Assembly: GCF_002277895.1 (NCBI RefSeq)
Contig: NZ_CP023000.1
Span: 1,116,001-1,180,000 of the forward strand
Length of the DNA: 64,000 nucleotides
Reading direction: 5' to 3'
Source: Rhizobium sp. 11515TR
GTDB lineage: Bacteria; Pseudomonadota; Alphaproteobacteria; Rhizobiales; Rhizobiaceae
In this document: piece after piece, positions 1-64,000 of the stretch
Layout: every line of letters starts with the position of its first letter
Position numbering within the stretch: position 1 is the first letter of the stretch
Position numbers and translations under genes: made by a program
The notes under the pieces: generated by a model
The model's input: the letters and a program-made list of their open reading frames with translations, nothing else
What the model was told of the DNA's origin: nothing
Database searches by the model: none

Positions 1-867
1 GTCGTTGCCTCGGGTCATTTCTCGACGCCGAACGTGCCCTATTTCGAAGGGGTGAAGACCTTCAACGGCCGCGTGCTGCATGCCCACGATTTTCGCGATG
101 CACTGGAGTTCAAGGGCAAGGACGTACTGCTCGTCGGGCGCAGCTATTCGGCCGAGGATATCGGCTCGCAATGCTGGAAATATGGGGCAAAGTCGGTGAC
201 GACGAGCTATCGCTCCAAGCCGATGGGCTTCAAATGGCCCGAGAATTTCGAGGAGCGGCCGCTGTTGACGCGTCTTGAAAACAAGACGGCCTACTTCCTC
301 GACGGCTCATCGAAGGATGTCGACGCGCTGATCCTCTGCACAGGCTATCAGCACCATTTCCCCTTCCTGCCTGACGAGCTGCGGCTAAAGACTGCTAACC
401 GCCTCTGGGCCGACCATCTCTACAAGGGCGTGATCTTCGACAAGAATCCGCAGCTCTTCTATATCGGCATGCAGGACCAGTTCTACACCTTCAACATGTT
501 CGACGTTCAGGCCTGGTGGGCGCGCGATGTCATCATGGGCCGCATCAAGCTGCCACCGGAAGCAGAGCTGCAGGCAAACTTCGACCAGTGGCGTGCCCGC
601 GAGGAGACGCTTGAGGATGCCGAACAGATGATCTGGTACCAGGGCGATTATGTGAAGGAGCTGCTCGCCGAGACCGATTATCCGAGCTTCGACATCGAAG
701 GGACTAACAAGACCTTCATGGAGTGGGAGCATCACAAGGCGGAAAACATCATGGGCTTCCGTGACCACGCTTACCGTTCGCTGATGACCGGTACCATGTC
801 GCCGACACATCACACACCCTGGGTCGACGCGCTTGACGATTCGATGGAGGAATATCTGCGCAATTGA
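1..867 (+). CDS. tmm: Trimethylamine monooxygenase (flavin-containing monooxygenase), 5' truncated by window edge
   Basis: C-terminal ~288 residues of a class B flavoprotein monooxygenase; the reading frame is open from base 1, so the start lies outside the window. Visible are an NADPH-binding Rossmann motif ([13 protein letters not shown], about residues 43-55 of the fragment) and the late FMO motif [12 protein letters not shown]. The family oxidises trimethylamine to trimethylamine N-oxide using NADPH and O2. The assignment to Tmm rather than a general FMO rests on overall resemblance and on the neighbouring TMAO-demethylase-type gene on the opposite strand. A hairpin followed by a T-run lies about 25 bp after the stop. 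The substrate is inferred. Confidence 0.85.
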
Positions 868-890
868 TCCGCGATCATTTCCCCAACTAA

Positions 891-930
891 CCGGCAAGGG
901 AGGCGGAGAGCAGCCTTTGCCGGATTTTTA
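891..930 (+). terminator. Intrinsic terminator after tmm
   Basis: Stem CCGGCAAGGG (891-900) pairs with CCTTTGCCGG (914-923) with one mismatch around a 13-nt loop, directly followed by ATTTTTA. It lies between the tmm stop and the next gene on the same strand, so it probably separates their transcripts. Confidence 0.7.
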
Positions 931-974
931 TGCGTTGAGACGAAACGAGTTCATCCGCAACCTTCTCTTCGGGC

Positions 975-1583
975 ATGGCTTCCATGGATTTTCAGACAAG
1001 CGTTCTTGGCCGTATGGCGGGTTTTCTCTATCGCTGCCGGGCGGACGAAAACTATACGATGCTTAAGATGACCGACGGCATCGAGCGCATCTTCGGCTAT
1101 CCCGCCGATGAGATCATCGGCAACCGCGCGCGAACCTTTACTTCGATCATGTGCGAAGACGATATTCCGCTCATGGATGAGCTTGTCGGCAAGGCTCTGG
1201 AAAGCCGCACCGACTGGACGATGGAGTATCGCATCCGTCATCGCGACGGCCATTTCCTCTGGGTAACGGAGACCGGCGGCGGTGTCTGGGACGAGACCGG
1301 GGAGCTTCTTTATCTCGAAGGCAGTATCCTGAATATTGAATCGCTCTACCAGCGCCTCGACGAGCAGACCGCGGACATGCGGGTCACGGCATCGAAGACC
1401 AACGAGATCCTGCAGTCGCTGCGCTACTTGAAGCTGCTTGCCGTCAATGCCGGCATCGAGGCGGCAAGAGCCGGCACGGCCGGATCGGGTTTTGCGGTTC
1501 TGGCGGCAGAGATGCGTACGCTTGCCAATTCCTCGGAAGAGGCGGCGCGTGCGATCTCGGTCGCGCAGAGGAAGTCGGATTAG
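975..1583 (+). CDS. Small soluble PAS-domain protein with a truncated chemoreceptor signalling tip
   Basis: 202 residues. Residues ~10-115 form a PAS/PAC domain (RIFGYPADEIIG, then the PAC-like YRIRHRDGHFLWVTETGG). Residues ~120-195 are helical and carry the conserved hairpin tip of methyl-accepting chemotaxis proteins (LKLLAVNAGIEAARAG followed by GFAVLAAEMRTLA). There is no membrane segment, HAMP domain or long methylation-helix bundle, so it is far shorter than a normal receptor. It probably acts as a cytoplasmic sensor or adaptor meeting CheA/CheW-type partners. Another in-frame ATG lies at 984. Its stop overlaps the 3' end of the convergent tdm gene by 4 nt. Its position between tmm and tdm suggests sensing linked to methylamine metabolism; that is inference. 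Confidence 0.8.
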   Translation: MASMDFQTSVLGRMAGFLYRCRADENYTMLKMTDGIERIFGYPADEIIGNRARTFTSIMCEDDIPLMDELVGKALESRTDWTMEYRIRHRDGHFLWVTETGGGVWDETGELLYLEGSILNIESLYQRLDEQTADMRVTASKTNEILQSLRYLKLLAVNAGIEAARAGTAGSGFAVLAAEMRTLANSSEEAARAISVAQRKSD

Positions 1584-3949
1584 GAACGCGGCCGCGTTTT
1601 CTGCGGATCGTAGTGAGAAAGCGGCACAATGACGGCGGGAAGCCGTTTCTGTTGACTGTCGAGCTTGCCGATCTCGACCTTGGTGCCGACGCCAGCATGC
1701 GTGACGTCGACACGGGCAAGCGCGATGGTCTTGCCGAGGATCGGCGATCGTGTCGCGCTGGTGATCACGCCGATTTGCGCGCGGCCGATATGGATGCAAT
1801 CGCCATGTCCAACGGCTTCATTGGCTTCGATATCGAGACCGACCATGAGGTGGCGCGGATGTTCCTTTCGCCGGATCAGCGCCTCGCGTCCAATGAAATC
1901 ATCCTGTTTGGATTTTAACGGCACGGTAAAGCCGATGCCGGCCTCGAAGGGATCGGTCTGATCGTCGAATTCGTGATGGGCAAAGACCAGGCCCGCCTCG
2001 ATGCGCACCATATCAAGCGCCTCCAGGCCCATGGGCTTCAGCCCATAGGGCTCGCCGGCTTTCCAGACTGCATCGAAGACGGTGCTCGCATCCTTCGGAT
2101 GGCAGAAGATCTCGTATCCGAGTTCGCCGGTATAGCCTGTCCGTGACACGACGACGGGTGCTCCCTCGAAATGGCCGATGCGGCCGACCGCGAAGCGGAA
2201 CCACTCCAGTTCGCCGATCGTCGGCTGGCGCGGCGCCGTCCAGATGATTTCCCTGAGGATGTCGCGGCTTTTGGGGCCTTGTAGGGCGATGTTGTGCATC
2301 TGGTCGGTGGAGGATCGCACCCAGGCCTTGAAGCCTTTCTTCTCCGCCTGCTCGCGCAGCCAGATGCCGCTATAGTCATCGCCGCCGATCCATCGGAAGT
2401 TCTTGTCGCCGAGGCGAAACAGCGTGCCGTCGTCGATCATGCCGCCGTGCTCGTAGCACATGGCGGAATAGACGACCTGGCCGATCGAGAGTTTGCGCAC
2501 GTCGCGCGTGAGGCAATATTGCAGCAATTCCTCCGCATCCGGTCCCGTCACCTCGAACTTGCGCAGCGGCGAGAGGTCGATGACCACGGCGCGTTCACGG
2601 CAGGCCCAGTATTCCTCGACCGACCCTTCCGAGGAGAAGCGGTTCGGCAGCCAGAAGCCGCGATATTCGGTGTAGTCGCGCGTCATGGCGGAGAGGCGCG
2701 GGTGAAACGCGGTTTCGCGCGTCAGTTCGGGGTCGGCGTCAGGGGTCATGCGATAGGCCACCGCTCGTGTGAATTTTTCTTTGCCGGAAAAGGTGCGCAC
2801 GTGGATATCGGTCGGGTCCCAGCCATTGGCCGCGTCGATGTCATCGGGACAAGATGAGGAGACACAGACAAGATCCGTCAGGGCGCGCATCAGGACGTAA
2901 TCGCCGGGCCTGGACCAGGGCTCGTCGAGATAGAGCTGGTTATTGTGATCGACATTGGTGTTGTAGAAGTAGTTGAGCGCCTCCCAACCCTTTCGGCCGG
3001 CAATTCCATAGGGAGCGAGCGCCGCGTTGAAATTGTCGGTGCAGTTCACGTGACCGGGATAGCCCATGTCGTCATAGTAGCGGGAGTTGCAGGCCGTTGC
3101 GAAGGCGTCGTGGCGGCCAACCGTGTCCTGCACGATTTCCACCAGCGGCTCGAAATCACGGTCGAAGGCCTTGGAGGGAAGGCCGGGCGCTGGATAGCTG
3201 CGGCCGAGCAGGGTGCGGGTTACGGTTGAATCGAGCGCAAGGTCGAGGCCTTTGTCGACCTTGCGGGCGGAGAAGGCCTGGAAATCGGTGCATTGCCGGC
3301 CGTAGACGTCGATGATCTGAATATATTCGCCGGCGCGGACGAAATAGGCCGAAGCGGTCGCTGCCTTGACGCGGATGTCTTCGATCGGATCGGCGAGCGG
3401 TTCGGGGAGTGCGGAAGCATAGTCTCGCAGGATCGTCGTGCGGCGTATTCTGAGCTCGATGGGCGTTGCCGTATCCTGCGTCTCGGGCGACATGGCCGTT
3501 CCCGGCGCACAGGCGATCAGCAGGCCCTTGGTCGCGATGGTGAAATCCGCGGTGTTGCCCGCCGGCGAAGAGGCGCCGAAAAGGCGAAGCGCTGCCGCAG
3601 AGGCAAGGTCGGCCCCGCGACGCTCCAGCGTTATCCTGACGCGAACCGCACTATCATCACCAGAGGAAAGAATGGCTTTGAGACCTGTCGCTTCGCCAGT
3701 GAATGCGGCCCCCAAGCCTGCGGATTGAAAGCGGCCCTTCTCGTCAAGGAAGGTAAGCTCGCAGACCTGCCCGCCTTCGCTGTCCGTCACCGAAATCCGG
3801 TCACCAGGCTCGACACGCACGACCAGCGATCCGCCGCCCTTGCAGCGATAGCGCTCGGTATCTTGCGGCAGGGCTGGAATGCCTGGATAGCGCACAATGC
3901 TCGCCGAAATCGGCCGTATTCCGGCGGTCGGCGGATGGAGTTCTCGCAT
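1580..3949 (-). CDS. tdm: Trimethylamine N-oxide demethylase-type protein (DUF1989 + GcvT fusion)
   Basis: 789 residues, the size expected for Tdm. The N-terminal half carries DUF1989-like (urea-carboxylase-associated) sequence, first a degenerate unit (~35-150), then a fuller one (~200-370) with candidate zinc ligands in CNSRYYDDMGYPGHVNC and CVSSSCPDD. Residues ~410-789 are an aminomethyltransferase (GcvT) domain that binds tetrahydrofolate. In characterised Tdm the first half splits TMAO into dimethylamine and formaldehyde and the GcvT half captures formaldehyde on tetrahydrofolate. A GAGAGGG ribosome site lies about 7 nt before the ATG. It is convergent with the PAS protein and divergent from the permease. 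Alternative: another DUF1989-GcvT demethylase; linkage to tmm favours Tdm. Confidence 0.85.
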   Translation of the reverse strand: MRELHPPTAGIRPISASIVRYPGIPALPQDTERYRCKGGGSLVVRVEPGDRISVTDSEGGQVCELTFLDEKGRFQSAGLGAAFTGEATGLKAILSSGDDSAVRVRITLERRGADLASAAALRLFGASSPAGNTADFTIATKGLLIACAPGTAMSPETQDTATPIELRIRRTTILRDYASALPEPLADPIEDIRVKAATASAYFVRAGEYIQIIDVYGRQCTDFQAFSARKVDKGLDLALDSTVTRTLLGRSYPAPGLPSKAFDRDFEPLVEIVQDTVGRHDAFATACNSRYYDDMGYPGHVNCTDNFNAALAPYGIAGRKGWEALNYFYNTNVDHNNQLYLDEPWSRPGDYVLMRALTDLVCVSSSCPDDIDAANGWDPTDIHVRTFSGKEKFTRAVAYRMTPDADPELTRETAFHPRLSAMTRDYTEYRGFWLPNRFSSEGSVEEYWACRERAVVIDLSPLRKFEVTGPDAEELLQYCLTRDVRKLSIGQVVYSAMCYEHGGMIDDGTLFRLGDKNFRWIGGDDYSGIWLREQAEKKGFKAWVRSSTDQMHNIALQGPKSRDILREIIWTAPRQPTIGELEWFRFAVGRIGHFEGAPVVVSRTGYTGELGYEIFCHPKDASTVFDAVWKAGEPYGLKPMGLEALDMVRIEAGLVFAHHEFDDQTDPFEAGIGFTVPLKSKQDDFIGREALIRRKEHPRHLMVGLDIEANEAVGHGDCIHIGRAQIGVITSATRSPILGKTIALARVDVTHAGVGTKVEIGKLDSQQKRLPAVIVPLSHYDPQKTRPRS

Positions 3950-4191
3950 TAAACCCTCTCGGGAAATAGGTGCATCGAGGCACTGGAATCATGCTGACAA
4001 AATGCCGGTGGAAAGTAAAGGGATATTGACTAAAAAGAAAATATCTTCACTATGCATAAAGGGCATGCATCTGGAAATCCGCGCATAGACTCGGCTCATG
4101 AAAACCTCCAGCAAGCCCCGCAATGCCATGGGAGGCACGTTCAGGGAGACGTACGAGAGATACGTCCGGAACAAAATGGGGAATATCATCA
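3950..4191. promoter_or_regulatory. Divergent tdm / permease control region
   Basis: 242-bp region between divergent genes, notably AT-rich at 4020-4070. Two copies of the self-complementary hexamer ATGCAT (4052-4057 and 4065-4070) are 7 nt apart, a plausible operator. A TTGACT at 4026-4031 could be a -35 element for the permease, but its spacing to TATGCA (4051) is long. No transcription factor gene is adjacent, so the regulator is unknown. Confidence 0.35.
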
Positions 4192-5976
4192 ATGACTGAC
4201 ATCGTGGACGCCGGCGCTTCCGCCGGCACCGAAGGTAAGCTTATACGCGCGCTGGACTGGAAGGGCGCGTTCTGGGTGGCTGCGGGCGTGCCGCCGCTTG
4301 TTCTCTTCTCCATCGGCGGCATCGCTGGCACGACAGGCAAGCTTGCCTTCGTCGTGTGGATCATCTCGATGATCATGGGTTTCCTGCAATCCTTCACCTA
4401 TGCGGAAATCGCCGGCATGTTCGGCAACAAGTCCGGCGGCGCCTCGGTCTATGGTGCGACGGCCTGGCTGCGCTACTCGAAATTCATCGCGCCGCTTTCG
4501 GTCTGGTGCAACTGGTTCGCCTGGTCGCCGGTGCTGTCGCTCGGTTGCGCCATTGCAGCCGGCTATATCCTCAATGCCTTCTTCCCCATTCCGGCGGCGG
4601 ATTCGCAGGCTGTGCTGAGCTGGATCAGTGCGCATGCGGCGTCGATCACCGCCGATAGCCCGCGTGTTGCCGAATACATTGCGGCCCATGCCGGTACATC
4701 TCCTGACGATGCGGTAAAAGCGCTGCTGAGCGCCGATGGCGTTGCAGCTTTTACGCCAGCCATCCGCAACTGGTCTCTCGTCAGCTTCAACATTCCTTTT
4801 CTCGCGACCGCCAATATCAATGCCACCTTCTTCATCGGCGGCGTCCTGATGCTGATCATTTTTGCGATTCAGCATCGCGGCATTTCCGAGACGGCAAGCG
4901 TGCAGAAGTGGCTGGCGATCATCGTGCTCGTGCCGCTGCTCATCATCGGTGTCTATCCGATCGTCAGCGGCCAGATCCTCTCCGCCAACGTGACCGGATT
5001 GCTGCCGCCGACAGCTGCCTATGCTGCGACCGACGGCAGCTGGAGCAATGGCGGCTGGACGCTTTTCCTCGGCGGTCTCTATATTGCCGCCTGGTCGACC
5101 TACGGTTTCGAAACTGCGGTTTGCTATACGCGCGAACTGAAGAACCCGAAGACGGATACCTTCAAGGCAATCTTCTACTCGGGCCTTGCCTGCTGCATTT
5201 TCTTCTTCCTTGTGCCCTTTGCATTCCAGGGCGTGCTCGGTCATGCCGGCATGCTGGCGCCTGGTATCGTTGATGGCACCGGCGTCGGTGAAGCGCTCGG
5301 CGGCCTGATCGGTGCCGGCCGTGTCGTCACACAGCTGCTCGTCGTCCTGATGATCCTTGCGCTGTTCCTGGCGATCATGACGGCAATGGCAGGTTCCTCG
5401 CGCACCCTCTATCAGGGCTCGAAGGATGGCTGGCTGCCGAAATATCTCGACCATGTGAACGAGAACGGCGCGCCGACGAGAGCGATGTGGACGGACTTTG
5501 CCTTCAATCTCTTTCTTCTCGCCATTGCGTCGGACACGAGCGGCTATTTCTTCGTGCTTGCGGTCTCCAACGTCGGATACATCATCTTCAATTTCCTTAA
5601 CCTCAATTCGGGCTGGATACACCGCATGGACTCCGGCCATGTCGAGCGTCCGTGGAAGGCGCCGTCCTGGCTCATCGGTCTCAATACCGTCCTAGCTTTC
5701 GTCAATGCGCTCTTCCTTGGCGCGGGTGCCAAGGTCTGGGGCTATGCCAATGCGCTCTGGATCGGCTTTGCCTTTGCGGCTCTTATCCTGCCGGTCTTTG
5801 CCTACAGGCACTATGTTCGCGATGGCGGCAAGTTCCCGGCCGGCGCCATGGATGATCTCGGTCTGGTCGGCCAGGATCTGGGTGTCAGGAAGGCGGGTAT
5901 TCTACCCTATCTGGCGCTTGCCGGCGGCCTCGCCATCGTGCTGATCGCCAATTGGTTCTTCCAGCTGCCGGCATAA
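4192..5976 (+). CDS. APC-family amino acid / amine permease
   Basis: 594 residues with about a dozen hydrophobic segments and a typical APC N-terminus (ALDWKGAFWVAAGVPPLVLFSIGGIAG). A large soluble loop (~140-190) follows the fourth hydrophobic block. The start is set at the ATG at 4192 (MTDIVD) because a GGGGA site precedes it; an in-frame upstream start at 4123 lacks one and lies in the divergent control region. It is divergent from tdm. By context it could import trimethylamine, TMAO, another methylated amine or an amino acid; sequence alone does not distinguish these. A strong hairpin follows it. Confidence 0.85.
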   Translation: MTDIVDAGASAGTEGKLIRALDWKGAFWVAAGVPPLVLFSIGGIAGTTGKLAFVVWIISMIMGFLQSFTYAEIAGMFGNKSGGASVYGATAWLRYSKFIAPLSVWCNWFAWSPVLSLGCAIAAGYILNAFFPIPAADSQAVLSWISAHAASITADSPRVAEYIAAHAGTSPDDAVKALLSADGVAAFTPAIRNWSLVSFNIPFLATANINATFFIGGVLMLIIFAIQHRGISETASVQKWLAIIVLVPLLIIGVYPIVSGQILSANVTGLLPPTAAYAATDGSWSNGGWTLFLGGLYIAAWSTYGFETAVCYTRELKNPKTDTFKAIFYSGLACCIFFFLVPFAFQGVLGHAGMLAPGIVDGTGVGEALGGLIGAGRVVTQLLVVLMILALFLAIMTAMAGSSRTLYQGSKDGWLPKYLDHVNENGAPTRAMWTDFAFNLFLLAIASDTSGYFFVLAVSNVGYIIFNFLNLNSGWIHRMDSGHVERPWKAPSWLIGLNTVLAFVNALFLGAGAKVWGYANALWIGFAFAALILPVFAYRHYVRDGGKFPAGAMDDLGLVGQDLGVRKAGILPYLALAGGLAIVLIANWFFQLPA

Positions 5977-6009
5977 CGGTATCTAGTCGAAGACGAGGTT
6001 CATGCTTGC

Positions 6010-6037
6010 AAGTCCGGCCTGGTCACAGGCCGGACTT
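6010..6037. terminator. Bidirectional terminator-like hairpin
   Basis: A perfect 12-bp stem (AAGTCCGGCCTG at 6010-6021, CAGGCCGGACTT at 6026-6037) with a GTCA loop lies between the 3' ends of the convergent permease and MFS genes. There is no clear T-run on either side, so its efficiency is uncertain. Confidence 0.65.
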
Positions 6038-6069
6038 CGCTATGGCATCAACTTATCTGGAACTTCCTA

Positions 6070-7521
6070 TCATTCGGGCGCGACGATGAGGGCGTCGTCG
6101 ATCTCGACTTCTTCAGGTCGGCGGCGCTGCCGTGCCAGCCGCAGAAGCGTGGCCGCCAGGAGAATGGCCATCAGCCCGAGCTCGACGGCGATCGCCGTGA
6201 CCCCGGCGGAGAGATAGGCGCTGGAATATTGCAGTACCTGGGCAAATACCGCCCCGAGGATTGCCGGTCCCAGACCTAATGACACCTGTTGCATCGTGGC
6301 GAGCATGGCGCTGCCGGCGCCAGCATGTTCATGCGGCACGTCCGCCAGCCCCAACCGGTAGAAGCTGTTGACGATGAGCGCCTGGCCGAAACCGATCAGC
6401 ACTGTGGACGGAATGAGGTTGAGGACGCCTGGTTGCGGCCAGACCGTCTCGAGCGTCACGATGAGCAGCGCCAGCCCGCTCATCTGGATCACGCAGCCCG
6501 TTGCCAGCATGAGTTCACGCCGTATGTTTGCAAGGCGAGGCGTCACGAAAGCGGCCGAGACGAAATAGGAGCCGCCGAGCGCGATCAAGGCATTGCCTGA
6601 CTGCAGCGGTGTCAGCCCGGCGCCCGCCTGTAAGGTAAGGGCGAAGACGAACATGAAACCGCTCCAGCAGGTGAAGAAGAGTATGGCGATCAGCCCTCCG
6701 AAGCGCATGCTGGAGATGCGCGTGAGCGACGGCGGCAAGATCGGGAAGGCTCCACGCGCCTCCTTGCCACGCTCGATGCGCCAAAGGAGTGCCACCAGCG
6801 GCAGGATCGGCACGAAGCCGAGCAGGCAAAGCCAGTTCCAGTGGAGCGACGGGCCGAGCGCGGTCGGCAGCAAGACCGAGAGCGTCAGCAGCGCCAGCGT
6901 GATCATGCCCGACCAGTCGACCGGAACTCTGCCTTGGCCACGCGTTTCTGGAACATGTCGCCACACGCTGAGCAGGATCAGGATGCAGACCGGCAGATTG
7001 ATGAGGAAGATACTGCGCCAGCCGGAGCCGGCAATATCAGCCGAGATCAGGAAGCCGCCGAGAACCTGGCCGACGATGAAAGCGATGCCGCCGATCGCGC
7101 TATAGAGCGAGACGGCGCGGGCGTGATCGCGTCCGGTCAGGCTGACATGGATGGTCGCCAGTACCTGCGGGACCATGAGTGCGGCCGCAATTCCCTGCAG
7201 GGCGCGGGCAACGATGAGGAAGGCGACTGACGTCGCCACCCCGCATAGCAGGGAGGCGAGGCAGAACAATAGGACGGCCAGGCCGAACATGCGACGGCGG
7301 CCGAAATTGTCGCCGAGGCGCGCACCCATGGCCAGGCAGACGGCAAAGGCGACGCCATAGGCGGCGACGAAAAGTTCAAGTTCCGTTTCGCCGGCGTGCA
7401 GCGAGGCGGAGATGGCGGCAAGGCCGACATTGATGATGGAAAAATCGAGCTGCAGCAGCAATTGCCCGGCCAGCAGGATCAGCAGGCCGAACTGGCCAAG
7501 CCGGATTGGTGCGGATGACAT
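6070..7521 (-). CDS. MFS transporter, DHA2 (EmrB/QacA-like) drug exporter family
   Basis: 483 residues with about 14 hydrophobic segments, the DHA2 topology. The motif-A region reads GARLGDNFGRRRMF (about residues 65-78), and conserved glycine/proline-rich segments follow, including ALQGIAAALMVPQVLATI. It probably exports small hydrophobic toxicants in exchange for protons across the inner membrane. It is divergent from an XRE/MmyB-type regulator, and a good inverted repeat lies in the 114-bp spacer, so expression is probably controlled by that regulator. The ligand is unknown. Confidence 0.88.
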   Translation of the reverse strand: MSSAPIRLGQFGLLILLAGQLLLQLDFSIINVGLAAISASLHAGETELELFVAAYGVAFAVCLAMGARLGDNFGRRRMFGLAVLLFCLASLLCGVATSVAFLIVARALQGIAAALMVPQVLATIHVSLTGRDHARAVSLYSAIGGIAFIVGQVLGGFLISADIAGSGWRSIFLINLPVCILILLSVWRHVPETRGQGRVPVDWSGMITLALLTLSVLLPTALGPSLHWNWLCLLGFVPILPLVALLWRIERGKEARGAFPILPPSLTRISSMRFGGLIAILFFTCWSGFMFVFALTLQAGAGLTPLQSGNALIALGGSYFVSAAFVTPRLANIRRELMLATGCVIQMSGLALLIVTLETVWPQPGVLNLIPSTVLIGFGQALIVNSFYRLGLADVPHEHAGAGSAMLATMQQVSLGLGPAILGAVFAQVLQYSSAYLSAGVTAIAVELGLMAILLAATLLRLARQRRRPEEVEIDDALIVAPE

Positions 7522-7575
7522 GGGGGGACCTCAAAGCATTTCCAAAACTGAGTCCACAGCGTTCTACACCTATGT

Positions 7576-7608
7576 TAAACTGGTACAAGATACCTGTTTA
7601 GACTGGTA
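7576..7608. promoter_or_regulatory. Probable operator of the XRE-type regulator
   Basis: Arms TAAACTGGTA (7576-7585) and TACCTGTTTA (7591-7600) form a 10-bp inverted repeat with one mismatch around CAAGA. A third half-site ACTGGTA recurs in direct orientation at 7602-7608, 23 bp from the first copy (7579-7585). It is centred between the divergent MFS and regulator genes, which fits joint repression and autoregulation. Confidence 0.6.
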
Positions 7609-7635
7609 TAAAAAGTGTCAGGCTGGAGAATGGAA

Positions 7636-8511
7636 ATGCACGGCACGCTCGATATCGTCCCCAATCAAATGCTGTCGCGAGCACAGGAACTCGGCGAGAT
7701 GTTGCGAAGACGGCGTGAAACGCTAGACCCTCAAAAATTGGGACTCGGTCGGGCCGGACGGATTCGTACACCCGGATTGCGGCGGGAGGAAGTGGCGTCG
7801 CGCGCCGATATCGGCATCACCTGGTACACAAAGCTGGAACAGGGCCGTCCGATCCGCGTGTCGCCGCGCGTGCTTCTCTCCGTCGCGCATGCTTTGGAAT
7901 TCAACGAAGTCGAGACGGAGCACCTATTCAGACTGGCCAATCTACCGGTTCCGCCCCGGCTCGAAAATCCTCGTGTCTGCGAGCCGCTCACCGAGGCGAG
8001 CCAGCGCATTCTCGATCATCTCTGTCCCTATCCGGCTCTTATCCAGACGAAACGCTACAATATACGCGGCTTCAACGAGGCCTATCGCCGCCTCGTCGGC
8101 GTCGATCTCGATGCCCTTCCGCCCGAGGACCGGAACTGCATTTATCTATCCCTCGTCAATCCTGCCTGGCGCGCAAGCCAGGCCGATCCCGACGAGATGT
8201 TGGCCAACATGGCAGCGCTGTTTCGTGCCTCCATGGCGGAGCATCTCGACGATCCGAGCTGGGAGCGGCAATTGGAACGCTATATGAGCGCTTCGGATCA
8301 ATTCCGCATCGTGTGGGATCGCTACCAGCTCAAAGGCATCGAGAATACCGTGAAGCGTTTCCGCCTGGCGGATGGCACGATTCTGGCGTTGCAATCCAAC
8401 AATTGGTGGGCAAGCCCCAGCAATGACGACCGCATGATCGTCTATACACCCGTCGACGAAGCCGGGGCGGAGAGGCTGAGCGCGATGATGAAGCGCAGGC
8501 GGGCTTGCTGA
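7636..8511 (+). CDS. XRE-family transcriptional regulator with MmyB-like ligand-binding domain
   Basis: 291 residues. The N-terminal helix-turn-helix reads GMLRREEVASRADI-type sequence (here TPGLRREEVASRADIGITWYTKLEQGRPIRVS, about residues 45-76, quoted only in part by motif: RREEVASRADIG). Residues ~110-285 match the MmyB-like ligand-binding domain found in many proteobacterial XRE regulators. The start is placed at 7636 because GGAG at 7625-7628 is 7 nt upstream; in-frame GTG 7615 and ATG 7630 are alternatives. Divergent from the MFS exporter, which it likely represses. Confidence 0.85.
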   Translation: MHGTLDIVPNQMLSRAQELGEMLRRRRETLDPQKLGLGRAGRIRTPGLRREEVASRADIGITWYTKLEQGRPIRVSPRVLLSVAHALEFNEVETEHLFRLANLPVPPRLENPRVCEPLTEASQRILDHLCPYPALIQTKRYNIRGFNEAYRRLVGVDLDALPPEDRNCIYLSLVNPAWRASQADPDEMLANMAALFRASMAEHLDDPSWERQLERYMSASDQFRIVWDRYQLKGIENTVKRFRLADGTILALQSNNWWASPSNDDRMIVYTPVDEAGAERLSAMMKRRRAC

Positions 8512-9221
8512 GCGGTAAAACCGGCAGAACCCCAAAGGATCACCACGAACGAACTGGCGGCAACTTCCGCCCGTTCGTCGGGCATTGCGCGTTCCGGCAC
8601 TGTCAAAAATGGACGTAGGCTTTAAACGGCAGCATGCCTAACGCGCCGGCAGCAGACATAAGCAATGGCCGGTTTGGCTGGCGGTTTGCCGTCAAGGATC
8701 GCCCATCGCGCGGAGTTGAAGTAACGGACTGCATAGTATCGGAGTGGTTTCACTTGCAAGAGCGAGTCCATCCGTGATGTCGCAGTATCAGTGGTCCTCG
8801 AAGGAGGCAGGATGTAACGCTTTCGCAACCTTATAGGAGGCAGCCTATCGCCGAAGCAAGTCACCACACTCCAGAAGGTGCTGGACAACGTCACCAGTCA
8901 GCCCTGGTTCGATAACAACGAGCATTGCCGTAACGCGCTGACCGGGCGGCTGACTTTTCTCATAAAAGTTGGAATAGAAAACACCGCGCATCTTCAAACC
9001 ATCGGTGTTTGCTGGGCGGTTAATGACTTCAACCGCGATGTGATGAAAACGAATCGAAGGAAGCCGGCAGAGATAACGGGGATAGGGAAGGGCGAGCAGC
9101 TTCGGCTTGAGGATTACCGGTAGTGTTCGCATCCCGAGGCCGACGTCAACGGACGTCTCGGCAAATTTCGATCTCCCGCCGCAGAGCACGATTTCATCTG
9201 AGACAGAAAAGGAAATCGAGC
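8512..9221. other. Gene-poor, probably degenerate interval
   Basis: About 700 bp with no convincing gene. On the plus strand a frame stays open from 8818 to 9123 and encodes a helical segment (for example LDNVTSQPWFDNNEHC), but there is no ATG; the only initiator candidate is a GTG at 8878 without a convincing ribosome site. It could be a fragment of a small hypothetical gene. Minus-strand frames in the same interval have no recognisable motif. No insertion-sequence ends were seen. Confidence 0.4.
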
Positions 9222-9959
9222 GTGAGCAATGCAGTTCAAGTCTTGTCGGCCGGCAGCCTGCGTCATGCTTTTCCGGCGATCATTGGCGCCTTTGGACGAG
9301 AATTCGGCATTGGCATCTCGCTGACGCTCGGACCCGCGGGGCTGCTGCGGGAAACGATCGAGGCAGGCATTAGTTTCGATCTTTTTGCCTCCGCCAATAT
9401 GGCGCATCCGCGGCGGCTTGTTTCTATGGGTCTTGCAGAAGATGCGGTCTGCTTTGCCCGCAATCGGCTCTGTGTGCTCTCGCGTGCCGAGCTTGGCCTG
9501 ACGACGGAGAATTTTCTCGCGGTGCTGGCCGATCCCGCCGTGAGGATTGGCACCTCCACGCCAGGCGACGATCCGGGCGGCGATTATGCTTTCGAGGTCT
9601 TCGACAAGATCGAAGCACGGTATCCGGGCAAGGGTGCGGCGATCAGGTCGCGGTCGCAGCAGTTGGTAGGTGGCCGCCATTCGTTGCCGACGCCAGCGGG
9701 CAAGGGCGGCGGCTATCTGATTACCGACGGCGTCGTCGATCTGATGATGAGCTATTCTTCGAACGCGCGTCTTCTGGCAGGAGATGCGGCTTTCAGCGTC
9801 ATCGACATACCCGACGAATTTCAGCCGCTTATCGAATACGGCATGGCAATTCGTAAGGGCGCTGATGATGAAACCAGGTGTCTGCGGGACTTCCTGTTAT
9901 CGGAGACCGGGCAGGAGATCCTCAGCAAAGCTGGGTTTTCTCCGGTCGGTTCGTCTTGA
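9222..9959 (+). CDS. ModA-like substrate-binding protein lacking a signal peptide
   Basis: 245 residues resembling molybdate/tungstate-type periplasmic binding proteins: VLSAGSLRHAFPAIIGAFGR at the start, LFASANMAHPRRLVSMGLAEDAV in the middle, and EYGMAIRKGADDETRCLRDFLLS near the end. The start is the GTG at 9222 behind an AAGGAA site. A frame open to 9123 gives only an arginine-rich extension that does not look like a signal peptide. With no signal sequence and no adjacent permease or ATPase it may be cytoplasmic, perhaps an oxyanion sensor or a decayed transporter part. It is convergent with a LysR gene 23 bp downstream. Confidence 0.75.
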   Translation: MSNAVQVLSAGSLRHAFPAIIGAFGREFGIGISLTLGPAGLLRETIEAGISFDLFASANMAHPRRLVSMGLAEDAVCFARNRLCVLSRAELGLTTENFLAVLADPAVRIGTSTPGDDPGGDYAFEVFDKIEARYPGKGAAIRSRSQQLVGGRHSLPTPAGKGGGYLITDGVVDLMMSYSSNARLLAGDAAFSVIDIPDEFQPLIEYGMAIRKGADDETRCLRDFLLSETGQEILSKAGFSPVGSS

Positions 9960-9982
9960 AGGCAAACGGTGGCCATAGTCGT

Positions 9983-10873
9983 TCAGCCAGTGGGAGGCTT
10001 GCTGGAGCGCCCGTAGGCCTCTGCTTCGCTCTGCAACCATTCGCAGAAAAGAACGGATTTTCGGTTCCGGCGGGCTCGGCGCAGCGCCACATATTCGTGG
10101 CCACTTTCCAGAAAGCCATATGGCGCCATCAGCCGGCCGAAACGAATGTCGTCGCTGACATAGGGCCACGGGGCGACGCAGACGCCAAGGCCAGCACTGG
10201 CAGCCTCCAGCATGAAGTAAAAATGCTCGTATTCGACGCGTGGTCCGGCGGCGACCGATCTTTCCGAACGGGCAAGCCAGTCGCCCCATGCGCGCAGCCT
10301 TGTGCGCGTATGAAGCTGGGGCAGGCCGTCGAACTCGGGCGTCGACGCGGCAAAGAGCGACGGCGCCAGCACCGCGCCAGTTTGCTCCGGAAACAGGAAA
10401 ATCACATCGGCGCCGGAAGGCCATGGCGCGATTCCGACGCGGATCGCCACATCGAAGCCGTCGCGGCTGAAATCGACGGGTTTCGACGAGGCCGACAGGC
10501 GCACTTCTATGTTGGGGTATTTCGCCTGAAACCGATAGAGACGAGGAATGAGCCAGCGCATTGTAAAGGTGCCGGGGCAGGAGACGTCGAGCTGACCGTC
10601 TTCGGTGTCGGCTACGGTTCGCACCGACAGATCCATCTGGTCGAATGCGCCCGTCAGCCCGGTCAGCAGGGTCATTCCGCCTTCGGTCAATCTCAGCCGG
10701 TTTTTCGGCCCTTCGAACAAGGGAACGCCAAGTAACTCCTCCAGATGCTGGATCTGCCGGCTGACGGCGCTATGCGTCACATTGAGCTCGTCTGCGGCAA
10801 GCGTCATGCGGCCGAGCCGGCCGGCCGCTTCGAAGGCACGCAATGCGTTCAGGGAGGGTAACCGTCTGGTCAT
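9983..10873 (-). CDS. LysR-family transcriptional regulator, GcvA-like
   Basis: 296 residues. N-terminal winged helix (LNALRAFEAAGRLGRMTLAA, then VTHSAVSRQIQHLEELLGVPLFE) followed by a substrate-binding domain with GcvA-type features (FTMRWLIPRLYRFQAKYPNIEVRLS; DFSRDGFDVAIRVG). Two ATGs two codons apart (10879 and 10873) share the same GGAAA site; the second is chosen and the first is equally possible. Targets are unknown; the divergent neighbour is a methyltransferase, and an inverted repeat sits just upstream of the start. Confidence 0.85.
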   Translation of the reverse strand: MTRRLPSLNALRAFEAAGRLGRMTLAADELNVTHSAVSRQIQHLEELLGVPLFEGPKNRLRLTEGGMTLLTGLTGAFDQMDLSVRTVADTEDGQLDVSCPGTFTMRWLIPRLYRFQAKYPNIEVRLSASSKPVDFSRDGFDVAIRVGIAPWPSGADVIFLFPEQTGAVLAPSLFAASTPEFDGLPQLHTRTRLRAWGDWLARSERSVAAGPRVEYEHFYFMLEAASAGLGVCVAPWPYVSDDIRFGRLMAPYGFLESGHEYVALRRARRNRKSVLFCEWLQSEAEAYGRSSKPPTG

Positions 10874-10883
10874 GTGCATTTTC

Positions 10884-10904
10884 CGAACATTGACTGTTCG
10901 AACA
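10884..10904. promoter_or_regulatory. Overlapping inverted repeats upstream of LysR gene
   Basis: CGAACA (10884-10889) and TGTTCG (10895-10900) form a perfect 6-bp inverted repeat with a 5-nt spacer, and TGTTCGAACA (10895-10904) is itself a perfect 10-bp palindrome. The site begins about 11 bp before the LysR start codon, a good position for autorepression. The spacing does not match the rhizobial LexA box (GAAC-N7-GAAC). Confidence 0.4.
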
Positions 10905-11046
10905 TATCGTTTTTCTTCGGTAAAAATAACGTGTTTTTTTGACATCGAGAGAAATGGACAGCGCATTCATCGAACAATGACGCGACGATGCAATGGCATT
11001 TTCACGTCCGGCGAAGCCTTGTCCGACGAAGCAATGGAGACATGAA

Positions 11047-11823
11047 GTGCAAGGCAGATATCGGGACGGCAGTGCAGGCGATGCGAATTACGGCGTGATC
11101 GGATCGGGCTATACCAATTATCGCCAGCCGGACCCCCATATAGCCGAATTCATCCGTGCCGCTCTCGGCGATGCGAAAACTGTGTTGAATGTTGGTGCTG
11201 GTGCTGGTTCCTATGAGCCCGTCGACCGGCAGGTGACGGCCGTCGAGCCGTCTGCATCCATGCGCGCCCAACGGCCGGCGCATCTCCCGGTCGCGATTGA
11301 CGGAACGGCGGAACATCTCCCTTTTGCCGATCGGATTTTCGACGCGGCAATGGCGACCTTCACGGTGCATCAATGGTCTGATCTCGACCGAGGGCTTGCC
11401 GAGATGCGGCGCGTCACCCGCGGACCCGTCCTGGTGTTGAGCTGTGATCCGCATCTGCTGGAACGGTCGTGGCTACACACCTATGCACCTGAAATGATTG
11501 CGGTCGAGGCACGACGTTATCCGGAGATGGACAGGATCGCGACCGCACTCGGCGGCAATGTAGAGATCAAGGCGGTGCCGATCCCGCTGAATTGCCTCGA
11601 TGGTTTCGGTGAGGCCTATTATGGCAGGCCGGAACGAATGCTTGATCCCGGCGCGCGGCTTGCCAATTCGGCATGGAGCTTTGTCGATGCCTCCATTGGC
11701 GAGCGTTTTGTCGCCGAGCTCGGTCGCGATCTCACCGACGGATCCTGGGATCGCCATTATGGTGCCCTCCGCACGCAGCCATTCTTCGAAGGCTCGCTGC
11801 GGCTTATCATCGCCAGACCATGA
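11047..11823 (+). CDS. Class I SAM-dependent methyltransferase (methyltransferase-11 type)
   Basis: 258 residues. Motif I is VLNVGAGAGSYEP (about residues 37-49), with an acidic residue in VTAVEPS, then GTAEHLPFADRIFDAAMATFTVHQW as motifs II/III. The substrate cannot be told. The GTG at 11047 is taken as the start because GGAGA (11036-11040) is 6 nt upstream; an in-frame ATG at 10993 would add 18 residues without a good ribosome site. The next gene starts 10 bp after the stop, so the two are probably co-transcribed. Confidence 0.8.
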   Translation: MQGRYRDGSAGDANYGVIGSGYTNYRQPDPHIAEFIRAALGDAKTVLNVGAGAGSYEPVDRQVTAVEPSASMRAQRPAHLPVAIDGTAEHLPFADRIFDAAMATFTVHQWSDLDRGLAEMRRVTRGPVLVLSCDPHLLERSWLHTYAPEMIAVEARRYPEMDRIATALGGNVEIKAVPIPLNCLDGFGEAYYGRPERMLDPGARLANSAWSFVDASIGERFVAELGRDLTDGSWDRHYGALRTQPFFEGSLRLIIARP

Positions 11824-11833
11824 GGAGAGTGCC

Positions 11834-12478
11834 GTGAGAGACGAATTGCGCATACTCAAGTCCCTGGCCGGGCCGTTTCCCTCGTTCGAGGCGGATCTGA
11901 CACCCGACAATCCGCGAAATCTGTTTTCCGACTGGCTGCGGGATGCCATCGAGGCTGATATCAGGGAGCCACATGCCATGGTGCTTTCCACGATCGACGA
12001 GGATGGCGCACCGGATGCTCGTGTTCTCATTCTGAAGAACCTTGACCAGCGTGGCTGGCACTTCGCAACAACAGGCAGCGGGCCGAAAGGCCGGCAGATC
12101 GCCGCCAATCCCTCTGTGTCACTCACCTTCTACTGGCCGCAGCTCGGGCGGCAGGTGCGGCTGCGCGGCATGGCGTTTCAGGCCGAGGCGCATGAGCGCT
12201 ATGCCGATTTCCGTGCACGCGCGCCGGGCGCCAAGGCCATTGCCCTGACCGAGCGACAGAGCGAGGTTCTGGGGTCGTTGCAGGAGCTTGATGACGCATT
12301 GGCACTGCAGCATCGGCGGTTGCGGGACGAGCCCAATCTTGTCGCTGCAAATTGGGCGGTTTTCATCGTTATGCCGCATGAGGTTGAATTCTGGCAGGGT
12401 GACGCCGAGCGCCGTCACCATCGCTTGCGATACCGGCGTGAAAAGGCAGGCTGGCTGAAGGAGCGGCTCTGGCCGTGA
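11834..12478 (+). CDS. Pyridoxamine 5'-phosphate oxidase-family protein
   Basis: 214 residues, the size of PdxH. Split-barrel FMN-binding features include AMVLSTIDEDGAPDARVLILKN-type sequence (about residues 48-69), SGPKGRQIAANPSVSLTFYW and the C-terminal dimerisation region ending ERLWP. PdxH oxidises pyridoxamine or pyridoxine phosphate to PLP. The match is recognisable, but several PdxH signature positions look relaxed and the usual N-terminal segment is short, so it may be a paralogue. GTG start with GGAGAG 5 nt upstream; it follows the methyltransferase by 10 bp. Confidence 0.75.
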   Translation: MRDELRILKSLAGPFPSFEADLTPDNPRNLFSDWLRDAIEADIREPHAMVLSTIDEDGAPDARVLILKNLDQRGWHFATTGSGPKGRQIAANPSVSLTFYWPQLGRQVRLRGMAFQAEAHERYADFRARAPGAKAIALTERQSEVLGSLQELDDALALQHRRLRDEPNLVAANWAVFIVMPHEVEFWQGDAERRHHRLRYRREKAGWLKERLWP

Positions 12479-12571
12479 TGATTTTTCGCTTTGATGGCCG
12501 CAGTTGTCCGTTTCCGTTGCTTTGGGCGGAAAGATTAGACCGCCATTGTGACCGCTGAGGATCAGCATCCC

Positions 12572-13669
12572 TCAGATGCCGAGATCGAGCTGGGGCTGTA
12601 AGCTCCCGTCGCCGGCCTCTTCGTTCGTCAAAGACGAAAGCGTGATGCCGAGCAGCCGGATCGGCCGCGTAAACGGGTGGACGCTTGCCAGAAGCGCCGA
12701 CGCTGTCTCGAGGACAGCGCCAGCGTCTGCGACCGGCAGCGAGCTTGTCCGACTGCGTGTCGCCTGGGTGAAGTCTGCATATTTGATCTTCACGGTCACC
12801 GTCTTGGCGCTGAAACCGCCTGTTTCGCAGTAGCGCCAGACCTTCTGCGCAAGCGGCCGCAGCTCCGCCGTCGCCAGCTCGAGATCGTCGATATCCTCGG
12901 CGAACGTGTCCTCTGCGCCTATGGATTTGCGGATACGGTCGGGCTTTACCTGGCGCTCGTCGATGCCGCGGGCAATACCGTAGAAATAAGGCCCCGCCTT
13001 TCCAAAATGCTCCTGCAGGAAGGCGAGGGATTTCGATTTCAGGTCTAGCCCTGTTTCGATCCCGTATTTATGCATGCGCTCGGCGGTCGCCGGCCCGACG
13101 CCGTGGAACTTCTTGACAGGAAGCGTTTCGACGAAGGCGGGTCCGTTCTTCGGCGTAATGACGGCCTGGCCGTTGGGCTTGTTGAGGTCGCTTGCCATTT
13201 TGGCGAGGAACTTGTTGTAGGAAATACCGGCCGAGGCGTTGAGGCCGGTGACCTGCTTGATCTTGGCCCGGATCTCCAGCGCGATCTCGGTGGCGATTTT
13301 CATTCCCTTGTGGTTCTGGGTAACATCGAGATAGGCTTCGTCAAGCGACAGCGGCTCGATCATCGACGTATATTCGGCAAAGATCTCGCGGATCTGCTGC
13401 GACACCGCCCTGTAGACGTCGAAGCGCGGCGGCACGAAAATCAGGTCCGGACATTTGCGTTTTGCGGTGACCGAAGGCATCGCCGAGTGAACGCCAAAGG
13501 CGCGGGCTTCATAGCTTGCGGCCGCCACGACGCCGCGTGCCGCCGACCCTCCGACCGCAAGCGGCTTGCCACGCAGCTCCGGATTGTCTCGCTGCTCGAC
13601 GGATGCATAGAATGCATCCATATCCACATGGATGATCTTCCGGACAGGCTTTGCGTTGGCGTCGTTCAT
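12572..13669 (-). CDS. dinB: DNA polymerase IV (Y-family translesion polymerase)
   Basis: 365 residues. The palm motifs HVDMDAFYASVEQRDNPEL (near residue 15) and SLDEAYLDVT (near residue 110) carry the metal-binding acidic residues. Helix-hairpin-helix (KFHGVGPATAERMHKYGI) and little-finger regions follow. It bypasses lesions with low fidelity. The ATG at 13669 is chosen because GAGG lies 5-8 nt upstream; the in-frame ATGs at 13684-13687 have no ribosome site. I found no GAAC-N7-GAAC LexA box upstream, so SOS control is not evident here. Confidence 0.93.
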   Translation of the reverse strand: MNDANAKPVRKIIHVDMDAFYASVEQRDNPELRGKPLAVGGSAARGVVAAASYEARAFGVHSAMPSVTAKRKCPDLIFVPPRFDVYRAVSQQIREIFAEYTSMIEPLSLDEAYLDVTQNHKGMKIATEIALEIRAKIKQVTGLNASAGISYNKFLAKMASDLNKPNGQAVITPKNGPAFVETLPVKKFHGVGPATAERMHKYGIETGLDLKSKSLAFLQEHFGKAGPYFYGIARGIDERQVKPDRIRKSIGAEDTFAEDIDDLELATAELRPLAQKVWRYCETGGFSAKTVTVKIKYADFTQATRSRTSSLPVADAGAVLETASALLASVHPFTRPIRLLGITLSSLTNEEAGDGSLQPQLDLGI

Positions 13670-13739
13670 GGCGACCTCGGTCATCATGCAGATTTAAGCA
13701 TGGACCCTTCAATTGCAGAATCTGAAACAAATACAGAAC

Positions 13740-13761
13740 ATATCATCCCTGATGATGATAT
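13740..13761. promoter_or_regulatory. Inverted repeat between dinB and divergent small-gene pair
   Basis: ATATCATC (13740-13747) and GATGATAT (13754-13761) form a perfect 8-bp inverted repeat with a 6-nt spacer, about 70 bp upstream of dinB and 130 bp upstream of the divergent small gene. It is a possible operator with no known regulator. Confidence 0.35.
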
Positions 13762-13890
13762 CAAACCAGCTCCGTTGCCGTGCAGGAGAGACGAGGGCAA
13801 ATCGCTCCGCGACAGTCATTCGCAAGTGCCACCTTGAGATGCCTTCGAGGCTTCTTATCTCTTGTCCGTCCCCCAATACGGAGCCTCAAG

Positions 13891-14067
13891 ATGGGCCAGA
13901 TCGCAACTGAACCACTTTCCGACCTGCTGATGGAGATCCTCCCGCCCGAGCGTGACGAGGAATCCCGAGCCGATGGCACGGCATGCCTGTGCTGTCGAAG
14001 GCTGCGATCGGCACGAAAGATGGATGAGGACGGCTGCGGCATATGTGACGAATGCCTGGCGCCATGA
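13891..14067 (+). CDS. Small four-cysteine protein, hypothetical
   Basis: 58 residues. The C-terminal half holds CLCC, then 14 residues, then CGICDEC, a likely single zinc-ribbon-like site. The N-terminus is acidic and helical (PLSDLLMEILPPERDEE). ATG start with GGAG about 7 nt upstream. An upstream in-frame extension to 13780 lacks a ribosome site. The stop overlaps the next start in an ATGA arrangement, implying translational coupling. I do not recognise the family; a regulatory or protein-binding role would be a guess. Confidence 0.6.
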   Translation: MGQIATEPLSDLLMEILPPERDEESRADGTACLCCRRLRSARKMDEDGCGICDECLAP

Positions 14068-14375
14068 CGGACGCTACGCCGCAGCTGCCGCCCGCCGAAT
14101 TGTCGGACTTCGAAGCTGCGCTTGCAAAGCTGTCTGACGGCTATTCGGAGGGGTGCTTTCGAGGTCGCCCCTGGGGTGTGACGGTCAAGCGATCGGCTGA
14201 CGGGAAACGGATCTGGCTCTATGGCGAGGAGCTTGGCGGGACCGATATCGTCAGCTTCAATCTCTATGTACTTTCCGGAACAGGCCTCACTCTCAAGCCC
14301 TGCGAAATGTCCTCGTCGAAGGTCATAGATTTCGTTTTAGGCTTCATGCCGGCTCCAATGCAGCAGCCTGTATAA
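14064..14375 (+). CDS. Conserved-looking hypothetical protein coupled to the four-cysteine protein
   Basis: 103 residues. The start is the ATG at 14064, overlapping the upstream stop by 4 nt (ATGA); an in-frame ATG at 14052 is possible. Mixed alpha/beta composition, with a central stretch that looks structured (GRPWGVTVKRSADGKRIWLY, then FNLYVLSGTGLTLKPCEMSS). No signal peptide or membrane segment. I recognise no family. The coupling suggests that it works with the small cysteine protein before it. Confidence 0.6.
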   Translation: MTDATPQLPPAELSDFEAALAKLSDGYSEGCFRGRPWGVTVKRSADGKRIWLYGEELGGTDIVSFNLYVLSGTGLTLKPCEMSSSKVIDFVLGFMPAPMQQPV

Positions 14376-14413
14376 GCCAGCAGCTTTGCCGGCCGGCAAC
14401 AACCCCTTCTGCT

Positions 14414-14974
14414 TCAGCGGGTGGAGAGCGGCGGCGGAGGTGGCTGCGTGGTGGAGCCGGGACCGAGCGAGCGCTGGACCATCACCGTGTCAGCCCAGCG
14501 GCCGTAACGATAGGCAACCGCCGGCAGCAGGCCGACGCGAACGAAGCCGAAGCGTTCGTGCAAGGCGAGAGAGGCCGCATTGTCGGCGTCGATATAGCCG
14601 ATCATCTGCCGGAAACCGGCCGCAGCACAGGCGTCGATCAGCCCGCGCATCAGCAGGCTCCCAACACCTTGACCGACATGGTCGTGATGCACATAGATCG
14701 AATGCTTGACGGTGTAGCGATAGGCCGGGCGCTTACGAAACAACACCACATAGGCATAGCCGACAACCTTCTCACCCTCGATCGCAACGACATGCGGGAA
14801 GCGTTTGTCCTTCAAATTTTTACGCCGCTCGCGCAGATCGTCCGGCTGCGGTGTGTCGCTATCATCAACTCCGGCCTCGACGCCGCGGTGAATATGGCGG
14901 CGATAGATAGCCAGCATGGCATCGACATCGCTCTCCCGGGAGGGGCGAACGATGATTGTTTTATCCTGCTTCAT
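14414..14974 (-). CDS. GNAT-family N-acetyltransferase, phosphinothricin acetyltransferase-like
   Basis: 186 residues with the GNAT fold: IVRPSRESDVDAMLAIY at the N-terminus, acetyl-CoA loop HDHVGQGVGSLLMRGL (about residues 96-111), and YIDADNAASLALHERFGF, which resembles the PAT/Bar subfamily. The C-terminus ends in a proline run. The start is placed at 14974 (MKQDKTII) because a longer frame runs into the decarboxylase. It lies 22 bp downstream of the decarboxylase on the same strand, so it could acetylate the amine product or a related polyamine; this is inference. Confidence 0.83.
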   Translation of the reverse strand: MKQDKTIIVRPSRESDVDAMLAIYRRHIHRGVEAGVDDSDTPQPDDLRERRKNLKDKRFPHVVAIEGEKVVGYAYVVLFRKRPAYRYTVKHSIYVHHDHVGQGVGSLLMRGLIDACAAAGFRQMIGYIDADNAASLALHERFGFVRVGLLPAVAYRYGRWADTVMVQRSLGPGSTTQPPPPPLSTR

Positions 14975-14996
14975 GTCCGAACCTGAATTTCCAAGC

Positions 14997-17354
14997 CTAT
15001 TCCGCGACGACGTAGGTATAGAGCCGGATTTTGCCGGATGCATCGATCTCGCGATAGAGGCCTTGAATCTCCACCTCGAAGCCGGGGAAGGTGTTGAAGC
15101 AGGTTTCGAACATTTTGAGATAGTCGATCATGGGCTTTGCCTGTTCCGTCAGGCGCTCGCCGGGCACGATCGTCGCGATACCCGGAGGATAGACGACGAA
15201 GGGCGTCGTTGCGATGCGGCCGGCAATGGCGTCGATCGGCAGATAGTCGACATCGTTGCGAACAAGGCAACGTGCGGCATCATGCGGCGACATGGCGATC
15301 GGCGGCAGGTGTTCAGCGGAAAACTGCTTCGTCTGCAGCGCGCTGACATCGGCCTGGCGGAAGAAATTGTGCATTTCAGCGCAGAGATCGCGCAGGCGCA
15401 CGCCCGCATAGCGGCCGGGACGGCGGCGGTAGAATTCCGGAATTGCCTCTTCCAGCAGCGCATTGTCGTCATGAAGCTTTTTGAACGCGACAAGGCCGCT
15501 GATCAGCGTGCCGGCCTTGCTGGCCTCGACACCGGGCGTGAGGAGGAACAGCAGCGAATTGAGGTCGTTCTTTTCCGCGACGATACGGTTTTCGCGCAGA
15601 TATTGCGCGACCACCGGCGCCGGAATCCCATGCTCAGTGTATTTACCCGTGGCTCGGTCGAAACCGGGGGTAAGCAGGGTGAGCTTGTTGGGATCCGTCA
15701 TGGCGAAACCCGGCTCCATGTCGGAAAAGCCGTGCCACGCCGCATTGGGCGTCAGGTGCCAGAAGGCGGGATTGGTGGCGAGCTGGTCGGTCGCGACGCT
15801 TTCCCACGGCACGTCGTGCACGGCGCCGGGGCTCGACACATCCGGAATCGCGACCCGATCCGGCACGAAGGGCTCGAAGAACCAGCGGCGTTCTGGGCGA
15901 TGCTCCTTCTCCTCGAATTCGCGGCGTACGGCGCGGATCTTCTTGCGCAGTTCGATACCGAGACGGATCGTGTCGTCCCAGAGCACTTCGCCCGAGCGGC
16001 CCTTCATCATCTGCGCGCCGACATCGAGCGAGGCGAAGAGCGGATAGAAGGGCGAGGTCGACGCGTGCTGCATAAAGCTTTCGTTGAAGCGCCGGTGCTC
16101 TACGCGGCGCTTCTGGCCGGTAATGTGCCTATCCTTCATGTGGATCTGCGAGGCCTGCGAGAAGCTCGCCAGCTGCTTATGGGTGGATTGGGTGGCGATG
16201 ATGCCAGGCGCCTCCGGGCCGAGGTCGGAAAGACCCATGGCGAAGCGCCCGGCATAAAGCGGATGAAACTTCATGAAGCCCGCCCAGGCCTCGTCGAAGA
16301 GGATGTAGTCGCAGAGATGGCCGATACGCTTGAGGATCATCTCGGCATTGTGGATGGTGCCGTCATAGGTGCATTGCTCCACGACAGCGACGCGGAACGG
16401 ACGCGGCCTCTTGTAGGCCTCCGGATCCTTCACCAGCGGATGGGTGCGGATGCGCTCGCGCAGCGCGTCCTCGTCCATGGTGGCGAAATCCATCGGACCG
16501 ATCAGGCCATAGAGATTGCGTCTGGTCGGCAGATAGATCGGAATGCCGCCCGAGATCATCAGGGCGCCGTGATGGGCGGCCTTGTGGTTGTTGCGGTCGA
16601 ACAGCACGAGATCGCCGTCGGTGACGAGCGCTGAGAGTGCGACCTTGTTTGATGTGGAGGTGCCGTTCAGCACGAAATAGGTCTTCTCGGCGCCGAAAAT
16701 CTTGGCCGCTTCCTTTTGCGCGGCAAGCGCAGGCCCCTCATGGGTCAGGAGGTCGCCGAGATCGAGCACGGAATTGTCAAGGTCGTCGCGGAAAACCGCT
16801 TCGCCCAGATGTTCCATGAAGACACGGCCGATGGGGCTGCGGCTATAGAAGATGCCGCCATTGTGCCCGGGGCAGGTCCAGAGGTGATTGCCCTCTTCGG
16901 CGTAATCGACCAGCGCGCCGAAGAAAGGCGTCTTCAGCGTCTCCGCATATTGCTTGAGCCGGCTGATGAGGCTTTTTGCGATGAAGGCCGGCGTTTCTTC
17001 CGACAGGAAGACGCAGCCGTCGATGAAATCGAGGACTTCCACCGGCACATCCTCGAAGCGCTTGCGCCGGATCAGCAGGATGATCGGGAATTCGAGGCCG
17101 CGCCGGCGCATGAGGTTGATGAGGGAGGCCGTCTTGCCTTCCAGGCCCTTCTTGCCCCAGTCGACCAGCATGCAGCCGATGGCCGCGTCCGTCTGCACGG
17201 CGATCTCGGCATCTTCGAGATTGCGCGCGCGCACCACCTCGAAACCGGAGCGTTCGATCTCCTCGACGATCTGATTGTAGCGGGCACCTTCCAGGTCCTC
17301 ATTGTCGAAGGTTGGCGTTGCGAACAGAAAGTTGAAACGTCTGAAATAATCCAT
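14997..17354 (-). CDS. Ornithine/lysine/arginine decarboxylase, fold-I (large, PLP-dependent)
   Basis: 785 residues. Residues ~1-130 are the N-terminal response-regulator-like wing domain. The PLP domain follows with TCPGHNGGIFYSRSPIGR (about residue 160), FVLNGTSTSNK, the aspartate motif ILFDEAWAGF and the Schiff-base lysine in STHKQLASFSQASQIH (near residue 393). The C-terminal domain is complete. It decarboxylates a basic amino acid to putrescine, cadaverine or agmatine for polyamine synthesis or acid resistance. The exact substrate cannot be assigned from the sequence. A GNAT gene follows directly. Confidence 0.92.
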   Translation of the reverse strand: MDYFRRFNFLFATPTFDNEDLEGARYNQIVEEIERSGFEVVRARNLEDAEIAVQTDAAIGCMLVDWGKKGLEGKTASLINLMRRRGLEFPIILLIRRKRFEDVPVEVLDFIDGCVFLSEETPAFIAKSLISRLKQYAETLKTPFFGALVDYAEEGNHLWTCPGHNGGIFYSRSPIGRVFMEHLGEAVFRDDLDNSVLDLGDLLTHEGPALAAQKEAAKIFGAEKTYFVLNGTSTSNKVALSALVTDGDLVLFDRNNHKAAHHGALMISGGIPIYLPTRRNLYGLIGPMDFATMDEDALRERIRTHPLVKDPEAYKRPRPFRVAVVEQCTYDGTIHNAEMILKRIGHLCDYILFDEAWAGFMKFHPLYAGRFAMGLSDLGPEAPGIIATQSTHKQLASFSQASQIHMKDRHITGQKRRVEHRRFNESFMQHASTSPFYPLFASLDVGAQMMKGRSGEVLWDDTIRLGIELRKKIRAVRREFEEKEHRPERRWFFEPFVPDRVAIPDVSSPGAVHDVPWESVATDQLATNPAFWHLTPNAAWHGFSDMEPGFAMTDPNKLTLLTPGFDRATGKYTEHGIPAPVVAQYLRENRIVAEKNDLNSLLFLLTPGVEASKAGTLISGLVAFKKLHDDNALLEEAIPEFYRRRPGRYAGVRLRDLCAEMHNFFRQADVSALQTKQFSAEHLPPIAMSPHDAARCLVRNDVDYLPIDAIAGRIATTPFVVYPPGIATIVPGERLTEQAKPMIDYLKMFETCFNTFPGFEVEIQGLYREIDASGKIRLYTYVVAE

Positions 17355-17520
17355 ATCGACACCCGCTCCTGATTTGGCATGAGGTGTCGGCGTATTTCAT
17401 GACATGGATGTGACAGAATAGAGGACGTCCCAAACCGTATCGATGGCCATCGCCGGGCAGGTCGCTGGCCCGCCGTTTCATGCCGGATTGCGAACGCGGA
17501 ATTTATGGATTTGTGGCCGC

Positions 17521-18873
17521 TCAGTGAGCAGCCACGGTCCAGAAATAATAGGCAAGCGGGATGGCGAGAAGGTACATGCCAATGGACACCTGCCTCGCCT
17601 CTCCCGACAAGACCTTGACGATGACGTAGAATAGCAGTCCTCCGGCAATACCGGTGCCGAAGCTGTTGGAGACCAGGGTCAGAAGGACCATCATCAGAGC
17701 GGAAAGACCGCCGGAGAAATTCTCCAGGTCGACACGCTTCAGCGCGCTGAACATCGACATTCCGACGAGGATCAGGGCGGGTGCGGTGGCCGCGGCCGGG
17801 ATCATCAGCGCGATCGGGGTAAAAAGCAAAGTGAGCGCGAAAAGGGCTGCCGTTGCCAGCGAAGCAAAGCCGGTGCGTCCGCCGGCTTCCGCGCCGGTGG
17901 CGCTCTCGACCAGCGCCGTGGCGGAGGGAATGCCGAGCAGCGGACTGATTGTGGCGGCAATTGAATCGACGAGGAACGGCTTGCCCAGATCCGCCATGTT
18001 GCCTTCCTCGTCGACCAGGCCGGCCTTTGCGCCGACAGCGAGCGTCGTGCCCAGGGTCGAGAAGAACTCGGATGCGAAGAAGGCAAAGAGATAGGGGAAA
18101 TAGTCTATCCTCAGCGCACCAAGGAAATCGAGTTGAAGGCCGATCTCGGAGATGCCGTGCGGCGCTCCGAAGAATGCGGCGGGCACTTTGGTGACACCGA
18201 GCGGAATGCCGAGCAGCGTGCTGCCCAGGATGGCCCAGAGGATCGGTCCCGGCACTTTTCGCCCGCGCAGAAAGACGGCGAGGAAGATGCCGAAGACGGC
18301 AATGATGGCCTGTCCCGAGTGGAACGAGCCGAGCATGAGCGCGTGGCTCTTGGCGTTGACGTCGACGAGACCAGCATTCTTGAAGCCGAGAAGCGCGATG
18401 AACAATCCGATCGCCGCACCTAAGCCGAGCTTGATCTGAGCTGGAACCATGCGGGCAATGACCTGGCGTACACCGAGGACGGTCAGCAGAACGAAGATGA
18501 CGCTCGACCAGAAGGAAATCGCAAGGCCCGTCTGCCAGGGAATATGCTCCACGGCGGCCATCGTCGGCCCCACCAGAACCGAGCCGCCGATGCCCGGCCC
18601 CACCACGAAGGGCATATTGGCATAGAGCGCCATGAACAGGGTCGCACCGATGATGACGAGAATGGTTGCCGTCGTTGCGGCGGCGCGGTCGATGCCACCG
18701 GCGGAAAGCAGGGAAGGGATCACGACAAGAAGATAGGCCGCCGCCAGGAAGGACGTCATCCCGGCAATGATTTCCGTCTTCGTATTGGTCTTACGCTCGC
18801 CCATGCGAAAATAGGTCTTCCACCGCGGCTCTGACGTATCACCCTGTTGCCCGACATTCGTATTTGAGGCCAT
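17521..18873 (-). CDS. NCS2-family purine permease (AzgA/GhxP-like)
   Basis: 450 residues with about 12-14 hydrophobic segments. The N-terminus TEIIAGMTSFLAAAYLLVVI and the conserved SATALVESATGAEAGGRTG segment (about residues 315-335) are typical of the AzgA-like adenine/guanine/hypoxanthine branch. It is a proton-coupled importer in the inner membrane. It lies 45 bp downstream of adenine deaminase on the same strand, behind a lacI-type gene, so it probably supplies adenine or hypoxanthine to that enzyme. Confidence 0.88.
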   Translation of the reverse strand: MASNTNVGQQGDTSEPRWKTYFRMGERKTNTKTEIIAGMTSFLAAAYLLVVIPSLLSAGGIDRAAATTATILVIIGATLFMALYANMPFVVGPGIGGSVLVGPTMAAVEHIPWQTGLAISFWSSVIFVLLTVLGVRQVIARMVPAQIKLGLGAAIGLFIALLGFKNAGLVDVNAKSHALMLGSFHSGQAIIAVFGIFLAVFLRGRKVPGPILWAILGSTLLGIPLGVTKVPAAFFGAPHGISEIGLQLDFLGALRIDYFPYLFAFFASEFFSTLGTTLAVGAKAGLVDEEGNMADLGKPFLVDSIAATISPLLGIPSATALVESATGAEAGGRTGFASLATAALFALTLLFTPIALMIPAAATAPALILVGMSMFSALKRVDLENFSGGLSALMMVLLTLVSNSFGTGIAGGLLFYVIVKVLSGEARQVSIGMYLLAIPLAYYFWTVAAH

Positions 18874-18918
18874 TGTCTATATCTCCTAAGTCGGCAAATG
18901 CCGCCGTGCGGGCTGACC

Positions 18919-20697
18919 TCAGTTTTGGCTTGCAGCCAGAAGCGGTCTGATCTCCTGAGTGGTTCCGTCGGTCAGCCCAAGATCGGTGACATGCGGGCCG
19001 GGGTTGCAGGCAAGGCTTGCCCCGACGACCGCCTTGAAGGTGCGAATGGGCGGCATCCAGTCGGCGATTGCATCGGCCGCGGCACGCAGCCTGGCGAAAT
19101 CGTCGGCCACCTCCTTTGCGGGCGCATCCGACAGCAAGCCGCAGACGGGCAGGGGAAGTACCGCCGTCACCTTGCCATCTGCCGCCGTTGCCATGCCGCC
19201 GCCCGCCTCGATGACGGCATTGGCTGCCGCAGCCATATCTGCGGGGTCGCGGCCGAAGACTATGAGATTATGGCTGTCATGTGATATCGTCGTCGCCAAA
19301 GCACCACGCCAATGGCCCCAGTCTTCCAGGATGCCGATGACGGGTGTCGGCTCTTTTCTTCCGTGGCGGTGAATAACAGCCATCAGCAGCATATTGTCAG
19401 GCAGAACGAGCTTGTCGTTTTCGACTTTGACGATTGCCTCTCCCCATTTCGTGAATCGTGGGCTGACAATCGTGTTGACGCGAGCATCAGTCATGCCCGG
19501 CAGCTCGATCTCGAAATCGGCGGCGGAAAGCTTCTCGAGCCTTACGGTGTCGCGATAGGCATCCGAGGGCATGCACTCGCTGGCTCCAACGAGGCTGCCG
19601 CTTCTTGCGACCTCCCGTCCCGATGCAAAGACACGGTCAACCGCAATCTTTTCGAGATCGGAGAGGATGACGATGTCGGCGCGGCGGCCGGGTGCCACCA
19701 ATCCCAGATCATAGCGGTTCAGCCACATGGCGGCGTTGAGCGTAGCGGCGCGGATGGCATCGATCGGCTTCATTCCATAGCCGATCAGACGCCTGAGAAC
19801 GGATGACATCGCTCCCTCATTCACGAGGTCGTCGGGGAAGACGTCATCGGTGCAGATCGTCAGCGTTTGCGGCAGGTGCGGCAGCTTTTTCAGCACTTCC
19901 ACGACGCCGGGCAGGACATAGTCGTGGGAACCGCGCAACTCGATGGTAAGGCCAGCCCGCAATTTCGCTAGCAAGTCCTCGCCCGAAGTAAGCTCGTGAT
20001 CGGATTGGATGCCTGCGGCAACAAAGGCCTGCAATTCCGCGCCTTCGAGGCCGCGGGCATGGCCGCAGACGCGCTTGCCGCTCGCAAGTCCGGCTTCAAG
20101 GATGCCGCGCATCGGCTCGCTACGCTCAAGAACGCCGCGCATGTTCATCACTTCGGCGACGCCGGAGATCTCCGGCCAGCTGAGCATGGTCGCCATTTCG
20201 CCTGAGCGGAACTCTGCGCCGGCAAGCTCAAGGCCAGGTGCTGAGGGGACACAGGAGGGCGCCAGGGTCAGGAAGCGCAGCGGCAATTGCCGTGTTTCTT
20301 CGAGCGCCCATCGAATGCCGTCGAGGCCGGCGACGTTGCCGATTTCATGCGGATCCCAGCAGACCGTCGTCGTGCCCTGGGGGACGACCGTTTCCGCGTA
20401 TCGCCGTGGCGTCACCATCGAGCTTTCGACGTGCATATGCGTGTCGATAAATCCGGGCGCAATAAAGCGTCCTGAAGCGTCGATGGTCTGCTTTGAGTCC
20501 TTCCTTGTCCCCGATGCATGGACGCTTGCGATCAAGGGGCCGACAAGGCCGATATCGGCCGGCCTCATTTCCGAGGTCGCGACATCGACGAGCGTTCCGC
20601 CGCCAATCAGCACATCGAACGGCTCAAGACCCAATGCTGCCCGGACGGCGCGATCGCGCAGCTCGGGTGAATGGAGGTCGTGGGGTTCATTCGGCAT
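18919..20697 (-). CDS. ade: Adenine deaminase
   Basis: 592 residues, normal for bacterial adenine deaminase. Metal-binding motifs are IDTHMHVESSMVTPRRYAE (about residues 85-103), the invariant WDPHEIGNVAG, CGHARGLEGAEL and a later STDD-like CTDDVFPDDL. It deaminates adenine to hypoxanthine and ammonia in the cytoplasm. The start is the ATG at 20697 behind GGGAGG; the frame continues further upstream inside lacI without support. It overlaps the 3' end of the repressor gene by 11 nt, so the two are translationally linked. Confidence 0.93.
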   Translation of the reverse strand: MPNEPHDLHSPELRDRAVRAALGLEPFDVLIGGGTLVDVATSEMRPADIGLVGPLIASVHASGTRKDSKQTIDASGRFIAPGFIDTHMHVESSMVTPRRYAETVVPQGTTTVCWDPHEIGNVAGLDGIRWALEETRQLPLRFLTLAPSCVPSAPGLELAGAEFRSGEMATMLSWPEISGVAEVMNMRGVLERSEPMRGILEAGLASGKRVCGHARGLEGAELQAFVAAGIQSDHELTSGEDLLAKLRAGLTIELRGSHDYVLPGVVEVLKKLPHLPQTLTICTDDVFPDDLVNEGAMSSVLRRLIGYGMKPIDAIRAATLNAAMWLNRYDLGLVAPGRRADIVILSDLEKIAVDRVFASGREVARSGSLVGASECMPSDAYRDTVRLEKLSAADFEIELPGMTDARVNTIVSPRFTKWGEAIVKVENDKLVLPDNMLLMAVIHRHGRKEPTPVIGILEDWGHWRGALATTISHDSHNLIVFGRDPADMAAAANAVIEAGGGMATAADGKVTAVLPLPVCGLLSDAPAKEVADDFARLRAAADAIADWMPPIRTFKAVVGASLACNPGPHVTDLGLTDGTTQEIRPLLAASQN

Positions 20698-21685
20698 GTC
20701 TGCCTCCCTTGGCAAAGGCGGATGGGCGCGCGGTGGATTGCCGCAAGACGAGTTCCGTCGGGAATATTCCGCTGGTCTCGGTTTCTCCGGCAACGAAGGC
20801 GAGCGCATGGTTTGCGACGGCTTCCAAGTCCTGCCGAACGGTCGTGAGCGGCGGAGAGACGATTTGAGCCCACATCAGATCATCAAAGCCGGTGAGCGAC
20901 ATGTCTTCCGGAATGTTGCAGCCTCTGTCTTTAACGGCAATGGCAAAGCCGATGGCGAGGGCGTCATAGGCGGCCGCACAGGCTGTAAAGTGCTGTAGAT
21001 TAAGCTCGTGTCCGAGGGCGCTGCCGGCTTCGAAAGTCGCATCGCTGTGTCGCAATGCCGGTTCGACGCCGGCCTTGCGGAAGATTTCGCGCATTCCCTC
21101 GACGCGCTCGCGCGCCACCAGCGAATTCTCTGGGCCGGCGAGGATAAGAAGCCGGTCGTGACCGAGCTCGAGAAGATGGCGGGCGATGAGACGTCCACCC
21201 TCGCGGTGGTCGCTGGCGGCGACATTGCCTGTTGTGGCCGCGCTGTCTATGACGGCGACCGGCACCGAAACATCCTCAGGCATAACGGTCGTGCCGCGCG
21301 TCGGTATCACGATCAGCGCATCGACGCCGCGGGCGATCATGGTTCTGATTTCGAAATCTTGCTGCTGCGGATCGCCCTGACTGTCGCCGATCAGAACGGC
21401 GAGGCCGCGCCGCTTGGCGGCTCGTTCGATGGCTTGGGCAAAGGCGGGAAACAAGGGTTGGCCGATATTCGGAACCAGCAGGCCGACCGTATTGCTCTTG
21501 CCTGTGCGCAGAGCGCGAGCCGCATGGTCAGGCACATAGCCCAGCCTTTCCGCTTCCAGGCGAATCTGCTCCGCAAGGGCTGGCGACACCCGCCCTGTGC
21601 CGCGCAGGGCATTCGAGACCGTTGCCGTGGAGACACCCAGCTTGGTGGCGATTTCCCGAATCGAAGAAGGGCGTGTCTGGCTCAT
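20687..21685 (-). CDS. LacI-family repressor, probable regulator of the purine operon
   Basis: 332 residues. The helix-turn-helix IREIATKLGVSTATVSNALRG (about residues 9-28) and hinge LGYVPDHAARALRTG are followed by a periplasmic-binding-protein-like core (VGLLVPNIGQPLFPAFAQAIE; TGFDDLMWAQIVSPPLTTVRQD). The start is the ATG at 21685 (MSQTRP); a longer frame crosses the operator. It is the first gene of an operon with ade and the purine permease. A nearly perfect LacI-type palindrome lies 21 bp upstream, so autoregulation is likely, with a purine as the probable effector. Confidence 0.9.
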   Translation of the reverse strand: MSQTRPSSIREIATKLGVSTATVSNALRGTGRVSPALAEQIRLEAERLGYVPDHAARALRTGKSNTVGLLVPNIGQPLFPAFAQAIERAAKRRGLAVLIGDSQGDPQQQDFEIRTMIARGVDALIVIPTRGTTVMPEDVSVPVAVIDSAATTGNVAASDHREGGRLIARHLLELGHDRLLILAGPENSLVARERVEGMREIFRKAGVEPALRHSDATFEAGSALGHELNLQHFTACAAAYDALAIGFAIAVKDRGCNIPEDMSLTGFDDLMWAQIVSPPLTTVRQDLEAVANHALAFVAGETETSGIFPTELVLRQSTARPSAFAKGGRHAE

Positions 21686-21705
21686 CCAAGAGCGCGCTCC
21701 GGTTT

Positions 21706-21729
21706 CTTTGATTAAACGATTAATCAAAG
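21706..21729. promoter_or_regulatory. LacI-type operator of the purine operon
   Basis: Perfect 10-bp arms CTTTGATTAA (21706-21715) and TTAATCAAAG (21720-21729) flank ACGA, with the central CG usual for LacI-family operators. It ends 21 bp upstream of the repressor's ATG and covers the region expected for the promoter of lacI-ade-permease. Confidence 0.75.
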
Positions 21730-21798
21730 CAGTGTGCGTTTGCAAGGGCGTCCCGTTGCGTAGCAGGGCTATCGCATATGGACGGATGAGCACCGGAA

Positions 21799-21936
21799 GT
21801 TCCTTCTCCCGGCGGGGAGAAGGTGGCCCGAAGGGTCGGATGAGGGGGCTGCCGGTTTGAATAGAGAGATTTTCGTGCTCTTGGCAGGCACCCCCTCATC
21901 CGCCTGACGGCACCTTCTCCCCGAGGGGAGAAGGCG
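21799..21936. repeat. RIME-like palindromic intergenic element, copy 1
   Basis: Two arms of roughly 45 nt form a long imperfect inverted repeat (CCTTCTCCCGGCGGGGAGAA at the left, CTTCTCCCCGAGGGGAGAAG at the right), each containing its own smaller hairpin, separated by about 45 nt. This is the form of the rhizobial intergenic mosaic elements. It lies upstream of the purine operon and downstream of the ABC ATPase gene. With the operator it accounts for most of the 21686-22066 interval. Confidence 0.75.
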
Positions 21937-22066
21937 GACGCGGCAACGACGTCATTTCATACGCGATAGCAGCCCTGCGTTGCGCAGGGGAAAGTAAGCT
22001 CCTGCAATGCCGGCGCCTGCTGCAGTTGCGGACGATGTGGCCGCTCAGCCTATCTGAATTGAAGTG

Positions 22067-23899
22067 TCAGACGGCAACCAGATGACTTGGAGAGACGGTT
22101 CGATACTCGCGCGGCTTGACGAGATAATCGACGGGCCGGATCGGGCTCTTCAATTCGTCGCTCGTCGCCATGCGCTTTTCGCGTCGGCGATCGGGGTCCG
22201 GCACCGGAACGGCGGCCATCAGCTTCTTCGTGTAGTCGTGCTGCGGATTGCCGAAGACGGCGGCACGCGGGCCGATCTCGACGATTTCGCCGAGATACAT
22301 GACGGCGACGCGATGGCTGACGCGCTCGACCACGGCCATGTCGTGGGAGATGAACAGGAAGGAAAGGTCGAGGCTCTGCTGCAGGTCGAGCATGAGGTTG
22401 ATGACCTGCGCCTTGATCGACACATCGAGCGCGGACACGCTTTCGTCGGCGACGATCACTTTCGGCTGTAATGCCAGGGCACGGGCGATGCAGATACGCT
22501 GGCGCTGGCCGCCGGAGAATTCGTGCGGAAAGCGGCTTGCCATGTCAGGCATCAGGCCCACCTTGCGCAGCATATCGGCGACGACCTCTCTTGCCTCCCT
22601 TGTCGTTCCCATCCTGTGTTCGAGATAGGGTTCGGCGATCGCCTGACCGACCGTCATGCGCGGGTTGAGCGAGGCGAAAGGATCCTGGAAGATCATCTGT
22701 ACCGATTTACGCATTTCGCGCATGTCATGTTTGCCAAGTGAAAGCACGTCGCGGCCATCGACGATGACGGAGCCGGATTGCGGCTCGATCAGCCGCATGA
22801 TGGCGCGTCCGGTGGTCGACTTGCCGCAACCGGATTCGCCAACAAGCGACAATGTTTCGCCGGCAAAGAGATCGAACGAGACGTTTTCGACCGCATGCAC
22901 CCGGCCTTTGAGCTTTCCGAAGAGACCCGAATGAATGTCGAAGCGCTTGGTGAGGTTTTTCACCTGCAGAACCGGCTTTTCCTTTGCGACCGTATCGGGC
23001 ACTTCGGCAGGCGTGTCGGACTCTCCCGTTGCCGTGTTGACGACCGGGAAGCGCAGCGGCCGTTCATAGGATTGCATAGAACCGAGCACCGGCACGGCCG
23101 ACAGCAGCGCGCGGGTATAGGGATGCTGGCCACGATGGAAGATGTCAGCCGTCGCACCTGTCTCCACCTGCTCGCCGCGATACATGACGACCGTGCGATC
23201 CGCGATCTCCGCCACCACACCCATATCGTGCGTGATAAACAGGACCGAAGTTCCTTCCTCATCCTGCAGCATCTTGATGAGGTCGAGGATCTGGCCCTGG
23301 ATCGTGACGTCGAGTGCAGTGGTCGGCTCGTCGGCGATCAGCAGCCTTGGCTTCGAAGCGAGCGCCATGGCGATCATGACGCGCTGGCGCATGCCGCCGG
23401 AAAAGCGGTGCGGATATTCGTCGAAGCGCGAGGCAGCCGAGGGAATGCGGACCTTTTCGAGCAGCCGGATCGTCTCGGCCTTGGCGTCCGCAGCCGACAT
23501 GTCCCTGTGGCAGAGCAAGGCCTCTGAAATCTGGTCACCGATGGTGAAAAGCGGATTGAGTGACGTCATCGGCTCCTGGAAGATCATCGATACGTCGTTG
23601 CCGCGCACCTTGCGCATCTCATGCTCGGGAAGAGAAAGCAGATTGCGGCCGCCAAGCATGATTTTGCCTTCGATGCGGCTTGAATCGCTCTGTAGCAGCC
23701 GCATGATCGAGAGCGAGGTGACGCTCTTGCCCGAGCCGCTCTCGCCGACGATCGCCACCGTCTCGCCCGGCGCGACCGAGAAGGAAACATTGCGCACGAC
23801 AGGTCTCCATGCGCCATCCACCAGGAACGAGGTGGTGAGGTTCTCGACCGAGAGGATGGGTTCGGCGCCCTCTGTGGCCTTTGCCTGCGACGTGCTCAT
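22067..23899 (-). CDS. Dipeptide/oligopeptide ABC transporter, fused double ATP-binding protein
   Basis: 610 residues with two complete ABC ATPase domains: Walker A GESGSGKS near residue 52 and GESGCGKS near residue 365, ABC signatures FSGGMRQRVMIA and FSGGQRQRICIA, Walker B LLIADEPTTALD and VIVADESVSALD. The second domain ends with a DppF/OppF-type region. It is a DppD-DppF fusion, common in rhizobia. The start is the ATG at 23899; the long upstream frame lies in the SelA-like gene. It serves the permeases and binding protein at 27.8-31.4 kb in the same transcription direction, though an IclR gene on the other strand interrupts the set. Confidence 0.9.
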   Translation of the reverse strand: MSTSQAKATEGAEPILSVENLTTSFLVDGAWRPVVRNVSFSVAPGETVAIVGESGSGKSVTSLSIMRLLQSDSSRIEGKIMLGGRNLLSLPEHEMRKVRGNDVSMIFQEPMTSLNPLFTIGDQISEALLCHRDMSAADAKAETIRLLEKVRIPSAASRFDEYPHRFSGGMRQRVMIAMALASKPRLLIADEPTTALDVTIQGQILDLIKMLQDEEGTSVLFITHDMGVVAEIADRTVVMYRGEQVETGATADIFHRGQHPYTRALLSAVPVLGSMQSYERPLRFPVVNTATGESDTPAEVPDTVAKEKPVLQVKNLTKRFDIHSGLFGKLKGRVHAVENVSFDLFAGETLSLVGESGCGKSTTGRAIMRLIEPQSGSVIVDGRDVLSLGKHDMREMRKSVQMIFQDPFASLNPRMTVGQAIAEPYLEHRMGTTREAREVVADMLRKVGLMPDMASRFPHEFSGGQRQRICIARALALQPKVIVADESVSALDVSIKAQVINLMLDLQQSLDLSFLFISHDMAVVERVSHRVAVMYLGEIVEIGPRAAVFGNPQHDYTKKLMAAVPVPDPDRRREKRMATSDELKSPIRPVDYLVKPREYRTVSPSHLVAV

Positions 23900-23931
23900 G
23901 CTTGCTCCCTTCTTGCGATTCCTGCCACAGC

Positions 23932-25128
23932 TCAGTCCGGCCAGTTCAGCACGCCGTCGAAGCGATGCCGGCTGCGGTTCTCGATCGGTGTCGCGATGAT
24001 CTCGTTGGAGGCGCGCGCCTTGTCGAGCTCCTCGGCAAGCCTCGTCGCGACGATCGTCTCCTGGCCGGGATGCAGGTTGCATGGATCGAGATAGAAATAA
24101 TGATGTTCCACCTCATGATCCCGGACGATGATCGGCGGATTGCCGCGGGCCAGCGCTGCGGCAAGATCCCAGGCGCTGATATGCGCTTCCGGCGCCGAGA
24201 TGATGATGCGCATGCGATCGAGCGGGTTGTTGGTGGGATCGGGCTCGATCAGGGCAGTGACGCCGGGGCGGCCGTCGAGAGTTCGTTTCCACAGGTTCAA
24301 ATAGCCGGTCTCGCGTTCGCGGATGCCGGCATGATCTCGCTTTTCCCAGGCCTGCAACGCCGCCATAGTGCCATAGATGCTTTCCTTGCCGACCTTCATG
24401 CCGCGGCCAATGCCCATATTCTGCAGGAAGGCGTTTCGCACCAGCTCTTTCTTGCCGGCGACGATGCCGGATGTCGGGCCGCCGAGGAACTTATGCCCGG
24501 AATAGAGAGCGATGTCGGCGCCCTGCGCCAGGAAGAGCTTGAGGTCGTACTCCGACGCGGCATCGACGATAACTGGCACGCCCTTGGCATGCGCGATCTC
24601 GACGAACTCGGTCAGGTGCAGCAGGCCGTAATCGACCACATGATGGGAGACGACATAGACGGCCGCTGCCGTCTTCTCGCTTATGGCGTTTTCCATGTGG
24701 AAGCGATGCGTCGATGTTGCCTGACCGATCAGCACGACCTTGCCGCCGGCAAGGCGGATCGCCTGATCCACGGGGGCGCCGTAGCTCACCACATGGCCCG
24801 TCTGCACGATGACTTCGTTCTTGTCCGGTGTGGCATCAGGCAGTCTCTCTATAGCGAGAAGGTTGTTGCCGGTGATGGTGCCGGCGACGGCGAGGCTGAT
24901 GCCGGAGGAGCAGGATGCCGTCACGAAGCCTGCCTCGCCGCCCGTCAGCCGCGCGATGACGGCGCTTGCCTTGCGCTGGAGGTCGTTGATCTCAACGAAT
25001 TGCGGCAGGATCGCCGTCATCGCCGCAATGGCTTCGGGCACGACGATCGATGCGCCGAGGCTCGTCATGGTGCCTGATACGTTGATGACGGGCCTCAGGC
25101 CGATCTTGCTACGGATATCATCGGACAT
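23932..25128 (-). CDS. SelA-like PLP-dependent enzyme (DgaE-type / selenocysteine synthase-related)
   Basis: 398 residues, fold-I PLP enzyme of the L-seryl-tRNA(Sec) selenium transferase-like superfamily. Features are [20 protein letters not shown] at the N-terminus, [15 protein letters not shown], aspartate in [11 protein letters not shown] and the presumed Schiff-base lysine in [16 protein letters not shown] (near residue 212). Relatives include D-glucosaminate-6-phosphate ammonia lyase and proteins paired with dihydroorotase-like amidohydrolases. No selenocysteine machinery is seen, so it is probably a catabolic lyase or racemase. It is divergent from the IclR gene and 32 bp upstream of the ABC ATPase gene. 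Confidence 0.82.
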
Positions 25129-25167
25129 TCTATCTCTCCAAAGTGACGACTGCCGATTGTCATCGAC

Positions 25168-25193
25168 AGCTATGCCATAGTAATGTAATAGCT
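25168..25193. promoter_or_regulatory. Candidate IclR operator upstream of the SelA-like gene and iclR-type gene
   Basis: Perfect 6-bp arms AGCTAT (25168-25173) and ATAGCT (25188-25193) with a 14-nt spacer lie in the 92-bp divergent spacer. The TATGNNATA...ATANC layout resembles the repeat upstream of the binding-protein gene at 31421-31442. Regulator assignment is inference. Confidence 0.35.
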
Positions 25194-25220
25194 TCTCGAA
25201 ATCTCACGAGGAGCGTTGAT

Positions 25221-26054
25221 TTGGACGCCAAGACCCTATCCGCCGCACCCCCTGAAGGCGCCGATTCCATCGGGGAGGCGGAAACCAAAGGCGCGCGCCG
25301 TTCGCGCGTAAGCGGCATCGATCGTGCGCTGCAGGTCATCGATTATCTCTATGAAACCGGCGCGCCGGCTGGCGCCTACGCGATTGCCAAGGCGATCAAG
25401 GCGCCTCTTTCGACCGTCTACGTGATCATCGACGATCTGGTCGAAAAGAACATGCTTGGCCGCAACGCCGACGGTTCCGTCTGGCTTGGGGCGCGCCTTT
25501 ACCATTATGGCCTCGCTTATGCCCGGTCGCTGGATTTCATGAGCGTTGCGACGCGCGAAATGCACGATCTTTGCCGGCAGGCGAGTGAGACGGTGCAAGT
25601 CTGCGGCCGCGACGGCGATTCCATGCTGGTGCTGGCGATGGCGGACGGACCGAGCCATTTCCAGGTCGCCTCCCGCGTCGGAACGCGCGTGCCGCTCAAC
25701 TGGACTGCCTCGGGTCGATTGTTGGTCGGGCATTTGCCCGAAGAGGAAAGGATCGAACTTTTCAAGCACTGTGCCCGCACCTCGCCGACCGGTCGGGCCG
25801 AGGTCGATGCCGGCGTGCTTTCTGATGCTGCGGGCAAAGCCTTTGAAGAGCGCTTGTCCATCCAGGTCGCGGAGTCCGATTATGCGGTCGCTTGCATCGC
25901 CTCGCCGGTCGTTGACCGGGATGGTCAATGTGTCGCGACCATTTCGATCGTGCTTCCTGAACAGAAAGCCGTTTCCGACGGCGACCATTATGGCGAGCAG
26001 GTGCGCGCGGCTGCCGAGCGGATCGAAAAGCTGATGGGCTGGCGCAACCACTGA
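25221..26054 (+). CDS. IclR-family transcriptional regulator
   Basis: 277 residues. The winged helix-turn-helix (GIDRALQVIDYLYETGAPAG, then PLSTVYVIIDDLVEKNML) is followed by the IclR ligand-binding domain (FMSVATREMHDLCRQASETV; VPLNWTASGRLLVGHL; CIASPVVDRDGQCVATISIV). The start is set at TTG 25221 because ACGAGGAG ends 7 nt upstream; a frame from 25143 would cross the divergent promoter region. It sits inside the importer/catabolic cluster, divergent from the SelA-like gene, and is the obvious local regulator. Confidence 0.83.
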   Translation: MDAKTLSAAPPEGADSIGEAETKGARRSRVSGIDRALQVIDYLYETGAPAGAYAIAKAIKAPLSTVYVIIDDLVEKNMLGRNADGSVWLGARLYHYGLAYARSLDFMSVATREMHDLCRQASETVQVCGRDGDSMLVLAMADGPSHFQVASRVGTRVPLNWTASGRLLVGHLPEEERIELFKHCARTSPTGRAEVDAGVLSDAAGKAFEERLSIQVAESDYAVACIASPVVDRDGQCVATISIVLPEQKAVSDGDHYGEQVRAAAERIEKLMGWRNH

Positions 26055-26066
26055 ATTCGTCTTCCT

Positions 26067-26118
26067 TGGAGCAACTCCAGCAAAAGTGCGACGCAGTTTT
26101 GCGTCCGGAATTGCGCAA
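26067..26118. repeat. Rhizobial palindromic intergenic repeat, terminator-like
   Basis: A short hairpin TGGAG-CAA-CTCCA (26067-26079) is followed by near-palindromic GCAAAAGTGCG (26080-26090) and CGCAGTTTTGC (26092-26102), then CGTCCGGAATTGCGCAAAA-type sequence. It lies between the convergent iclR-type and ridA-type genes. I recognise the block from memory as one that recurs in Rhizobiaceae intergenic regions; a second copy lies at 29737-29800. It probably terminates transcription in both directions. Confidence 0.6.
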
Positions 26119-26121
26119 AAG

Positions 26122-26619
26122 CTAATCATTGAGCGATACGATCGCTTCGATTTCGACCGTGATGTTGCCGGGAAGCGAGCCGAAACCGACGGCCGAACGG
26201 GCATGCTGGCCCGCCTCGCCGAAGACCTCGATGAAGAGGTCAGAGCAGCCATTGATGACGCTCGGATGATCTTCGAAATGCGGCACGGCATTGACCATGC
26301 CGAGCAGTTTCACCACCCGCTTCACCCGGGAAAGATCGCCGAGCGCACCGTGCATGACGGCAAGCAGATTGATGCCCGTCAGCCGCGCATGCTGATAGGC
26401 CCGGTCGACGCCGACATCACCGCCGACCTTGCCGGAATGGAGGTAGCCGTCCAGCTCCCGCGGCCCTTGACCCGAAAGGTAGAGCACGTTGCCTTCGCGG
26501 ACATGGGTGACGAAATTGGCGATCGGCGGCGGCGGCGGTGGAAGCTCGATGCCGAGCGCCGCCAGTCGCTGGTAAGGTGTTTGCGCTGCTGAAGCGGCCT
26601 GTGTTGGGGACGTGTTCAC
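26122..26619 (-). CDS. RidA/YjgF-family protein
   Basis: 165 residues. Core RidA sequence includes LYLSGQGPRELDGYLHSGKVG (about residues 45-63), AVMHGALGDLSRVKRVVKLLGMVN and the C-terminal SAVGFGSLPGNITVEIEAIV. RidA proteins hydrolyse reactive enamine/imine intermediates made by PLP enzymes, which fits the SelA-like enzyme nearby. This one carries an N-terminal proline-rich extension. The GTG at 26619 is chosen as start because AGGAG is 6 nt upstream; another in-frame GTG at 26661 overlaps the preceding gene. It is downstream of the amidohydrolase in the same direction. Confidence 0.82.
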   Translation of the reverse strand: MNTSPTQAASAAQTPYQRLAALGIELPPPPPPIANFVTHVREGNVLYLSGQGPRELDGYLHSGKVGGDVGVDRAYQHARLTGINLLAVMHGALGDLSRVKRVVKLLGMVNAVPHFEDHPSVINGCSDLFIEVFGEAGQHARSAVGFGSLPGNITVEIEAIVSLND

Positions 26620-26651
26620 GTATGCTCCTGCTATGCGAGCCTGGTGTTTGA

Positions 26652-27860
26652 TTAGCGCCACGAATAGCCGTGGCTGTGGCGGACGAGTTTGCGAGCGCGC
26701 GGTATGTAGCGGCTGGCGGTGATCGCCTCCGCGCCGATGATTGCGTAACGCGGCTCGAACAGCTTCTGCAGGCGCGAGACATCGCCGTTGGAATCGGTCG
26801 CCTCGAGATCCGCATCCACGAGATCGAAGATGGTGAAATCGGCTCGCTCGCCGACCGACAGCCGGCTGTCCATCGAAAGCTTGATGACCGAAGCCGGCGC
26901 ATGGGTGACAGCGTCCACGACCTTCTCGAACGGCATGCCGACCGAGAGCAGCTTGGACATGGTGGTCGCCAGATCCCAGACGGGGAAGTTCATGGAATGC
27001 CCATGCAGGTCGGTCGAGATCGAGTAGGGCAGCAGGCCGCGCTTGATCGCCGCTTCCGCGACCTTGAAGGAGAAAGAGGCGCCTCCATGGCCGATGTCGA
27101 GCCGGATGCCTTCGCCGGCGCAGCGCTCCGCGAGATTGTAGAGGTCCTCATCTTCTATGATGCTCGACCCGGCCTTGCCGTTGAAGCAGTGGGTGACGAC
27201 ATCGCCCGGCCCGAGAATTTCGAGCACTTCGTCATAGAGCGCCGGCGGCTCGCCGACATGCACCATCATCGGCACCTTCAGGATCTTGGCGATCTTCTTG
27301 CCGAGCTTGACGGGTGTGACACCCCAGGAGCCGGTGATGACGTGGCTGGCACGCACCTTGATGCCGACGATATGCTCGCTGTTCTCGGCATAGCATTCGA
27401 GGATGCGGTCGAGGTCGATATCCTTGATATCACGCAATTCAGGGACGCGATTGCAGGCAACGAGGCCGATCGAACCGAGATTGAGGAAGGCCTTGATGCG
27501 TTCCCTGGACGGTTCGATGATATATTCGCGGAAACCATGAAAATTGGCTTCGCCGGCAGAACCTGCATCGACCAGCGTCGTGACGCCGCGCTCGGCGCCG
27601 CATTCGGAGGGGCGGATCGAGATATCAGTGCCGCCATGCCAGATATGGACATGCAGGTCGATCCAGCCGGGAGAGATCCAGGCGCCCTTGCCGTCGACGC
27701 GCTCGACATCGCCGGGAGCGGCGAGCTGCGGGCCTAAAGCGGCGATCCTGCCGTCGGCGCCGACGAGAATGTCCATGACGCCAGCGACCGTGGTACCGCC
27801 GAATGCCATGGGCTTCACATTGGTGAGGAGGAGCGGTTTGCCCGCTTTTTCACCGGTCAT
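26652..27860 (-). CDS. Amidohydrolase/deacetylase metallohydrolase, dihydroorotase-like
   Basis: 402 residues, amidohydrolase superfamily. Metal-binding positions are IDLHVHIWHGG (about residues 67-77), carboxylated-lysine candidate in GIKVRASHVITG (near 166), histidines in MMVHVGEPP and THCFNGKAG, and aspartate in SISTDLHGHS. It resembles the Agrobacterium Atu3266-type and EF0837-type hydrolases that act on N-acyl or O-acyl substrates. Such genes are often paired with SelA-like PLP proteins, as here. It follows the permease genes directly (next start at 27861), so it belongs to the transport operon; the substrate is unknown. Confidence 0.85.
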   Translation of the reverse strand: MTGEKAGKPLLLTNVKPMAFGGTTVAGVMDILVGADGRIAALGPQLAAPGDVERVDGKGAWISPGWIDLHVHIWHGGTDISIRPSECGAERGVTTLVDAGSAGEANFHGFREYIIEPSRERIKAFLNLGSIGLVACNRVPELRDIKDIDLDRILECYAENSEHIVGIKVRASHVITGSWGVTPVKLGKKIAKILKVPMMVHVGEPPALYDEVLEILGPGDVVTHCFNGKAGSSIIEDEDLYNLAERCAGEGIRLDIGHGGASFSFKVAEAAIKRGLLPYSISTDLHGHSMNFPVWDLATTMSKLLSVGMPFEKVVDAVTHAPASVIKLSMDSRLSVGERADFTIFDLVDADLEATDSNGDVSRLQKLFEPRYAIIGAEAITASRYIPRARKLVRHSHGYSWR

Positions 27861-28739
27861 TTACAGGTCCTTTCGAAGTCTTGGATCGAGCATGTCCCGC
27901 AAGCCGTCGCCGACCATTTGCAGCGAGAGCACGGAGAGAATGATGGCAAAGCCAGGGAAATAGGTCATCCAGTCGGCCTGGCCGATATATTGGCGGCCGG
28001 CGGCGATCATGGTTCCCCAAGTCGGGATTTCGGGGCTGACGCCGAGGCCGAGAAACGAGAGCCCGGCTTCGGCCAGCATGGCGCTGGCAAAGAGAAACGA
28101 GCCCTGCACCAGGATCGGCGACAGGAGGTTTCTAAGCACATGCCGGGTCATGATGTGGAATGTCGAGATGCCGAGAGCCTTGGCAGCCTCCACGTAAGGG
28201 AGTTCGCGGATGACAAGGGTCGAGGCGCGGACGATGCGGGCCAGCCGCGGTGCGTACACGATCGACAGCGCGACGATAACAGTCGTCAGAGACGGGCCGA
28301 GGGCTGCGACAAGCGCGATCGCAAGCAAAATGTCGGGAAACGCCATCATCGCATCGATGAGGCGGGCGATCGGCGTGTCGAGCCTTTGGAAGAAGCCGGC
28401 CAGCAGGCCCAGCGTAACGCCGATCGCCGCCGATAATGCCACAACGGCGGCTCCGACCAGCAGCGACAATCGTCCTGCATAGATGGTGCGCGAGAAGATA
28501 TCGCGGCCGAACTCGTCGGTGCCGAACCAGTAAACGCCACTTGGGGGTTTCAGTCGATTGACGATCGAGAGCTTCGAGGGCGAATAGGGCGCGATCCAGG
28601 GGGCGAGGATGGCAAGCACCACGAAGATCGTCAGCACGATGAGGCCGGCAGCGACGGTCTTGCGCTTCAGAAGCCGGCGAAGGAACTTGCTTCGCTCGCT
28701 CTGTGCCTGCTTTGGTGTATCGGTTGCGATATCGGCCAT
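27861..28739 (-). CDS. Oligopeptide-type ABC transporter permease (DppC-like)
   Basis: 292 residues with an N-terminal soluble tail, about six transmembrane segments and the EAA loop VEAAKALGISTFHIMTRHVL. YWFGTDEFGRDIFSRTIYAGR is typical of DppC/OppC proteins. The ATG overlaps the upstream permease stop (ATGA), and the stop abuts the hydrolase start. It forms the inner-membrane channel with the DppB-like partner. Confidence 0.92.
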   Translation of the reverse strand: MADIATDTPKQAQSERSKFLRRLLKRKTVAAGLIVLTIFVVLAILAPWIAPYSPSKLSIVNRLKPPSGVYWFGTDEFGRDIFSRTIYAGRLSLLVGAAVVALSAAIGVTLGLLAGFFQRLDTPIARLIDAMMAFPDILLAIALVAALGPSLTTVIVALSIVYAPRLARIVRASTLVIRELPYVEAAKALGISTFHIMTRHVLRNLLSPILVQGSFLFASAMLAEAGLSFLGLGVSPEIPTWGTMIAAGRQYIGQADWMTYFPGFAIILSVLSLQMVGDGLRDMLDPRLRKDL

Positions 28740-29695
28740 CAGTAGCGTACTCTCGGATCAACCATCAGGTAGAGCATGTCGATCGCAAAATTGATCAGGA
28801 CGTAGAGGCCGGCGATGACGAGCAGGGCCCCTTGGATCACCGGATAGTCGCGGCGCAGCACCGCCGAGACGACGAGGCTTCCGACGCCTGGCAGACCGAA
28901 GACGGTCTCGGTGACGACAGCGCCGGAAATCAGCACCGCGGCTGTCAGACCCAGAACAGTGAGAATGGGGATCAGTGCGTTCTTCAGCGCGTGTTTGAGG
29001 ACGACGCGGCGTTCGATCAGCCCTTTGGCGCGGGCGGTGCGGATATAGTCGTCCCCGAGCACGTCGAGCATCGATGCGCGGGTGAAGCGCAGGATCAGTG
29101 CGGAGGAGACGAGACCGAGTGCGACGGCCGGCAGTGTCAGATGATACATACGACCCAGGAAGCTTGCGCCTGGCCCGCCGTAGCCGGACACCGGGAACAC
29201 TCCCAGGCGCACCGCGAAGACCTGCATCAGGATGAGGCCAAGCCAGAAGCTTGGAATGCTTGCAGCCAGCATGCCGATCGCCATCGAAGCCTGATCGACG
29301 AGCGATCCGCGCCGATAGGCGGCATAGATGCCGATCGGCAATGCGATGATGCCAGCGATCAGGAGCGAAAATAGCGTCAGAAAAAAGGTCGGCTCGGCGC
29401 GTTCAAGAAGCGCGGAGGAAACCGGAATATTGAGGAAGATCGATTGGCCGAGATCGCCCTTCAGCAACTGCCCGACATAGAACAGGTATTGGACGACGAT
29501 GGACTGGTCGAGGCCAAGCCGGGTTCGCAGTTCGGCAATATCCTGCGCGGTCGCATCCGGGCCGAGCATGACGGCGGCCGGATCGCCGGGGGTCACGCGC
29601 ACGATCACGAAAACGATCGTGACGACGAGAAACATCACGACGATCATGCCCGCGAGACGTTGAAGGATGTAGCGTATAATTGGGTCGGTTCCCAC
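28739..29695 (-). CDS. Oligopeptide-type ABC transporter permease (DppB-like)
   Basis: 318 residues. IIRYILQRLAGMIVVMFLVV at the N-terminus, RVTPGDPAAVMLGPDATAQD and the EAA loop DDYIRTARAKGLIERRVVLK are characteristic of DppB. The start is taken at GTG 29695 behind a CGGAA site. A frame running to a TTG at 29752 reads into the palindromic repeat upstream and is therefore unlikely to be coding. It is translationally coupled to the DppC-like gene. Confidence 0.88.
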   Translation of the reverse strand: MGTDPIIRYILQRLAGMIVVMFLVVTIVFVIVRVTPGDPAAVMLGPDATAQDIAELRTRLGLDQSIVVQYLFYVGQLLKGDLGQSIFLNIPVSSALLERAEPTFFLTLFSLLIAGIIALPIGIYAAYRRGSLVDQASMAIGMLAASIPSFWLGLILMQVFAVRLGVFPVSGYGGPGASFLGRMYHLTLPAVALGLVSSALILRFTRASMLDVLGDDYIRTARAKGLIERRVVLKHALKNALIPILTVLGLTAAVLISGAVVTETVFGLPGVGSLVVSAVLRRDYPVIQGALLVIAGLYVLINFAIDMLYLMVDPRVRY

Positions 29696-29736
29696 ATCGG
29701 TTCCGCTTTTCTTCGACTGGCGGAGCCACTCTATTT

Positions 29737-29800
29737 CTTTGTTCTCTCGCAATTCCGGATGGAAAACCGCTGCGCACTTTTCCTGGAATTGCTCTAGGTC
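29737..29800. repeat. Rhizobial palindromic intergenic repeat inside the importer operon
   Basis: On the minus strand this reads GAGCAATTCCAGGAAAAGTG, then GCAGCGGTTTTCC, then ATCCGGAATTGCG, the same order of blocks as the element at 26067-26118. Nested complementarity (AATTCC...GGAAAA with TTTTCC...GGAATT) makes a long imperfect hairpin. It lies between the binding-protein gene and the first permease gene, where such a hairpin could stabilise the upstream mRNA or reduce downstream expression. Confidence 0.6.
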
Positions 29801-29863
29801 TGCAAACGGACAGGATCGGGAACGGGCGCCGGCCGCGACCGGCGCCCGAGCGCCTTGGGAGGC

Positions 29864-31390
29864 TTATTTCTTGATCGATGCGTTCCAGAAGTAGGGCCAT
29901 GGCGCGGGGTCCACGCCCTGAAGCTTGGTGGAGATCGCTGCAACGGCGTTGAAATCGCCGATCTTCATCATGGGAGCTTCATCATAGATGGTCTTTTGAA
30001 CATTCGCCCAAAGTTTGACGCGCTTCTTGGGATCGACCTCTGTGTTGAACGCGTCGATCGCGGCCTTGCTCGTCGGCGTCGTCCACCAGCCAGGCGAGCT
30101 TGGCGACAGCGTGCCGATCAGCGCCGGTTCCGGAAGGAAGGGGCTGTGGCTGATATAGATGTCCCACAGTGCCTTGTCGGCCCGGCGCTGGGTCAGCGTT
30201 GCCCAGTCGACTACCTGAAGGTCTACCGTGAAGCCCGCCTGTTTCAGATATTCGGCCGCGACCTGCGCCATCTTGTAATGGAATTCGTACTGGCGACTGG
30301 TCAGGATGCGGATCGGTTCGCCCTTGTAACCTGCCGCCTTGGCGGCAGTTGCAGCACCTTCCGGATCGGCGACGTTGTAGTTCCCTTTGACGCCGGCATC
30401 CGTGCTCCAGGTATAGGGGGCAGGATACATATTGCCGTCAACCGTATAGAAATTTGTGCTGCCGAAGGCTGCCGCCAGCATATCTTCCATGCTGAGCGCC
30501 TGACGGATCGCTTTGCGGATCGCGACATTCTTCGTGATGCCGTCGGCGGTATTGAAGACGAAGACCGGATAGCCGAACGGCTTCAGGAGCAGCGGCTGGG
30601 TCGCCGAAGCGGACTTCAGCTTGTCGAAGGATTCGACCGGAAGACTGTCGATATAGTCGTACTGGCCGGAAATAGCCGCCTCGACGCGGGTATTGGCATC
30701 GGGAACGGGAACGAAACGGATTTCGTCGAGATATTGATGGCGGGCGCCCCCGTAACCGTTGCTTTCGCCATCGCGCGGCTTGTAGCCATCGAAACGCACC
30801 AGCTGGATATACTGGTCGGGCTTGCGCTCCTTCAGCATATAGGGGCCGGTGCCGATGAAGTCGGTCATCGTGTCCGCCTGCTTGCTGGCCGGAATGATGA
30901 TGGCGGCGGAGTTGTTGAAGGCAAGCAGCGAGATAAGGGGCGCATAGGGCTGCTTCAGCTTGATGACGACGGTCGCCGGATCCTGGGCGGTGATCGATTC
31001 GATGAAGCCGCCCGCCTGCTTGCCGCGCGATGCCAGCTTGATCCAGCGGTTCAGCGAGGCGACCACATCGTTGGAGGTCATGATGCTGCCATCATGGAAC
31101 TTAATGCCGGTCCTAAGTTTGATCGTATAGGTTTTGCCGTCGGCACTAATCTCGGGCAGGCTTTCGGCAAGCAGCGGCGTGACGTTCCATCCCTTGTCGA
31201 AGGTGTAGAGCGTTTCGAAGATATGTTGGGTGACGATACCGACGAGATCGGCCGTGGAGGTCATGGGATCGAGCGTCGGCGGCTCGCCGATGGTCGCGAC
31301 ATTAATAACGCCGCCTTTTTCCTGGGCCATCAGCAGCGAGGGCGCCGCAATCAAAGCAGCCGCAATCAGGAATCCGAGTCCTAACTTCAT
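29864..31390 (-). CDS. Periplasmic substrate-binding protein, family 5 (peptide-type ABC importer)
   Basis: 508 residues. The signal peptide is MKLGLGFLIAAALIAAPSLL with a likely cut after MAQ (about residue 23). Family SBP_5 features include INVATIGEPPTLDPMTSTAD and YTIKLRTGIKFHDGSIMTSNDVV-type sequence (about residues 90-112). It binds the transported solute for the two permeases downstream. Co-location with an amidohydrolase, a RidA and a SelA-like enzyme suggests an amino-acid-, peptide- or N-acyl-type ligand rather than plain dipeptides. Confidence 0.9.
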   Translation of the reverse strand: MKLGLGFLIAAALIAAPSLLMAQEKGGVINVATIGEPPTLDPMTSTADLVGIVTQHIFETLYTFDKGWNVTPLLAESLPEISADGKTYTIKLRTGIKFHDGSIMTSNDVVASLNRWIKLASRGKQAGGFIESITAQDPATVVIKLKQPYAPLISLLAFNNSAAIIIPASKQADTMTDFIGTGPYMLKERKPDQYIQLVRFDGYKPRDGESNGYGGARHQYLDEIRFVPVPDANTRVEAAISGQYDYIDSLPVESFDKLKSASATQPLLLKPFGYPVFVFNTADGITKNVAIRKAIRQALSMEDMLAAAFGSTNFYTVDGNMYPAPYTWSTDAGVKGNYNVADPEGAATAAKAAGYKGEPIRILTSRQYEFHYKMAQVAAEYLKQAGFTVDLQVVDWATLTQRRADKALWDIYISHSPFLPEPALIGTLSPSSPGWWTTPTSKAAIDAFNTEVDPKKRVKLWANVQKTIYDEAPMMKIGDFNAVAAISTKLQGVDPAPWPYFWNASIKK

Positions 31391-31420
31391 CGATATTCTC
31401 CCAATTATGTTCCACAGTTA

Positions 31421-31442
31421 TGTTATATACATTTTTATAACA
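31421..31442. promoter_or_regulatory. Inverted repeat upstream of the binding-protein gene
   Basis: TGTTATA (31421-31427) and TATAACA (31436-31442) form a perfect 7-bp inverted repeat with an 8-nt AT-rich spacer, 31-52 bp upstream of the SBP start codon and also upstream of the divergent glucoamylase. It is a candidate site for the local IclR regulator. Confidence 0.45.
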
Positions 31443-31569
31443 GAATACAGGACGTATAGGGGCTGTCAATGGCGGTGAAAACAAGGACGCATCACCTCGA
31501 ATACGCAGAGGTTCCGTCTTGCCGAAACACTTTGGCCGGAGCAGATTGCAGCGATAGAGGAGATAGTGC

Positions 31570-33990
31570 ATGGCGCCTTACGATGCTTCCGGCCCCAACG
31601 TGAACGGTATCGAACCTCGTTGGACGTCCAGTGCGAAGAGCGGGGTTGGCACGGCACTTTCGCCAGCCTGCCGTATCTGGTTCACTCTCAGTCACGGCAT
31701 CTTGAACGAAATCTATTATCCCCGCGTCGACAGCGCCTGTACCCGCGACATCGGATTGATCGTCACAGGTCCCGATGGTTATTTTTCGGAAGAAAAGCGC
31801 GATACGGAGAGCGTCGTCACTACGGTCGAGGATGGCGTTCCGGCCTATCGGTTGATCAATACTGCGATCGATGGTCGTTACAGGATCATCAAGCGCATCA
31901 TCGTCGATCCGATGCGCAGCAGCTTGCTCCAGCAGATATCGTTCGAGCCGCTTGAGGGAACGATCCACGACTATCGTCTCTATCTGCTTGCCGCCCCGCA
32001 TCTCATCAATGCCGGTTATGGCAATACGGGGTGGGTGGAAGACTATAAGGGCACGCCGATGCTTTTTGCGACGGGCACAGGCGGAGTCTCGATGGCGCTT
32101 GCCGTCAGCGGCGGTTGGCGAACGGCATCTGCCGGCTATGTCGGTATTTCCGACGGATGGCAGCAATTGCAGAAAGAGGCTCGGTTGGATCCGGCCGTCG
32201 CACGTGCCGTCGACGGCAACGTTGCCCTGACCGGTGAGATCGATCTGATCGGCGGCAGCGACACCGTCACCGTATCGCTCGGCTTTGGAAGCCATCCAAA
32301 AGAGGCCGGCTATAATGCTCTTGCCAGCTTGCAGGCCGGCTATGACAGCGCCGAGCGAAGCTATGTTGCCGACTGGCGGACCTGGCAAGACGGATTGCTG
32401 GCCCTCGACGAACCGAGAGCGCCGCCGCCCGAAGTCAATCGCTATCGAATCTCGACAGCCGTTCTGGCGACGCACCGGCCACTCTCCTTCGAAGGTCCGG
32501 CCGTTGCCTCTCTCTCCATTCCGTGGGGCTTTGCCAAGGGCGACGAAGACCTCGGTGGCTATCATCTGGTCTGGCCGCGCGATCTGGTCGAGACAGCCGG
32601 CGGCTTCCTGGCTGCAGGCGCTTCACAGGATGCGCTGCGTATTCTGGCCTATCTGCGCGTCATCCAGGAAGAGGATGGGCATTGGCCACAGAATTGCTGG
32701 CTGGACGGCGAGCCCTACTGGACCGGGATACAGATGGACGAATGTGCCTTCCCGATCCTACTTGCCGATGCGCTGCGCCGCGAAGGGATTCTTACAGGCG
32801 ATCTTCTGCTGTCCTACGTGCCGATGGTCGAAAGCGCCGCACGCTATGTCGTCGTCAACGGTCCCGTCACGGGTGAGGACCGTTGGGAGGAAGACGGCGG
32901 CTTTTCTCCCTTCACGCTGGCGGTTGAGATTGCTGCGCTACTGGCGGCGGCCGATATTCTGGAAATTGCCGGTCAAACGCATAATGCGGATTATCTGCGG
33001 CAGACTGCGGATGCCTGGAACGATCAGATCGAGCGCTGGACCTATGTCAGCAGCGATGCGGAAAGCGCCACTCTGGGGGTGAAGGGCTATTATGTCCGCA
33101 TTGCGCCGCCTGAGATCGCCGACGGAAGCTCGCCCGCCGATGGTTTCGTGCCGATCAAAAATAGGCCACCTGCAGAATCCTTCCTGCCGACCGCTCGAGT
33201 CGTCAGTCCCGATGCCCTGGCGCTGGTCCGGTTCGGATTGCGAGCCGCCGACGATCCTCGCATCCTCGACACCGTCAGGGTGATTGATTCCCAGCTCAAA
33301 TGCGACCTGCCGCAAGGGCCGCTATGGTATCGCTATACCGGCGACGGCTATGGTGAGCATGAAGATGGCGGCCCGTTCGACGGCACGGGCATTGGGCGGC
33401 CATGGCCGTTGCTTGCAGGCGAACGCGCCCATTATGAGCTTGCGGCCGGCCGACCGGATGTAGCTCTTGAGTTGCTCAAGACACTCGAGCAGTCCGCCGG
33501 TCAAGGCGGATTGCTGCCGGAACAGGTGTGGGACCAGCCCGATGTGCCGGAGCGAGGGCTTGTCCTCGGAAAACCCTCCGGCAGCGCCATGCCGCTCGTC
33601 TGGGCTCATGCGGAGCATATCAAGCTCCTGCGCTCGCTGAGAGACGGCGTTGTTTTCGACATGCCGCCGCAGGGTGCCGAGCGTTACGTGACAAACAAGG
33701 TGACGGCACCCTTCGTGCCGTGGCGTTTCAACAACAAGCTGTCGCAGCTTGCCATCGGCAAGCGCTTGCGGATTGAGGTCATGGCGCGGGCGATCATTCG
33801 CTGGAGTTTCGACGGTTGGGCCAGCGTCACCGATACCGAAACGAACCAGAACGGCTTCGGCATACATGTTGGCGAGCTTTCATGCGAACGCCTGCCCAAA
33901 GGCGGGTCGATTGCCTTTACCTTTTACTGGCCTGACGCCGATCATTGGGAAGGAGAGGATTTCTCCGTCTCGGTCGTTGAAGCGCCATAG
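31570..33990 (+). CDS. GH15 glucoamylase / glucodextranase-like, cytoplasmic
   Basis: 806 residues. Residues ~15-270 are the beta-rich N-terminal domain of bacterial GH15 enzymes (GVGTALSPACRIWFTLSHGI, NEIYYPRVDSA). The (alpha/alpha)6 barrel follows with WGFAKGDEDLGGYHLVWPRD, the catalytic-acid region RWEEDGGFSPFTLAVEIAAL (near residue 440) and the catalytic-base segment LLPEQVWD (near 645). A C-terminal beta domain completes it. It releases glucose from the non-reducing ends of alpha-glucans. No signal peptide is visible, so it probably acts inside the cell on glycogen or imported oligosaccharides. The next gene is a glucokinase. Confidence 0.9.
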   Translation: MAPYDASGPNVNGIEPRWTSSAKSGVGTALSPACRIWFTLSHGILNEIYYPRVDSACTRDIGLIVTGPDGYFSEEKRDTESVVTTVEDGVPAYRLINTAIDGRYRIIKRIIVDPMRSSLLQQISFEPLEGTIHDYRLYLLAAPHLINAGYGNTGWVEDYKGTPMLFATGTGGVSMALAVSGGWRTASAGYVGISDGWQQLQKEARLDPAVARAVDGNVALTGEIDLIGGSDTVTVSLGFGSHPKEAGYNALASLQAGYDSAERSYVADWRTWQDGLLALDEPRAPPPEVNRYRISTAVLATHRPLSFEGPAVASLSIPWGFAKGDEDLGGYHLVWPRDLVETAGGFLAAGASQDALRILAYLRVIQEEDGHWPQNCWLDGEPYWTGIQMDECAFPILLADALRREGILTGDLLLSYVPMVESAARYVVVNGPVTGEDRWEEDGGFSPFTLAVEIAALLAAADILEIAGQTHNADYLRQTADAWNDQIERWTYVSSDAESATLGVKGYYVRIAPPEIADGSSPADGFVPIKNRPPAESFLPTARVVSPDALALVRFGLRAADDPRILDTVRVIDSQLKCDLPQGPLWYRYTGDGYGEHEDGGPFDGTGIGRPWPLLAGERAHYELAAGRPDVALELLKTLEQSAGQGGLLPEQVWDQPDVPERGLVLGKPSGSAMPLVWAHAEHIKLLRSLRDGVVFDMPPQGAERYVTNKVTAPFVPWRFNNKLSQLAIGKRLRIEVMARAIIRWSFDGWASVTDTETNQNGFGIHVGELSCERLPKGGSIAFTFYWPDADHWEGEDFSVSVVEAP

Positions 33991-34029
33991 TAGGATTTGT
34001 GCCGTCGCGGATAGAGAGTGTGAACGAAT

Positions 34030-34770
34030 ATGAGTCAGGCATTAGAGAGCCGCAAAACGAACGTAAAACTGAAGAAAGCCGTCGCACCAGCTGCGACGGA
34101 AGAGCTTGTCGTCTTGGCGATCGATCTCGGCGGTTCGCATGTCAAAATGCGCCTCAGCTCCGGCAGCGAGCGCCGGGCGGCCGTCTCGGGGCCCGCAATG
34201 TCGGCGAAACAGATGGTCCAGGCCGTCAAGGACTTGACGAGTGATTGGCAATACGACGTTATCGGCATGGGATATCCAGGCCCGGTTTCCAACAATAAAC
34301 CCGCCATGGAACCGCACAATCTGGGAAGTGGCTGGCAGGATTTCGATTTTTCCGCCGCTTTCGGCAAGCCGGTCAAGCTTGTCAACGATGCCGTGATGCA
34401 GGCAATCGGCAACTACAAGGACGGCAACATGCTGTTTCTCGGCCTCGGCACCGGATTGGGCTCGGCGATGATTGCCAATCACGTTTGCCTGCCCATGGAA
34501 CTCGCCCATCTGCCCTACAAGAAGCGGGGCACCTTCGAAGACTTCATCGGCGAGCGCGGCCTTGAAAAATACGGCAAGAAAAAGTGGCGCGAGTTGGTCG
34601 GGGAGATCGTTGAAAGATTGAGGGCAGCGCTGCTGCCCCATGAAATCGTCATTGGCGGCGGCAACGCCGAAAAGCTCAAGGAGCTGCCACCCGGCTGTCG
34701 TGTCGGCGAGAACGAAAACGCGTTTCTCGGAGGATTTCGCCTTTGGAAGGATGGGACTTTGAGCTTCTAG
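34030..34770 (+). CDS. ROK-family polyphosphate-glucokinase-type sugar kinase
   Basis: 246 residues. Phosphate-1 motif VLAIDLGGSHVKMRLSSG (about residues 33-50), sugar/catalytic segment IGMGYPGPVSNN, catalytic aspartate in KLVNDAVMQAIG, and adenosine motif FLGLGTGLGSAM. The size and motifs fit strictly or partly polyphosphate-dependent glucokinases rather than ATP-only ROK kinases. It follows the glucoamylase by 39 bp on the same strand and would phosphorylate the glucose released. The N-terminus is lysine-rich. Phosphate-donor preference cannot be decided from sequence. Confidence 0.82.
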   Translation: MSQALESRKTNVKLKKAVAPAATEELVVLAIDLGGSHVKMRLSSGSERRAAVSGPAMSAKQMVQAVKDLTSDWQYDVIGMGYPGPVSNNKPAMEPHNLGSGWQDFDFSAAFGKPVKLVNDAVMQAIGNYKDGNMLFLGLGTGLGSAMIANHVCLPMELAHLPYKKRGTFEDFIGERGLEKYGKKKWRELVGEIVERLRAALLPHEIVIGGGNAEKLKELPPGCRVGENENAFLGGFRLWKDGTLSF

Positions 34771-34862
34771 GCGGCACCGGTGTACTCGAATGCGGTGACA
34801 TGAGGATCAGTCCTAGGTCGCTCGATCTTTGCGAACACCAGCAGATAGCCGGCTTAATTTTT

Positions 34863-35780
34863 CTATTTCAACGAGGTTTTCTCGTGCTGAACAATATCGA
34901 CAAATAGCTGCAACGCACCGCTTGGCTGCTCATCTTTTCGTGCGAGATAAAGCGGCGCCACGAGATTGGCACCCGGGTCAAGCCTTAGATAGGTGATGCC
35001 ATTCGTCTCCAGCTGCGCGATCGATCCTGGAATGATGGAGATTCCCAGGCCGGCGGCGACCAGACTGAGCGTCGACAGCAGACGGGGAGCTTCATGCCGT
35101 ATTTTCGGGCTGAAGCCCGCACCAAGGCAGGCCGCTATGATGCTGTCATATAGCCCCGGTCCCGACGGACGGCGGTAAAGTATGAAAGCTTCGTTTGCGA
35201 GCTCCGACAATCGAATGCGCCGAGGCTTCTCTCCTTTCGCTATCACCAGGGGATGACGATCTGGAAGAGCGACCAGCATCTCTTCATCGAGAATCCGGGA
35301 AATCACCAGGCCGCCCGACTGTGCAACGGGAGAGCGCACGAGCGCGACGTCGAGAAGGCCGGAATGCAGCATGGCGATCAAATCGGGCGTACTGGCTTCC
35401 TCAAGCTTGAGCGCGACATCCGGCGACGCCTCGCCGAGCGAGCGGACGGCTGAGCTGACCAGCGGATGAAAGGCCGCTGAACTGGTAAAGCCGATGGCGA
35501 GGCTTCCCTCCTCCCCGCGGGCGTTGCGTCTCGTCGCCTCTAGCGCAACATCGACATCGTTGAGGATGGTCCTGGCTCTCTCTACGAACGTCCGCCCCGC
35601 ATCCGTCAGCTCAACACCTCTCGGCAGGCGTTTGAAGAGCGAGGCTCCAACGATCGCCTCCAGCTTGGCTATCTGCTGGCTGAGCGGTGGCTGCTGGATG
35701 CCGAGCCTTTCGGCAGCGCGGGTCATATGGGCCTCATCGGCAACGGTTACGGCATAACGGAGGTGTCGAAGTTCGATCAT
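34863..35780 (-). CDS. LysR-family transcriptional regulator
   Basis: 305 residues. Winged helix MIELRHLRYAVTVADEAHMT, then RLGIQQPPLSQQIAKLEAIV, followed by a BenM/CatM-type effector domain (LAIGFTSSAAFHPLVSSAVR; LALVRSP-type segment LLDVALVRSPVAQS). The start is the ATG at 35780; the longer frame to 35816 has no support. It is divergent from the chromate-transporter pair 104 bp away and probably controls it. Confidence 0.87.
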   Translation of the reverse strand: MIELRHLRYAVTVADEAHMTRAAERLGIQQPPLSQQIAKLEAIVGASLFKRLPRGVELTDAGRTFVERARTILNDVDVALEATRRNARGEEGSLAIGFTSSAAFHPLVSSAVRSLGEASPDVALKLEEASTPDLIAMLHSGLLDVALVRSPVAQSGGLVISRILDEEMLVALPDRHPLVIAKGEKPRRIRLSELANEAFILYRRPSGPGLYDSIIAACLGAGFSPKIRHEAPRLLSTLSLVAAGLGISIIPGSIAQLETNGITYLRLDPGANLVAPLYLARKDEQPSGALQLFVDIVQHEKTSLK

Positions 35781-35794
35781 GGCATATCTCAAAC

Positions 35795-35818
35795 ATATGA
35801 ATGATGTTAAATCCATAT
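35795..35818. promoter_or_regulatory. Candidate LysR site between LysR and chromate-transporter genes
   Basis: ATATG (35795-35799) and CATAT (35814-35818) form an inverted repeat with a 14-nt spacer in the divergent region, a size compatible with a LysR recall site. The arms are short and AT-rich, so the support is weak. Confidence 0.3.
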
Positions 35819-35883
35819 ATTGGACGCATAATCGGTAAAAGCCTATTTTGACGGTCTATTCGACATAAGACACAGGCCACGAT

Positions 35884-36450
35884 ATGGACGCTATTTCTCA
35901 TTCCAATGCTGCTCAACGCGAAGGACCAGCGGTCGCGGAGCTCTTTTTCGGCTTTTTCAAACTCGGCCTCATTGGTTTTGGCGGGGTTCTGCCGCTCGCA
36001 CGCCGCATGGTGGTCGAGGATCGCAAGTGGTTGACTGGGGAGGAGTTCACCGAACTGCTCGGGCTCTGCCAGTTCCTGCCGGGCGGCAATATCATCAATA
36101 TGGCGGTTGCGATCGGCTCCAAGTTTCAAGGCGTGGCGGGGGCTTTCTCGGCTCTTCTCGGCCTCATTGTCGCGCCGACGGCGATCGTGATCGGCCTTGG
36201 CGTCGTGTACGATCAGTTCAACAGCGATCCACGCATCCAGCACATGTTTGCAGGCCTTGCGGCGGCCGCGGCCGGTCTGCTGATCTCAATGGCCGTCAAG
36301 ATCGTCCTGCCATTGCGCCGCAGGCCTGTCGCCCTGGTCATCGCGGCCATTTGCTTTGCCGCCATCGCCATCATCGGGCTGCCTTTGCTGCCGACCATGC
36401 TGGTTCTTGCGCCCCTCAGCATTATCGCCACCTGGAAGCTTGAAGCATGA
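35884..36450 (+). CDS. Chromate transporter, N-terminal-half type (short CHR subunit 1)
   Basis: 188 residues of the CHR family. The signature FKLGLIGFGGVLPLARRMVVE and GLCQFLPGGNIINMAVAIGSKF are clear, followed by about five hydrophobic segments. It is half the size of a classical ChrA; the second half is encoded by the next gene, which starts inside this stop (ATGA). The pair probably forms a heterodimeric anion transporter; chromate is only the family's best known substrate. Confidence 0.85.
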   Translation: MDAISHSNAAQREGPAVAELFFGFFKLGLIGFGGVLPLARRMVVEDRKWLTGEEFTELLGLCQFLPGGNIINMAVAIGSKFQGVAGAFSALLGLIVAPTAIVIGLGVVYDQFNSDPRIQHMFAGLAAAAAGLLISMAVKIVLPLRRRPVALVIAAICFAAIAIIGLPLLPTMLVLAPLSIIATWKLEA

Positions 36451-36977
36451 CCACGACCCTGCTTTCTCTCGCAATCATTTTCACCCAGCTTTCGCTGCTG
36501 GCTTTCGGTGGCGGCAATTCCATTCTCCCCGAAATGCATCGGCAGGTCGTCGATGTGCAGCATTGGATGACGGCGCAGGAATTCGGTGCGCTGTTCGCCT
36601 TGGCCCAGGCGGCTCCCGGTCCTAATCTGATGGTCGTGCCGCTGGTCGGCTGGCACGTTGCCGGATGGGCTGGAATGCTGGTGACTTCGGTGGCAAAGTT
36701 CGGTCCTTCTTCGGTCCTGACTTATCTGGTGCTCCATCTGTGGAACCGCTTCAAGGACAGGCCGTGGCGAAGGATCGTCCAGGCGGGATTGGTGCCGATG
36801 ACCGCCGGGCTCGTCACCGCCAGCGCGGCCGTCATCACCGAAGCATCAACCCAGGGCTGGATTCTGGCGGCCATAGCCGCAGCCGGTGCACTTGTCCTTT
36901 CGACGACGCGCGTCCATCCGCTCATCGTTCTGGGCTCTGGCGCATTGATCGGGTTGAGTGGCATTGGCCAGGTATGA
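36447..36977 (+). CDS. Chromate transporter, C-terminal-half type (short CHR subunit 2)
   Basis: 176 residues. The repeated CHR signature reads FTQLSLLAFGGGNSILPEMHRQVVD (in part: LLAFGGGNSILPEM) and FALAQAAPGPNLMVVPLVGW, with about five membrane segments. The ATG overlaps the upstream stop by 4 nt, so the two halves are made together. The partner genes correspond to the two internal repeats of full-length ChrA. Confidence 0.85.
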   Translation: MTTTLLSLAIIFTQLSLLAFGGGNSILPEMHRQVVDVQHWMTAQEFGALFALAQAAPGPNLMVVPLVGWHVAGWAGMLVTSVAKFGPSSVLTYLVLHLWNRFKDRPWRRIVQAGLVPMTAGLVTASAAVITEASTQGWILAAIAAAGALVLSTTRVHPLIVLGSGALIGLSGIGQV

Positions 36978-37194
36978 ACAGGAAATCATCCGGCGGCTGG
37001 TTTGGGGCAAATGTCCCTCCCGCCGTCGGAACGCTGATTGCAATCGCTCACCAATCCAAGCATCGAATGGCGAATTGCTGGTGAGCGACGGGGAAAAATA
37101 TTTCTCCATAGAGTACATAGACATTATGCAATTACTTTTCGAACAGCATTGCCGCCCCTAGCTTGATCGCCGGTCTAATTCGTCCGGAGCTGAC

Positions 37195-38613
37195 ATGACA
37201 AGGCATATTCGATTCAACGCGTTCGACATGAATTGCGTCGCGCATCAGTCTCCCGGACTATGGAGGCATCCGCACGATAAGTCGTGGAAATACAAGGATT
37301 TGGACTATTGGCAGGATCTGGCGCGGACGCTGGAGCGCGGCATTTTCGACGGCATATTCATCGCCGACGTCATCGGCTATTACGATGTCTACAAGGGCTC
37401 GAACTACCATGCGATCGAGCAGGCCGCGCAGATACCGGTCAATGATCCGATCCAGCTCGCCGCGCCGATCGCGCTTGCGACAGAACACCTCGGCATAGGA
37501 ATAACCGCCTCCACCTCCTTCGAGCATCCCTATACGTTTGCCCGCCGGCTCGCCACCGCCGATCATCACACCAAGGGCCGTGTCGGCTGGAATATCGTGA
37601 CCTCCTATCTGGAGAGCGGCGCGAAGAATATCGGTCAGGGCGGCCTGAAGACCCATGACAATCGTTATGAGGTCGCCGCCGAATATGTGGAGGTCCTCTA
37701 CAAGCTTTTCGAAGGAAGCTGGGAGGAGGGCGCCGTGCTGCGCGATGCCAAGCGCGGCATTTTCACCGACCCTACCAAGGTCCACGAGATCGGTCACAAG
37801 GGCAAGTATTTCGACGTTCCCGGCTACCATCTCTGCGAGCCATCGCCGCAGCGGACGCCCGTGCTTTATCAGGCTGGCGCATCAGGGCCTGGCAAGGCCT
37901 TCGCAGCCAGCCATGCCGAATGCGTCTTCGTCGCGGCTCCGACCAAGAGTCTGCTGCGCGCCTATGTCGCCGATATCAGGCAGAGGGCTGCGGCTGCCGG
38001 CCGCGATCCACGGAAGGTGCTGATCTATAATCTCACGACGCTGATCATCGCGGAGACCGACGCGAAGGCCCAGCAGCTGTTCGAAGAGTACCAGAGCTAC
38101 GCGTCCTATGACGGCTCGCTTGTCTTCATGTCCGGCTGGAGTGGCATCGACTTCGGCCAATATGCGCCGACCGACGAGTTGAAGAAGGTCGAGACCAATG
38201 CCATCGTCTCGATGATCGAGCATTTCGGCGGTAAAGACCGGGTGTGGACTGTCGAGGAACTCGCCAAATGGGGCGGAATCGGCGGAACCGGTCCGGTATT
38301 CGTCGGATCGCCCTCGACTATCGCCGACATCCTGCAGGAATGGGTCGAAGAGACGGATATCGATGGCTTCAACCTCGCCTATGCGGTGACACCCGACAGC
38401 TTCGAGGCGGCGGTCGATCTGCTCGTTCCGGAACTACAGAAGCGTGGAGTGTATCCCACCGCCTATCGTCCGGGCACCCTGCGCGAAAAGCTCTTCGGTG
38501 AGGGACCTTATCTGCCGGCGACCCATCCAGCCAATGCCTATCGCGATATCGAGGCAGTTAAGCGTCGGGATGCGGAAGTGGCCACACCGTTGCGCCAGTC
38601 GGCCGGCGTCTAG
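37195..38613 (+). CDS. FMNH2-dependent monooxygenase, NtaA/SnaA/DszA family (LLM flavoprotein)
   Basis: 472 residues, typical for this family. Seen are the N-terminal barrel strand IRFNAFDMNCVAHQSPGLWR, GIFDGIFIADVIGYYDVYKG, STSFEHPYTFARRLATADHH and the flavin-contact segment GRVGWNIVTSYL (about residues 130-141), with PVLYQAGASGPGKAFAA further on. Members oxidise nitrilotriacetate, sulfur or dimethyl-sulfide compounds with FMNH2 from a partner reductase. No reductase is adjacent; the nearest flavodoxin-fold gene is at 39.2 kb. Substrate not assignable. It starts 217 bp after the chromate pair. Confidence 0.9.
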   Translation: MTRHIRFNAFDMNCVAHQSPGLWRHPHDKSWKYKDLDYWQDLARTLERGIFDGIFIADVIGYYDVYKGSNYHAIEQAAQIPVNDPIQLAAPIALATEHLGIGITASTSFEHPYTFARRLATADHHTKGRVGWNIVTSYLESGAKNIGQGGLKTHDNRYEVAAEYVEVLYKLFEGSWEEGAVLRDAKRGIFTDPTKVHEIGHKGKYFDVPGYHLCEPSPQRTPVLYQAGASGPGKAFAASHAECVFVAAPTKSLLRAYVADIRQRAAAAGRDPRKVLIYNLTTLIIAETDAKAQQLFEEYQSYASYDGSLVFMSGWSGIDFGQYAPTDELKKVETNAIVSMIEHFGGKDRVWTVEELAKWGGIGGTGPVFVGSPSTIADILQEWVEETDIDGFNLAYAVTPDSFEAAVDLLVPELQKRGVYPTAYRPGTLREKLFGEGPYLPATHPANAYRDIEAVKRRDAEVATPLRQSAGV

Positions 38614-38802
38614 GTTTTGCCATATCACCGATTCGGTTGAAGCATGCGCATATTCGGCCCACTTTGACGATGCTCTCAGGGCCGACGAGCCGGATGGATT
38701 TCAGAAATATTCCGTGCAATCAGCTATTTAAGGTAGCAATGTGTTAACGTTCTGTTCACCTTAAGATTACTAAGGTTTCCCGATTAAAAGGAAGGAAGCC
38801 CA

Positions 38803-39105
38803 ATGAAAAAGATCTTTGTTCTCGCCATGGTTGCTGCAACGCTGGCAGCGCCCTTTGCCAATGCGCAGGAATGGCCCCGTCATCATCGCGATCGTCCCGA
38901 CGAAGTTCATCGCAAGATGCCGCCGCGGGGACCGGGACGCCCTGGATGGGGGCCATATCGGGGCAAGGACCGTTCGGGTTACTATCACGGCTACAGAGGT
39001 TACCACGATCGCCGCCCGGGCTATCGCCGTCACAGCGATGGTCTTTGGTATCCTGCCGCAGCCTTCGCACTTGGCGCCATTATCGGCGGCGCTTTGAACA
39101 ATTAA
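38803..39105 (+). CDS. Small secreted Arg/Gly/Tyr/His-rich protein
   Basis: 100 residues. A clear signal peptide ([21 protein letters not shown], about 21 residues) is followed by a low-complexity basic region rich in R, G, H, P and Y, and a C-terminal hydrophobic segment ([19 protein letters not shown]) that may insert into a membrane. AAGGAAG precedes the ATG. It resembles small periplasmic proteins common in rhizobia with [11 protein letters not shown] repeats, for which I cannot name a function. Metal binding is possible from the histidines but unproven. Confidence 0.75.
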
Positions 39106-39185
39106 AGCGCGTCGCGATCGCTCCGAAATGGTGGGGTCGTCCGTTGGACAGTCGTAGTCATTCCGGCCGCTAGAAAAAGCCGCTT

Positions 39186-39767
39186 TTAAAATCGCTCCAT
39201 CTCGCGGCCGACCTTCGTCAGAAATTGGCTGCGGGAACCTTCCGTCGAGCGGTTCATGTCGTAATGGGCGAGGAAGACCACCGGGGCGAAAGGCTTGATC
39301 TGCGCGCGCAGCACGCGCTTGACGATCTTCTTCGGCGGATTGCCGGCGACGAAGGCGCGGAATGGGTCCGCACCGTAGGTCAAGACCGCTCCGAGCTTGC
39401 GGATATGCTGCAGCTTTGAGCGCACCTTGCCGTTGACGAGTTCGAAGGAAACGCCCGGAAGCCAGACCCGATCGAAATAGCCCTTGAGAATGGCCGGAAA
39501 GCCGAAGTTCCAGACCGGAGTGACAATCACAAGAGCCTCGGTGCGTTCCAGCCGTTCGACATAGGGCTTCAGCGCTTCGGTATTTTCGGGATAGTCGTGA
39601 TAGATCAGCCGGTCGTGGCGCGAGAGCACGGGATCGAAGTCCTCGGCATAGAGATTGCAGTCGTCGACCTCATGCCCCGCACGTTTCAGGCTCTCGATGG
39701 TCTGGCGATGCAGCGCGCCGCCAAAACTTTCCTCGACCGGATGGGAATGAAGGACGAGAACCTTCAT
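39186..39767 (-). CDS. NAD(P)H-dependent oxidoreductase, flavodoxin-fold (NQO1/KefF-like)
   Basis: 193 residues. The flavodoxin-like fold starts MKVLVLHSHPVEESFGGALH, with the FMN-binding segment VIVTPVWNFGFPAILKGYFDRVW (in part: TPVWNFGFPAILKGYFD, about residues 79-95). It reduces quinones or supplies reduced flavin. The ATG overlaps the stop of the FAD-oxidoreductase gene by 4 nt, so it is the distal gene of the operon that begins near 45.3 kb. Confidence 0.87.
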   Translation of the reverse strand: MKVLVLHSHPVEESFGGALHRQTIESLKRAGHEVDDCNLYAEDFDPVLSRHDRLIYHDYPENTEALKPYVERLERTEALVIVTPVWNFGFPAILKGYFDRVWLPGVSFELVNGKVRSKLQHIRKLGAVLTYGADPFRAFVAGNPPKKIVKRVLRAQIKPFAPVVFLAHYDMNRSTEGSRSQFLTKVGREMERF

Positions 39768-41173
39768 GAGGCCTCCATCAGGGCCGCAAGGCCGGGGAAG
39801 AGATAGTTCTTGCCGGATTTGAAATCGAAATTCGGGTCGTCCCAGGCGATCATCTTGCCGGGATTGAGCAGACCCTTTGGATCGGTTTCCTTCTTGAAGG
39901 CAAGCTGAACCGCATCCGTCTGCTTCATGCCGCCTTCCTCCAGCGTATAGCGGTGCGGATTGAAGATCGGGCAGCCGTGATCCTGGTGAATCCTAATGAT
40001 CTCTTCGAGCCGCGCCTCGGAGGTATAGCGCACCAATGGCAGACCCGAGCATTGGATCTGGCCGTCGAACTTAATGAATTCGAGATGGCCGGGCACCTCG
40101 TCGCCGAAGATTTCCACCATCTTCTGAACCTTGGCGACATGATCCGGCCCCGGATACTGCACCTGCAGATAGGTGATGGATGGATCGACCTTCAGGGCGC
40201 GCAATGTGGTGTGGTTCCAGGCGAGCTCATAGGCATGCGGTATGCCCTTCATGCTCTCGACCTTGTCGGAGCGGAAGGTGATTTCGCCCCTCTGCTGCAT
40301 GGTGAAGGCGACGAAAGGGTCCATCGAATGCGGCGCGATCATCAGCGCCACGATCGATTGCCCTTGACGGATATAGGGCTTGTGGCGGGTAAAATAGTCT
40401 TGCGGAATGGGGGCTGCGATCGGGGCGATTTCCTTGACCAGAATGCCGTTGCACTTGGCAAGCGCGTCTGAAAAGCGCACGGCATCCATGAAGTCGTCGT
40501 AGCCGACCAGCACGTCGACCCAATCATAGGCCGGCGCCAAAGGCATTTCGATTTCGGTGATGATGCCGTTGGTGCCGTAGGCATGGCTGACCTTGGTCAG
40601 GTCCCAGCCGGTGAGATCGAGCGTGCGCGGTTCGGCTTCCATCGTCACGACGCGGAGCCGCAGGATATTGCCGAGATCGCGCAGGCCGCCCCAGGTGATC
40701 GAGCCGACACCGCCCGACCCGCCGGCGATGAAGCCGCCGATCGTCGCCGTCTGCGCGGTCGAAGGATGGAAGCGCAGCTCCTGGCCCGAATGGGCCTTGG
40801 TCTGACGGTCGAGTTCGGCAATAACGATGCCGGGCTCGCAGACGACGCGGCCGGGATGGATCTCCTTGATTCTGTTCATGGCGGCGAGATTGAGCACGAT
40901 ACCGCCGGAAAGCGGCATGGCCTGGCCGTAATTGCCGGTGCCGGCGCCGCGCGGCGTGACGGGAACGTCGTGCGCATAGGCGACCTTCAACGTGCGGATC
41001 ACCTCTTCCTCGGTTTTCGGGGTGACGACGAGATCGGCCGTGACATTGTCGAGCTGGGCCTTCAGGATGGGCGAATACCAGTAGAAGTCACGGCTTTTCT
41101 GGCGCACGAGCGCCGGATTGTCTTCGACGGCGATGCCTTCGAGTTCTTTCTTGATGCGCTGGTAATCCGGCAT
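39764..41173 (-). CDS. FAD-binding oxidoreductase, GlcD/lactate-dehydrogenase-like
   Basis: 469 residues. The PCMH-type FAD domain shows VVTPKTEEEVIRTLKVAYAH, VTPRGAGTGNYGQAMPLSGG (about residues 72-91) and GGFIAGGSGGVGSITWGGLRD. The C-terminal cap ends DPKGLLNPGKMI, as in glycolate and D-lactate oxidases. It probably oxidises a 2-hydroxy acid produced in the pathway. The ATG at 41173 is preferred: GGAG lies 6 nt upstream, and it begins 1 nt after the deaminase stop. GTG 41203 is an in-frame alternative. Confidence 0.86.
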   Translation of the reverse strand: MPDYQRIKKELEGIAVEDNPALVRQKSRDFYWYSPILKAQLDNVTADLVVTPKTEEEVIRTLKVAYAHDVPVTPRGAGTGNYGQAMPLSGGIVLNLAAMNRIKEIHPGRVVCEPGIVIAELDRQTKAHSGQELRFHPSTAQTATIGGFIAGGSGGVGSITWGGLRDLGNILRLRVVTMEAEPRTLDLTGWDLTKVSHAYGTNGIITEIEMPLAPAYDWVDVLVGYDDFMDAVRFSDALAKCNGILVKEIAPIAAPIPQDYFTRHKPYIRQGQSIVALMIAPHSMDPFVAFTMQQRGEITFRSDKVESMKGIPHAYELAWNHTTLRALKVDPSITYLQVQYPGPDHVAKVQKMVEIFGDEVPGHLEFIKFDGQIQCSGLPLVRYTSEARLEEIIRIHQDHGCPIFNPHRYTLEEGGMKQTDAVQLAFKKETDPKGLLNPGKMIAWDDPNFDFKSGKNYLFPGLAALMEAS

Positions 41174-41174
41174 G

Positions 41175-42488
41175 TCAGGCTCCAATAACGCTGTCGAGTT
41201 CACGATAATCCGGCAGGCTGCGATCGATCACCTTGCCCTTGCGAAGGACGACGCGATCGGACTGCGGACGGGAAAGGAATTCGCTCCAGCGCCTGGCGCT
41301 GAAAAGCACGAGATCGGCGGGGCTGCCGACGGTGATCCGCCCGATATCCGGGCGGCCAAGTATCTCTGCGGGCGAGGTGGTGATGACCCTGGCGGCCGTA
41401 TCCAGCGGATGGTCGAGATGCAGGATGCGCACGGCCTCGCGGAACACCTCGACCGGATCGAGATCGCCATAGGCGTAGAAGGGGTCGCGGGTATTGTCGG
41501 AGGCGACGGCGGTTGGAACGCCGGCCGCGGCAAGCTCGTGCAAAAGGGTGACGCCGCGCCAGCGCGGTGTGCGCCCGGCATGGCGGTCCTGAAGATACAT
41601 GTTGCACATTGGCAGCGAGACGACGGAGATCCCGGCCTTGGCGACGAGATCGATGGTGGCGCGGGCAATATTCTCGTCCTGCCGGGCAAGCGAGCAGCAG
41701 TGGCCGGCGGTCACCTTTCCGGTGAAGCCGTTGCGAAGCACGGCTTCAGCGATCGCCTTCAGCGTCAGCACTTCCCTGTCCTCGGTCTCGTCGACATGCA
41801 GATCGATGTCGAGGTCATTGTCGGCAGCAGCGCGGATCAGTTTGTCCAGTTGCGCGTCGATGTGCGGGTTCATTTGTGTGACGCCGCCCATCAAGCCGCC
41901 GGCGTCGCGAACGACGCGGAGCAGATCGGCAAAGAAGGCATCGTCCACCATGCTGTCGAGCGGGAAGAGGGCGACGGCCTGCAGCGCGATCTTGTCCTTC
42001 CAGGCCTCGCGGACCGAGGCGAAGACCTCGAAAGAGATGCGATGCTGCGGCGCCAAGGAATCGAGGTGGGTGCGGATCAGGCCTGTGCCGTGGGCATAAG
42101 CCGAACGTAGCGAGAATTCCATGCGTCTGCGCACGTCGTCGGCCGACCAGTTAGCTTCGCGGTCGGTACGTACAGCATCGAGCGCACCCATGAAACTGCC
42201 GTCCGGGTTCGGCCGCCGTTCCCAGATGTGCCCCTTGTCGAGATGGGTGTGCATGTCGACGAATGTCGGCCAGACCATGCCGTCGCGCATATCCACCCGG
42301 GCATATTCCACTGGCGCGGTGCCAGGCGCGACGATGTCACTGATAAGGCCATCGGCGACGACGATATCGGCCTTGATCAGGCCCTCGCTGGAAGGTGCCT
42401 TGAGGCCCGAGAGCGCCACGGCGGGAACGGTGGCATTGCTCAGCACGAAGCGGGCGGCATTCGGCGGCGACATGAAGGCGTGGGTCAT
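41175..42488 (-). CDS. Cytosine deaminase-like amidohydrolase
   Basis: 437 residues, CodA branch of the amidohydrolase superfamily. Motifs are WPTFVDMHTHLDKGHIW (about residues 73-89), RTHLDS, DLHVDETEDRE (HxxE proton-shuttle region), GHCCSLA and SDNTRDPFYAYGDLDP. Known relatives deaminate cytosine, creatinine or isoguanine-like rings. The ATG overlaps the last base of the upstream permease stop. The neighbouring creatininase-family gene makes creatinine or another cyclic amidine as plausible a substrate as cytosine. Confidence 0.86.
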   Translation of the reverse strand: MTHAFMSPPNAARFVLSNATVPAVALSGLKAPSSEGLIKADIVVADGLISDIVAPGTAPVEYARVDMRDGMVWPTFVDMHTHLDKGHIWERRPNPDGSFMGALDAVRTDREANWSADDVRRRMEFSLRSAYAHGTGLIRTHLDSLAPQHRISFEVFASVREAWKDKIALQAVALFPLDSMVDDAFFADLLRVVRDAGGLMGGVTQMNPHIDAQLDKLIRAAADNDLDIDLHVDETEDREVLTLKAIAEAVLRNGFTGKVTAGHCCSLARQDENIARATIDLVAKAGISVVSLPMCNMYLQDRHAGRTPRWRGVTLLHELAAAGVPTAVASDNTRDPFYAYGDLDPVEVFREAVRILHLDHPLDTAARVITTSPAEILGRPDIGRITVGSPADLVLFSARRWSEFLSRPQSDRVVLRKGKVIDRSLPDYRELDSVIGA

Positions 42489-43354
42489 TAGTTCTCCCGC
42501 TTGAGGCTGCTCTCATGCCAGCGATGCAGGCTCAGCCATGAGATGAAGGAGGTAAAGGCGAAGATGGCGACGCCGAGCGCCGACAGGAGAAGCAAGGCTG
42601 CGAAGAGCCGCGGCATGTTCTGGCGGTATTGCGCCTCCAGCAGGCGGAATGCCAGGCCGGAGTTCGGACCGCCCGAGCCGGCGGCGAATTCCGCGACCAC
42701 CGATGCGATCAGCGACAGGCCGCCGCCTATCCTCAAGCCCGTCATGAAATAAGGCTGGGCTGCCGGCAGCTTCAGATGCAGCAAGGCCTGCCAGCGCGAG
42801 GCGCCGTAGAGATCGAAGAGGTTGAGCAGATTATGGTCGACGCTCTTCAATCCCTGCACCATGTTGGAGAGGATCGGAAAGAAGGCGACGAGGAAGCCGC
42901 AAATTAAGAGCGCTGCTTCGCGCGTCGGCGCATAGATCAGGATCAGCGGCGCGATCGCCACGATCGGCGTCACCTGCAGGATGACGGCCAGCGGATAGAA
43001 GGCGAGTTCGATCCAGCGGGACTGCACGAGGAAGATCGCAAAGCCGACGCCGCCGATCAGCGCCAGGATCAGCGATATGAAGGTGATCTCGGTGGTCACC
43101 CACAGAGCCGGCCACAAGATGCCCCAGTCGGAAACGAGCGCCTTGGCGACGGCGATCGGGCTTGGCAGAATATATTGCGGAATCTCGGTGCCGACGACCA
43201 GAAGCTGCCAGAGGACAAGAAGCGCAAGGACGGTCAGGATGGGCACGAAGATGCCGAGCGCACGTTCGATGCTGCGCTTCCTGGCTGCGGGGGCTGCAGG
43301 CGCATTGGCCGATTCAATGGAAAGAGTGGTGGGCAGGCTGGTGCTGTCGCTCAT
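42488..43354 (-). CDS. ABC transporter permease, SsuC/TauC/ThiX type
   Basis: 288 residues with about six membrane segments and the EAA-type loop LLNLFDLYGASRWQALLHLKLPAA (in part: YGASRWQALLHLKLPAA). The start is the ATG at 43354, which overlaps the ATPase stop (ATGA); a frame to 43411 lies within the ATPase gene. Channel for the NMT1-type importer. Confidence 0.9.
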   Translation of the reverse strand: MSDSTSLPTTLSIESANAPAAPAARKRSIERALGIFVPILTVLALLVLWQLLVVGTEIPQYILPSPIAVAKALVSDWGILWPALWVTTEITFISLILALIGGVGFAIFLVQSRWIELAFYPLAVILQVTPIVAIAPLILIYAPTREAALLICGFLVAFFPILSNMVQGLKSVDHNLLNLFDLYGASRWQALLHLKLPAAQPYFMTGLRIGGGLSLIASVVAEFAAGSGGPNSGLAFRLLEAQYRQNMPRLFAALLLLSALGVAIFAFTSFISWLSLHRWHESSLKREN

Positions 43355-44178
43355 CAATGGGCCTCCCGCCAGCCGATGGCTTCGATCAGGGAACGGGACA
43401 CTTTTTCGCACACCTGCCGATACTCTTCAGACGAACGATAAAGAGGATCGCGCTCGCCGCTGGTTTTCAGCGGAAAATCGCTATGAACACGGCCGGGCCG
43501 TGCCTTCATGACGACGATACGATTGGAGAGATAGGCGGATTCATAGACGGAATGCGTGACGAAGATGACGGTGATGCCGGTCTTCTGCCAAAGGCTGAGA
43601 ACATCGTCGTTCAGTTTCTGTCGGGTAATTTCGTCGAGGGCCGCAAAGGGCTCGTCCATCAAAAGCAGCTTCGGTTTGGTTACCAGAGCGCGAGCGATCG
43701 AAACCCGCATCTTCATGCCGCCCGACAATTCGCGGGGATAAGCTTGCGCAAAATCCTGGAGGCCGACGGTTGCCAGCGTTTCCATGATCTGATCGTGTGC
43801 CACCGCTTTCGACACGCCCCTGAGCTTCAGCGGCAGATGGACATTGCCAAACACAGTCTTCCAGGGAAGCAGCGTCGGCTCCTGGAAAACGAAGCTGATA
43901 TCGCCCTCCGGCAGACCCTTGGCGTTGATGCGCGAACTGGGCCAATCGATCCTGCCGCTCGAAGCGCCGCCAAGGCCTGCAATGATCCGCAAGGCCGTCG
44001 ACTTGCCGCAACCGGAAGGGCCGAGCAGGCTGATGAACTCGCCGTTTTCCACATGGAGCGACATGCCCGATAGCGCCAGCGTGCCGTTGGAGAAGACCTT
44101 GGAGATCTGTTCCATGACGACGAGCGGCCGCTTGCGCGTCTCGGTTTGGGTGGATTTGGTAGCTTCGGACACTGGCAT
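43354..44178 (-). CDS. ABC transporter ATP-binding protein, SsuB/TauB type
   Basis: 274 residues. Walker A LLGPSGCGKST (about residues 51-61), signature LSGGMKMRVSIARAL, Walker B LLLMDEPFAALDEI and H-loop FVTHSVYESAYLSNR. It energises uptake with the adjacent SsuC-like permease. A RIME-like palindrome separates it from the upstream binding-protein gene. Confidence 0.92.
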   Translation of the reverse strand: MPVSEATKSTQTETRKRPLVVMEQISKVFSNGTLALSGMSLHVENGEFISLLGPSGCGKSTALRIIAGLGGASSGRIDWPSSRINAKGLPEGDISFVFQEPTLLPWKTVFGNVHLPLKLRGVSKAVAHDQIMETLATVGLQDFAQAYPRELSGGMKMRVSIARALVTKPKLLLMDEPFAALDEITRQKLNDDVLSLWQKTGITVIFVTHSVYESAYLSNRIVVMKARPGRVHSDFPLKTSGERDPLYRSSEEYRQVCEKVSRSLIEAIGWREAH

Positions 44179-44198
44179 GGTTTAGCTCTTTGTTGATC

Positions 44199-44322
44199 CA
44201 CCCTCCCCTTGAGGGGGAGGGTCGGAGCGAAGCTCCGGGGCGGGGTGATCTGTTGCTATCTCAGGCTATCACCCCCACCCGCCGCTTTGCGGCGACCTCC
44301 CCCCTCAAGGGGGGAGGTGCCT
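44199..44322. repeat. RIME-like palindromic element, copy 2, inside the NMT1-type importer operon
   Basis: It contains CACCCTCCCCTTGAGGGGGA at the left and ACCTCCCCCCTCAAGGGGGG at the right, each self-complementary, and the outer arms pair with each other across about 80 nt. GCGGGTGGGGG/CCCCACCCGCC-type inner pairing is also present. It fills the gap between the binding-protein and ATPase genes and may change the ratio of their products. Confidence 0.7.
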
Positions 44323-44326
44323 AGGC

Positions 44327-45343
44327 TTACTTCTTCAGCGACATGCCGATGCCCTTGCAGACGAACTGCGTGTCGAAGGCCTTTTTGTAATCGATGTCGG
44401 CATCGAAAAGCTTGATCTGCACCATCTCGTCGAAGAACTTCTTGTAGTGGGCTTCGGTGATGCAGCCGATGCCTTTGTCGAGTGCATCGCCGGATTCCAC
44501 GATGCCATATTCCTTCATCTTGGCGATAGAATAAGCGATCTGGCCATCCGTCATATCGGGATTGTCCTTCTTGATCAGCTCGTTGGCCGCCTTATTGTCG
44601 CCGTAGAGGTAGTTGTACCAGCCCTCGATCGAGGCATTGACGAAGCGTTGCACGAGATCGGGGTTCTTGTCGACCAATGCCTTCTGCGCGGTGATCATCG
44701 TCGAATAGGGCGAATAGCCGGCGTCGGCGATCAGGAAGACTTTCGGCTTCCAGCCGGCCTGCTTTTCGATCTCATAGGGTTCCGAGGTTACGTAGCCCTG
44801 CTGTGCGGACTGTTTGTCTGCCAGGAATGGCGCCGGGCTGAAATTATAGGGCTTGAACTGTTCGTCCTTGAAGCCCGGGAAGTTGGCCTTCATCCACTCG
44901 AAATAGGTGATGTAGCCGTCCTTGCTCAGGAAAAGCGTCGGCAGCTTGGCAAGATCCTCGAATTTTTCCACGCCGGCATCCGGATGGGCGATCAGCACCT
45001 GCGGGTCCTTCTGAAAGATGGCCGCGACATCCACGATCGGAATGCCCTGCTTGACCGCATCGATCTCCTGCTGCGGGCCGCCCATATAGAAATCCAGCTT
45101 GCCGGAGATCAGCAATGCCGAATTGGCCGCGTTGGGGCCGCCCTGGACGATCGTGACATCAAGACCGTATTTCTTGTAGGTGCCGTCGGCGACCGCCTGG
45201 TAGAAGCCGCCGTGCTCGGCCTGTGCAAGCCAGTTCGTGCCGTAGCTGACTTTGTCGAGCGCATTTGCAGGTTCGGCGGCCATGATCGCGGCGGCAAGCC
45301 CCATGGCGGCAAAGAATGTTTTTGTCTTCAAGGCTTTATACAT
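44327..45343 (-). CDS. NMT1/THI5-like periplasmic binding protein of an ABC importer
   Basis: 338 residues. Signal peptide MYKALKTKTFFAAMGLAAAI, cut after about residue 28 (ANA). Mature features are VSYGTNWLAQAEHGGFYQAV, DVTIVQGGPNAANSALLISG and DFYMGGPQQEIDAVKQGIPI (in part), typical of proteins binding pyrimidine-like or other small heterocycles. It is the first gene of an operon with ATPase, permease, CodA-like deaminase, FAD oxidoreductase and flavin reductase. Divergent from a LysR gene with an inverted-repeat site between. Confidence 0.88.
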   Translation of the reverse strand: MYKALKTKTFFAAMGLAAAIMAAEPANALDKVSYGTNWLAQAEHGGFYQAVADGTYKKYGLDVTIVQGGPNAANSALLISGKLDFYMGGPQQEIDAVKQGIPIVDVAAIFQKDPQVLIAHPDAGVEKFEDLAKLPTLFLSKDGYITYFEWMKANFPGFKDEQFKPYNFSPAPFLADKQSAQQGYVTSEPYEIEKQAGWKPKVFLIADAGYSPYSTMITAQKALVDKNPDLVQRFVNASIEGWYNYLYGDNKAANELIKKDNPDMTDGQIAYSIAKMKEYGIVESGDALDKGIGCITEAHYKKFFDEMVQIKLFDADIDYKKAFDTQFVCKGIGMSLKK

Positions 45344-45424
45344 GGCTGACTGTTCCCCTTATCTGCCATGGGACGTCGTGGTTGGCGCCCATTTCCTGCA
45401 TTTGAGCGGTTGCTTTGCTGTTTG

Positions 45425-45466
45425 AAAAGCATCAAAATTCGTGCGCATTGATGCCTTTTCGGCATC
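45425..45466. promoter_or_regulatory. LysR-type binding region between importer operon and LysR gene
   Basis: GCATCAA (45429-45435) and TTGATGC (45448-45454) form a perfect 7-bp inverted repeat. GATGCC (45450-45455) and GGCATC (45461-45466) form a second with a 5-nt spacer, containing ATGCC-N5-GGCAT, a T-N11-A LysR box. This gives three GCATC half-sites in 42 bp. A matching AAAGCATCAA also occurs upstream of the creatininase-family gene (47343-47352). Confidence 0.55.
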
Positions 45467-45527
45467 TGTTCCCGGGTCTGTGCCTAAATTGTGCGGTCTG
45501 GGCAAAAATTAAGCAATGGGGACACGC

Positions 45528-46496
45528 ATGCTGCACTCGCGACGGCTTCTCTATATCAATGAAATCGCCCGCTGCGGCTCGATCCGCAAGGCTGCCGCGC
45601 GCCTCAACGTGGCCTCATCGGCGATCAACCGGCAGATCCTGGCGCTGGAGGAGGAAATGGGCGCGCCGCTTTTCGAACGGCTGCCTCGCGGGCTCAGACT
45701 GACGGCGGCCGGCGAGCTCTGTATCGAGCACATTCGCGAGGTTCTGAAGAATTACGAGCGGCTGGAGGGCCGCATTCGCAGTCTCAAGATGCAGCAAGCG
45801 GGCAAGGTTCGTATCGTTGCCACCGTCGGACTGGCCTCAGGTCCACTGCCCGAGATCATCGCGCGTTTTCTTTCCGAGCATCCAAGGGTCTTCGTCCAGC
45901 TGCGCAATGATGCCGGATCGACGACGATGGCGCCGGTCGTCTCCGGAGAAGTGGATCTCGGACTTGGCTTCAACATTCCGGCCATGCCGGGCATTCGCTC
46001 CCTTGTCAATTTCGACATACCGATCGGCGTCGTCCTGCCGCCCGGCCATCCGCTGATCGGGCCCGGGCCCATCAATCTCGCCGATGTCGTAGAGGAGCGG
46101 CTATTGCTTGCGCAGCCCGGGACGAGCCTGCGCGAGGTCATCAATCTGATGCTGGCGCGCCTTTCCGTGCAGGTCGAACCGGTGCTGGAGAGCAATGCGT
46201 CGGAAATGTTGAAGCAGCTGGTAAAATGCGGAGCAGGGCTGACATTGCTCAATCCGCTCGATGTGCTGACGGAGTGTCGCCGGGGAGAGCTGGTCTTCCG
46301 GCCGATCGCCGAGCCGCATTCGCGGCCTCAACCGATGAAACTCATCGCCCGCGCGCGAGCACCGCTCGATGCCGCCACCAGCCTTTTCGTCGAATATCTG
46401 CTTGCTGAATTGGCGGGGATCGTCGAGGAGCTGCAGGCGAAGGGACATATCATCCCGCCCTCTGAGCGACGCCGCGCGGACGCCTATTTCGAATAG
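45528..46496 (+). CDS. LysR-family transcriptional regulator
   Basis: 322 residues. Winged helix (RLLYINEIARCGSIRKAAAR, then VASSAINRQILALEEEMGAP) and an effector domain (VRIVATVGLASGPLPEIIAR; VDLGLGFNIPAMPGIRS). The ATG at 45528 has GGGGAC about 5 nt upstream; the ATG at 45516 is also in frame. It is divergent from the importer operon, and its 3' end overlaps the convergent creatininase-family gene by 13 nt. It probably controls both. Confidence 0.86.
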   Translation: MLHSRRLLYINEIARCGSIRKAAARLNVASSAINRQILALEEEMGAPLFERLPRGLRLTAAGELCIEHIREVLKNYERLEGRIRSLKMQQAGKVRIVATVGLASGPLPEIIARFLSEHPRVFVQLRNDAGSTTMAPVVSGEVDLGLGFNIPAMPGIRSLVNFDIPIGVVLPPGHPLIGPGPINLADVVEERLLLAQPGTSLREVINLMLARLSVQVEPVLESNASEMLKQLVKCGAGLTLLNPLDVLTECRRGELVFRPIAEPHSRPQPMKLIARARAPLDAATSLFVEYLLAELAGIVEELQAKGHIIPPSERRRADAYFE

Positions 46497-47287
46497 AGGT
46501 TGGCAAGCGGGTAGTCGCGCAGATCCCGCAGCATCTCGATGAAGCCTGCGATCTCATGGCTGCAGATGAGTGCGCCCTTGTCCGCCGTGCCATTGGCCGC
46601 ATTACCGACCACACCGTTCGGATTGAGATCATGCGCGATCCAGGCGAGCGAATGCGGCGGCAAAGGCTGCAGATATTTCGAATGCTCCGTCATCCATTCC
46701 GCCTTGGAGGCGAAATTCTCAGCCTTTTCCATCCGGACCAGATCAGGCCGGAAATGCAGCATGAGCGAGGTCTCGACGTCGCCGCCATGGATGCCAAAGC
46801 GCTGCTCGTGCTCGTCGATCATACCATCAGGCGTACCGAAGCGCGTCCATTGCGTGGCGACCACGGCCATCTGGTAACGCACGCGCAGTTCGCGCGCGAC
46901 GATGCTCATGATATCCACATTTCCGCCGTGGGAATTGACGATCACCATTTTGCGGATGCCTGCTTCAGCGACCTTCGCGCCGATCGCGGTCCAGACCGGG
47001 ATCAGCAACTCTGCGCTCAGCGACAGCGTGCCAGGGCCGTAGACGTGTTCGTTGGCCTTGCCGATCTCCTGCAGCGGAAGGACGAGGAAATCGAGATCGT
47101 CCGGGCGCTGGACCCTCAACTCGGCCAGCATGCCCTCGGCGATCGCGACATCCGTGGCAATCGGCAGATGTGGACCGTGTTGCTCCGTCGAGGCGATCGG
47201 CAGGATCGCGATGGTGGTATCGGGCGAGAGACCGGCGAAATCATAGGTGTTGAGTTCATTCCAATAGAAGGGCTTCGTCATTGCCAT
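46484..47287 (-). CDS. Creatininase-family metal-dependent amidohydrolase
   Basis: 267 residues. Metal-binding motifs are IASTEQHGPHLPIATDV (about residues 31-47), VIVNSHGGNVDIM (115-127) and GIHGGDVETSLML (about 165-177), all conserved. The family opens cyclic amides (creatinine to creatine) or removes formyl groups from pyrimidine intermediates. Next to a CodA-like deaminase and NMT1-type importer, a role in creatinine or pyrimidine-like catabolism is plausible. Its 3' end overlaps the LysR gene on the other strand. Confidence 0.87.
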   Translation of the reverse strand: MAMTKPFYWNELNTYDFAGLSPDTTIAILPIASTEQHGPHLPIATDVAIAEGMLAELRVQRPDDLDFLVLPLQEIGKANEHVYGPGTLSLSAELLIPVWTAIGAKVAEAGIRKMVIVNSHGGNVDIMSIVARELRVRYQMAVVATQWTRFGTPDGMIDEHEQRFGIHGGDVETSLMLHFRPDLVRMEKAENFASKAEWMTEHSKYLQPLPPHSLAWIAHDLNPNGVVGNAANGTADKGALICSHEIAGFIEMLRDLRDYPLANLYSK

Positions 47288-47342
47288 GTCCTCTCGTCAG
47301 CGCCTGGTCACTCAACGGATACGGCAAGGATGGTAACGGTGG

Positions 47343-47352
47343 AAAGCATCAA
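47343..47352. promoter_or_regulatory. Possible half-site of the neighbouring LysR regulator
   Basis: AAAGCATCAA, identical to 45426-45435 in the LysR/importer spacer, lies 56-65 bp upstream of the creatininase-family start codon. No complementary second arm is seen here, so binding is speculative. Confidence 0.3.
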
Positions 47353-47504
47353 TTTGCGCCCGTGCCGCTGCCTTTTTGCGTACGCCTGGAACGACAGCGG
47401 CATTTGCCAATCGAGGACCGATCAGGCCCGAAACTCGGATGGCCTCTTGATTGCTCCATCATTACGAAATTCCTCCACCTGTGCGTTGCAGATGAGGATT
47501 GACC

Positions 47505-48428
47505 TCACGGCCGATGCAGGACATGCGCGGCCTTCACTGCCGCAGATGCGCGGTTCTCGACACCGAGCTTCACATAGATTTGTTCCAGATGCTTGTTCAC
47601 CGTGCGGGCCGAAAGGCCGAGGATCTCGCCGATGTCGCGGTTCGACTTGCCCTTGGCAAGCCATAGCAGCACCTCGGATTCGCGCTGCGTCAACGCAAAG
47701 CTCTGACGCAAGGTCTCGTCATCGGCGCTCTGATTGCTCGCCGTCAGGCGAAAGAGATATTCGTCGGCGCCGATGGCGCCGAGGAAGGTGAATTGCAACG
47801 CGGCCTGACGGCCATTGCTGATGGAAAGAAGATTGTCGCGTGCCGGGCCGAGCCGTTCGCGCTCGAGCATGAAGGCGGCGATGTGTTTGGATGCCAGTTC
47901 GAGGCCGTCGTCACTACCGGTGGCGGCGTTGATCAGGCGGGTTGCCTGCGGGGTAGACCAATGGATGGCGCCGTTGCCCTTCACGGCAAGGAGATGGCGT
48001 CCCGCCGCATCGAGCGCCACCCTGGCGCTCTGGGCGGAGCGGGCATTGCGCAGGTGAACGCGGATGCGGGCACGCAGCTCGTCGACATTGATCGGCTTTG
48101 TCAGATAATCGACGCCGCCCGATTCAAGCGCATGCACCACATGTTCGGTTTCGGTGAGCCCGGTCATGAAGACGACGGGAATCTGGGCAATGCCTGCATT
48201 GGCTTTCAGCCGGCGGCAGGTCTCGAAACCATCCATTGCCGGCATGAGGGCATCGAGCAGGATAAGATCGGGCGTGATGCGCTCGACGATGTTGAGTGCC
48301 GCCGAGCCAGAGGTGGCAATCAGCACGGAGAAGCCGGACTGCTCGAGCGCATCCGTCAGGAAGCCGAGCGCCTCCGGTGAATCATCCACCAGCAAGACTA
48401 TGTCGCGGGGAAGGGCGGGCTCAGCCAA
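47505..48428 (-). CDS. Response regulator, FixJ/NarL-type output with central PAS-like segment
   Basis: 307 residues. The receiver domain (~8-125) has acidic residues in VLLVDDSPEA, phospho-acceptor aspartate in LILLDALMPAMDG (near residue 58), threonine in VVFMTGLTE and lysine in YLTKPIN. Residues ~135-235 resemble a PAS domain (AIHWSTPQATRLI...). The C-terminal LuxR helix-turn-helix is LTQRESEVLLWLAKGKSNRD, then LSARTVNKHLEQIYVKLGV. The ATG lies within the last codons of the hybrid kinase gene (8-nt overlap), so kinase and regulator are made together. Confidence 0.9.
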   Translation of the reverse strand: MAEPALPRDIVLLVDDSPEALGFLTDALEQSGFSVLIATSGSAALNIVERITPDLILLDALMPAMDGFETCRRLKANAGIAQIPVVFMTGLTETEHVVHALESGGVDYLTKPINVDELRARIRVHLRNARSAQSARVALDAAGRHLLAVKGNGAIHWSTPQATRLINAATGSDDGLELASKHIAAFMLERERLGPARDNLLSISNGRQAALQFTFLGAIGADEYLFRLTASNQSADDETLRQSFALTQRESEVLLWLAKGKSNRDIGEILGLSARTVNKHLEQIYVKLGVENRASAAVKAAHVLHRP

Positions 48429-51400
48429 TCTGTTCTACCTTTTCCATGTCGAAGCTGCGCAGCACGTTTAGAAAACTATCGAGATCGAAGGCCTGGACGT
48501 GCGCACGCAAGACGTCGACGAAGGGTTTGTTTTCCTCCAGCTTGGCGAGATCCGCAAGCTTTGCCTCTATGCCTCTGATATAGCCGATCTCGCCGAGTCG
48601 TTTGAGCTCGCGGACATGCTCAATGCCAGGGCTCTTCAACGGCGGTGGCGGCTTTGATGCAACCGGCGCCGATGCATCGGCATAAATCCATTGCAGCCCG
48701 AGATGCAGCGCGAGTTTGTCGCGAAGCTGGCGGATGTCGACCGGTTTGGAGATGGCGTCATTATGGCTGTCGTCGCTGTCGGTCGCCGCGGCGGCATCGC
48801 CGATATTGGCCGACAGCATCAGGATCGGCGCGGTCTGGCCGTTCTCTCTAAGCCGGGAGACAAGCTGCCAGCCATTCATGCCCGGCATGGAGATATCGAC
48901 CAGGAACAGATCCGGCTTGATGCCCTCGATCAGCGTCAGGCAGTCCGGCCCGCCGGCGGCGGTGAGCACGATGAAATCGAGTGGCGACAGGATCTCGCGC
49001 ATCAGCTCGCGGTGATCTTCATTGTCGTCGACGACAACGATGGTGCGACGCGGCCCTTCGTAACCCGTAATACGCTGCTCCTGAGCCGGCGGTTTCATCG
49101 GCCGGATCACGGCCGACAGCATCAGGCGCACCCGAAAGGTCGAGCCGACGTCTTTTTCGCTTGTGACAGAAATCTCGCCGCCGAGCGTATTCGTCAGCAG
49201 CTGGGTGATTGTGAGACCAAGGCCAAGCCCCGGCATGGGTCTGACGCTATCGGCCTCGCCGCGCTGGAAGGGCTCGTAGATACGCGTGATATCTTTCGCC
49301 GCAATGCCGCGGCCGGTGTCCGAAACCGTGAAGGTCGCGACCTGGTTTCTGTAGCCCACCTCGAAGCGGACGGTGCCTGCATCGGTGAACTTGATGGCGT
49401 TGGAGAGCAGGTTGACGAGGATCTGCCGCAGCCGCTTCTCGTCGGTGCGGACATAGTCGGGCAGTGCGGCGGAACGTTCATGGATGAAGCTTAACCCTTT
49501 GGCCTGCGCCTGAGGCTGGAACATGTCGACGATCTGGTCGAGGAAGTCGTGAATATTAATCTCGTTGGAATAGACCTGCAGACGGCCGGCCTCGATCTTC
49601 GATATATCCAGCAGCCCGTCGATCAGACCCGACAGATGCTCGGCGCTGCGCCGGATGACCTTCAGCGAGGATTGCCGGGGTGCCGGAATGGTCTCGTCGC
49701 GCTCCAGAATTTGCGCATAGCCGAGCACGGCATTGAGCGGCGTGCGCAATTCGTGGCTTAAGCCGACCACGTAGCGGCTCTTGGCGCGGTTTGCCGCCTC
49801 TGCTGCCTCCTTGGCGCCCTGCAGAGCGGCATCCGTCTTCTTGTGGGCGGCAATTTCCTTCAAGAGCAGCGTGTTCTGACGCGAGGATTCCTCTTCGGCG
49901 ACAACGCGGCTGTCATGGGCAAGCACATAGAACCAGCACGCGACGCCGGCGATGACGGCAAAGACGAAGAAGACGATGAGGATCGTGCGGTCGACCACGG
50001 CGGCGGTCTCGGGAGAGGCTGCGCCCACCTGATGCGCGATCATTGCTAGAATAGCGCCCATGGCGGTCAGCGCCACGGCGACGGCAATGCCGTAGCGGCC
50101 GAGGCGCGTAGCGAGCTTGGCGACGATACTTTCCGGCAGCAAGGTCTTTGCGACCGTGCCAACCTGCGTATTGAGCCGAGCCTTCGGCTTGCACATGTCA
50201 TGGCAGCGGCTGTCGAGTGAACAGCAGAGCGAGCAGATCGGCGCGGCATAGGCCGGACACCATGCCATGTCCTCCGGCTCGAAGGGGTGTTCGCAGACCG
50301 AACAGGTGATGGTGCTTAGATTCTTCCAGCTCTGGCGCGGCTTGCGGGCGAGATAGTATTTGCCCTTGGTGATCCAGGCGATGGCAGGCGAAGCGATGAG
50401 CGCGACGATCAGGGTGATATAGGGCGCAAGCGATGCGGCAATCGAACCGAAAGCGCCGAAATGCGTGATGAGAGCGATGGTTGCCGAAAGCGCCATGGCG
50501 CCGAGGCCGACCGGATTGATGTCGTAGAGATGCGCGCGTTTGAACTCAATGCCAGGAGGAGCCAGCCCGAGCGGCTTGTTGATGAAAAGATCGGCGGAGA
50601 CGGTGCAGAGCCAGGCCATGGCGATGATCGAGAAGATGCCAAGCGTCTCCTCCAGCAGCCGGTAGATGCCAAGCTCCATCAACAAGAGCGCGATGGCGAC
50701 GTTAAAGACCAGCCAGATAACGCGGCCTGGATGGCTGTGCGTCAGCCGCGAAAAGAAGTTCGACCAGGCGAGCGAGCCGGCATAGGCGTTCATGACGTTG
50801 ATCTTCAGCTGCGAGACCATCACGAAGGCGGCCATCAACAGCAATGCTGCGTTGTGCCATGGGATCATGTAGCCAAAGGCGGTCAGATACATCTGCGCGG
50901 GATCGGCGGCGCGGTCGGCCGGCACGCCTGACGTCAGCGTCAGGACGACGAGGAAAGAGCCGGCCAGCAGCTTCGGCGCCCCGATGATGACCCATCCGGG
51001 TCCGGCGAGGAAGATGGCCAGGCGATGGCGCCATTTGCGGTGACCTTCCGGCGGCAGGAAGCGCAGGAAATCGGCCTGTTCGCCGATCTGCGACATCAGC
51101 GCCAGGATGACGGCGGAAGCCGCGCCGAACTCCACCAGATCGAAAGGAGCGGCGTTACCCGGCGCGCTTGCGGGATGGTGAATGCCGGCAAAGGCCCGCC
51201 AGAGGTCGAATTTTTCCCAATCGGCAAAGGCGATGAAAACGAAGGGCAGGATGTTGAGAACGATCCAGAAGGGCTGCGTCAGCAGCTGAAACCGGCTGAT
51301 GAGACGCACGCCGTGGGTGACGAGCGGGATCACCATGAGGGCGCTGACGATGTAGCCGATCCAAACGGGTATGCCGAGCGTCAGCTCCAGTGCTCCGGAC

Positions 51401-51810
51401 ATGATCGAGGCTTCGATCGCAAACAGCATGAAGGTGAAGCTGGCATAGATCAGCGAGGTGATGGTCGAGCCGATATAGCCGAAGCTCGCGCCGCGCGTCA
51501 GAAGATCGATATCGACGCCATGACGGATCGCATATCGGCTGATAGGCAGGCCGACGGCGAGCATGGCGAGGCTTGCGACGATGATGGCGTAGAAGGCGTT
51601 GGTGGTGCCGTAGGAGAGCGTGATCGTGCCGCCGATCGCCTCCAGCGCCAGAAAGGAAATGGCACCGATCGCGGTTTGCGAGATGCGTTGCGAGGAAAAC
51701 TGGCGAGCGCTCTTGGCGGTGAAACGCAAGGCATAGTCTTCCAGCGTCTGGTTTGCGACCCAGCGATTATATTCGCGTCTTACCGGAATGATGCGTTGCC
51801 GCGCAGCCAT
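48421..51810 (-). CDS. Hybrid histidine kinase fused to an NCS1-type permease domain
   Basis: 1129 residues. Residues ~1-480 form a 12-segment NCS1-like (nucleobase/cytosine/allantoin) transporter (YALRFTAKSARQFSSQRISQ; SFGYIGSTITSLIYASFTF in part). Residues ~498-545 hold eight cysteines (CSVC...WC...ICSLCC...C...C), a probable metal site. Two more membrane segments lie at ~570-640, then a coiled coil, HisKA with phospho-histidine in GLSHELRTPLNAVLGYAQIL (near 686), HATPase (LVNLLSNAIKFT, SDTGRGIA, GLGLGLTI), a receiver (aspartate in FLVDISMPGMNG, near 971) and an ~80-residue tail. It probably senses or transports a nitrogenous solute and signals to the downstream regulator; it is divergent from urtABCDE. 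Confidence 0.88.
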   Translation of the reverse strand: MAARQRIIPVRREYNRWVANQTLEDYALRFTAKSARQFSSQRISQTAIGAISFLALEAIGGTITLSYGTTNAFYAIIVASLAMLAVGLPISRYAIRHGVDIDLLTRGASFGYIGSTITSLIYASFTFMLFAIEASIMSGALELTLGIPVWIGYIVSALMVIPLVTHGVRLISRFQLLTQPFWIVLNILPFVFIAFADWEKFDLWRAFAGIHHPASAPGNAAPFDLVEFGAASAVILALMSQIGEQADFLRFLPPEGHRKWRHRLAIFLAGPGWVIIGAPKLLAGSFLVVLTLTSGVPADRAADPAQMYLTAFGYMIPWHNAALLLMAAFVMVSQLKINVMNAYAGSLAWSNFFSRLTHSHPGRVIWLVFNVAIALLLMELGIYRLLEETLGIFSIIAMAWLCTVSADLFINKPLGLAPPGIEFKRAHLYDINPVGLGAMALSATIALITHFGAFGSIAASLAPYITLIVALIASPAIAWITKGKYYLARKPRQSWKNLSTITCSVCEHPFEPEDMAWCPAYAAPICSLCCSLDSRCHDMCKPKARLNTQVGTVAKTLLPESIVAKLATRLGRYGIAVAVALTAMGAILAMIAHQVGAASPETAAVVDRTILIVFFVFAVIAGVACWFYVLAHDSRVVAEEESSRQNTLLLKEIAAHKKTDAALQGAKEAAEAANRAKSRYVVGLSHELRTPLNAVLGYAQILERDETIPAPRQSSLKVIRRSAEHLSGLIDGLLDISKIEAGRLQVYSNEINIHDFLDQIVDMFQPQAQAKGLSFIHERSAALPDYVRTDEKRLRQILVNLLSNAIKFTDAGTVRFEVGYRNQVATFTVSDTGRGIAAKDITRIYEPFQRGEADSVRPMPGLGLGLTITQLLTNTLGGEISVTSEKDVGSTFRVRLMLSAVIRPMKPPAQEQRITGYEGPRRTIVVVDDNEDHRELMREILSPLDFIVLTAAGGPDCLTLIEGIKPDLFLVDISMPGMNGWQLVSRLRENGQTAPILMLSANIGDAAAATDSDDSHNDAISKPVDIRQLRDKLALHLGLQWIYADASAPVASKPPPPLKSPGIEHVRELKRLGEIGYIRGIEAKLADLAKLEENKPFVDVLRAHVQAFDLDSFLNVLRSFDMEKVEQIG

Positions 51811-52039
51811 GCTTACCCTTCAGCAGTCCCGCCATCGTCATCTTGGCAGCCGGAAGACGTCGTAACATGGATCGATATCGCGCTTAAGGGCATCGGAGTG
51901 CCTAAAGCTGCACATTTCGCCCCGGCGCCTACGTCATTTTACGTATGTGGTTTCCCGAAGGAGCGCCGGATAGTCGCGGAAGGCAGCGGCTAATCCTTGT
52001 TTACCGGCCGTTGCGGCAGACAAAAGAGGGGAACCACGG
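51811..52039. promoter_or_regulatory. Divergent control region between permease-kinase and urtA
   Basis: 229 bp. It contains TACGT (51930-51934) and ACGTA (51941-51945), a perfect inverted repeat with a 6-nt spacer. Its TACGTA-like character recalls FixJ-type sites. It is centred about 100 bp upstream of urtA, suitable for activation by the adjacent LuxR/FixJ-type regulator. AGAGGGG lies before the urtA ATG. Confidence 0.45.
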
Positions 52040-53329
52040 ATGAAATTCAAGACTCTCGTCTCCGGCGCGCTGCTCGGCGCCATCATGTCCACCACAGCAT
52101 TCCACGGCGCTTTCGCAGCCGACGACACCATTAAGGTCGGCGTCCTGCATTCGCTGTCCGGCACCATGGCGATCTCGGAAACGACGCTCAAAGATGCCAT
52201 GCTGATGCTCATCGATGAGCAGAACAAGAAGGGCGGTGTTCTCGGCAAGAAGCTCGAGCCCGTCGTCGTCGACCCGGCCTCCGACTGGCCGCTCTTTGCC
52301 GAAAAGGCCCGCGAACTCATTCAGAAGGACAAGGTCTCCGCCGTGTTCGGCTGCTGGACCTCCGTGTCGCGCAAGTCGGTGCTGCCGGTCTTCAAGGAAC
52401 TGAATTCGATCCTGTTCTATCCGGTGCAGTTCGAAGGCGAAGAGTCCGAGCGTAACGTCTTCTACACCGGCGCCGCCCCGAACCAGCAGGCAATTCCTGC
52501 CGTCGACTACCTGATGAAGAACGAAGGCGTGCAGCGCTGGGTGCTTGAAGGCACCGACTATGTCTATCCGCGCACGACCAACAAGATCCTCGAAGCCTAT
52601 CTGAAGTCCAAGGGCGTCAAGGACGAAGACATCATCATCAATTACACGCCGTTCGGCTTCTCCGACTGGCAGACGGAAGTCTCCAAGATCAAGGCTTTCG
52701 GCGCGGCCGGCAAGAAGACCGCCGTCGTTTCCACCATCAACGGCGATGCCAATGTTCCCTTCTACAAGGAACTCGGCAACCAGGGCGTCAAAGCCGAAGA
52801 TATTCCGGTCGTCGCCTTCTCGGTCGGCGAAGAAGAGCTTGCCGGCGTCGATACCAAGCCGCTTGTCGGCCATCTCGCCGCCTGGAACTACTTCCAGTCT
52901 GTCGACACGCCCGCCAACGCCGCTTTCATCAAGGAGTGGCATGCCTACACCAAGAACGACAAGCGTGTGACCAACGACCCGATGGAAGCTGCCTATATCG
53001 GCTTCAACATGTGGGTGAAGGCTGTCGAGAAGGCCGGCACGACCGATCCGGACAAGGTGATCGACGCGCTCGTCGGCGTGTCCGTTCCGAACCTGACGGG
53101 CGGCTATGCCACCATGATGCCAAACCATTACATTACCAAGCCGGTCCTGATCGGCGAAGTGCAGGAAAACGGTCAGTTCGACGTCGTTTCGCAGACCCCG
53201 GCCGTGGTCGGCAAGGAATGGTCCGACTATCTGCCTGACAGCAAGGACTTGATCTCGGATTGGCGCATGCCGCTGAACTGCGGCAACTTCAACGTCACCA
53301 CCGGCAAGTGCGGCGGTAAGGGCTCCTGA
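52040..53329 (+). CDS. urtA: Urea ABC transporter, substrate-binding protein
   Basis: 429 residues. Signal peptide MKFKTLVSGALLGAIMSTTA, cut near residue 29 (AFA). The mature start TIKVGVLHSLSGTMAISETT and AVFGCWTSVSRKSVLPVFKE, FYPVQFEGEESERNVFYTGA are characteristic of UrtA/FmdD-type binding proteins. It captures urea in the periplasm at low concentration. First gene of a complete urtABCDE set, 67 bp before urtB. Confidence 0.94.
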   Translation: MKFKTLVSGALLGAIMSTTAFHGAFAADDTIKVGVLHSLSGTMAISETTLKDAMLMLIDEQNKKGGVLGKKLEPVVVDPASDWPLFAEKARELIQKDKVSAVFGCWTSVSRKSVLPVFKELNSILFYPVQFEGEESERNVFYTGAAPNQQAIPAVDYLMKNEGVQRWVLEGTDYVYPRTTNKILEAYLKSKGVKDEDIIINYTPFGFSDWQTEVSKIKAFGAAGKKTAVVSTINGDANVPFYKELGNQGVKAEDIPVVAFSVGEEELAGVDTKPLVGHLAAWNYFQSVDTPANAAFIKEWHAYTKNDKRVTNDPMEAAYIGFNMWVKAVEKAGTTDPDKVIDALVGVSVPNLTGGYATMMPNHYITKPVLIGEVQENGQFDVVSQTPAVVGKEWSDYLPDSKDLISDWRMPLNCGNFNVTTGKCGGKGS

Positions 53330-53396
53330 TACCAGCCGACGCAAGATCGCCGCGGGCAGGCTTTTCTGGCCGCGGCAGCTTGAGGGGACTAGCGCA

Positions 53397-55022
53397 ATGT
53401 TCGACAAATTCGTTTACCGCATCGCCCTGGCGCTGGTCGCCGGCTTCTGCCTGGTGTTGGCGCTGACGGCCACAGGTCTGCGCGCCCAGGAAGACGCCCA
53501 CGGCCTGATCAATTCCCTCGGCCAGGCCAATTTCCAGAAGGCCGGGGATATCGTCCAAAGCCTTGCGAAGTCAGGCGATCCAAAAGTGGTGCCGGCATTG
53601 CAGGCCTTCTCCGACGGCGATCTCTACGTCAGGAAATCCGACAATCAGGTGTTCATCGCCAAATCCTCCGGCGACATGATGGATCTGGTGGATCCTTTGA
53701 CCGGGCAAGCGGCCGGTCAGGAAGCCAAGGACAATCTCGGCAAGATCAAGATCAACAACAATCTGCGCCGTGCGGTTCGCGCGGCTCTCGGCGGTCTGAC
53801 GCTGATGAGCCCGGATCGCGCGACAAGGCTCGAGGCGGCGCAATCCATTCTGAAGGCACCGAGTGCGGATTCGCTCGACGCAGTCGAGACGGCGCTACAG
53901 AGCGAGAAGGACGCGGACATTCGTGGTGTGCTTGAACGCGCAAAAGCGGTTGCCGTGCTCGGCTCGGACCGCCCGATCGAAGACAAAAAGGCAGCGATCG
54001 AGACGATCAAGAACGAAGGCGGCCGCGATGCCATCGGCATTCTCTCGTCGGTTTCCGTCGATGACAGCTTGAAGCCTGATGTCGCAGCCGCCATCGCCGG
54101 CATCCAGGATCAATTGAAGTTTTGGGATGCGGTGCAAAATGTCTGGTACGGCCTGTCGCTCGGCTCCGTGCTGCTGCTGGCCGCCATCGGCCTTGCGATT
54201 ACCTTCGGTGTCATGGGTATCATCAACATGGCGCATGGCGAGATGGTGATGCTCGGCGCTTACTCGACCTTCGTCGTTCAGAGTATCATCCGCACCTCCT
54301 ATCCCGAACTCTTCGACTGGTCGCTGGCGATCGCCCTTCCGGTCGCGTTCGTCGTCACAGGCGCTGTCGGCCTCGTCATCGAACGCGGCGTCATCCGCTT
54401 CCTTTACGGCCGACCGCTGGAAACGCTGCTCGCCACCTGGGGCATTTCGCTGATCCTGCAGCAGGCGGTGCGCTCGATCTTCGGGCCGACCAATCAGGAA
54501 GTCGGCAACCCCTCCTGGATGTCGGGTTCCTTCGACCTCGGCTATCTCTCCATCACCTGGAACCGGCTCTGGATCATCGTCTTTTCGCTCGGCGTGTTCG
54601 TAGCGCTCCTGCTTCTTCTCAAGCGATCGGCCTTCGGGCTGCAGATGCGGGCAGTGACGCAGAACCGGCGCATGGCGTCCTCCATGGGCATCCGCACATC
54701 GTGGGTCGACGCCTTCACCTTCGCGCTGGGGTCTGGCATCGCCGGCATGGCGGGTGTCGCGCTCTCGCAGATCGACAATGTCTCGCCGAACCTCGGCCAG
54801 AGCTACATCATCGACAGTTTCATGGTCGTGGTGTTCGGCGGTGTTGGCAATCTCTGGGGGACGCTCGTCGGCGCCTTCTCGCTCGGCATTCTCAACAAAT
54901 TCCTTGAGCCCTATGCGGGAGCGGTGCTCGGCAAGATCCTCGTCCTCGTCCTCATCATCCTCTTTATCCAGAAACGTCCGCGCGGGCTCTTCGCCCTCAA
55001 GGGAAGGACGGTGGAAGCATGA
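53397..55022 (+). CDS. urtB: Urea ABC transporter permease UrtB
   Basis: 541 residues. A signal-like N-terminal segment and an extracytoplasmic domain (~30-235, helical) precede a LivH-type permease domain (WYGLSLGSVLLLAAIGLAIT; GVMGIINMAHGEMVMLGAYS; FGGVGNLWGTLVGAF). The long N-terminal extension is normal for UrtB and absent from LivH. The stop overlaps the urtC start (ATGA). Confidence 0.93.
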   Translation: MFDKFVYRIALALVAGFCLVLALTATGLRAQEDAHGLINSLGQANFQKAGDIVQSLAKSGDPKVVPALQAFSDGDLYVRKSDNQVFIAKSSGDMMDLVDPLTGQAAGQEAKDNLGKIKINNNLRRAVRAALGGLTLMSPDRATRLEAAQSILKAPSADSLDAVETALQSEKDADIRGVLERAKAVAVLGSDRPIEDKKAAIETIKNEGGRDAIGILSSVSVDDSLKPDVAAAIAGIQDQLKFWDAVQNVWYGLSLGSVLLLAAIGLAITFGVMGIINMAHGEMVMLGAYSTFVVQSIIRTSYPELFDWSLAIALPVAFVVTGAVGLVIERGVIRFLYGRPLETLLATWGISLILQQAVRSIFGPTNQEVGNPSWMSGSFDLGYLSITWNRLWIIVFSLGVFVALLLLLKRSAFGLQMRAVTQNRRMASSMGIRTSWVDAFTFALGSGIAGMAGVALSQIDNVSPNLGQSYIIDSFMVVVFGGVGNLWGTLVGAFSLGILNKFLEPYAGAVLGKILVLVLIILFIQKRPRGLFALKGRTVEA

Positions 55023-56179
55023 TCACGGCCTTCATCCTTCGCTCGCTCGACCGCCGTATCAGTATCGCCATCGCGATCCTGCTTGCCGTGGCGGTGCTCG
55101 TGCCGCTGTCGAACCTGGTTCTGCCGGAAACGAGTGCGTTGCATGTGCCGACCTATCTGATGTCGTTGTTCGGCAAATATCTGACCTATGCACTGCTCGC
55201 CTTGGCGCTCGATCTGGTCTGGGGTTATTGCGGCATTCTCTCGCTCGGCCATGGCGCCTTCTTCGCGCTTGGCGGCTATGCGATGGGCATGTATCTGATG
55301 CGACAGATCGGCTCGCGCGGCACATACGGCAATCCGATCCTGCCTGACTTCATGGTCTTTCTGAACTGGAAGGAGCTGCCTTGGTTCTGGTACGGCTTCG
55401 ACCAGTTCTGGTTCGCCATGCTGATGGTGCTCGCAGCACCCGGCCTGCTCGCCTTCGTTTTCGGTTGGTTTGCCTTTCGCTCGCGCGTCAACGGCGTCTA
55501 TCTGTCGATCATCACGCAGGCGATGACCTATGCGCTGCTGCTTGCATTCTTCCGCAACGACATGGGTTTCGGCGGCAATAACGGCCTGACCGATTTCAAG
55601 GATATTCTCGGCTTCAATATCCAGGCCGATGGGACGCGCGCGGTGCTTTTTGCCGTGACGGCGGTGTTCCTGGCGCTGGCATTGATGCTGTCTTCGGCCA
55701 TCGTCCGCTCGAAGTTCGGCAAGGTGCTTGTGGGCGTGCGCGATGCGGAAAGCCGCACGCGTTTCCTCGGCTATCGTGTCGAGCATATGAAGCTCTTCGT
55801 CTTCGTCGTATCGGCCATGATGGCGGGCATTGCCGGCGCGCTCTACGTGCCGCAGATCGGCATCATCAATCCCGGCGAGTTTGCGCCGGCCAATTCGATC
55901 GAAGTGGTCATCTGGACGGCCGTCGGCGGGAGAGCGACCCTGATCGGACCGATCATTGGTGCCATCCTCGTCAATGGCGGCAAGACCATCTTCACCGGTC
56001 TGTTCCCCGATTTCTGGCTGTTTGCGCTTGGCGGCCTCTTCGTGGCCGTGACGCTATTCCTGCCGAGGGGCATCGTTGGTACCATCGCGCACTATTTCGG
56101 CAAGACACGCCGGCCGGCAAGCCCGCCGCCCAAGGCCGCGAAGGATGAAGCCGACAAGTCCGTACAGGCGGCGGAGTAG
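55019..56179 (+). CDS. urtC: Urea ABC transporter permease UrtC
   Basis: 386 residues, LivM-type permease with about ten hydrophobic segments. LVWGYCGILSLGHGAFFALG, YLSIITQAMTYALLLAFFRN and VGVRDAESRTRFLGYRVEHM are typical, and a W/F-rich insertion (NWKELPWFWYGFDQFW) distinguishes UrtC. Translationally coupled to urtB. Confidence 0.93.
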   Translation: MITAFILRSLDRRISIAIAILLAVAVLVPLSNLVLPETSALHVPTYLMSLFGKYLTYALLALALDLVWGYCGILSLGHGAFFALGGYAMGMYLMRQIGSRGTYGNPILPDFMVFLNWKELPWFWYGFDQFWFAMLMVLAAPGLLAFVFGWFAFRSRVNGVYLSIITQAMTYALLLAFFRNDMGFGGNNGLTDFKDILGFNIQADGTRAVLFAVTAVFLALALMLSSAIVRSKFGKVLVGVRDAESRTRFLGYRVEHMKLFVFVVSAMMAGIAGALYVPQIGIINPGEFAPANSIEVVIWTAVGGRATLIGPIIGAILVNGGKTIFTGLFPDFWLFALGGLFVAVTLFLPRGIVGTIAHYFGKTRRPASPPPKAAKDEADKSVQAAE

Positions 56180-56183
56180 GACC

Positions 56184-56939
56184 ATGATCCCGGATATCAA
56201 ACCCAACAGCATGCTCTATCTCAACAACGTCTCCGTTTCCTTCGATGGCTTCAAGGCTTTGAACTCGCTGTCCATCGTCATCGAGCCGGGCGAGCTTCGC
56301 GCCATCATCGGCCCGAACGGCGCTGGCAAGACCACGATGATGGACATCATCACCGGCAAGACCCGGCCCGACGAGGGCGAGGTGTTCTTCAACGGCCAGG
56401 TCGACCTGACGAAAAAGGATGAGGCCGATATCGCCCAGCTTGGCATCGGCCGGAAGTTTCAGAAGCCGACCGTCTTCGAAAGCCATACCGTCTGGGACAA
56501 TCTCGAACTGGCGCTCAACCGCAATCGCGGCGTCTTCGCGACGCTCTTCTACCGCCTGACGCCTATCGATCGCGATCGTATCGAAGAGATCCTCGAAACG
56601 GTGCGGCTGTCGCATCGGCGCGATGAGCTGGCGGCCAATCTTTCCCACGGCCAGAAGCAGTGGCTGGAGATCGGAATGCTGCTGGCACAAGAGCCGAAGC
56701 TGCTCTTGGTCGACGAGCCGGTAGCAGGCATGACGGACGCCGAGACGGCGGAAACCGCCGTGCTTTTGAAGGAAATCGCCAAGACGCGCTCTGTCGTCGT
56801 GGTTGAACACGACATGGGCTTTATCAGGGATCTTGGTGTCAAGGTCACGTGCCTGGCGGAAGGATCGGTTCTGGCGGAAGGCTCGATCGATTTCGTCAGC
56901 AGCGATCCGAAGGTGATCGAGAATTATCTGGGGCGCTAG
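56184..56939 (+). CDS. urtD: Urea ABC transporter ATP-binding protein UrtD
   Basis: 251 residues, LivG-like. Walker A IIGPNGAGKTTMMDIITGKT (about residues 40-59), signature LSHGQKQWLEIGMLLAQEPK (the variant LSHG is normal here) and Walker B LLLVDEPVAGMTDAE. The ATG at 56184 follows the urtC stop by 4 nt; frames extending upstream lie in urtC. It pairs with UrtE. Confidence 0.93.
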   Translation: MIPDIKPNSMLYLNNVSVSFDGFKALNSLSIVIEPGELRAIIGPNGAGKTTMMDIITGKTRPDEGEVFFNGQVDLTKKDEADIAQLGIGRKFQKPTVFESHTVWDNLELALNRNRGVFATLFYRLTPIDRDRIEEILETVRLSHRRDELAANLSHGQKQWLEIGMLLAQEPKLLLVDEPVAGMTDAETAETAVLLKEIAKTRSVVVVEHDMGFIRDLGVKVTCLAEGSVLAEGSIDFVSSDPKVIENYLGR

Positions 56940-56963
56940 CGGGTTTTTTGTGGGTGGGGAGAG

Positions 56964-57102
56964 TCCCCCTCATCCGGCCTGTCGGCCACCTTCTCCCCGA
57001 GGGGAGAAGGGGAGGATACACCTCCGATTACCCAATAACTGATACTGGCGAGGTACGGAGGTCATCCCCTCTCCCCTCGGGGAGAGGGTTAGGGTGAGGG
57101 GG
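56964..57102. repeat. RIME-like palindromic element, copy 3, between urtD and urtE
   Basis: The left arm (TCCCCCTCATCCGGCC..., CTTCTCCCCGAGGGGAGAAG) and right arm (CCTCTCCCCTCGGGGAGAGG, then TTAGGGTGAGGGGG) are each self-complementary and pair with one another. It interrupts an otherwise tight urt operon and places about 190 bp between urtD and urtE. Confidence 0.75.
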
Positions 57103-57130
57103 CTTGAAGGAAAAGAAAGAAGATGAAGCC

Positions 57131-57826
57131 ATGCTGACAGTCGAAAACGCAAACCTGCATTATGGCGCCGCTCATGCGCTGCGCGGCATCTCCATCAAGG
57201 CAGAGATGGGCAAGATCACCTGCGTCCTCGGGCGTAATGGCGTCGGCAAGAGTTCGCTCCTGCGTGCGGTCACCGGGCAACATGCCTTGTCGGCCGGCAC
57301 CGTTGCCTTTAACGGCGTCACGCTGAACGGCATGGCGCCGTTCGCGCGCGCCAAGCAGGGGATCGGTTATGTGCCGCAAGGCCGCGAGATCTTTCCGCTA
57401 CTGACGGTGAAGGAAAATCTCGAGACCGGCTATGCGCCGCTCTCCCGCCGCGATCGCAGCATTCCGGATGACATCTACAGTCTGTTCCCCGTTTTGAAAT
57501 CCATGCTGTCGCGGCGTGGTGGCGACCTCTCGGGCGGACAGCAGCAGCAACTGGCGATCGGCCGGGCGATGGTGACGCGGCCGAAGATCCTGGTTCTGGA
57601 CGAGCCGACCGAAGGCATTCAGCCGTCGATCATCAAGGATATTGGCCGCGCGATCCGCTATCTCAGGGATTCCACCGGCATGGCGATCCTGCTCGTCGAG
57701 CAATATCTCGATTTCTGCCGCGAGCTCGCCGATTACGTCTACATCATGGATCGCGGCGAGATCGTGCATGAGGGGCTGGCGGAGACGCTGGATACACCGG
57801 AGGCCCGCCGCCATCTGACTGTCTGA
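57131..57826 (+). CDS. urtE: Urea ABC transporter ATP-binding protein UrtE
   Basis: 231 residues, LivF-like. Walker A VLGRNGVGKSSLLRAVTG (about residues 31-48), Q-loop YVPQGREIFPLLTVKENLET, signature LSGGQQQQLAIGRAMVTRPK and Walker B LVLDEPTEGIQPSII. The ATG at 57131 is used; a TTG at 57104 in frame lies against the repeat. Last gene of urtABCDE. Confidence 0.93.
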   Translation: MLTVENANLHYGAAHALRGISIKAEMGKITCVLGRNGVGKSSLLRAVTGQHALSAGTVAFNGVTLNGMAPFARAKQGIGYVPQGREIFPLLTVKENLETGYAPLSRRDRSIPDDIYSLFPVLKSMLSRRGGDLSGGQQQQLAIGRAMVTRPKILVLDEPTEGIQPSIIKDIGRAIRYLRDSTGMAILLVEQYLDFCRELADYVYIMDRGEIVHEGLAETLDTPEARRHLTV

Positions 57827-58097
57827 GCAGGGGACATTGCTCATAGCCAGGTCCGGCTTGCCGACGCTTTCGCCGTGTTTCAGCCGTGCGAGCGGCTCCC
57901 ACCCTTTCGTCTTTCAGACCATCTTACTGAGAACAATACGGGTTATTCGTACGATGATATCTGCTCTCGTTGAAGCAGCCCTCACGCATTTGTGACAGTT
58001 TCCCGAATTCCTGGGATATCTTTGCGACAAATCGCGGCTAAAGTGCTGGCAATTATTCTATCTCTTGAAGGCGCCCCGACTTTTGAAAGAGAATCCC
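57827..58097. other. Intergenic region, no gene seen
   Basis: 271 bp between urtE and a small hypothetical gene. I see no supported ORF, clear terminator or operator. Its 3' part becomes AT-rich (for example AATTATTCTATCTC at about 58050), where a promoter for the small gene may lie. Confidence 0.4.
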
Positions 58098-58298
58098 ATG
58101 CAGCAACGTAAAAGCGTATCGGTCGAAGAGCTTCCGGAAAATACAGCACTTGCGATATATGAGCTAATCGGCGGTACGTTCCGCAACTATTCCGAGATCC
58201 TTTACATACGTGTACCGGATGTCACTGATGATGGCAGGTCCATGGGTGGCATCGAAATCACCATTCGCAAGACGGCTTCCGCCGCATCACTGCAATGA
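58098..58298 (+). CDS. Small hypothetical protein
   Basis: 66 residues, acidic N-terminal part (RKSVSVEELPENTALAIYEL) and a beta-like C-terminal part (ILYIRVPDVTDDGRSMGGIE). GAAAGAGAA precedes the ATG at 58098; an in-frame start at 58065 is less well placed. No signal peptide, membrane segment or cysteine. I do not recognise a family. It is isolated, with no clear operon partner. Confidence 0.5.
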   Translation: MQQRKSVSVEELPENTALAIYELIGGTFRNYSEILYIRVPDVTDDGRSMGGIEITIRKTASAASLQ

Positions 58299-58668
58299 AC
58301 GCAGTTGAACGCTGTAACAAGCCTTTCTTCTAAGATGAGATCTAGGCATGTGTCAGCGGCAATCCAGCGGTCATGCACAGCTGATATCCGATCTTATTGC
58401 AACATGGTGACCGATAAATAGCGGTCAACAACCGGTGATCGTGCATGCATGAATGTCGATACCCATTGTCATAATGCGCATAGATAACATCAAGTAGAGG
58501 CTCATATCCAAGCCACATATCGCGACATGTTTGGCCACGTCGACACCAATTGACACACTTTAACCATTCTCCGGCAAAGCTATGTGACAAATCGAGAGTA
58601 ATCCTCCTGCAAGAGCATGTTAGATAAGGCTTAGAGCGGTGATCATCAGCTTCATATCGAGCAAATGG
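58299..58668. other. AT-richer intergenic region without recognised gene
   Basis: Roughly 370 bp, less GC-rich than its surroundings, with many stops in all frames. Minus-strand frames (for example 58342-58590) are short and show no motif. It may be a degenerated or recently acquired segment. Confidence 0.4.
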
Positions 58669-58878
58669 ATGGACAAGAACTCCGACTCAATCAAGGAATA
58701 TGATGGCCCCGTGCCAGCGGTTTATCCATCCACTCCATTCAATGCCTATACAAGCATAACGGCAGAGAATGTCGATATCGACCCTGATATGCTTATCCAT
58801 CTATTTGATCTAGGTACGGATTCCTGCGCAGATCGATCGTATCTTCATGAGAATATGTTCATTCAGCGAGAGCGATGA
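58669..58878 (+). CDS. Possible small hypothetical protein
   Basis: 69 residues from ATG 58669 (a GTG at 58639 is in frame). Acidic, with ENVDIDPDMLIHLFDLGTDS near the C-terminus. No strong ribosome site is seen. The stop overlaps the start of a following 57-codon frame (ATGA at 58875-58878), which argues weakly for real, coupled genes. No family recognised. Confidence 0.35.
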   Translation: MDKNSDSIKEYDGPVPAVYPSTPFNAYTSITAENVDIDPDMLIHLFDLGTDSCADRSYLHENMFIQRER

Positions 58879-59048
58879 ATAACATGAATCACGGTCGATC
58901 CGATGCCTGCACCATCATCAATGGATTGAGAACGTGCGGTACCGTGGCGGCGGTTGCGGATGCAAGTCGCAACTCAAGCAGAGCACGGGCAGCAAGCTAC
59001 CTGATCGCGCAATACAAGCTGCCTTATGCCCTCCGCGGGCAGACTTGA
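58875..59048 (+). CDS. Possible 57-residue hypothetical protein, coupled to preceding ORF
   Basis: The ATG overlaps the previous stop by 4 nt. The product has two cysteines (SDACTIINGLRTCGTVAAVA) and a basic serine/arginine/alanine segment (SRNSSRARAASYLIAQYKLP). No motif is recognised, and the reading frame may be fortuitous. It ends 119 bp before the RND adaptor gene. Confidence 0.25.
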   Translation: MNNMNHGRSDACTIINGLRTCGTVAAVADASRNSSRARAASYLIAQYKLPYALRGQT

Positions 59049-59167
59049 CGATGATTTCCAGAGGCGACGGGATGGTTGCAAGTTTGCGCGGAGCCGTGCC
59101 GCCGGAAAGCAGCCCTTCCGCTCCCTTCCTTCCCTTCAGATTTTGATCCGCACGCAACGAGGAATAT

Positions 59168-60415
59168 ATGAAACGACATCTAACGCGGGCCGTGGCTTCG
59201 GGAATCGTGGTCATATTGTTGGCTGGCTGCAACCAACAGCCGGCGGCACAGAATGGCGGCAGAACGGTGAAATCCGAGGTCAGTGCGGTGACATTGCATC
59301 CGCAATCGGTCGCGATCACCGCCGATCTACCCGGCCGTATCAGCGCCAATCTCGTCGCCGAGGTTCGGCCGCAGGTCGGCGGCATCATCCGCAGCCGCAA
59401 TTTCAAGGAAGGCAGCGAGGTCAAGGAAGGCGATGTGCTCTACGAGATCGATCCGTCGTCTTACCAGGCATCCTATGACAGTGCAATTGCCGCTTTGCAG
59501 AAGGCGGAAGGTGCCGTGCCGAATGCCCAGGCCAAACTGGACCGCTATGCGGGTCTGAGTGCGCAAAGCGCCGTCAGCCAGCAGAATTTCGACGATGCGA
59601 AGTCCGCCCTGGTACAGGCACAGGCCGATGTTGCCTCCGCCAAGGCGGCGCTCGAGATGGCACGGATTAACCTTAATTATACAAAGATCCGGGCACCGAT
59701 TTCCGGCCGTGTCGATGCGTCCACCGTCACGGTCGGCGCGCTTGTTACGGCTGAACAAACGATGGCGCTGACCACCATTCGCCAGCTCGATCCGATCAAT
59801 GTCGACGTCACGCAGTCGAGTACGAATCTCCTGAGATTCCGACGTGCGGTGGAGGAGGGGCGCCTGAAGACAAGTGGCGACAATGTTTCGGTCCATCTGA
59901 CCTTGGAGGATGGGACCCAGTATAAGGAAAGCGGCACGCTGGAATTTGCCGAGGCGGCGGTAGCCGAGACGGTCGGAACACTCAATGTCCGCGCCAGCTT
60001 CCCCAATCCGGATCGCATCCTGCTGCCAGGCATGTATGTTCGTGCCACCATTCAGGAAGGCATTGCCGAAAACAGTTTCCTCGTGCCGCAGCGTGCCGTG
60101 ACCCGCAACACGAAGGGCGAACCGATCGCTTTCTTCGTCAGCGCGGACGGCAAAATCCAGCAGCGTGTGCTGACCGTTCAGCGCAGCATCGGCAACAGCT
60201 GGCTCGTCGGCAAAGGAGTAGAGGAGGGAGATCGAGTCGTTGTCGAAGGCATACAGCGCGTGCGTGACGGCCAGGAGGTGAACGTCGCGCTGGTGACAAT
60301 CGATGATGCCAGCGGAAATCTCGAGCAGGCATCGGCGGCCGGCACACCCCAACCCGGTCAGCAGGCCAAGGCCGACGGCGCGGACAAGAGCACCGTCACC
60401 GGTTCGACGAATTGA
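59168..60415 (+). CDS. RND efflux periplasmic adaptor (membrane fusion protein), lipoprotein
   Basis: 415 residues. An N-terminal lipoprotein signal with lipobox LLAGC (cysteine at residue ~21) is followed by the lipoyl/barrel-sandwich part (PGRISANLVAEVRPQVGGII), an alpha-hairpin (~95-165), LNYTKIRAPISGRVDASTVT and a beta-barrel segment with LLPGMYVRATI. It is AcrA/MexA-like and bridges the inner-membrane pump and an outer-membrane channel. A GAGGAA site precedes the ATG. The pump gene follows by 9 bp; no TolC-type gene is in the window. Confidence 0.92.
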   Translation: MKRHLTRAVASGIVVILLAGCNQQPAAQNGGRTVKSEVSAVTLHPQSVAITADLPGRISANLVAEVRPQVGGIIRSRNFKEGSEVKEGDVLYEIDPSSYQASYDSAIAALQKAEGAVPNAQAKLDRYAGLSAQSAVSQQNFDDAKSALVQAQADVASAKAALEMARINLNYTKIRAPISGRVDASTVTVGALVTAEQTMALTTIRQLDPINVDVTQSSTNLLRFRRAVEEGRLKTSGDNVSVHLTLEDGTQYKESGTLEFAEAAVAETVGTLNVRASFPNPDRILLPGMYVRATIQEGIAENSFLVPQRAVTRNTKGEPIAFFVSADGKIQQRVLTVQRSIGNSWLVGKGVEEGDRVVVEGIQRVRDGQEVNVALVTIDDASGNLEQASAAGTPQPGQQAKADGADKSTVTGSTN

Positions 60416-60424
60416 GGGTAAAAC

Positions 60425-63400
60425 ATGTCTCGCTTCTTCATTGACCGGCCCGTCTTTGCCTGGGTGATCGCCATTGTCATTATGCTGGCGGGCGCACTTT
60501 CGATTCTCACGCTGTCGGTTGCGCAATATCCGCAGATCGCCCCGACGACGGTGCGCATCACCGCCACCTATTCCGGCGCCGACGCCGCAACCGTCGAAAA
60601 CTCGGTGACAAAGGTCATCGAGCAGGGCATGACCGGTATCGACAATCTCGACTATATGGCGTCGACCTCGACGGCGACGGGGCAAGCCTCGATCTCATTG
60701 ACTTTCACCAACAAAGCCAACCCCGACGTCGCGCAGATGCAGGTGCAGAACAAGCTGCAGCTCGTCACCGCGCAACTGCCGCAAGTCGTCCAGAATACCG
60801 GCATCACCGTTTCGAAATCGACCAGCAGCTTCTTCCTCGTTGCGGCGTTTGTGTCGACGGATCGCAAACTTATGCCGACCGACCTAGCCGATTATGTCGA
60901 CAGTACCCTCAACGATACTTTAAAGCGCGTTCCGGGCGTCGGCGACACCACGCTCTTCGGTGCGCGCTATGCCATGCGCATCTGGGTGGATCCGGACAAG
61001 CTCGTCAAATACCAGCTGATGACTTCGGACGTCGTCTCCGCCATCCAGGCGCAAAACGTGCAGGTCTCGTCCGGCCAGCTCGGTGCCCTGCCGCAGCTTG
61101 GCGGCCAGCAGCTCAATGCGACAGTCACGGCCGGCAGCCGCTTCCAGACGCCGGAGGAATTCGAGAACATCATCCTCAAGAGCCTGCCTGACGGTTCCAT
61201 GGTCCGTGTCAACGATGTCGCCACCGTGCAGCTGGGCGCCGATAGCTACGTCACGTCGGGTGTCTATAACGGCATGCCTGCCGCAGGCCTTGGCATCAGT
61301 CTGGCGACCGATGCAAATGCGATCGATACGGCGGCGAGGGTCCAGTCGACGATCGATAGCTTGCGCAGCACGCTGCCGCCGAACGTTGAGATCGTCTATC
61401 CCTACGATACGACGCCCTTTGTGAAGCTGTCGATCGAAGATGTGGTCAAGACGCTGTTCGAAGCCATCGTGCTCGTCTTCATCGTCATGTTCGTCTTTCT
61501 GCAGAATCTGCGCGCCACGCTGATCCCGACGCTCGCCGTCCCCGTCGTGCTCCTCGGCACCTTCGGCGTGCTGGCGATGTTCGGCTATTCCATCAACACA
61601 TTGACAATGTTCGGCATGGTGCTGGCGATCGGCCTTCTGGTCGACGACGCCATCGTCGTCGTCGAAAACGTCGAGCGCGTGATGGAGGAAGAGGGATTGT
61701 CGCCGCGTGAGGCGACGATCAAGTCGATGCAGGAAATCACCGGCGCACTGATCGGCATCGCCACGGTGCTTTCGGCCGTGTTCATCCCGATGGCCTTCTT
61801 TTCCGGTTCGGTCGGCGTCATCTACCGGCAGTTTTCGGTGACGATTGTCTCGGCGATGGTGCTGTCCGTCATCGTCGCTCTTATCCTCACGCCAGCCCTG
61901 TGCGCCACCATTCTCAAGAAGCCGGCGCATGGGACACGTGAGCGCGGCCTGTTCGGCTGGTTCAATCGCAATTTCGAGCGGGGAACGCGCGGTTATCAGC
62001 GCACCATTCATGGCATGATCCGCCGCGGTGCCGTGTTCCTCGTCATCTTCGTCCTGATCGGCGTCGGTGTCGGTTATCTGTTCAATCGTCTCCCGAGCTC
62101 CTTCCTTCCGGAAGAGGATCAGGGACGCCTTCTGACCAGCATTCAGCTGCCCCCCGGCGCGACCGCTGAACGCACCCGTAAAGTGCTCGATCAGGTGATG
62201 GATTATTATCTAAACAATGAGAAGGACTATGTCGACGGCGTGTTTGGAAGCGTCGGTTTCAATTTCAGCGGTCAGGGCCAGAACGTTGCGGTTGCCTTCG
62301 TGGATCTGAAGGACTTCGATCAGCGCAGGACGCCGCAAGCCTCCGCCCAGGCGATCGCCAGACGCGCGATGGCCGCCTTCTCCAAGATCAAGGACGGTAA
62401 TGTCTTTGCGCTGGCACCGCCGGCAATCCCCGGCTTCGGCAATAACAGCGGCTTCGATTTCTACATTAAGGATATCAACGGCGCGGGTCATACTGCATTG
62501 ATCGCCGCCCGCAACCAGTTCTTGGGTGCGGCGTCGGGGAGCACGAAGCTGAGCGGCACGCGCCCGAACGGATTGGACGATACGCCGCAATATTCGATCC
62601 ATATCGATCAGGAGAAGGCTCGCGCCTTGAATGTCGATCTGGCGGATATCAATGGGACGTTGTCGACCGCCTGGGGCGGCACCTACGTCAACGACTTCAT
62701 CGACCGCGGCCGCGTCAAGAGAGTCTATGTGCAGGCCGACAGCAAGTTCCGTATGCAGCCGGAGGATTTCAATCGCTGGTATGTGCGCAATTCCAGCGGC
62801 GACATGGTGCCATTCTCGGCCTTCGCCTCAGGTATCTGGACCTACGGTTCGCCGCGCCTGGAGCGCTATAATGGTGCTTCTGCCGTCGAAATCCAGGGTG
62901 CCGCTGCTCCCGGTATCTCCTCGGGCGACGCCATGAACGAGATCGACAAGATCATGGCGACCCTGCCGCCCGGATTCAGCCACGATTGGACCAGCCTGTC
63001 CGCTCAGGAAAAGCTTTCGGGTAACCAGGCAAGCCAGCTCTACGCGATTTCGATCCTGGTCGTCTTCCTGGCGCTCGCCGCCCTCTACGAGAGCTGGTCG
63101 ATCCCGTTCGCCGTCATGCTGTCGGTCCCGATCGGCATTTTCGGCGCGCTCTTGGCCGCCACCATCTTCGGCCAGTCGAACGATGTCTACTTCAAGGTCG
63201 GCCTGCTGACAACAATCGGTCTGGCGGCAAAGAACGCCATCCTGATCGTTGAATTCGCCATCGAGCAGCAGAATCAGGGCAAGAACCTGATCGATGCGAC
63301 GCTCGAGGCGGCAAGGCAACGTCTGCGGCCGATCCTGATGACCTCATTCGCGTTCATCCTCGGCGTGCTGCCGCTGGCGATCGCCAACGGGGCCGGTTCC

Positions 63401-63580
63401 GGCAGCCAAAACTCGATCGGCATCGGCGTCATGGGCGGCATGATCTCGGCGACCGTGCTCGGCATTTTCTTCATCCCGCTGCTTTTCGTTTCCGTCCGCC
63501 GTGTCTTCAAGGGCAAGAGATCGACTGATGCAACGGGGCAAGAACCGGACGTTGCCGCCGCAACGCCGGATACGCCGTAG
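60425..63580 (+). CDS. RND multidrug efflux permease, HAE1 (AcrB-like)
   Basis: 1051 residues, full length. The N-terminus [20 protein letters not shown] and [20 protein letters not shown] are typical HAE1. TM4 carries the paired proton-relay aspartates in [20 protein letters not shown] (about residues 406-425). The second half has [20 protein letters not shown] and [20 protein letters not shown]. It exports drugs, bile-like compounds or plant antimicrobials, driven by protons. Co-transcribed with the adaptor; no adjacent TetR-type regulator is seen. Confidence 0.95.
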
Positions 63581-63593
63581 TCAGCATGCATAA

Positions 63594-63617
63594 AGGCCCG
63601 GCGTCAAAGCTGGGCCT
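63594..63617. terminator. Terminator-like hairpin between convergent genes
   Basis: AGGCCCGGC (63594-63602) pairs with GCTGGGCCT (63609-63617) around a 6-nt loop. On the minus strand the hairpin is followed by TTTATGC. It separates the RND pump gene from the convergent ABC ATPase gene. Confidence 0.6.
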
Positions 63618-63651
63618 GCCGCAGATGATGACCGTTGGTTCGGAGCCACGA

Positions 63652-64000
63652 TTAGTGGCCCCGACTCCCTCCATCAGGAATACGCTGCCCATTTTCGTCG
63701 AAGAGATGGACGGCGTTATGAGCCGGAGCGATACGCAACGTATCGCCGGGTGCGGCCCTGATCCGCTCGCGGAACACGCAGGTGATCGTCTGCGTGCCGA
63801 GGCGGGCAATGACCATCGTTTCGGATCCCGTCGGTTCGACGACGACGGTTTCCACCTCGATGCCGTCGGTCACCAGCTTGATATCCTCGGGACGAATGCC
63901 ATAGGTCACGGCAGTCGGCGGATACTGTTCGCTCGGCAGGATAAGTCCGTCGGTGGTGCGGAAACCGGCGTTCGTCATGCTACCCTTGATGAAATTCATC
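63652..64000 (-). CDS. ABC transporter ATP-binding protein, UgpC/MsmX type, C-terminal part, cut by window edge
   Basis: The last ~115 residues of a sugar-type importer ATPase; the frame is open to the window end, so the ABC core lies outside. MNFIKGSM followed by the TOBE region (TYGIRPEDIKLV, then VVVEPTGSETMVIARLGTQT and HLFDENGQRI) is characteristic of UgpC/MalK-like proteins. The internal methionine at 63999 is a normal residue of the family (the PxMNF region), not a start. Carbohydrate or glycerol-3-phosphate class import is likely. Confidence 0.85.
   Translation of the reverse strand, partial: MNFIKGSMTNAGFRTTDGLILPSEQYPPTAVTYGIRPEDIKLVTDGIEVETVVVEPTGSETMVIARLGTQTITCVFRERIRAAPGDTLRIAPAHNAVHLFDENGQRIPDGGSRGH

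Follow-up and report, generated by a model that had tools for sequence, protein, structure and literature searches.

A hybrid histidine kinase with an NCS1-related permease domain beside the urt genes of Rhizobium sp. 11515TR, a candidate receptor for urea and short amides

Analysis of the 64,000-nucleotide stretch of Rhizobium sp. 11515TR DNA studied here (the window) reveals a large sensor kinase gene, followed on the same strand by a response regulator gene and divergent from a urtABCDE cluster; the features are collected in Table 1. The true start of urtD probably lies downstream of the listed one, because the family match starts at residue 46.

Table 1. Genes, protein domains and predicted regulatory site at the locus, in positions of the window
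Feature	Positions	Strand	Remarks
Cognate response regulator	47505..48428	-	REC and LuxR-type HTH; overlaps the kinase stop
Hybrid sensor kinase with N-terminal NCS1-like permease domain	48421..51810	-	1129 aa
Receiver domain of kinase	48712..49041	-	residues 924-1033
HATPase_c	49117..49446	-	residues 789-898
HisKA	49585..49782	-	residues 677-742
Membrane hairpin	49918..50106	-	residues ~569-631; two helices
Eight-cysteine module	50191..50304	-	residues 503-540; predicted treble-clef/cross-brace zinc finger
Permease domain	50341..51753	-	residues ~20-490; 12 helices, LeuT/NCS1 fold, K336 invariant
Predicted operator	51929..51946	-	ATACGTAAAATGACGTAG; one mismatch to consensus ATACG-N8-CGTAT
urtA	52040..53329	+	TIGR03407 over cut-off
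urtB	53397..55022	+	TIGR03409 over cut-off
urtC	55019..56179	+	TIGR03408 over cut-off
urtD, listed ORF	56076..56939	+	TIGR03411 over cut-off
urtE	57104..57826	+	TIGR03410 over cut-off

Domain and fold analysis confirmed what the first-pass annotation had proposed for the kinase, namely that a 12-helix permease, an eight-cysteine module, a membrane hairpin and a HisKA-HATPase-REC unit are joined in a single 1129-residue open reading frame, so that the transporter-kinase fusion is real; the catalytic motifs of HisKA, HATPase_c and REC were all found. The pairing with a response regulator of its own, also claimed there, holds beyond this genome, since a response regulator gene lies next to the kinase on the same strand in 51 of 53 diverse loci. 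The kinase is single-copy in its own genome, and Rhizobium tropici CIAT 899 has a copy with 97% identity. A first protein search yielded at least 8000 candidates. Residues 1-660 find a match at E<=0.001 in 45 of 299 genomes sampled from the phylum, and strong relatives at E<1e-150 in 38 of the 299 (about 13%, own genome included); in a sample of 289 genomes from the class 22 match, 20 of them strongly and over essentially the full length (E<1e-190, own genome included). Some source records annotate these relatives as 'signal transduction histidine kinase/purine-cytosine permease-like protein', so the composition of the fusion has already been seen by annotation pipelines; a search of the openly accessible literature listed no paper on an NCS1-type kinase. 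This is a real and widespread family of transporter-fused sensor kinases, apparently undescribed within the literature searched.

The reading of the N-terminal domain as an NCS1 permease stands as to kinship, not as to the usual binding residues. The NCS1 family entry PF02133 gave no match in the domain at E<=10 with HMMER filters on, and 0 matches in the whole genome at E<=0.001. The verdict 'not NCS1', drawn from PF02133 alone, was overruled for kinship, though not for Na+ coupling, by profile and fold comparison: the domain shows an NCS1-type LeuT fold of 12 helices with CodB and Mhp1 as best fold matches, and its profile aligns with that of six NCS1 proteins (hhalign 95%, E 2.9e-8, 403 columns) and with that of a PF02133-positive permease (E 1.6e-32). 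The domain is NCS1-related by fold and profile, yet on the residues mapped below no standard Na+-coupled nucleobase carrier.

Residues were mapped onto CodB and Mhp1 by profile and pairwise alignments at about 15% identity, without coordinates, and their conservation was read from an alignment (A1) of 38 kinase sequences, comprising that of Rhizobium sp. 11515TR and 37 of 52 extracted. In CodB, Na+ is bound by the main chain of G29 and F32 (TM1) and, on TM8, by the carbonyl of N275 and the T278 and T279 hydroxyls, and cytosine is sandwiched by W108 and F204 (PMC9379551). In the alignment, K336 falls on CodB T278 and Mhp1 S312, and I337 on T279, in all 38 relatives, and the Na2 hydroxyl ligands on TM8 are accordingly not conserved in 38/38. 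The aromatic sandwich pair is not conserved by alignment either, the W108 position being F in 32 and L in 6 of the 38, and the F204 position being L238 (ungapped D..RF register) or M239 (gapped hhalign) in the Rhizobium sp. 11515TR kinase. By contrast, CodB D213, R216 and Y285 (PMC9379551) correspond to D247, R250 and Y343, invariant in 38/38, and Mhp1 Q121 corresponds to an invariant E133; in total 90 of 471 permease-domain residues are invariant. The loss of permease contact residues, named in the first-pass annotation as a point against its own reading, is seen in part, for the Na+ ligands and the aromatic pair. Because the invariant lysine aligns with a Na2 sodium ligand, the comparison suggests that the domain is not Na+-coupled, and its pocket would be unsuited to flat aromatic bases.

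The kinase-less sister relatives are stand-alone permeases with 43-44% identity to the kinase-borne domain. A plasmid search recovered one from Arthrobacter sp. U41 (WP_069952955.1, 558 residues, 41.9% identity over query residues 20-490), whose gene is followed by those of an aliphatic amidase, an AAA protein and an acetate-CoA ligase (acs). On two Acinetobacter plasmids, which share one protein accession, the permease heads a urease operon, and in Tsukamurella it lies close to fmdA (formamidase); the neighbourhoods of the Streptomyces and second Arthrobacter permeases contain no amide or urea gene. The link is therefore present in 4 of 6 stand-alone neighbourhoods, that is 3 of 5 distinct proteins. 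All five share K336, E133, Q241, E244, Q245, D247, R250, N338, N341 and Y343 with the kinases, and differ at position 57, which is Glu (E57) in 38/38 kinases and Phe in 5/5 stand-alone permeases. In a FastTree phylogeny of 492 columns, 32 kinase-borne domains form a single clade (local support 0.949) with the five stand-alone permeases (1.0) as its sister (joint clade 0.944), and L183, L184 and L186 fall outside. Some relatives carry the name allantoin permease in their records.

For the gene neighbourhoods, 60 stretches were fetched, of which the 53 with a kinase above threshold were counted and the seven without one excluded; since open reading frames were picked mechanically, some starts in these counts are too long, and the rule for 'divergent' missed L154 and L177. 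Neighbours unrelated to urt genes had been named beforehand as an argument against control of urea uptake; what the survey found is a conserved urea and amide link, such genes adjoining the kinase in 48 of 53 diverse loci and urt, urease, formamidase or amidase genes lying beside it in 8/8 loci fetched later (from 8 of 14 new kinase genomes). UrtA occurs in 42 of the 53, upstream of the kinase and pointing away in 37, formamidase FmdA in 35 and aliphatic amidase AmiE in 14. Among the 11 loci without UrtA, six carry urease or formamidase genes. The kinase lies behind urease genes (UreC and UreG) in L165 and L169, and is divergent from UreB in L172 and from UreC in L181, neither of which has urt genes within the fetched stretch; L179 and L180, without UrtA, contain FmdA. 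Allophanate hydrolase is found in L141 and L142, the latter also with urea carboxylase. Within the fetched stretches no urea or amide link was found in L137-L139 (one genus), L145 and L182 (contig end). In the Rhizobium group the response regulator and a divergent urtA accompany the kinase in 80/80 loci, and the annotated records of Rhizobium sp. T136 and of a Klebsiella pneumoniae plasmid (urtABCDE-amiF) agree with the neighbourhood.

The nature of the importer calls for care. TIGR03407 is passed by both UrtA types, as seen for Rhizobium sp. 11515TR and for L142, L152, L157 and L178, so a match to it does not tell a urea importer from an amide importer; like caution is advised for a Bradyrhizobium cluster that contains formamidase and amidase genes (PMC3098086). 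The partners of the kinase are of amide type in many genomes.

A second line of evidence is the predicted operator, which lies upstream of both start codons, 94 bp from the ATG of urtA and 119 bp from that of the kinase. The dyad ATACG-N8-CGTAT was derived from the same upstream regions in which it was scored (320 bp from 52 loci and from Rhizobium sp. 11515TR, L182 being left out; related sequences included) and compared with 200 mononucleotide shuffles: 23 of 53 regions upstream of the kinase contain a perfect copy, and allowing one mismatch brings this to 33 of 53, where shuffles lead one to expect 0.33 of 53. At this threshold, 24 of 34 loci from the class have the dyad, as do 9 of 19 from elsewhere, and the 320 bp upstream of the kinase lack it in the remaining 20 (10/34 from the class, 10/19 from outside it). 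Three of these 20 (L141, L149 and L158) have a site before urtA or a porin gene instead, and loci without the dyad would use either another site or other wiring.

Several observations indicate that the dyad follows urtA. In the Rhizobium group it lies between urtA and the kinase in 80/80 loci with urtA starts taken from the alignment (79/80 with cruder starts). A PAP2-type ORF (present in 34/34, the PAP2 domain being named in L080) separates the two genes by about 2.3 kb in 34 of these loci and in 0 of the 46 others, and in those 34 the dyad is found 90-95 bp before urtA in 34/34 and within 350 bp of the kinase in 0/34; likewise the L149 site is 87 bp away from urtA and more than 6 kb from the kinase. 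Further sites precede allophanate hydrolase (L142, L143), a porin-urtA operon (L141) and fmdA (L167). In kinase-less genomes, the dyad precedes urtA in 0 of 56 upstream regions, four of these being from genomes with weak matches and no full kinase (G347, G444, G462, G489). In kinase-bearing genomes, 28 urtA copies were classed as not immediately adjacent to the kinase, and three of them have the dyad. In this class, L211, L255 and L256 are within about 10 kb of the kinase, and L257 could be its neighbour across the end of a contig. Two of the three sites belong to L211 and L256; the one in L256 is perfect and occurs in the same genome as L169, where the region upstream of the kinase lacks the dyad. 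In the eight later-fetched loci the dyad precedes urt or amide genes in four (L303, L307, L309, L310) and is absent from the promoters of the other four; in L308 a one-mismatch site between urtA and urtB was left uncounted. L137-L139 have a perfect dyad before the kinase, yet no urea or amide gene in the fetched stretch.

On the genome scale, the 17-base pattern ATACGYNNNNNNRCGTA has three matches in 7.07 Mb against 11 for a control pattern, so it is rare and not enriched genome-wide; it occurs once in the 64-kb window, where 0.01 is expected. The other two matches (L203, L204) have no evident urea link among ORF starts read by eye. The urease region of the same genome (L206) has no site at one mismatch or fewer, and its FmdA_AmdA region (L207) has one site with one mismatch. 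We propose that the dyad is the binding site of the response regulator. Together with the conserved urea and amide linkage, its tracking of urtA supports the earlier suggestion that the kinase may control the divergent urea importer, and the control of urt-type genes by the regulator would be positive.

We consider it probable that the protein is a transceptor-type hybrid histidine kinase for urea or short aliphatic amides that drives its response regulator to activate urt-type genes. The ligand is assigned by gene association; since the lineage is divergent and without the usual Na2 Ser/Thr or aromatic sandwich, urea or short amides are likelier than the cytosine, allantoin and hydantoin of the first-pass annotation. 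The assignment is weakened by L137-L139 and by 2 of 6 stand-alone neighbourhoods, which show no urea or amide gene.

A permease domain that has lost its ligand specificity and, by touching the transporter, reports on UrtABCDE activity or on nitrogen or membrane state in general would fit the importer genes in 42/53 loci and has parallels in known sensors of this kind, DctA-DcuS and BceAB-S (PMC11109136), but the mapped pocket residues are invariant in 38 relatives and common to permeases with no kinase, and what diverges from the kinase in L172 and L181 is urease; we judge this unlikely. Sensing of a nucleobase, allantoin or hydantoin breakdown product upstream of urea, to which the kinship with CodB and Mhp1 and the allantoin permease label on some relatives' records would point, seems to us distinctly improbable, given F/L and L at the CodB W108 and F204 positions and given that, in a survey aimed at urea and amide genes, the neighbours proved to be those of urease, formamidase and amidase.

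The first-pass annotation had also suggested that the cysteine module could report on metal or redox state. Its predicted model (residues 494-562, pLDDT 71) combines a CxxC knuckle and a beta hairpin with a helix led by a second CxxC. A Foldseek search with this model gave no match at E<=0.001, an absence that shows nothing, and its weak matches are mostly RING, PHD, FYVE, LIM and ZZ fingers. The CxxC...CxxC pattern is kept in the Acinetobacter and Streptomyces stand-alone permeases, aligned with C503, C506, C526 and C529, and lost in both Arthrobacter permeases and that of Tsukamurella; the full set of the other four cysteines is absent from the Acinetobacter and Streptomyces proteins. Among 398 genomes searched with the module, 57 of 61 matches lie in kinase-sized frames of at least 894 residues. 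An apparent occurrence outside the kinase family in G361 proved on re-examination to be a mere weak local match (E 0.051), and three further weak matches lie outside such frames. These comparisons would be consistent with two zinc sites, an ancestral one formed by C503/C506/C526/C529 and a second, C518/C530/C536/C540, gained in the kinase. The module resembles a structural zinc finger that came with the permease, and its role is probably one of structural coupling. A metal or redox role is unsupported, because the first cysteine set already occurs in two stand-alone permeases and is lost in three others, and the weak matches are mostly structural. That the module is the true sensor and the permease a membrane anchor is very improbable, for although its eight cysteines are invariant in 38/38 and its invariant residues denser (14/38, against 90/471 in the permease), those 90 go beyond the needs of an anchor.

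As a transceptor-type kinase, the protein would take up urea or a small amide as ligand in the LeuT-type pocket of its NCS1-like domain, and closure of the pocket may be passed through the zinc-finger module, the membrane hairpin and a long helix to the HisKA dimer. Phosphate would then reach the partner LuxR-type regulator, with the internal receiver acting as modulator or relay, and the regulator, bound at ATACG-N8-CGTAT, would activate the divergent urtABCDE. In other genomes, where sites or gene association are seen, it may act on porin, formamidase or allophanate hydrolase genes.

Known systems offer partial parallels. The SLC5-STAC kinases CbrA, CrbS and RpuS likewise combine a LeuT-fold transporter domain with a kinase (PMC13022988, PMC5715377, PMC9100948); CrbS and RpuS are, as here, hybrid kinases with LuxR-type regulators, CrbR acting at an imperfect palindrome, RpuR at a conserved motif (PMC5715377, PMC9100948), and the Na2 site of CbrA has a lysine, K196, comparable with K336 (PMC13022988). 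These kinases have SLC5 with 13 TM plus STAC and PAS, whereas a 12-TM NCS1-like domain, a cysteine module and a hairpin are found here. An SSF (SLC5) domain gave no match in the kinase at E<=10 with HMMER filters on, and no STAC domain appeared in the Pfam scan or among the best 25 NCBIfam matches listed. The CrbR motif as quoted (e.g. TACTACCATCGTCGAAT) is unlike ATACG-N8-CGTAT. CrbS and RpuS are the closest working precedent, the difference lying in the transporter family and, in the case of CrbR, in the site. Ks-Amt5 is likewise a transporter domain turned receptor on a kinase for a nitrogen source, unlike ours with an Amt fold and ammonium (PMC5764959, PMC8534201). As to CodB and Mhp1, the fold is kept here, and the differences lie in Thr278/Thr279, replaced by K336/I337, in the sandwich and in the absent PF02133 match (PMC9379551). 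The metformin transporter MetT, likened here by its description, is likewise NCS1 kin for a small nitrogenous non-nucleobase, but stand-alone and with an aromatic cavity (W43, W117, W231; PMC13390362). Clusters of the present type are the Bradyrhizobium urtABCDE-like one with formamidase and amidase (PMC3098086) and the Ectopseudomonas fmdA-urt one with two-component genes, where a hybrid HK and a LuxR regulator are labelled beside urtABCDE (PMC13296017); the permease domain of the kinase, the operator and the family go unmentioned in the available parts of both papers.

More tentatively, and with somewhat less than even confidence, we suggest a new transceptor class, in which a widespread Pseudomonadota receptor kinase for urea or short amides, maybe also transporting, arose from a new, lysine-bearing, Na+-independent clade of urea/amide permeases related to NCS1, its zinc-finger tail, taken over from the permease, passing from four to eight cysteines on becoming the coupling joint to the kinase and its urea/amide regulon being commanded through ATACG-N8-CGTAT. 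Transporter-fused kinases are, to our knowledge, few, and the ones encountered here belong to the SLC5 and Amt types, to which the NCS1-like kinase would add another transporter family. It would be a sensor for a main environmental nitrogen source and, if the reading is true, urt, urease and formamidase operons gain a dedicated regulator that senses the inducer, with an operator predicted for it. A clade of bacterial permeases whose present names are allantoin permease or hypothetical protein would obtain a testable substrate, and the step from carrier to receptor becomes directly testable in stand-alone and kinase-fused versions of one permease, the former with Phe where the latter have E57.

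In the window, the response regulator gene adjoins a set encoding a creatininase-family protein, a LysR regulator, an NMT1-type binding protein and an ABC ATPase, and RND efflux genes lie 3' of urtE (see the table). The former set is also present in L057 and absent from the other seven listed loci of the Rhizobium group, which comprises 80 loci with the kinase, its response regulator and a divergent urtA. In 34 of these 80, L080 among them, a PAP2-type ORF occupies the interval between urtA and the kinase gene.

Positions of flanking genes and related loci
Feature	Sequence	Positions
Creatininase-family, LysR, NMT1-type and ABC ATPase genes	window	43354-47287
RND efflux adaptor and permease genes	window	59168-63580
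PAP2-type ORF	L080	7917-9944
Permease-kinase variant	L179	6998-10947
Permease-kinase variant	L180	8299-10956
Kinase-half relative	L185	9357-11213
Kinase-response regulator/urtABCDE-amiF cluster (L313)	CP024508.1	65008-86295

Two permease-kinase variants of 885-894 residues (L179, L180) lack the REC domain; the formamidase FmdA is found within both fetched stretches, and L179 additionally encodes a 422-residue protein composed of REC and histidine kinase. In L185, a 618-residue protein whose ORF contains no permease is related to the kinase half, its cysteine-rich stretch is reduced to a remnant, and a divergent response regulator accompanies it.

Of the 515 plasmid records having a relative, 340 are from Klebsiella; the cluster of L313 (Klebsiella pneumoniae, the record examined) resides on a conjugative IncFIB/IncFII plasmid. 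On the Acinetobacter plasmids L340 and L344, the urease operon begins with a gene annotated as allantoin permease. The encoded protein, identical in both, stands alone but is sister to the permease domain found in the kinase, which makes it a candidate for a urea permease.

Finally, the UrtA proteins of three formamidase/amidase clusters (L152, L157, L178) pass the urea-specific cut-off of the TIGR03407 family model; annotation as urea importer may therefore cover amide importers too.
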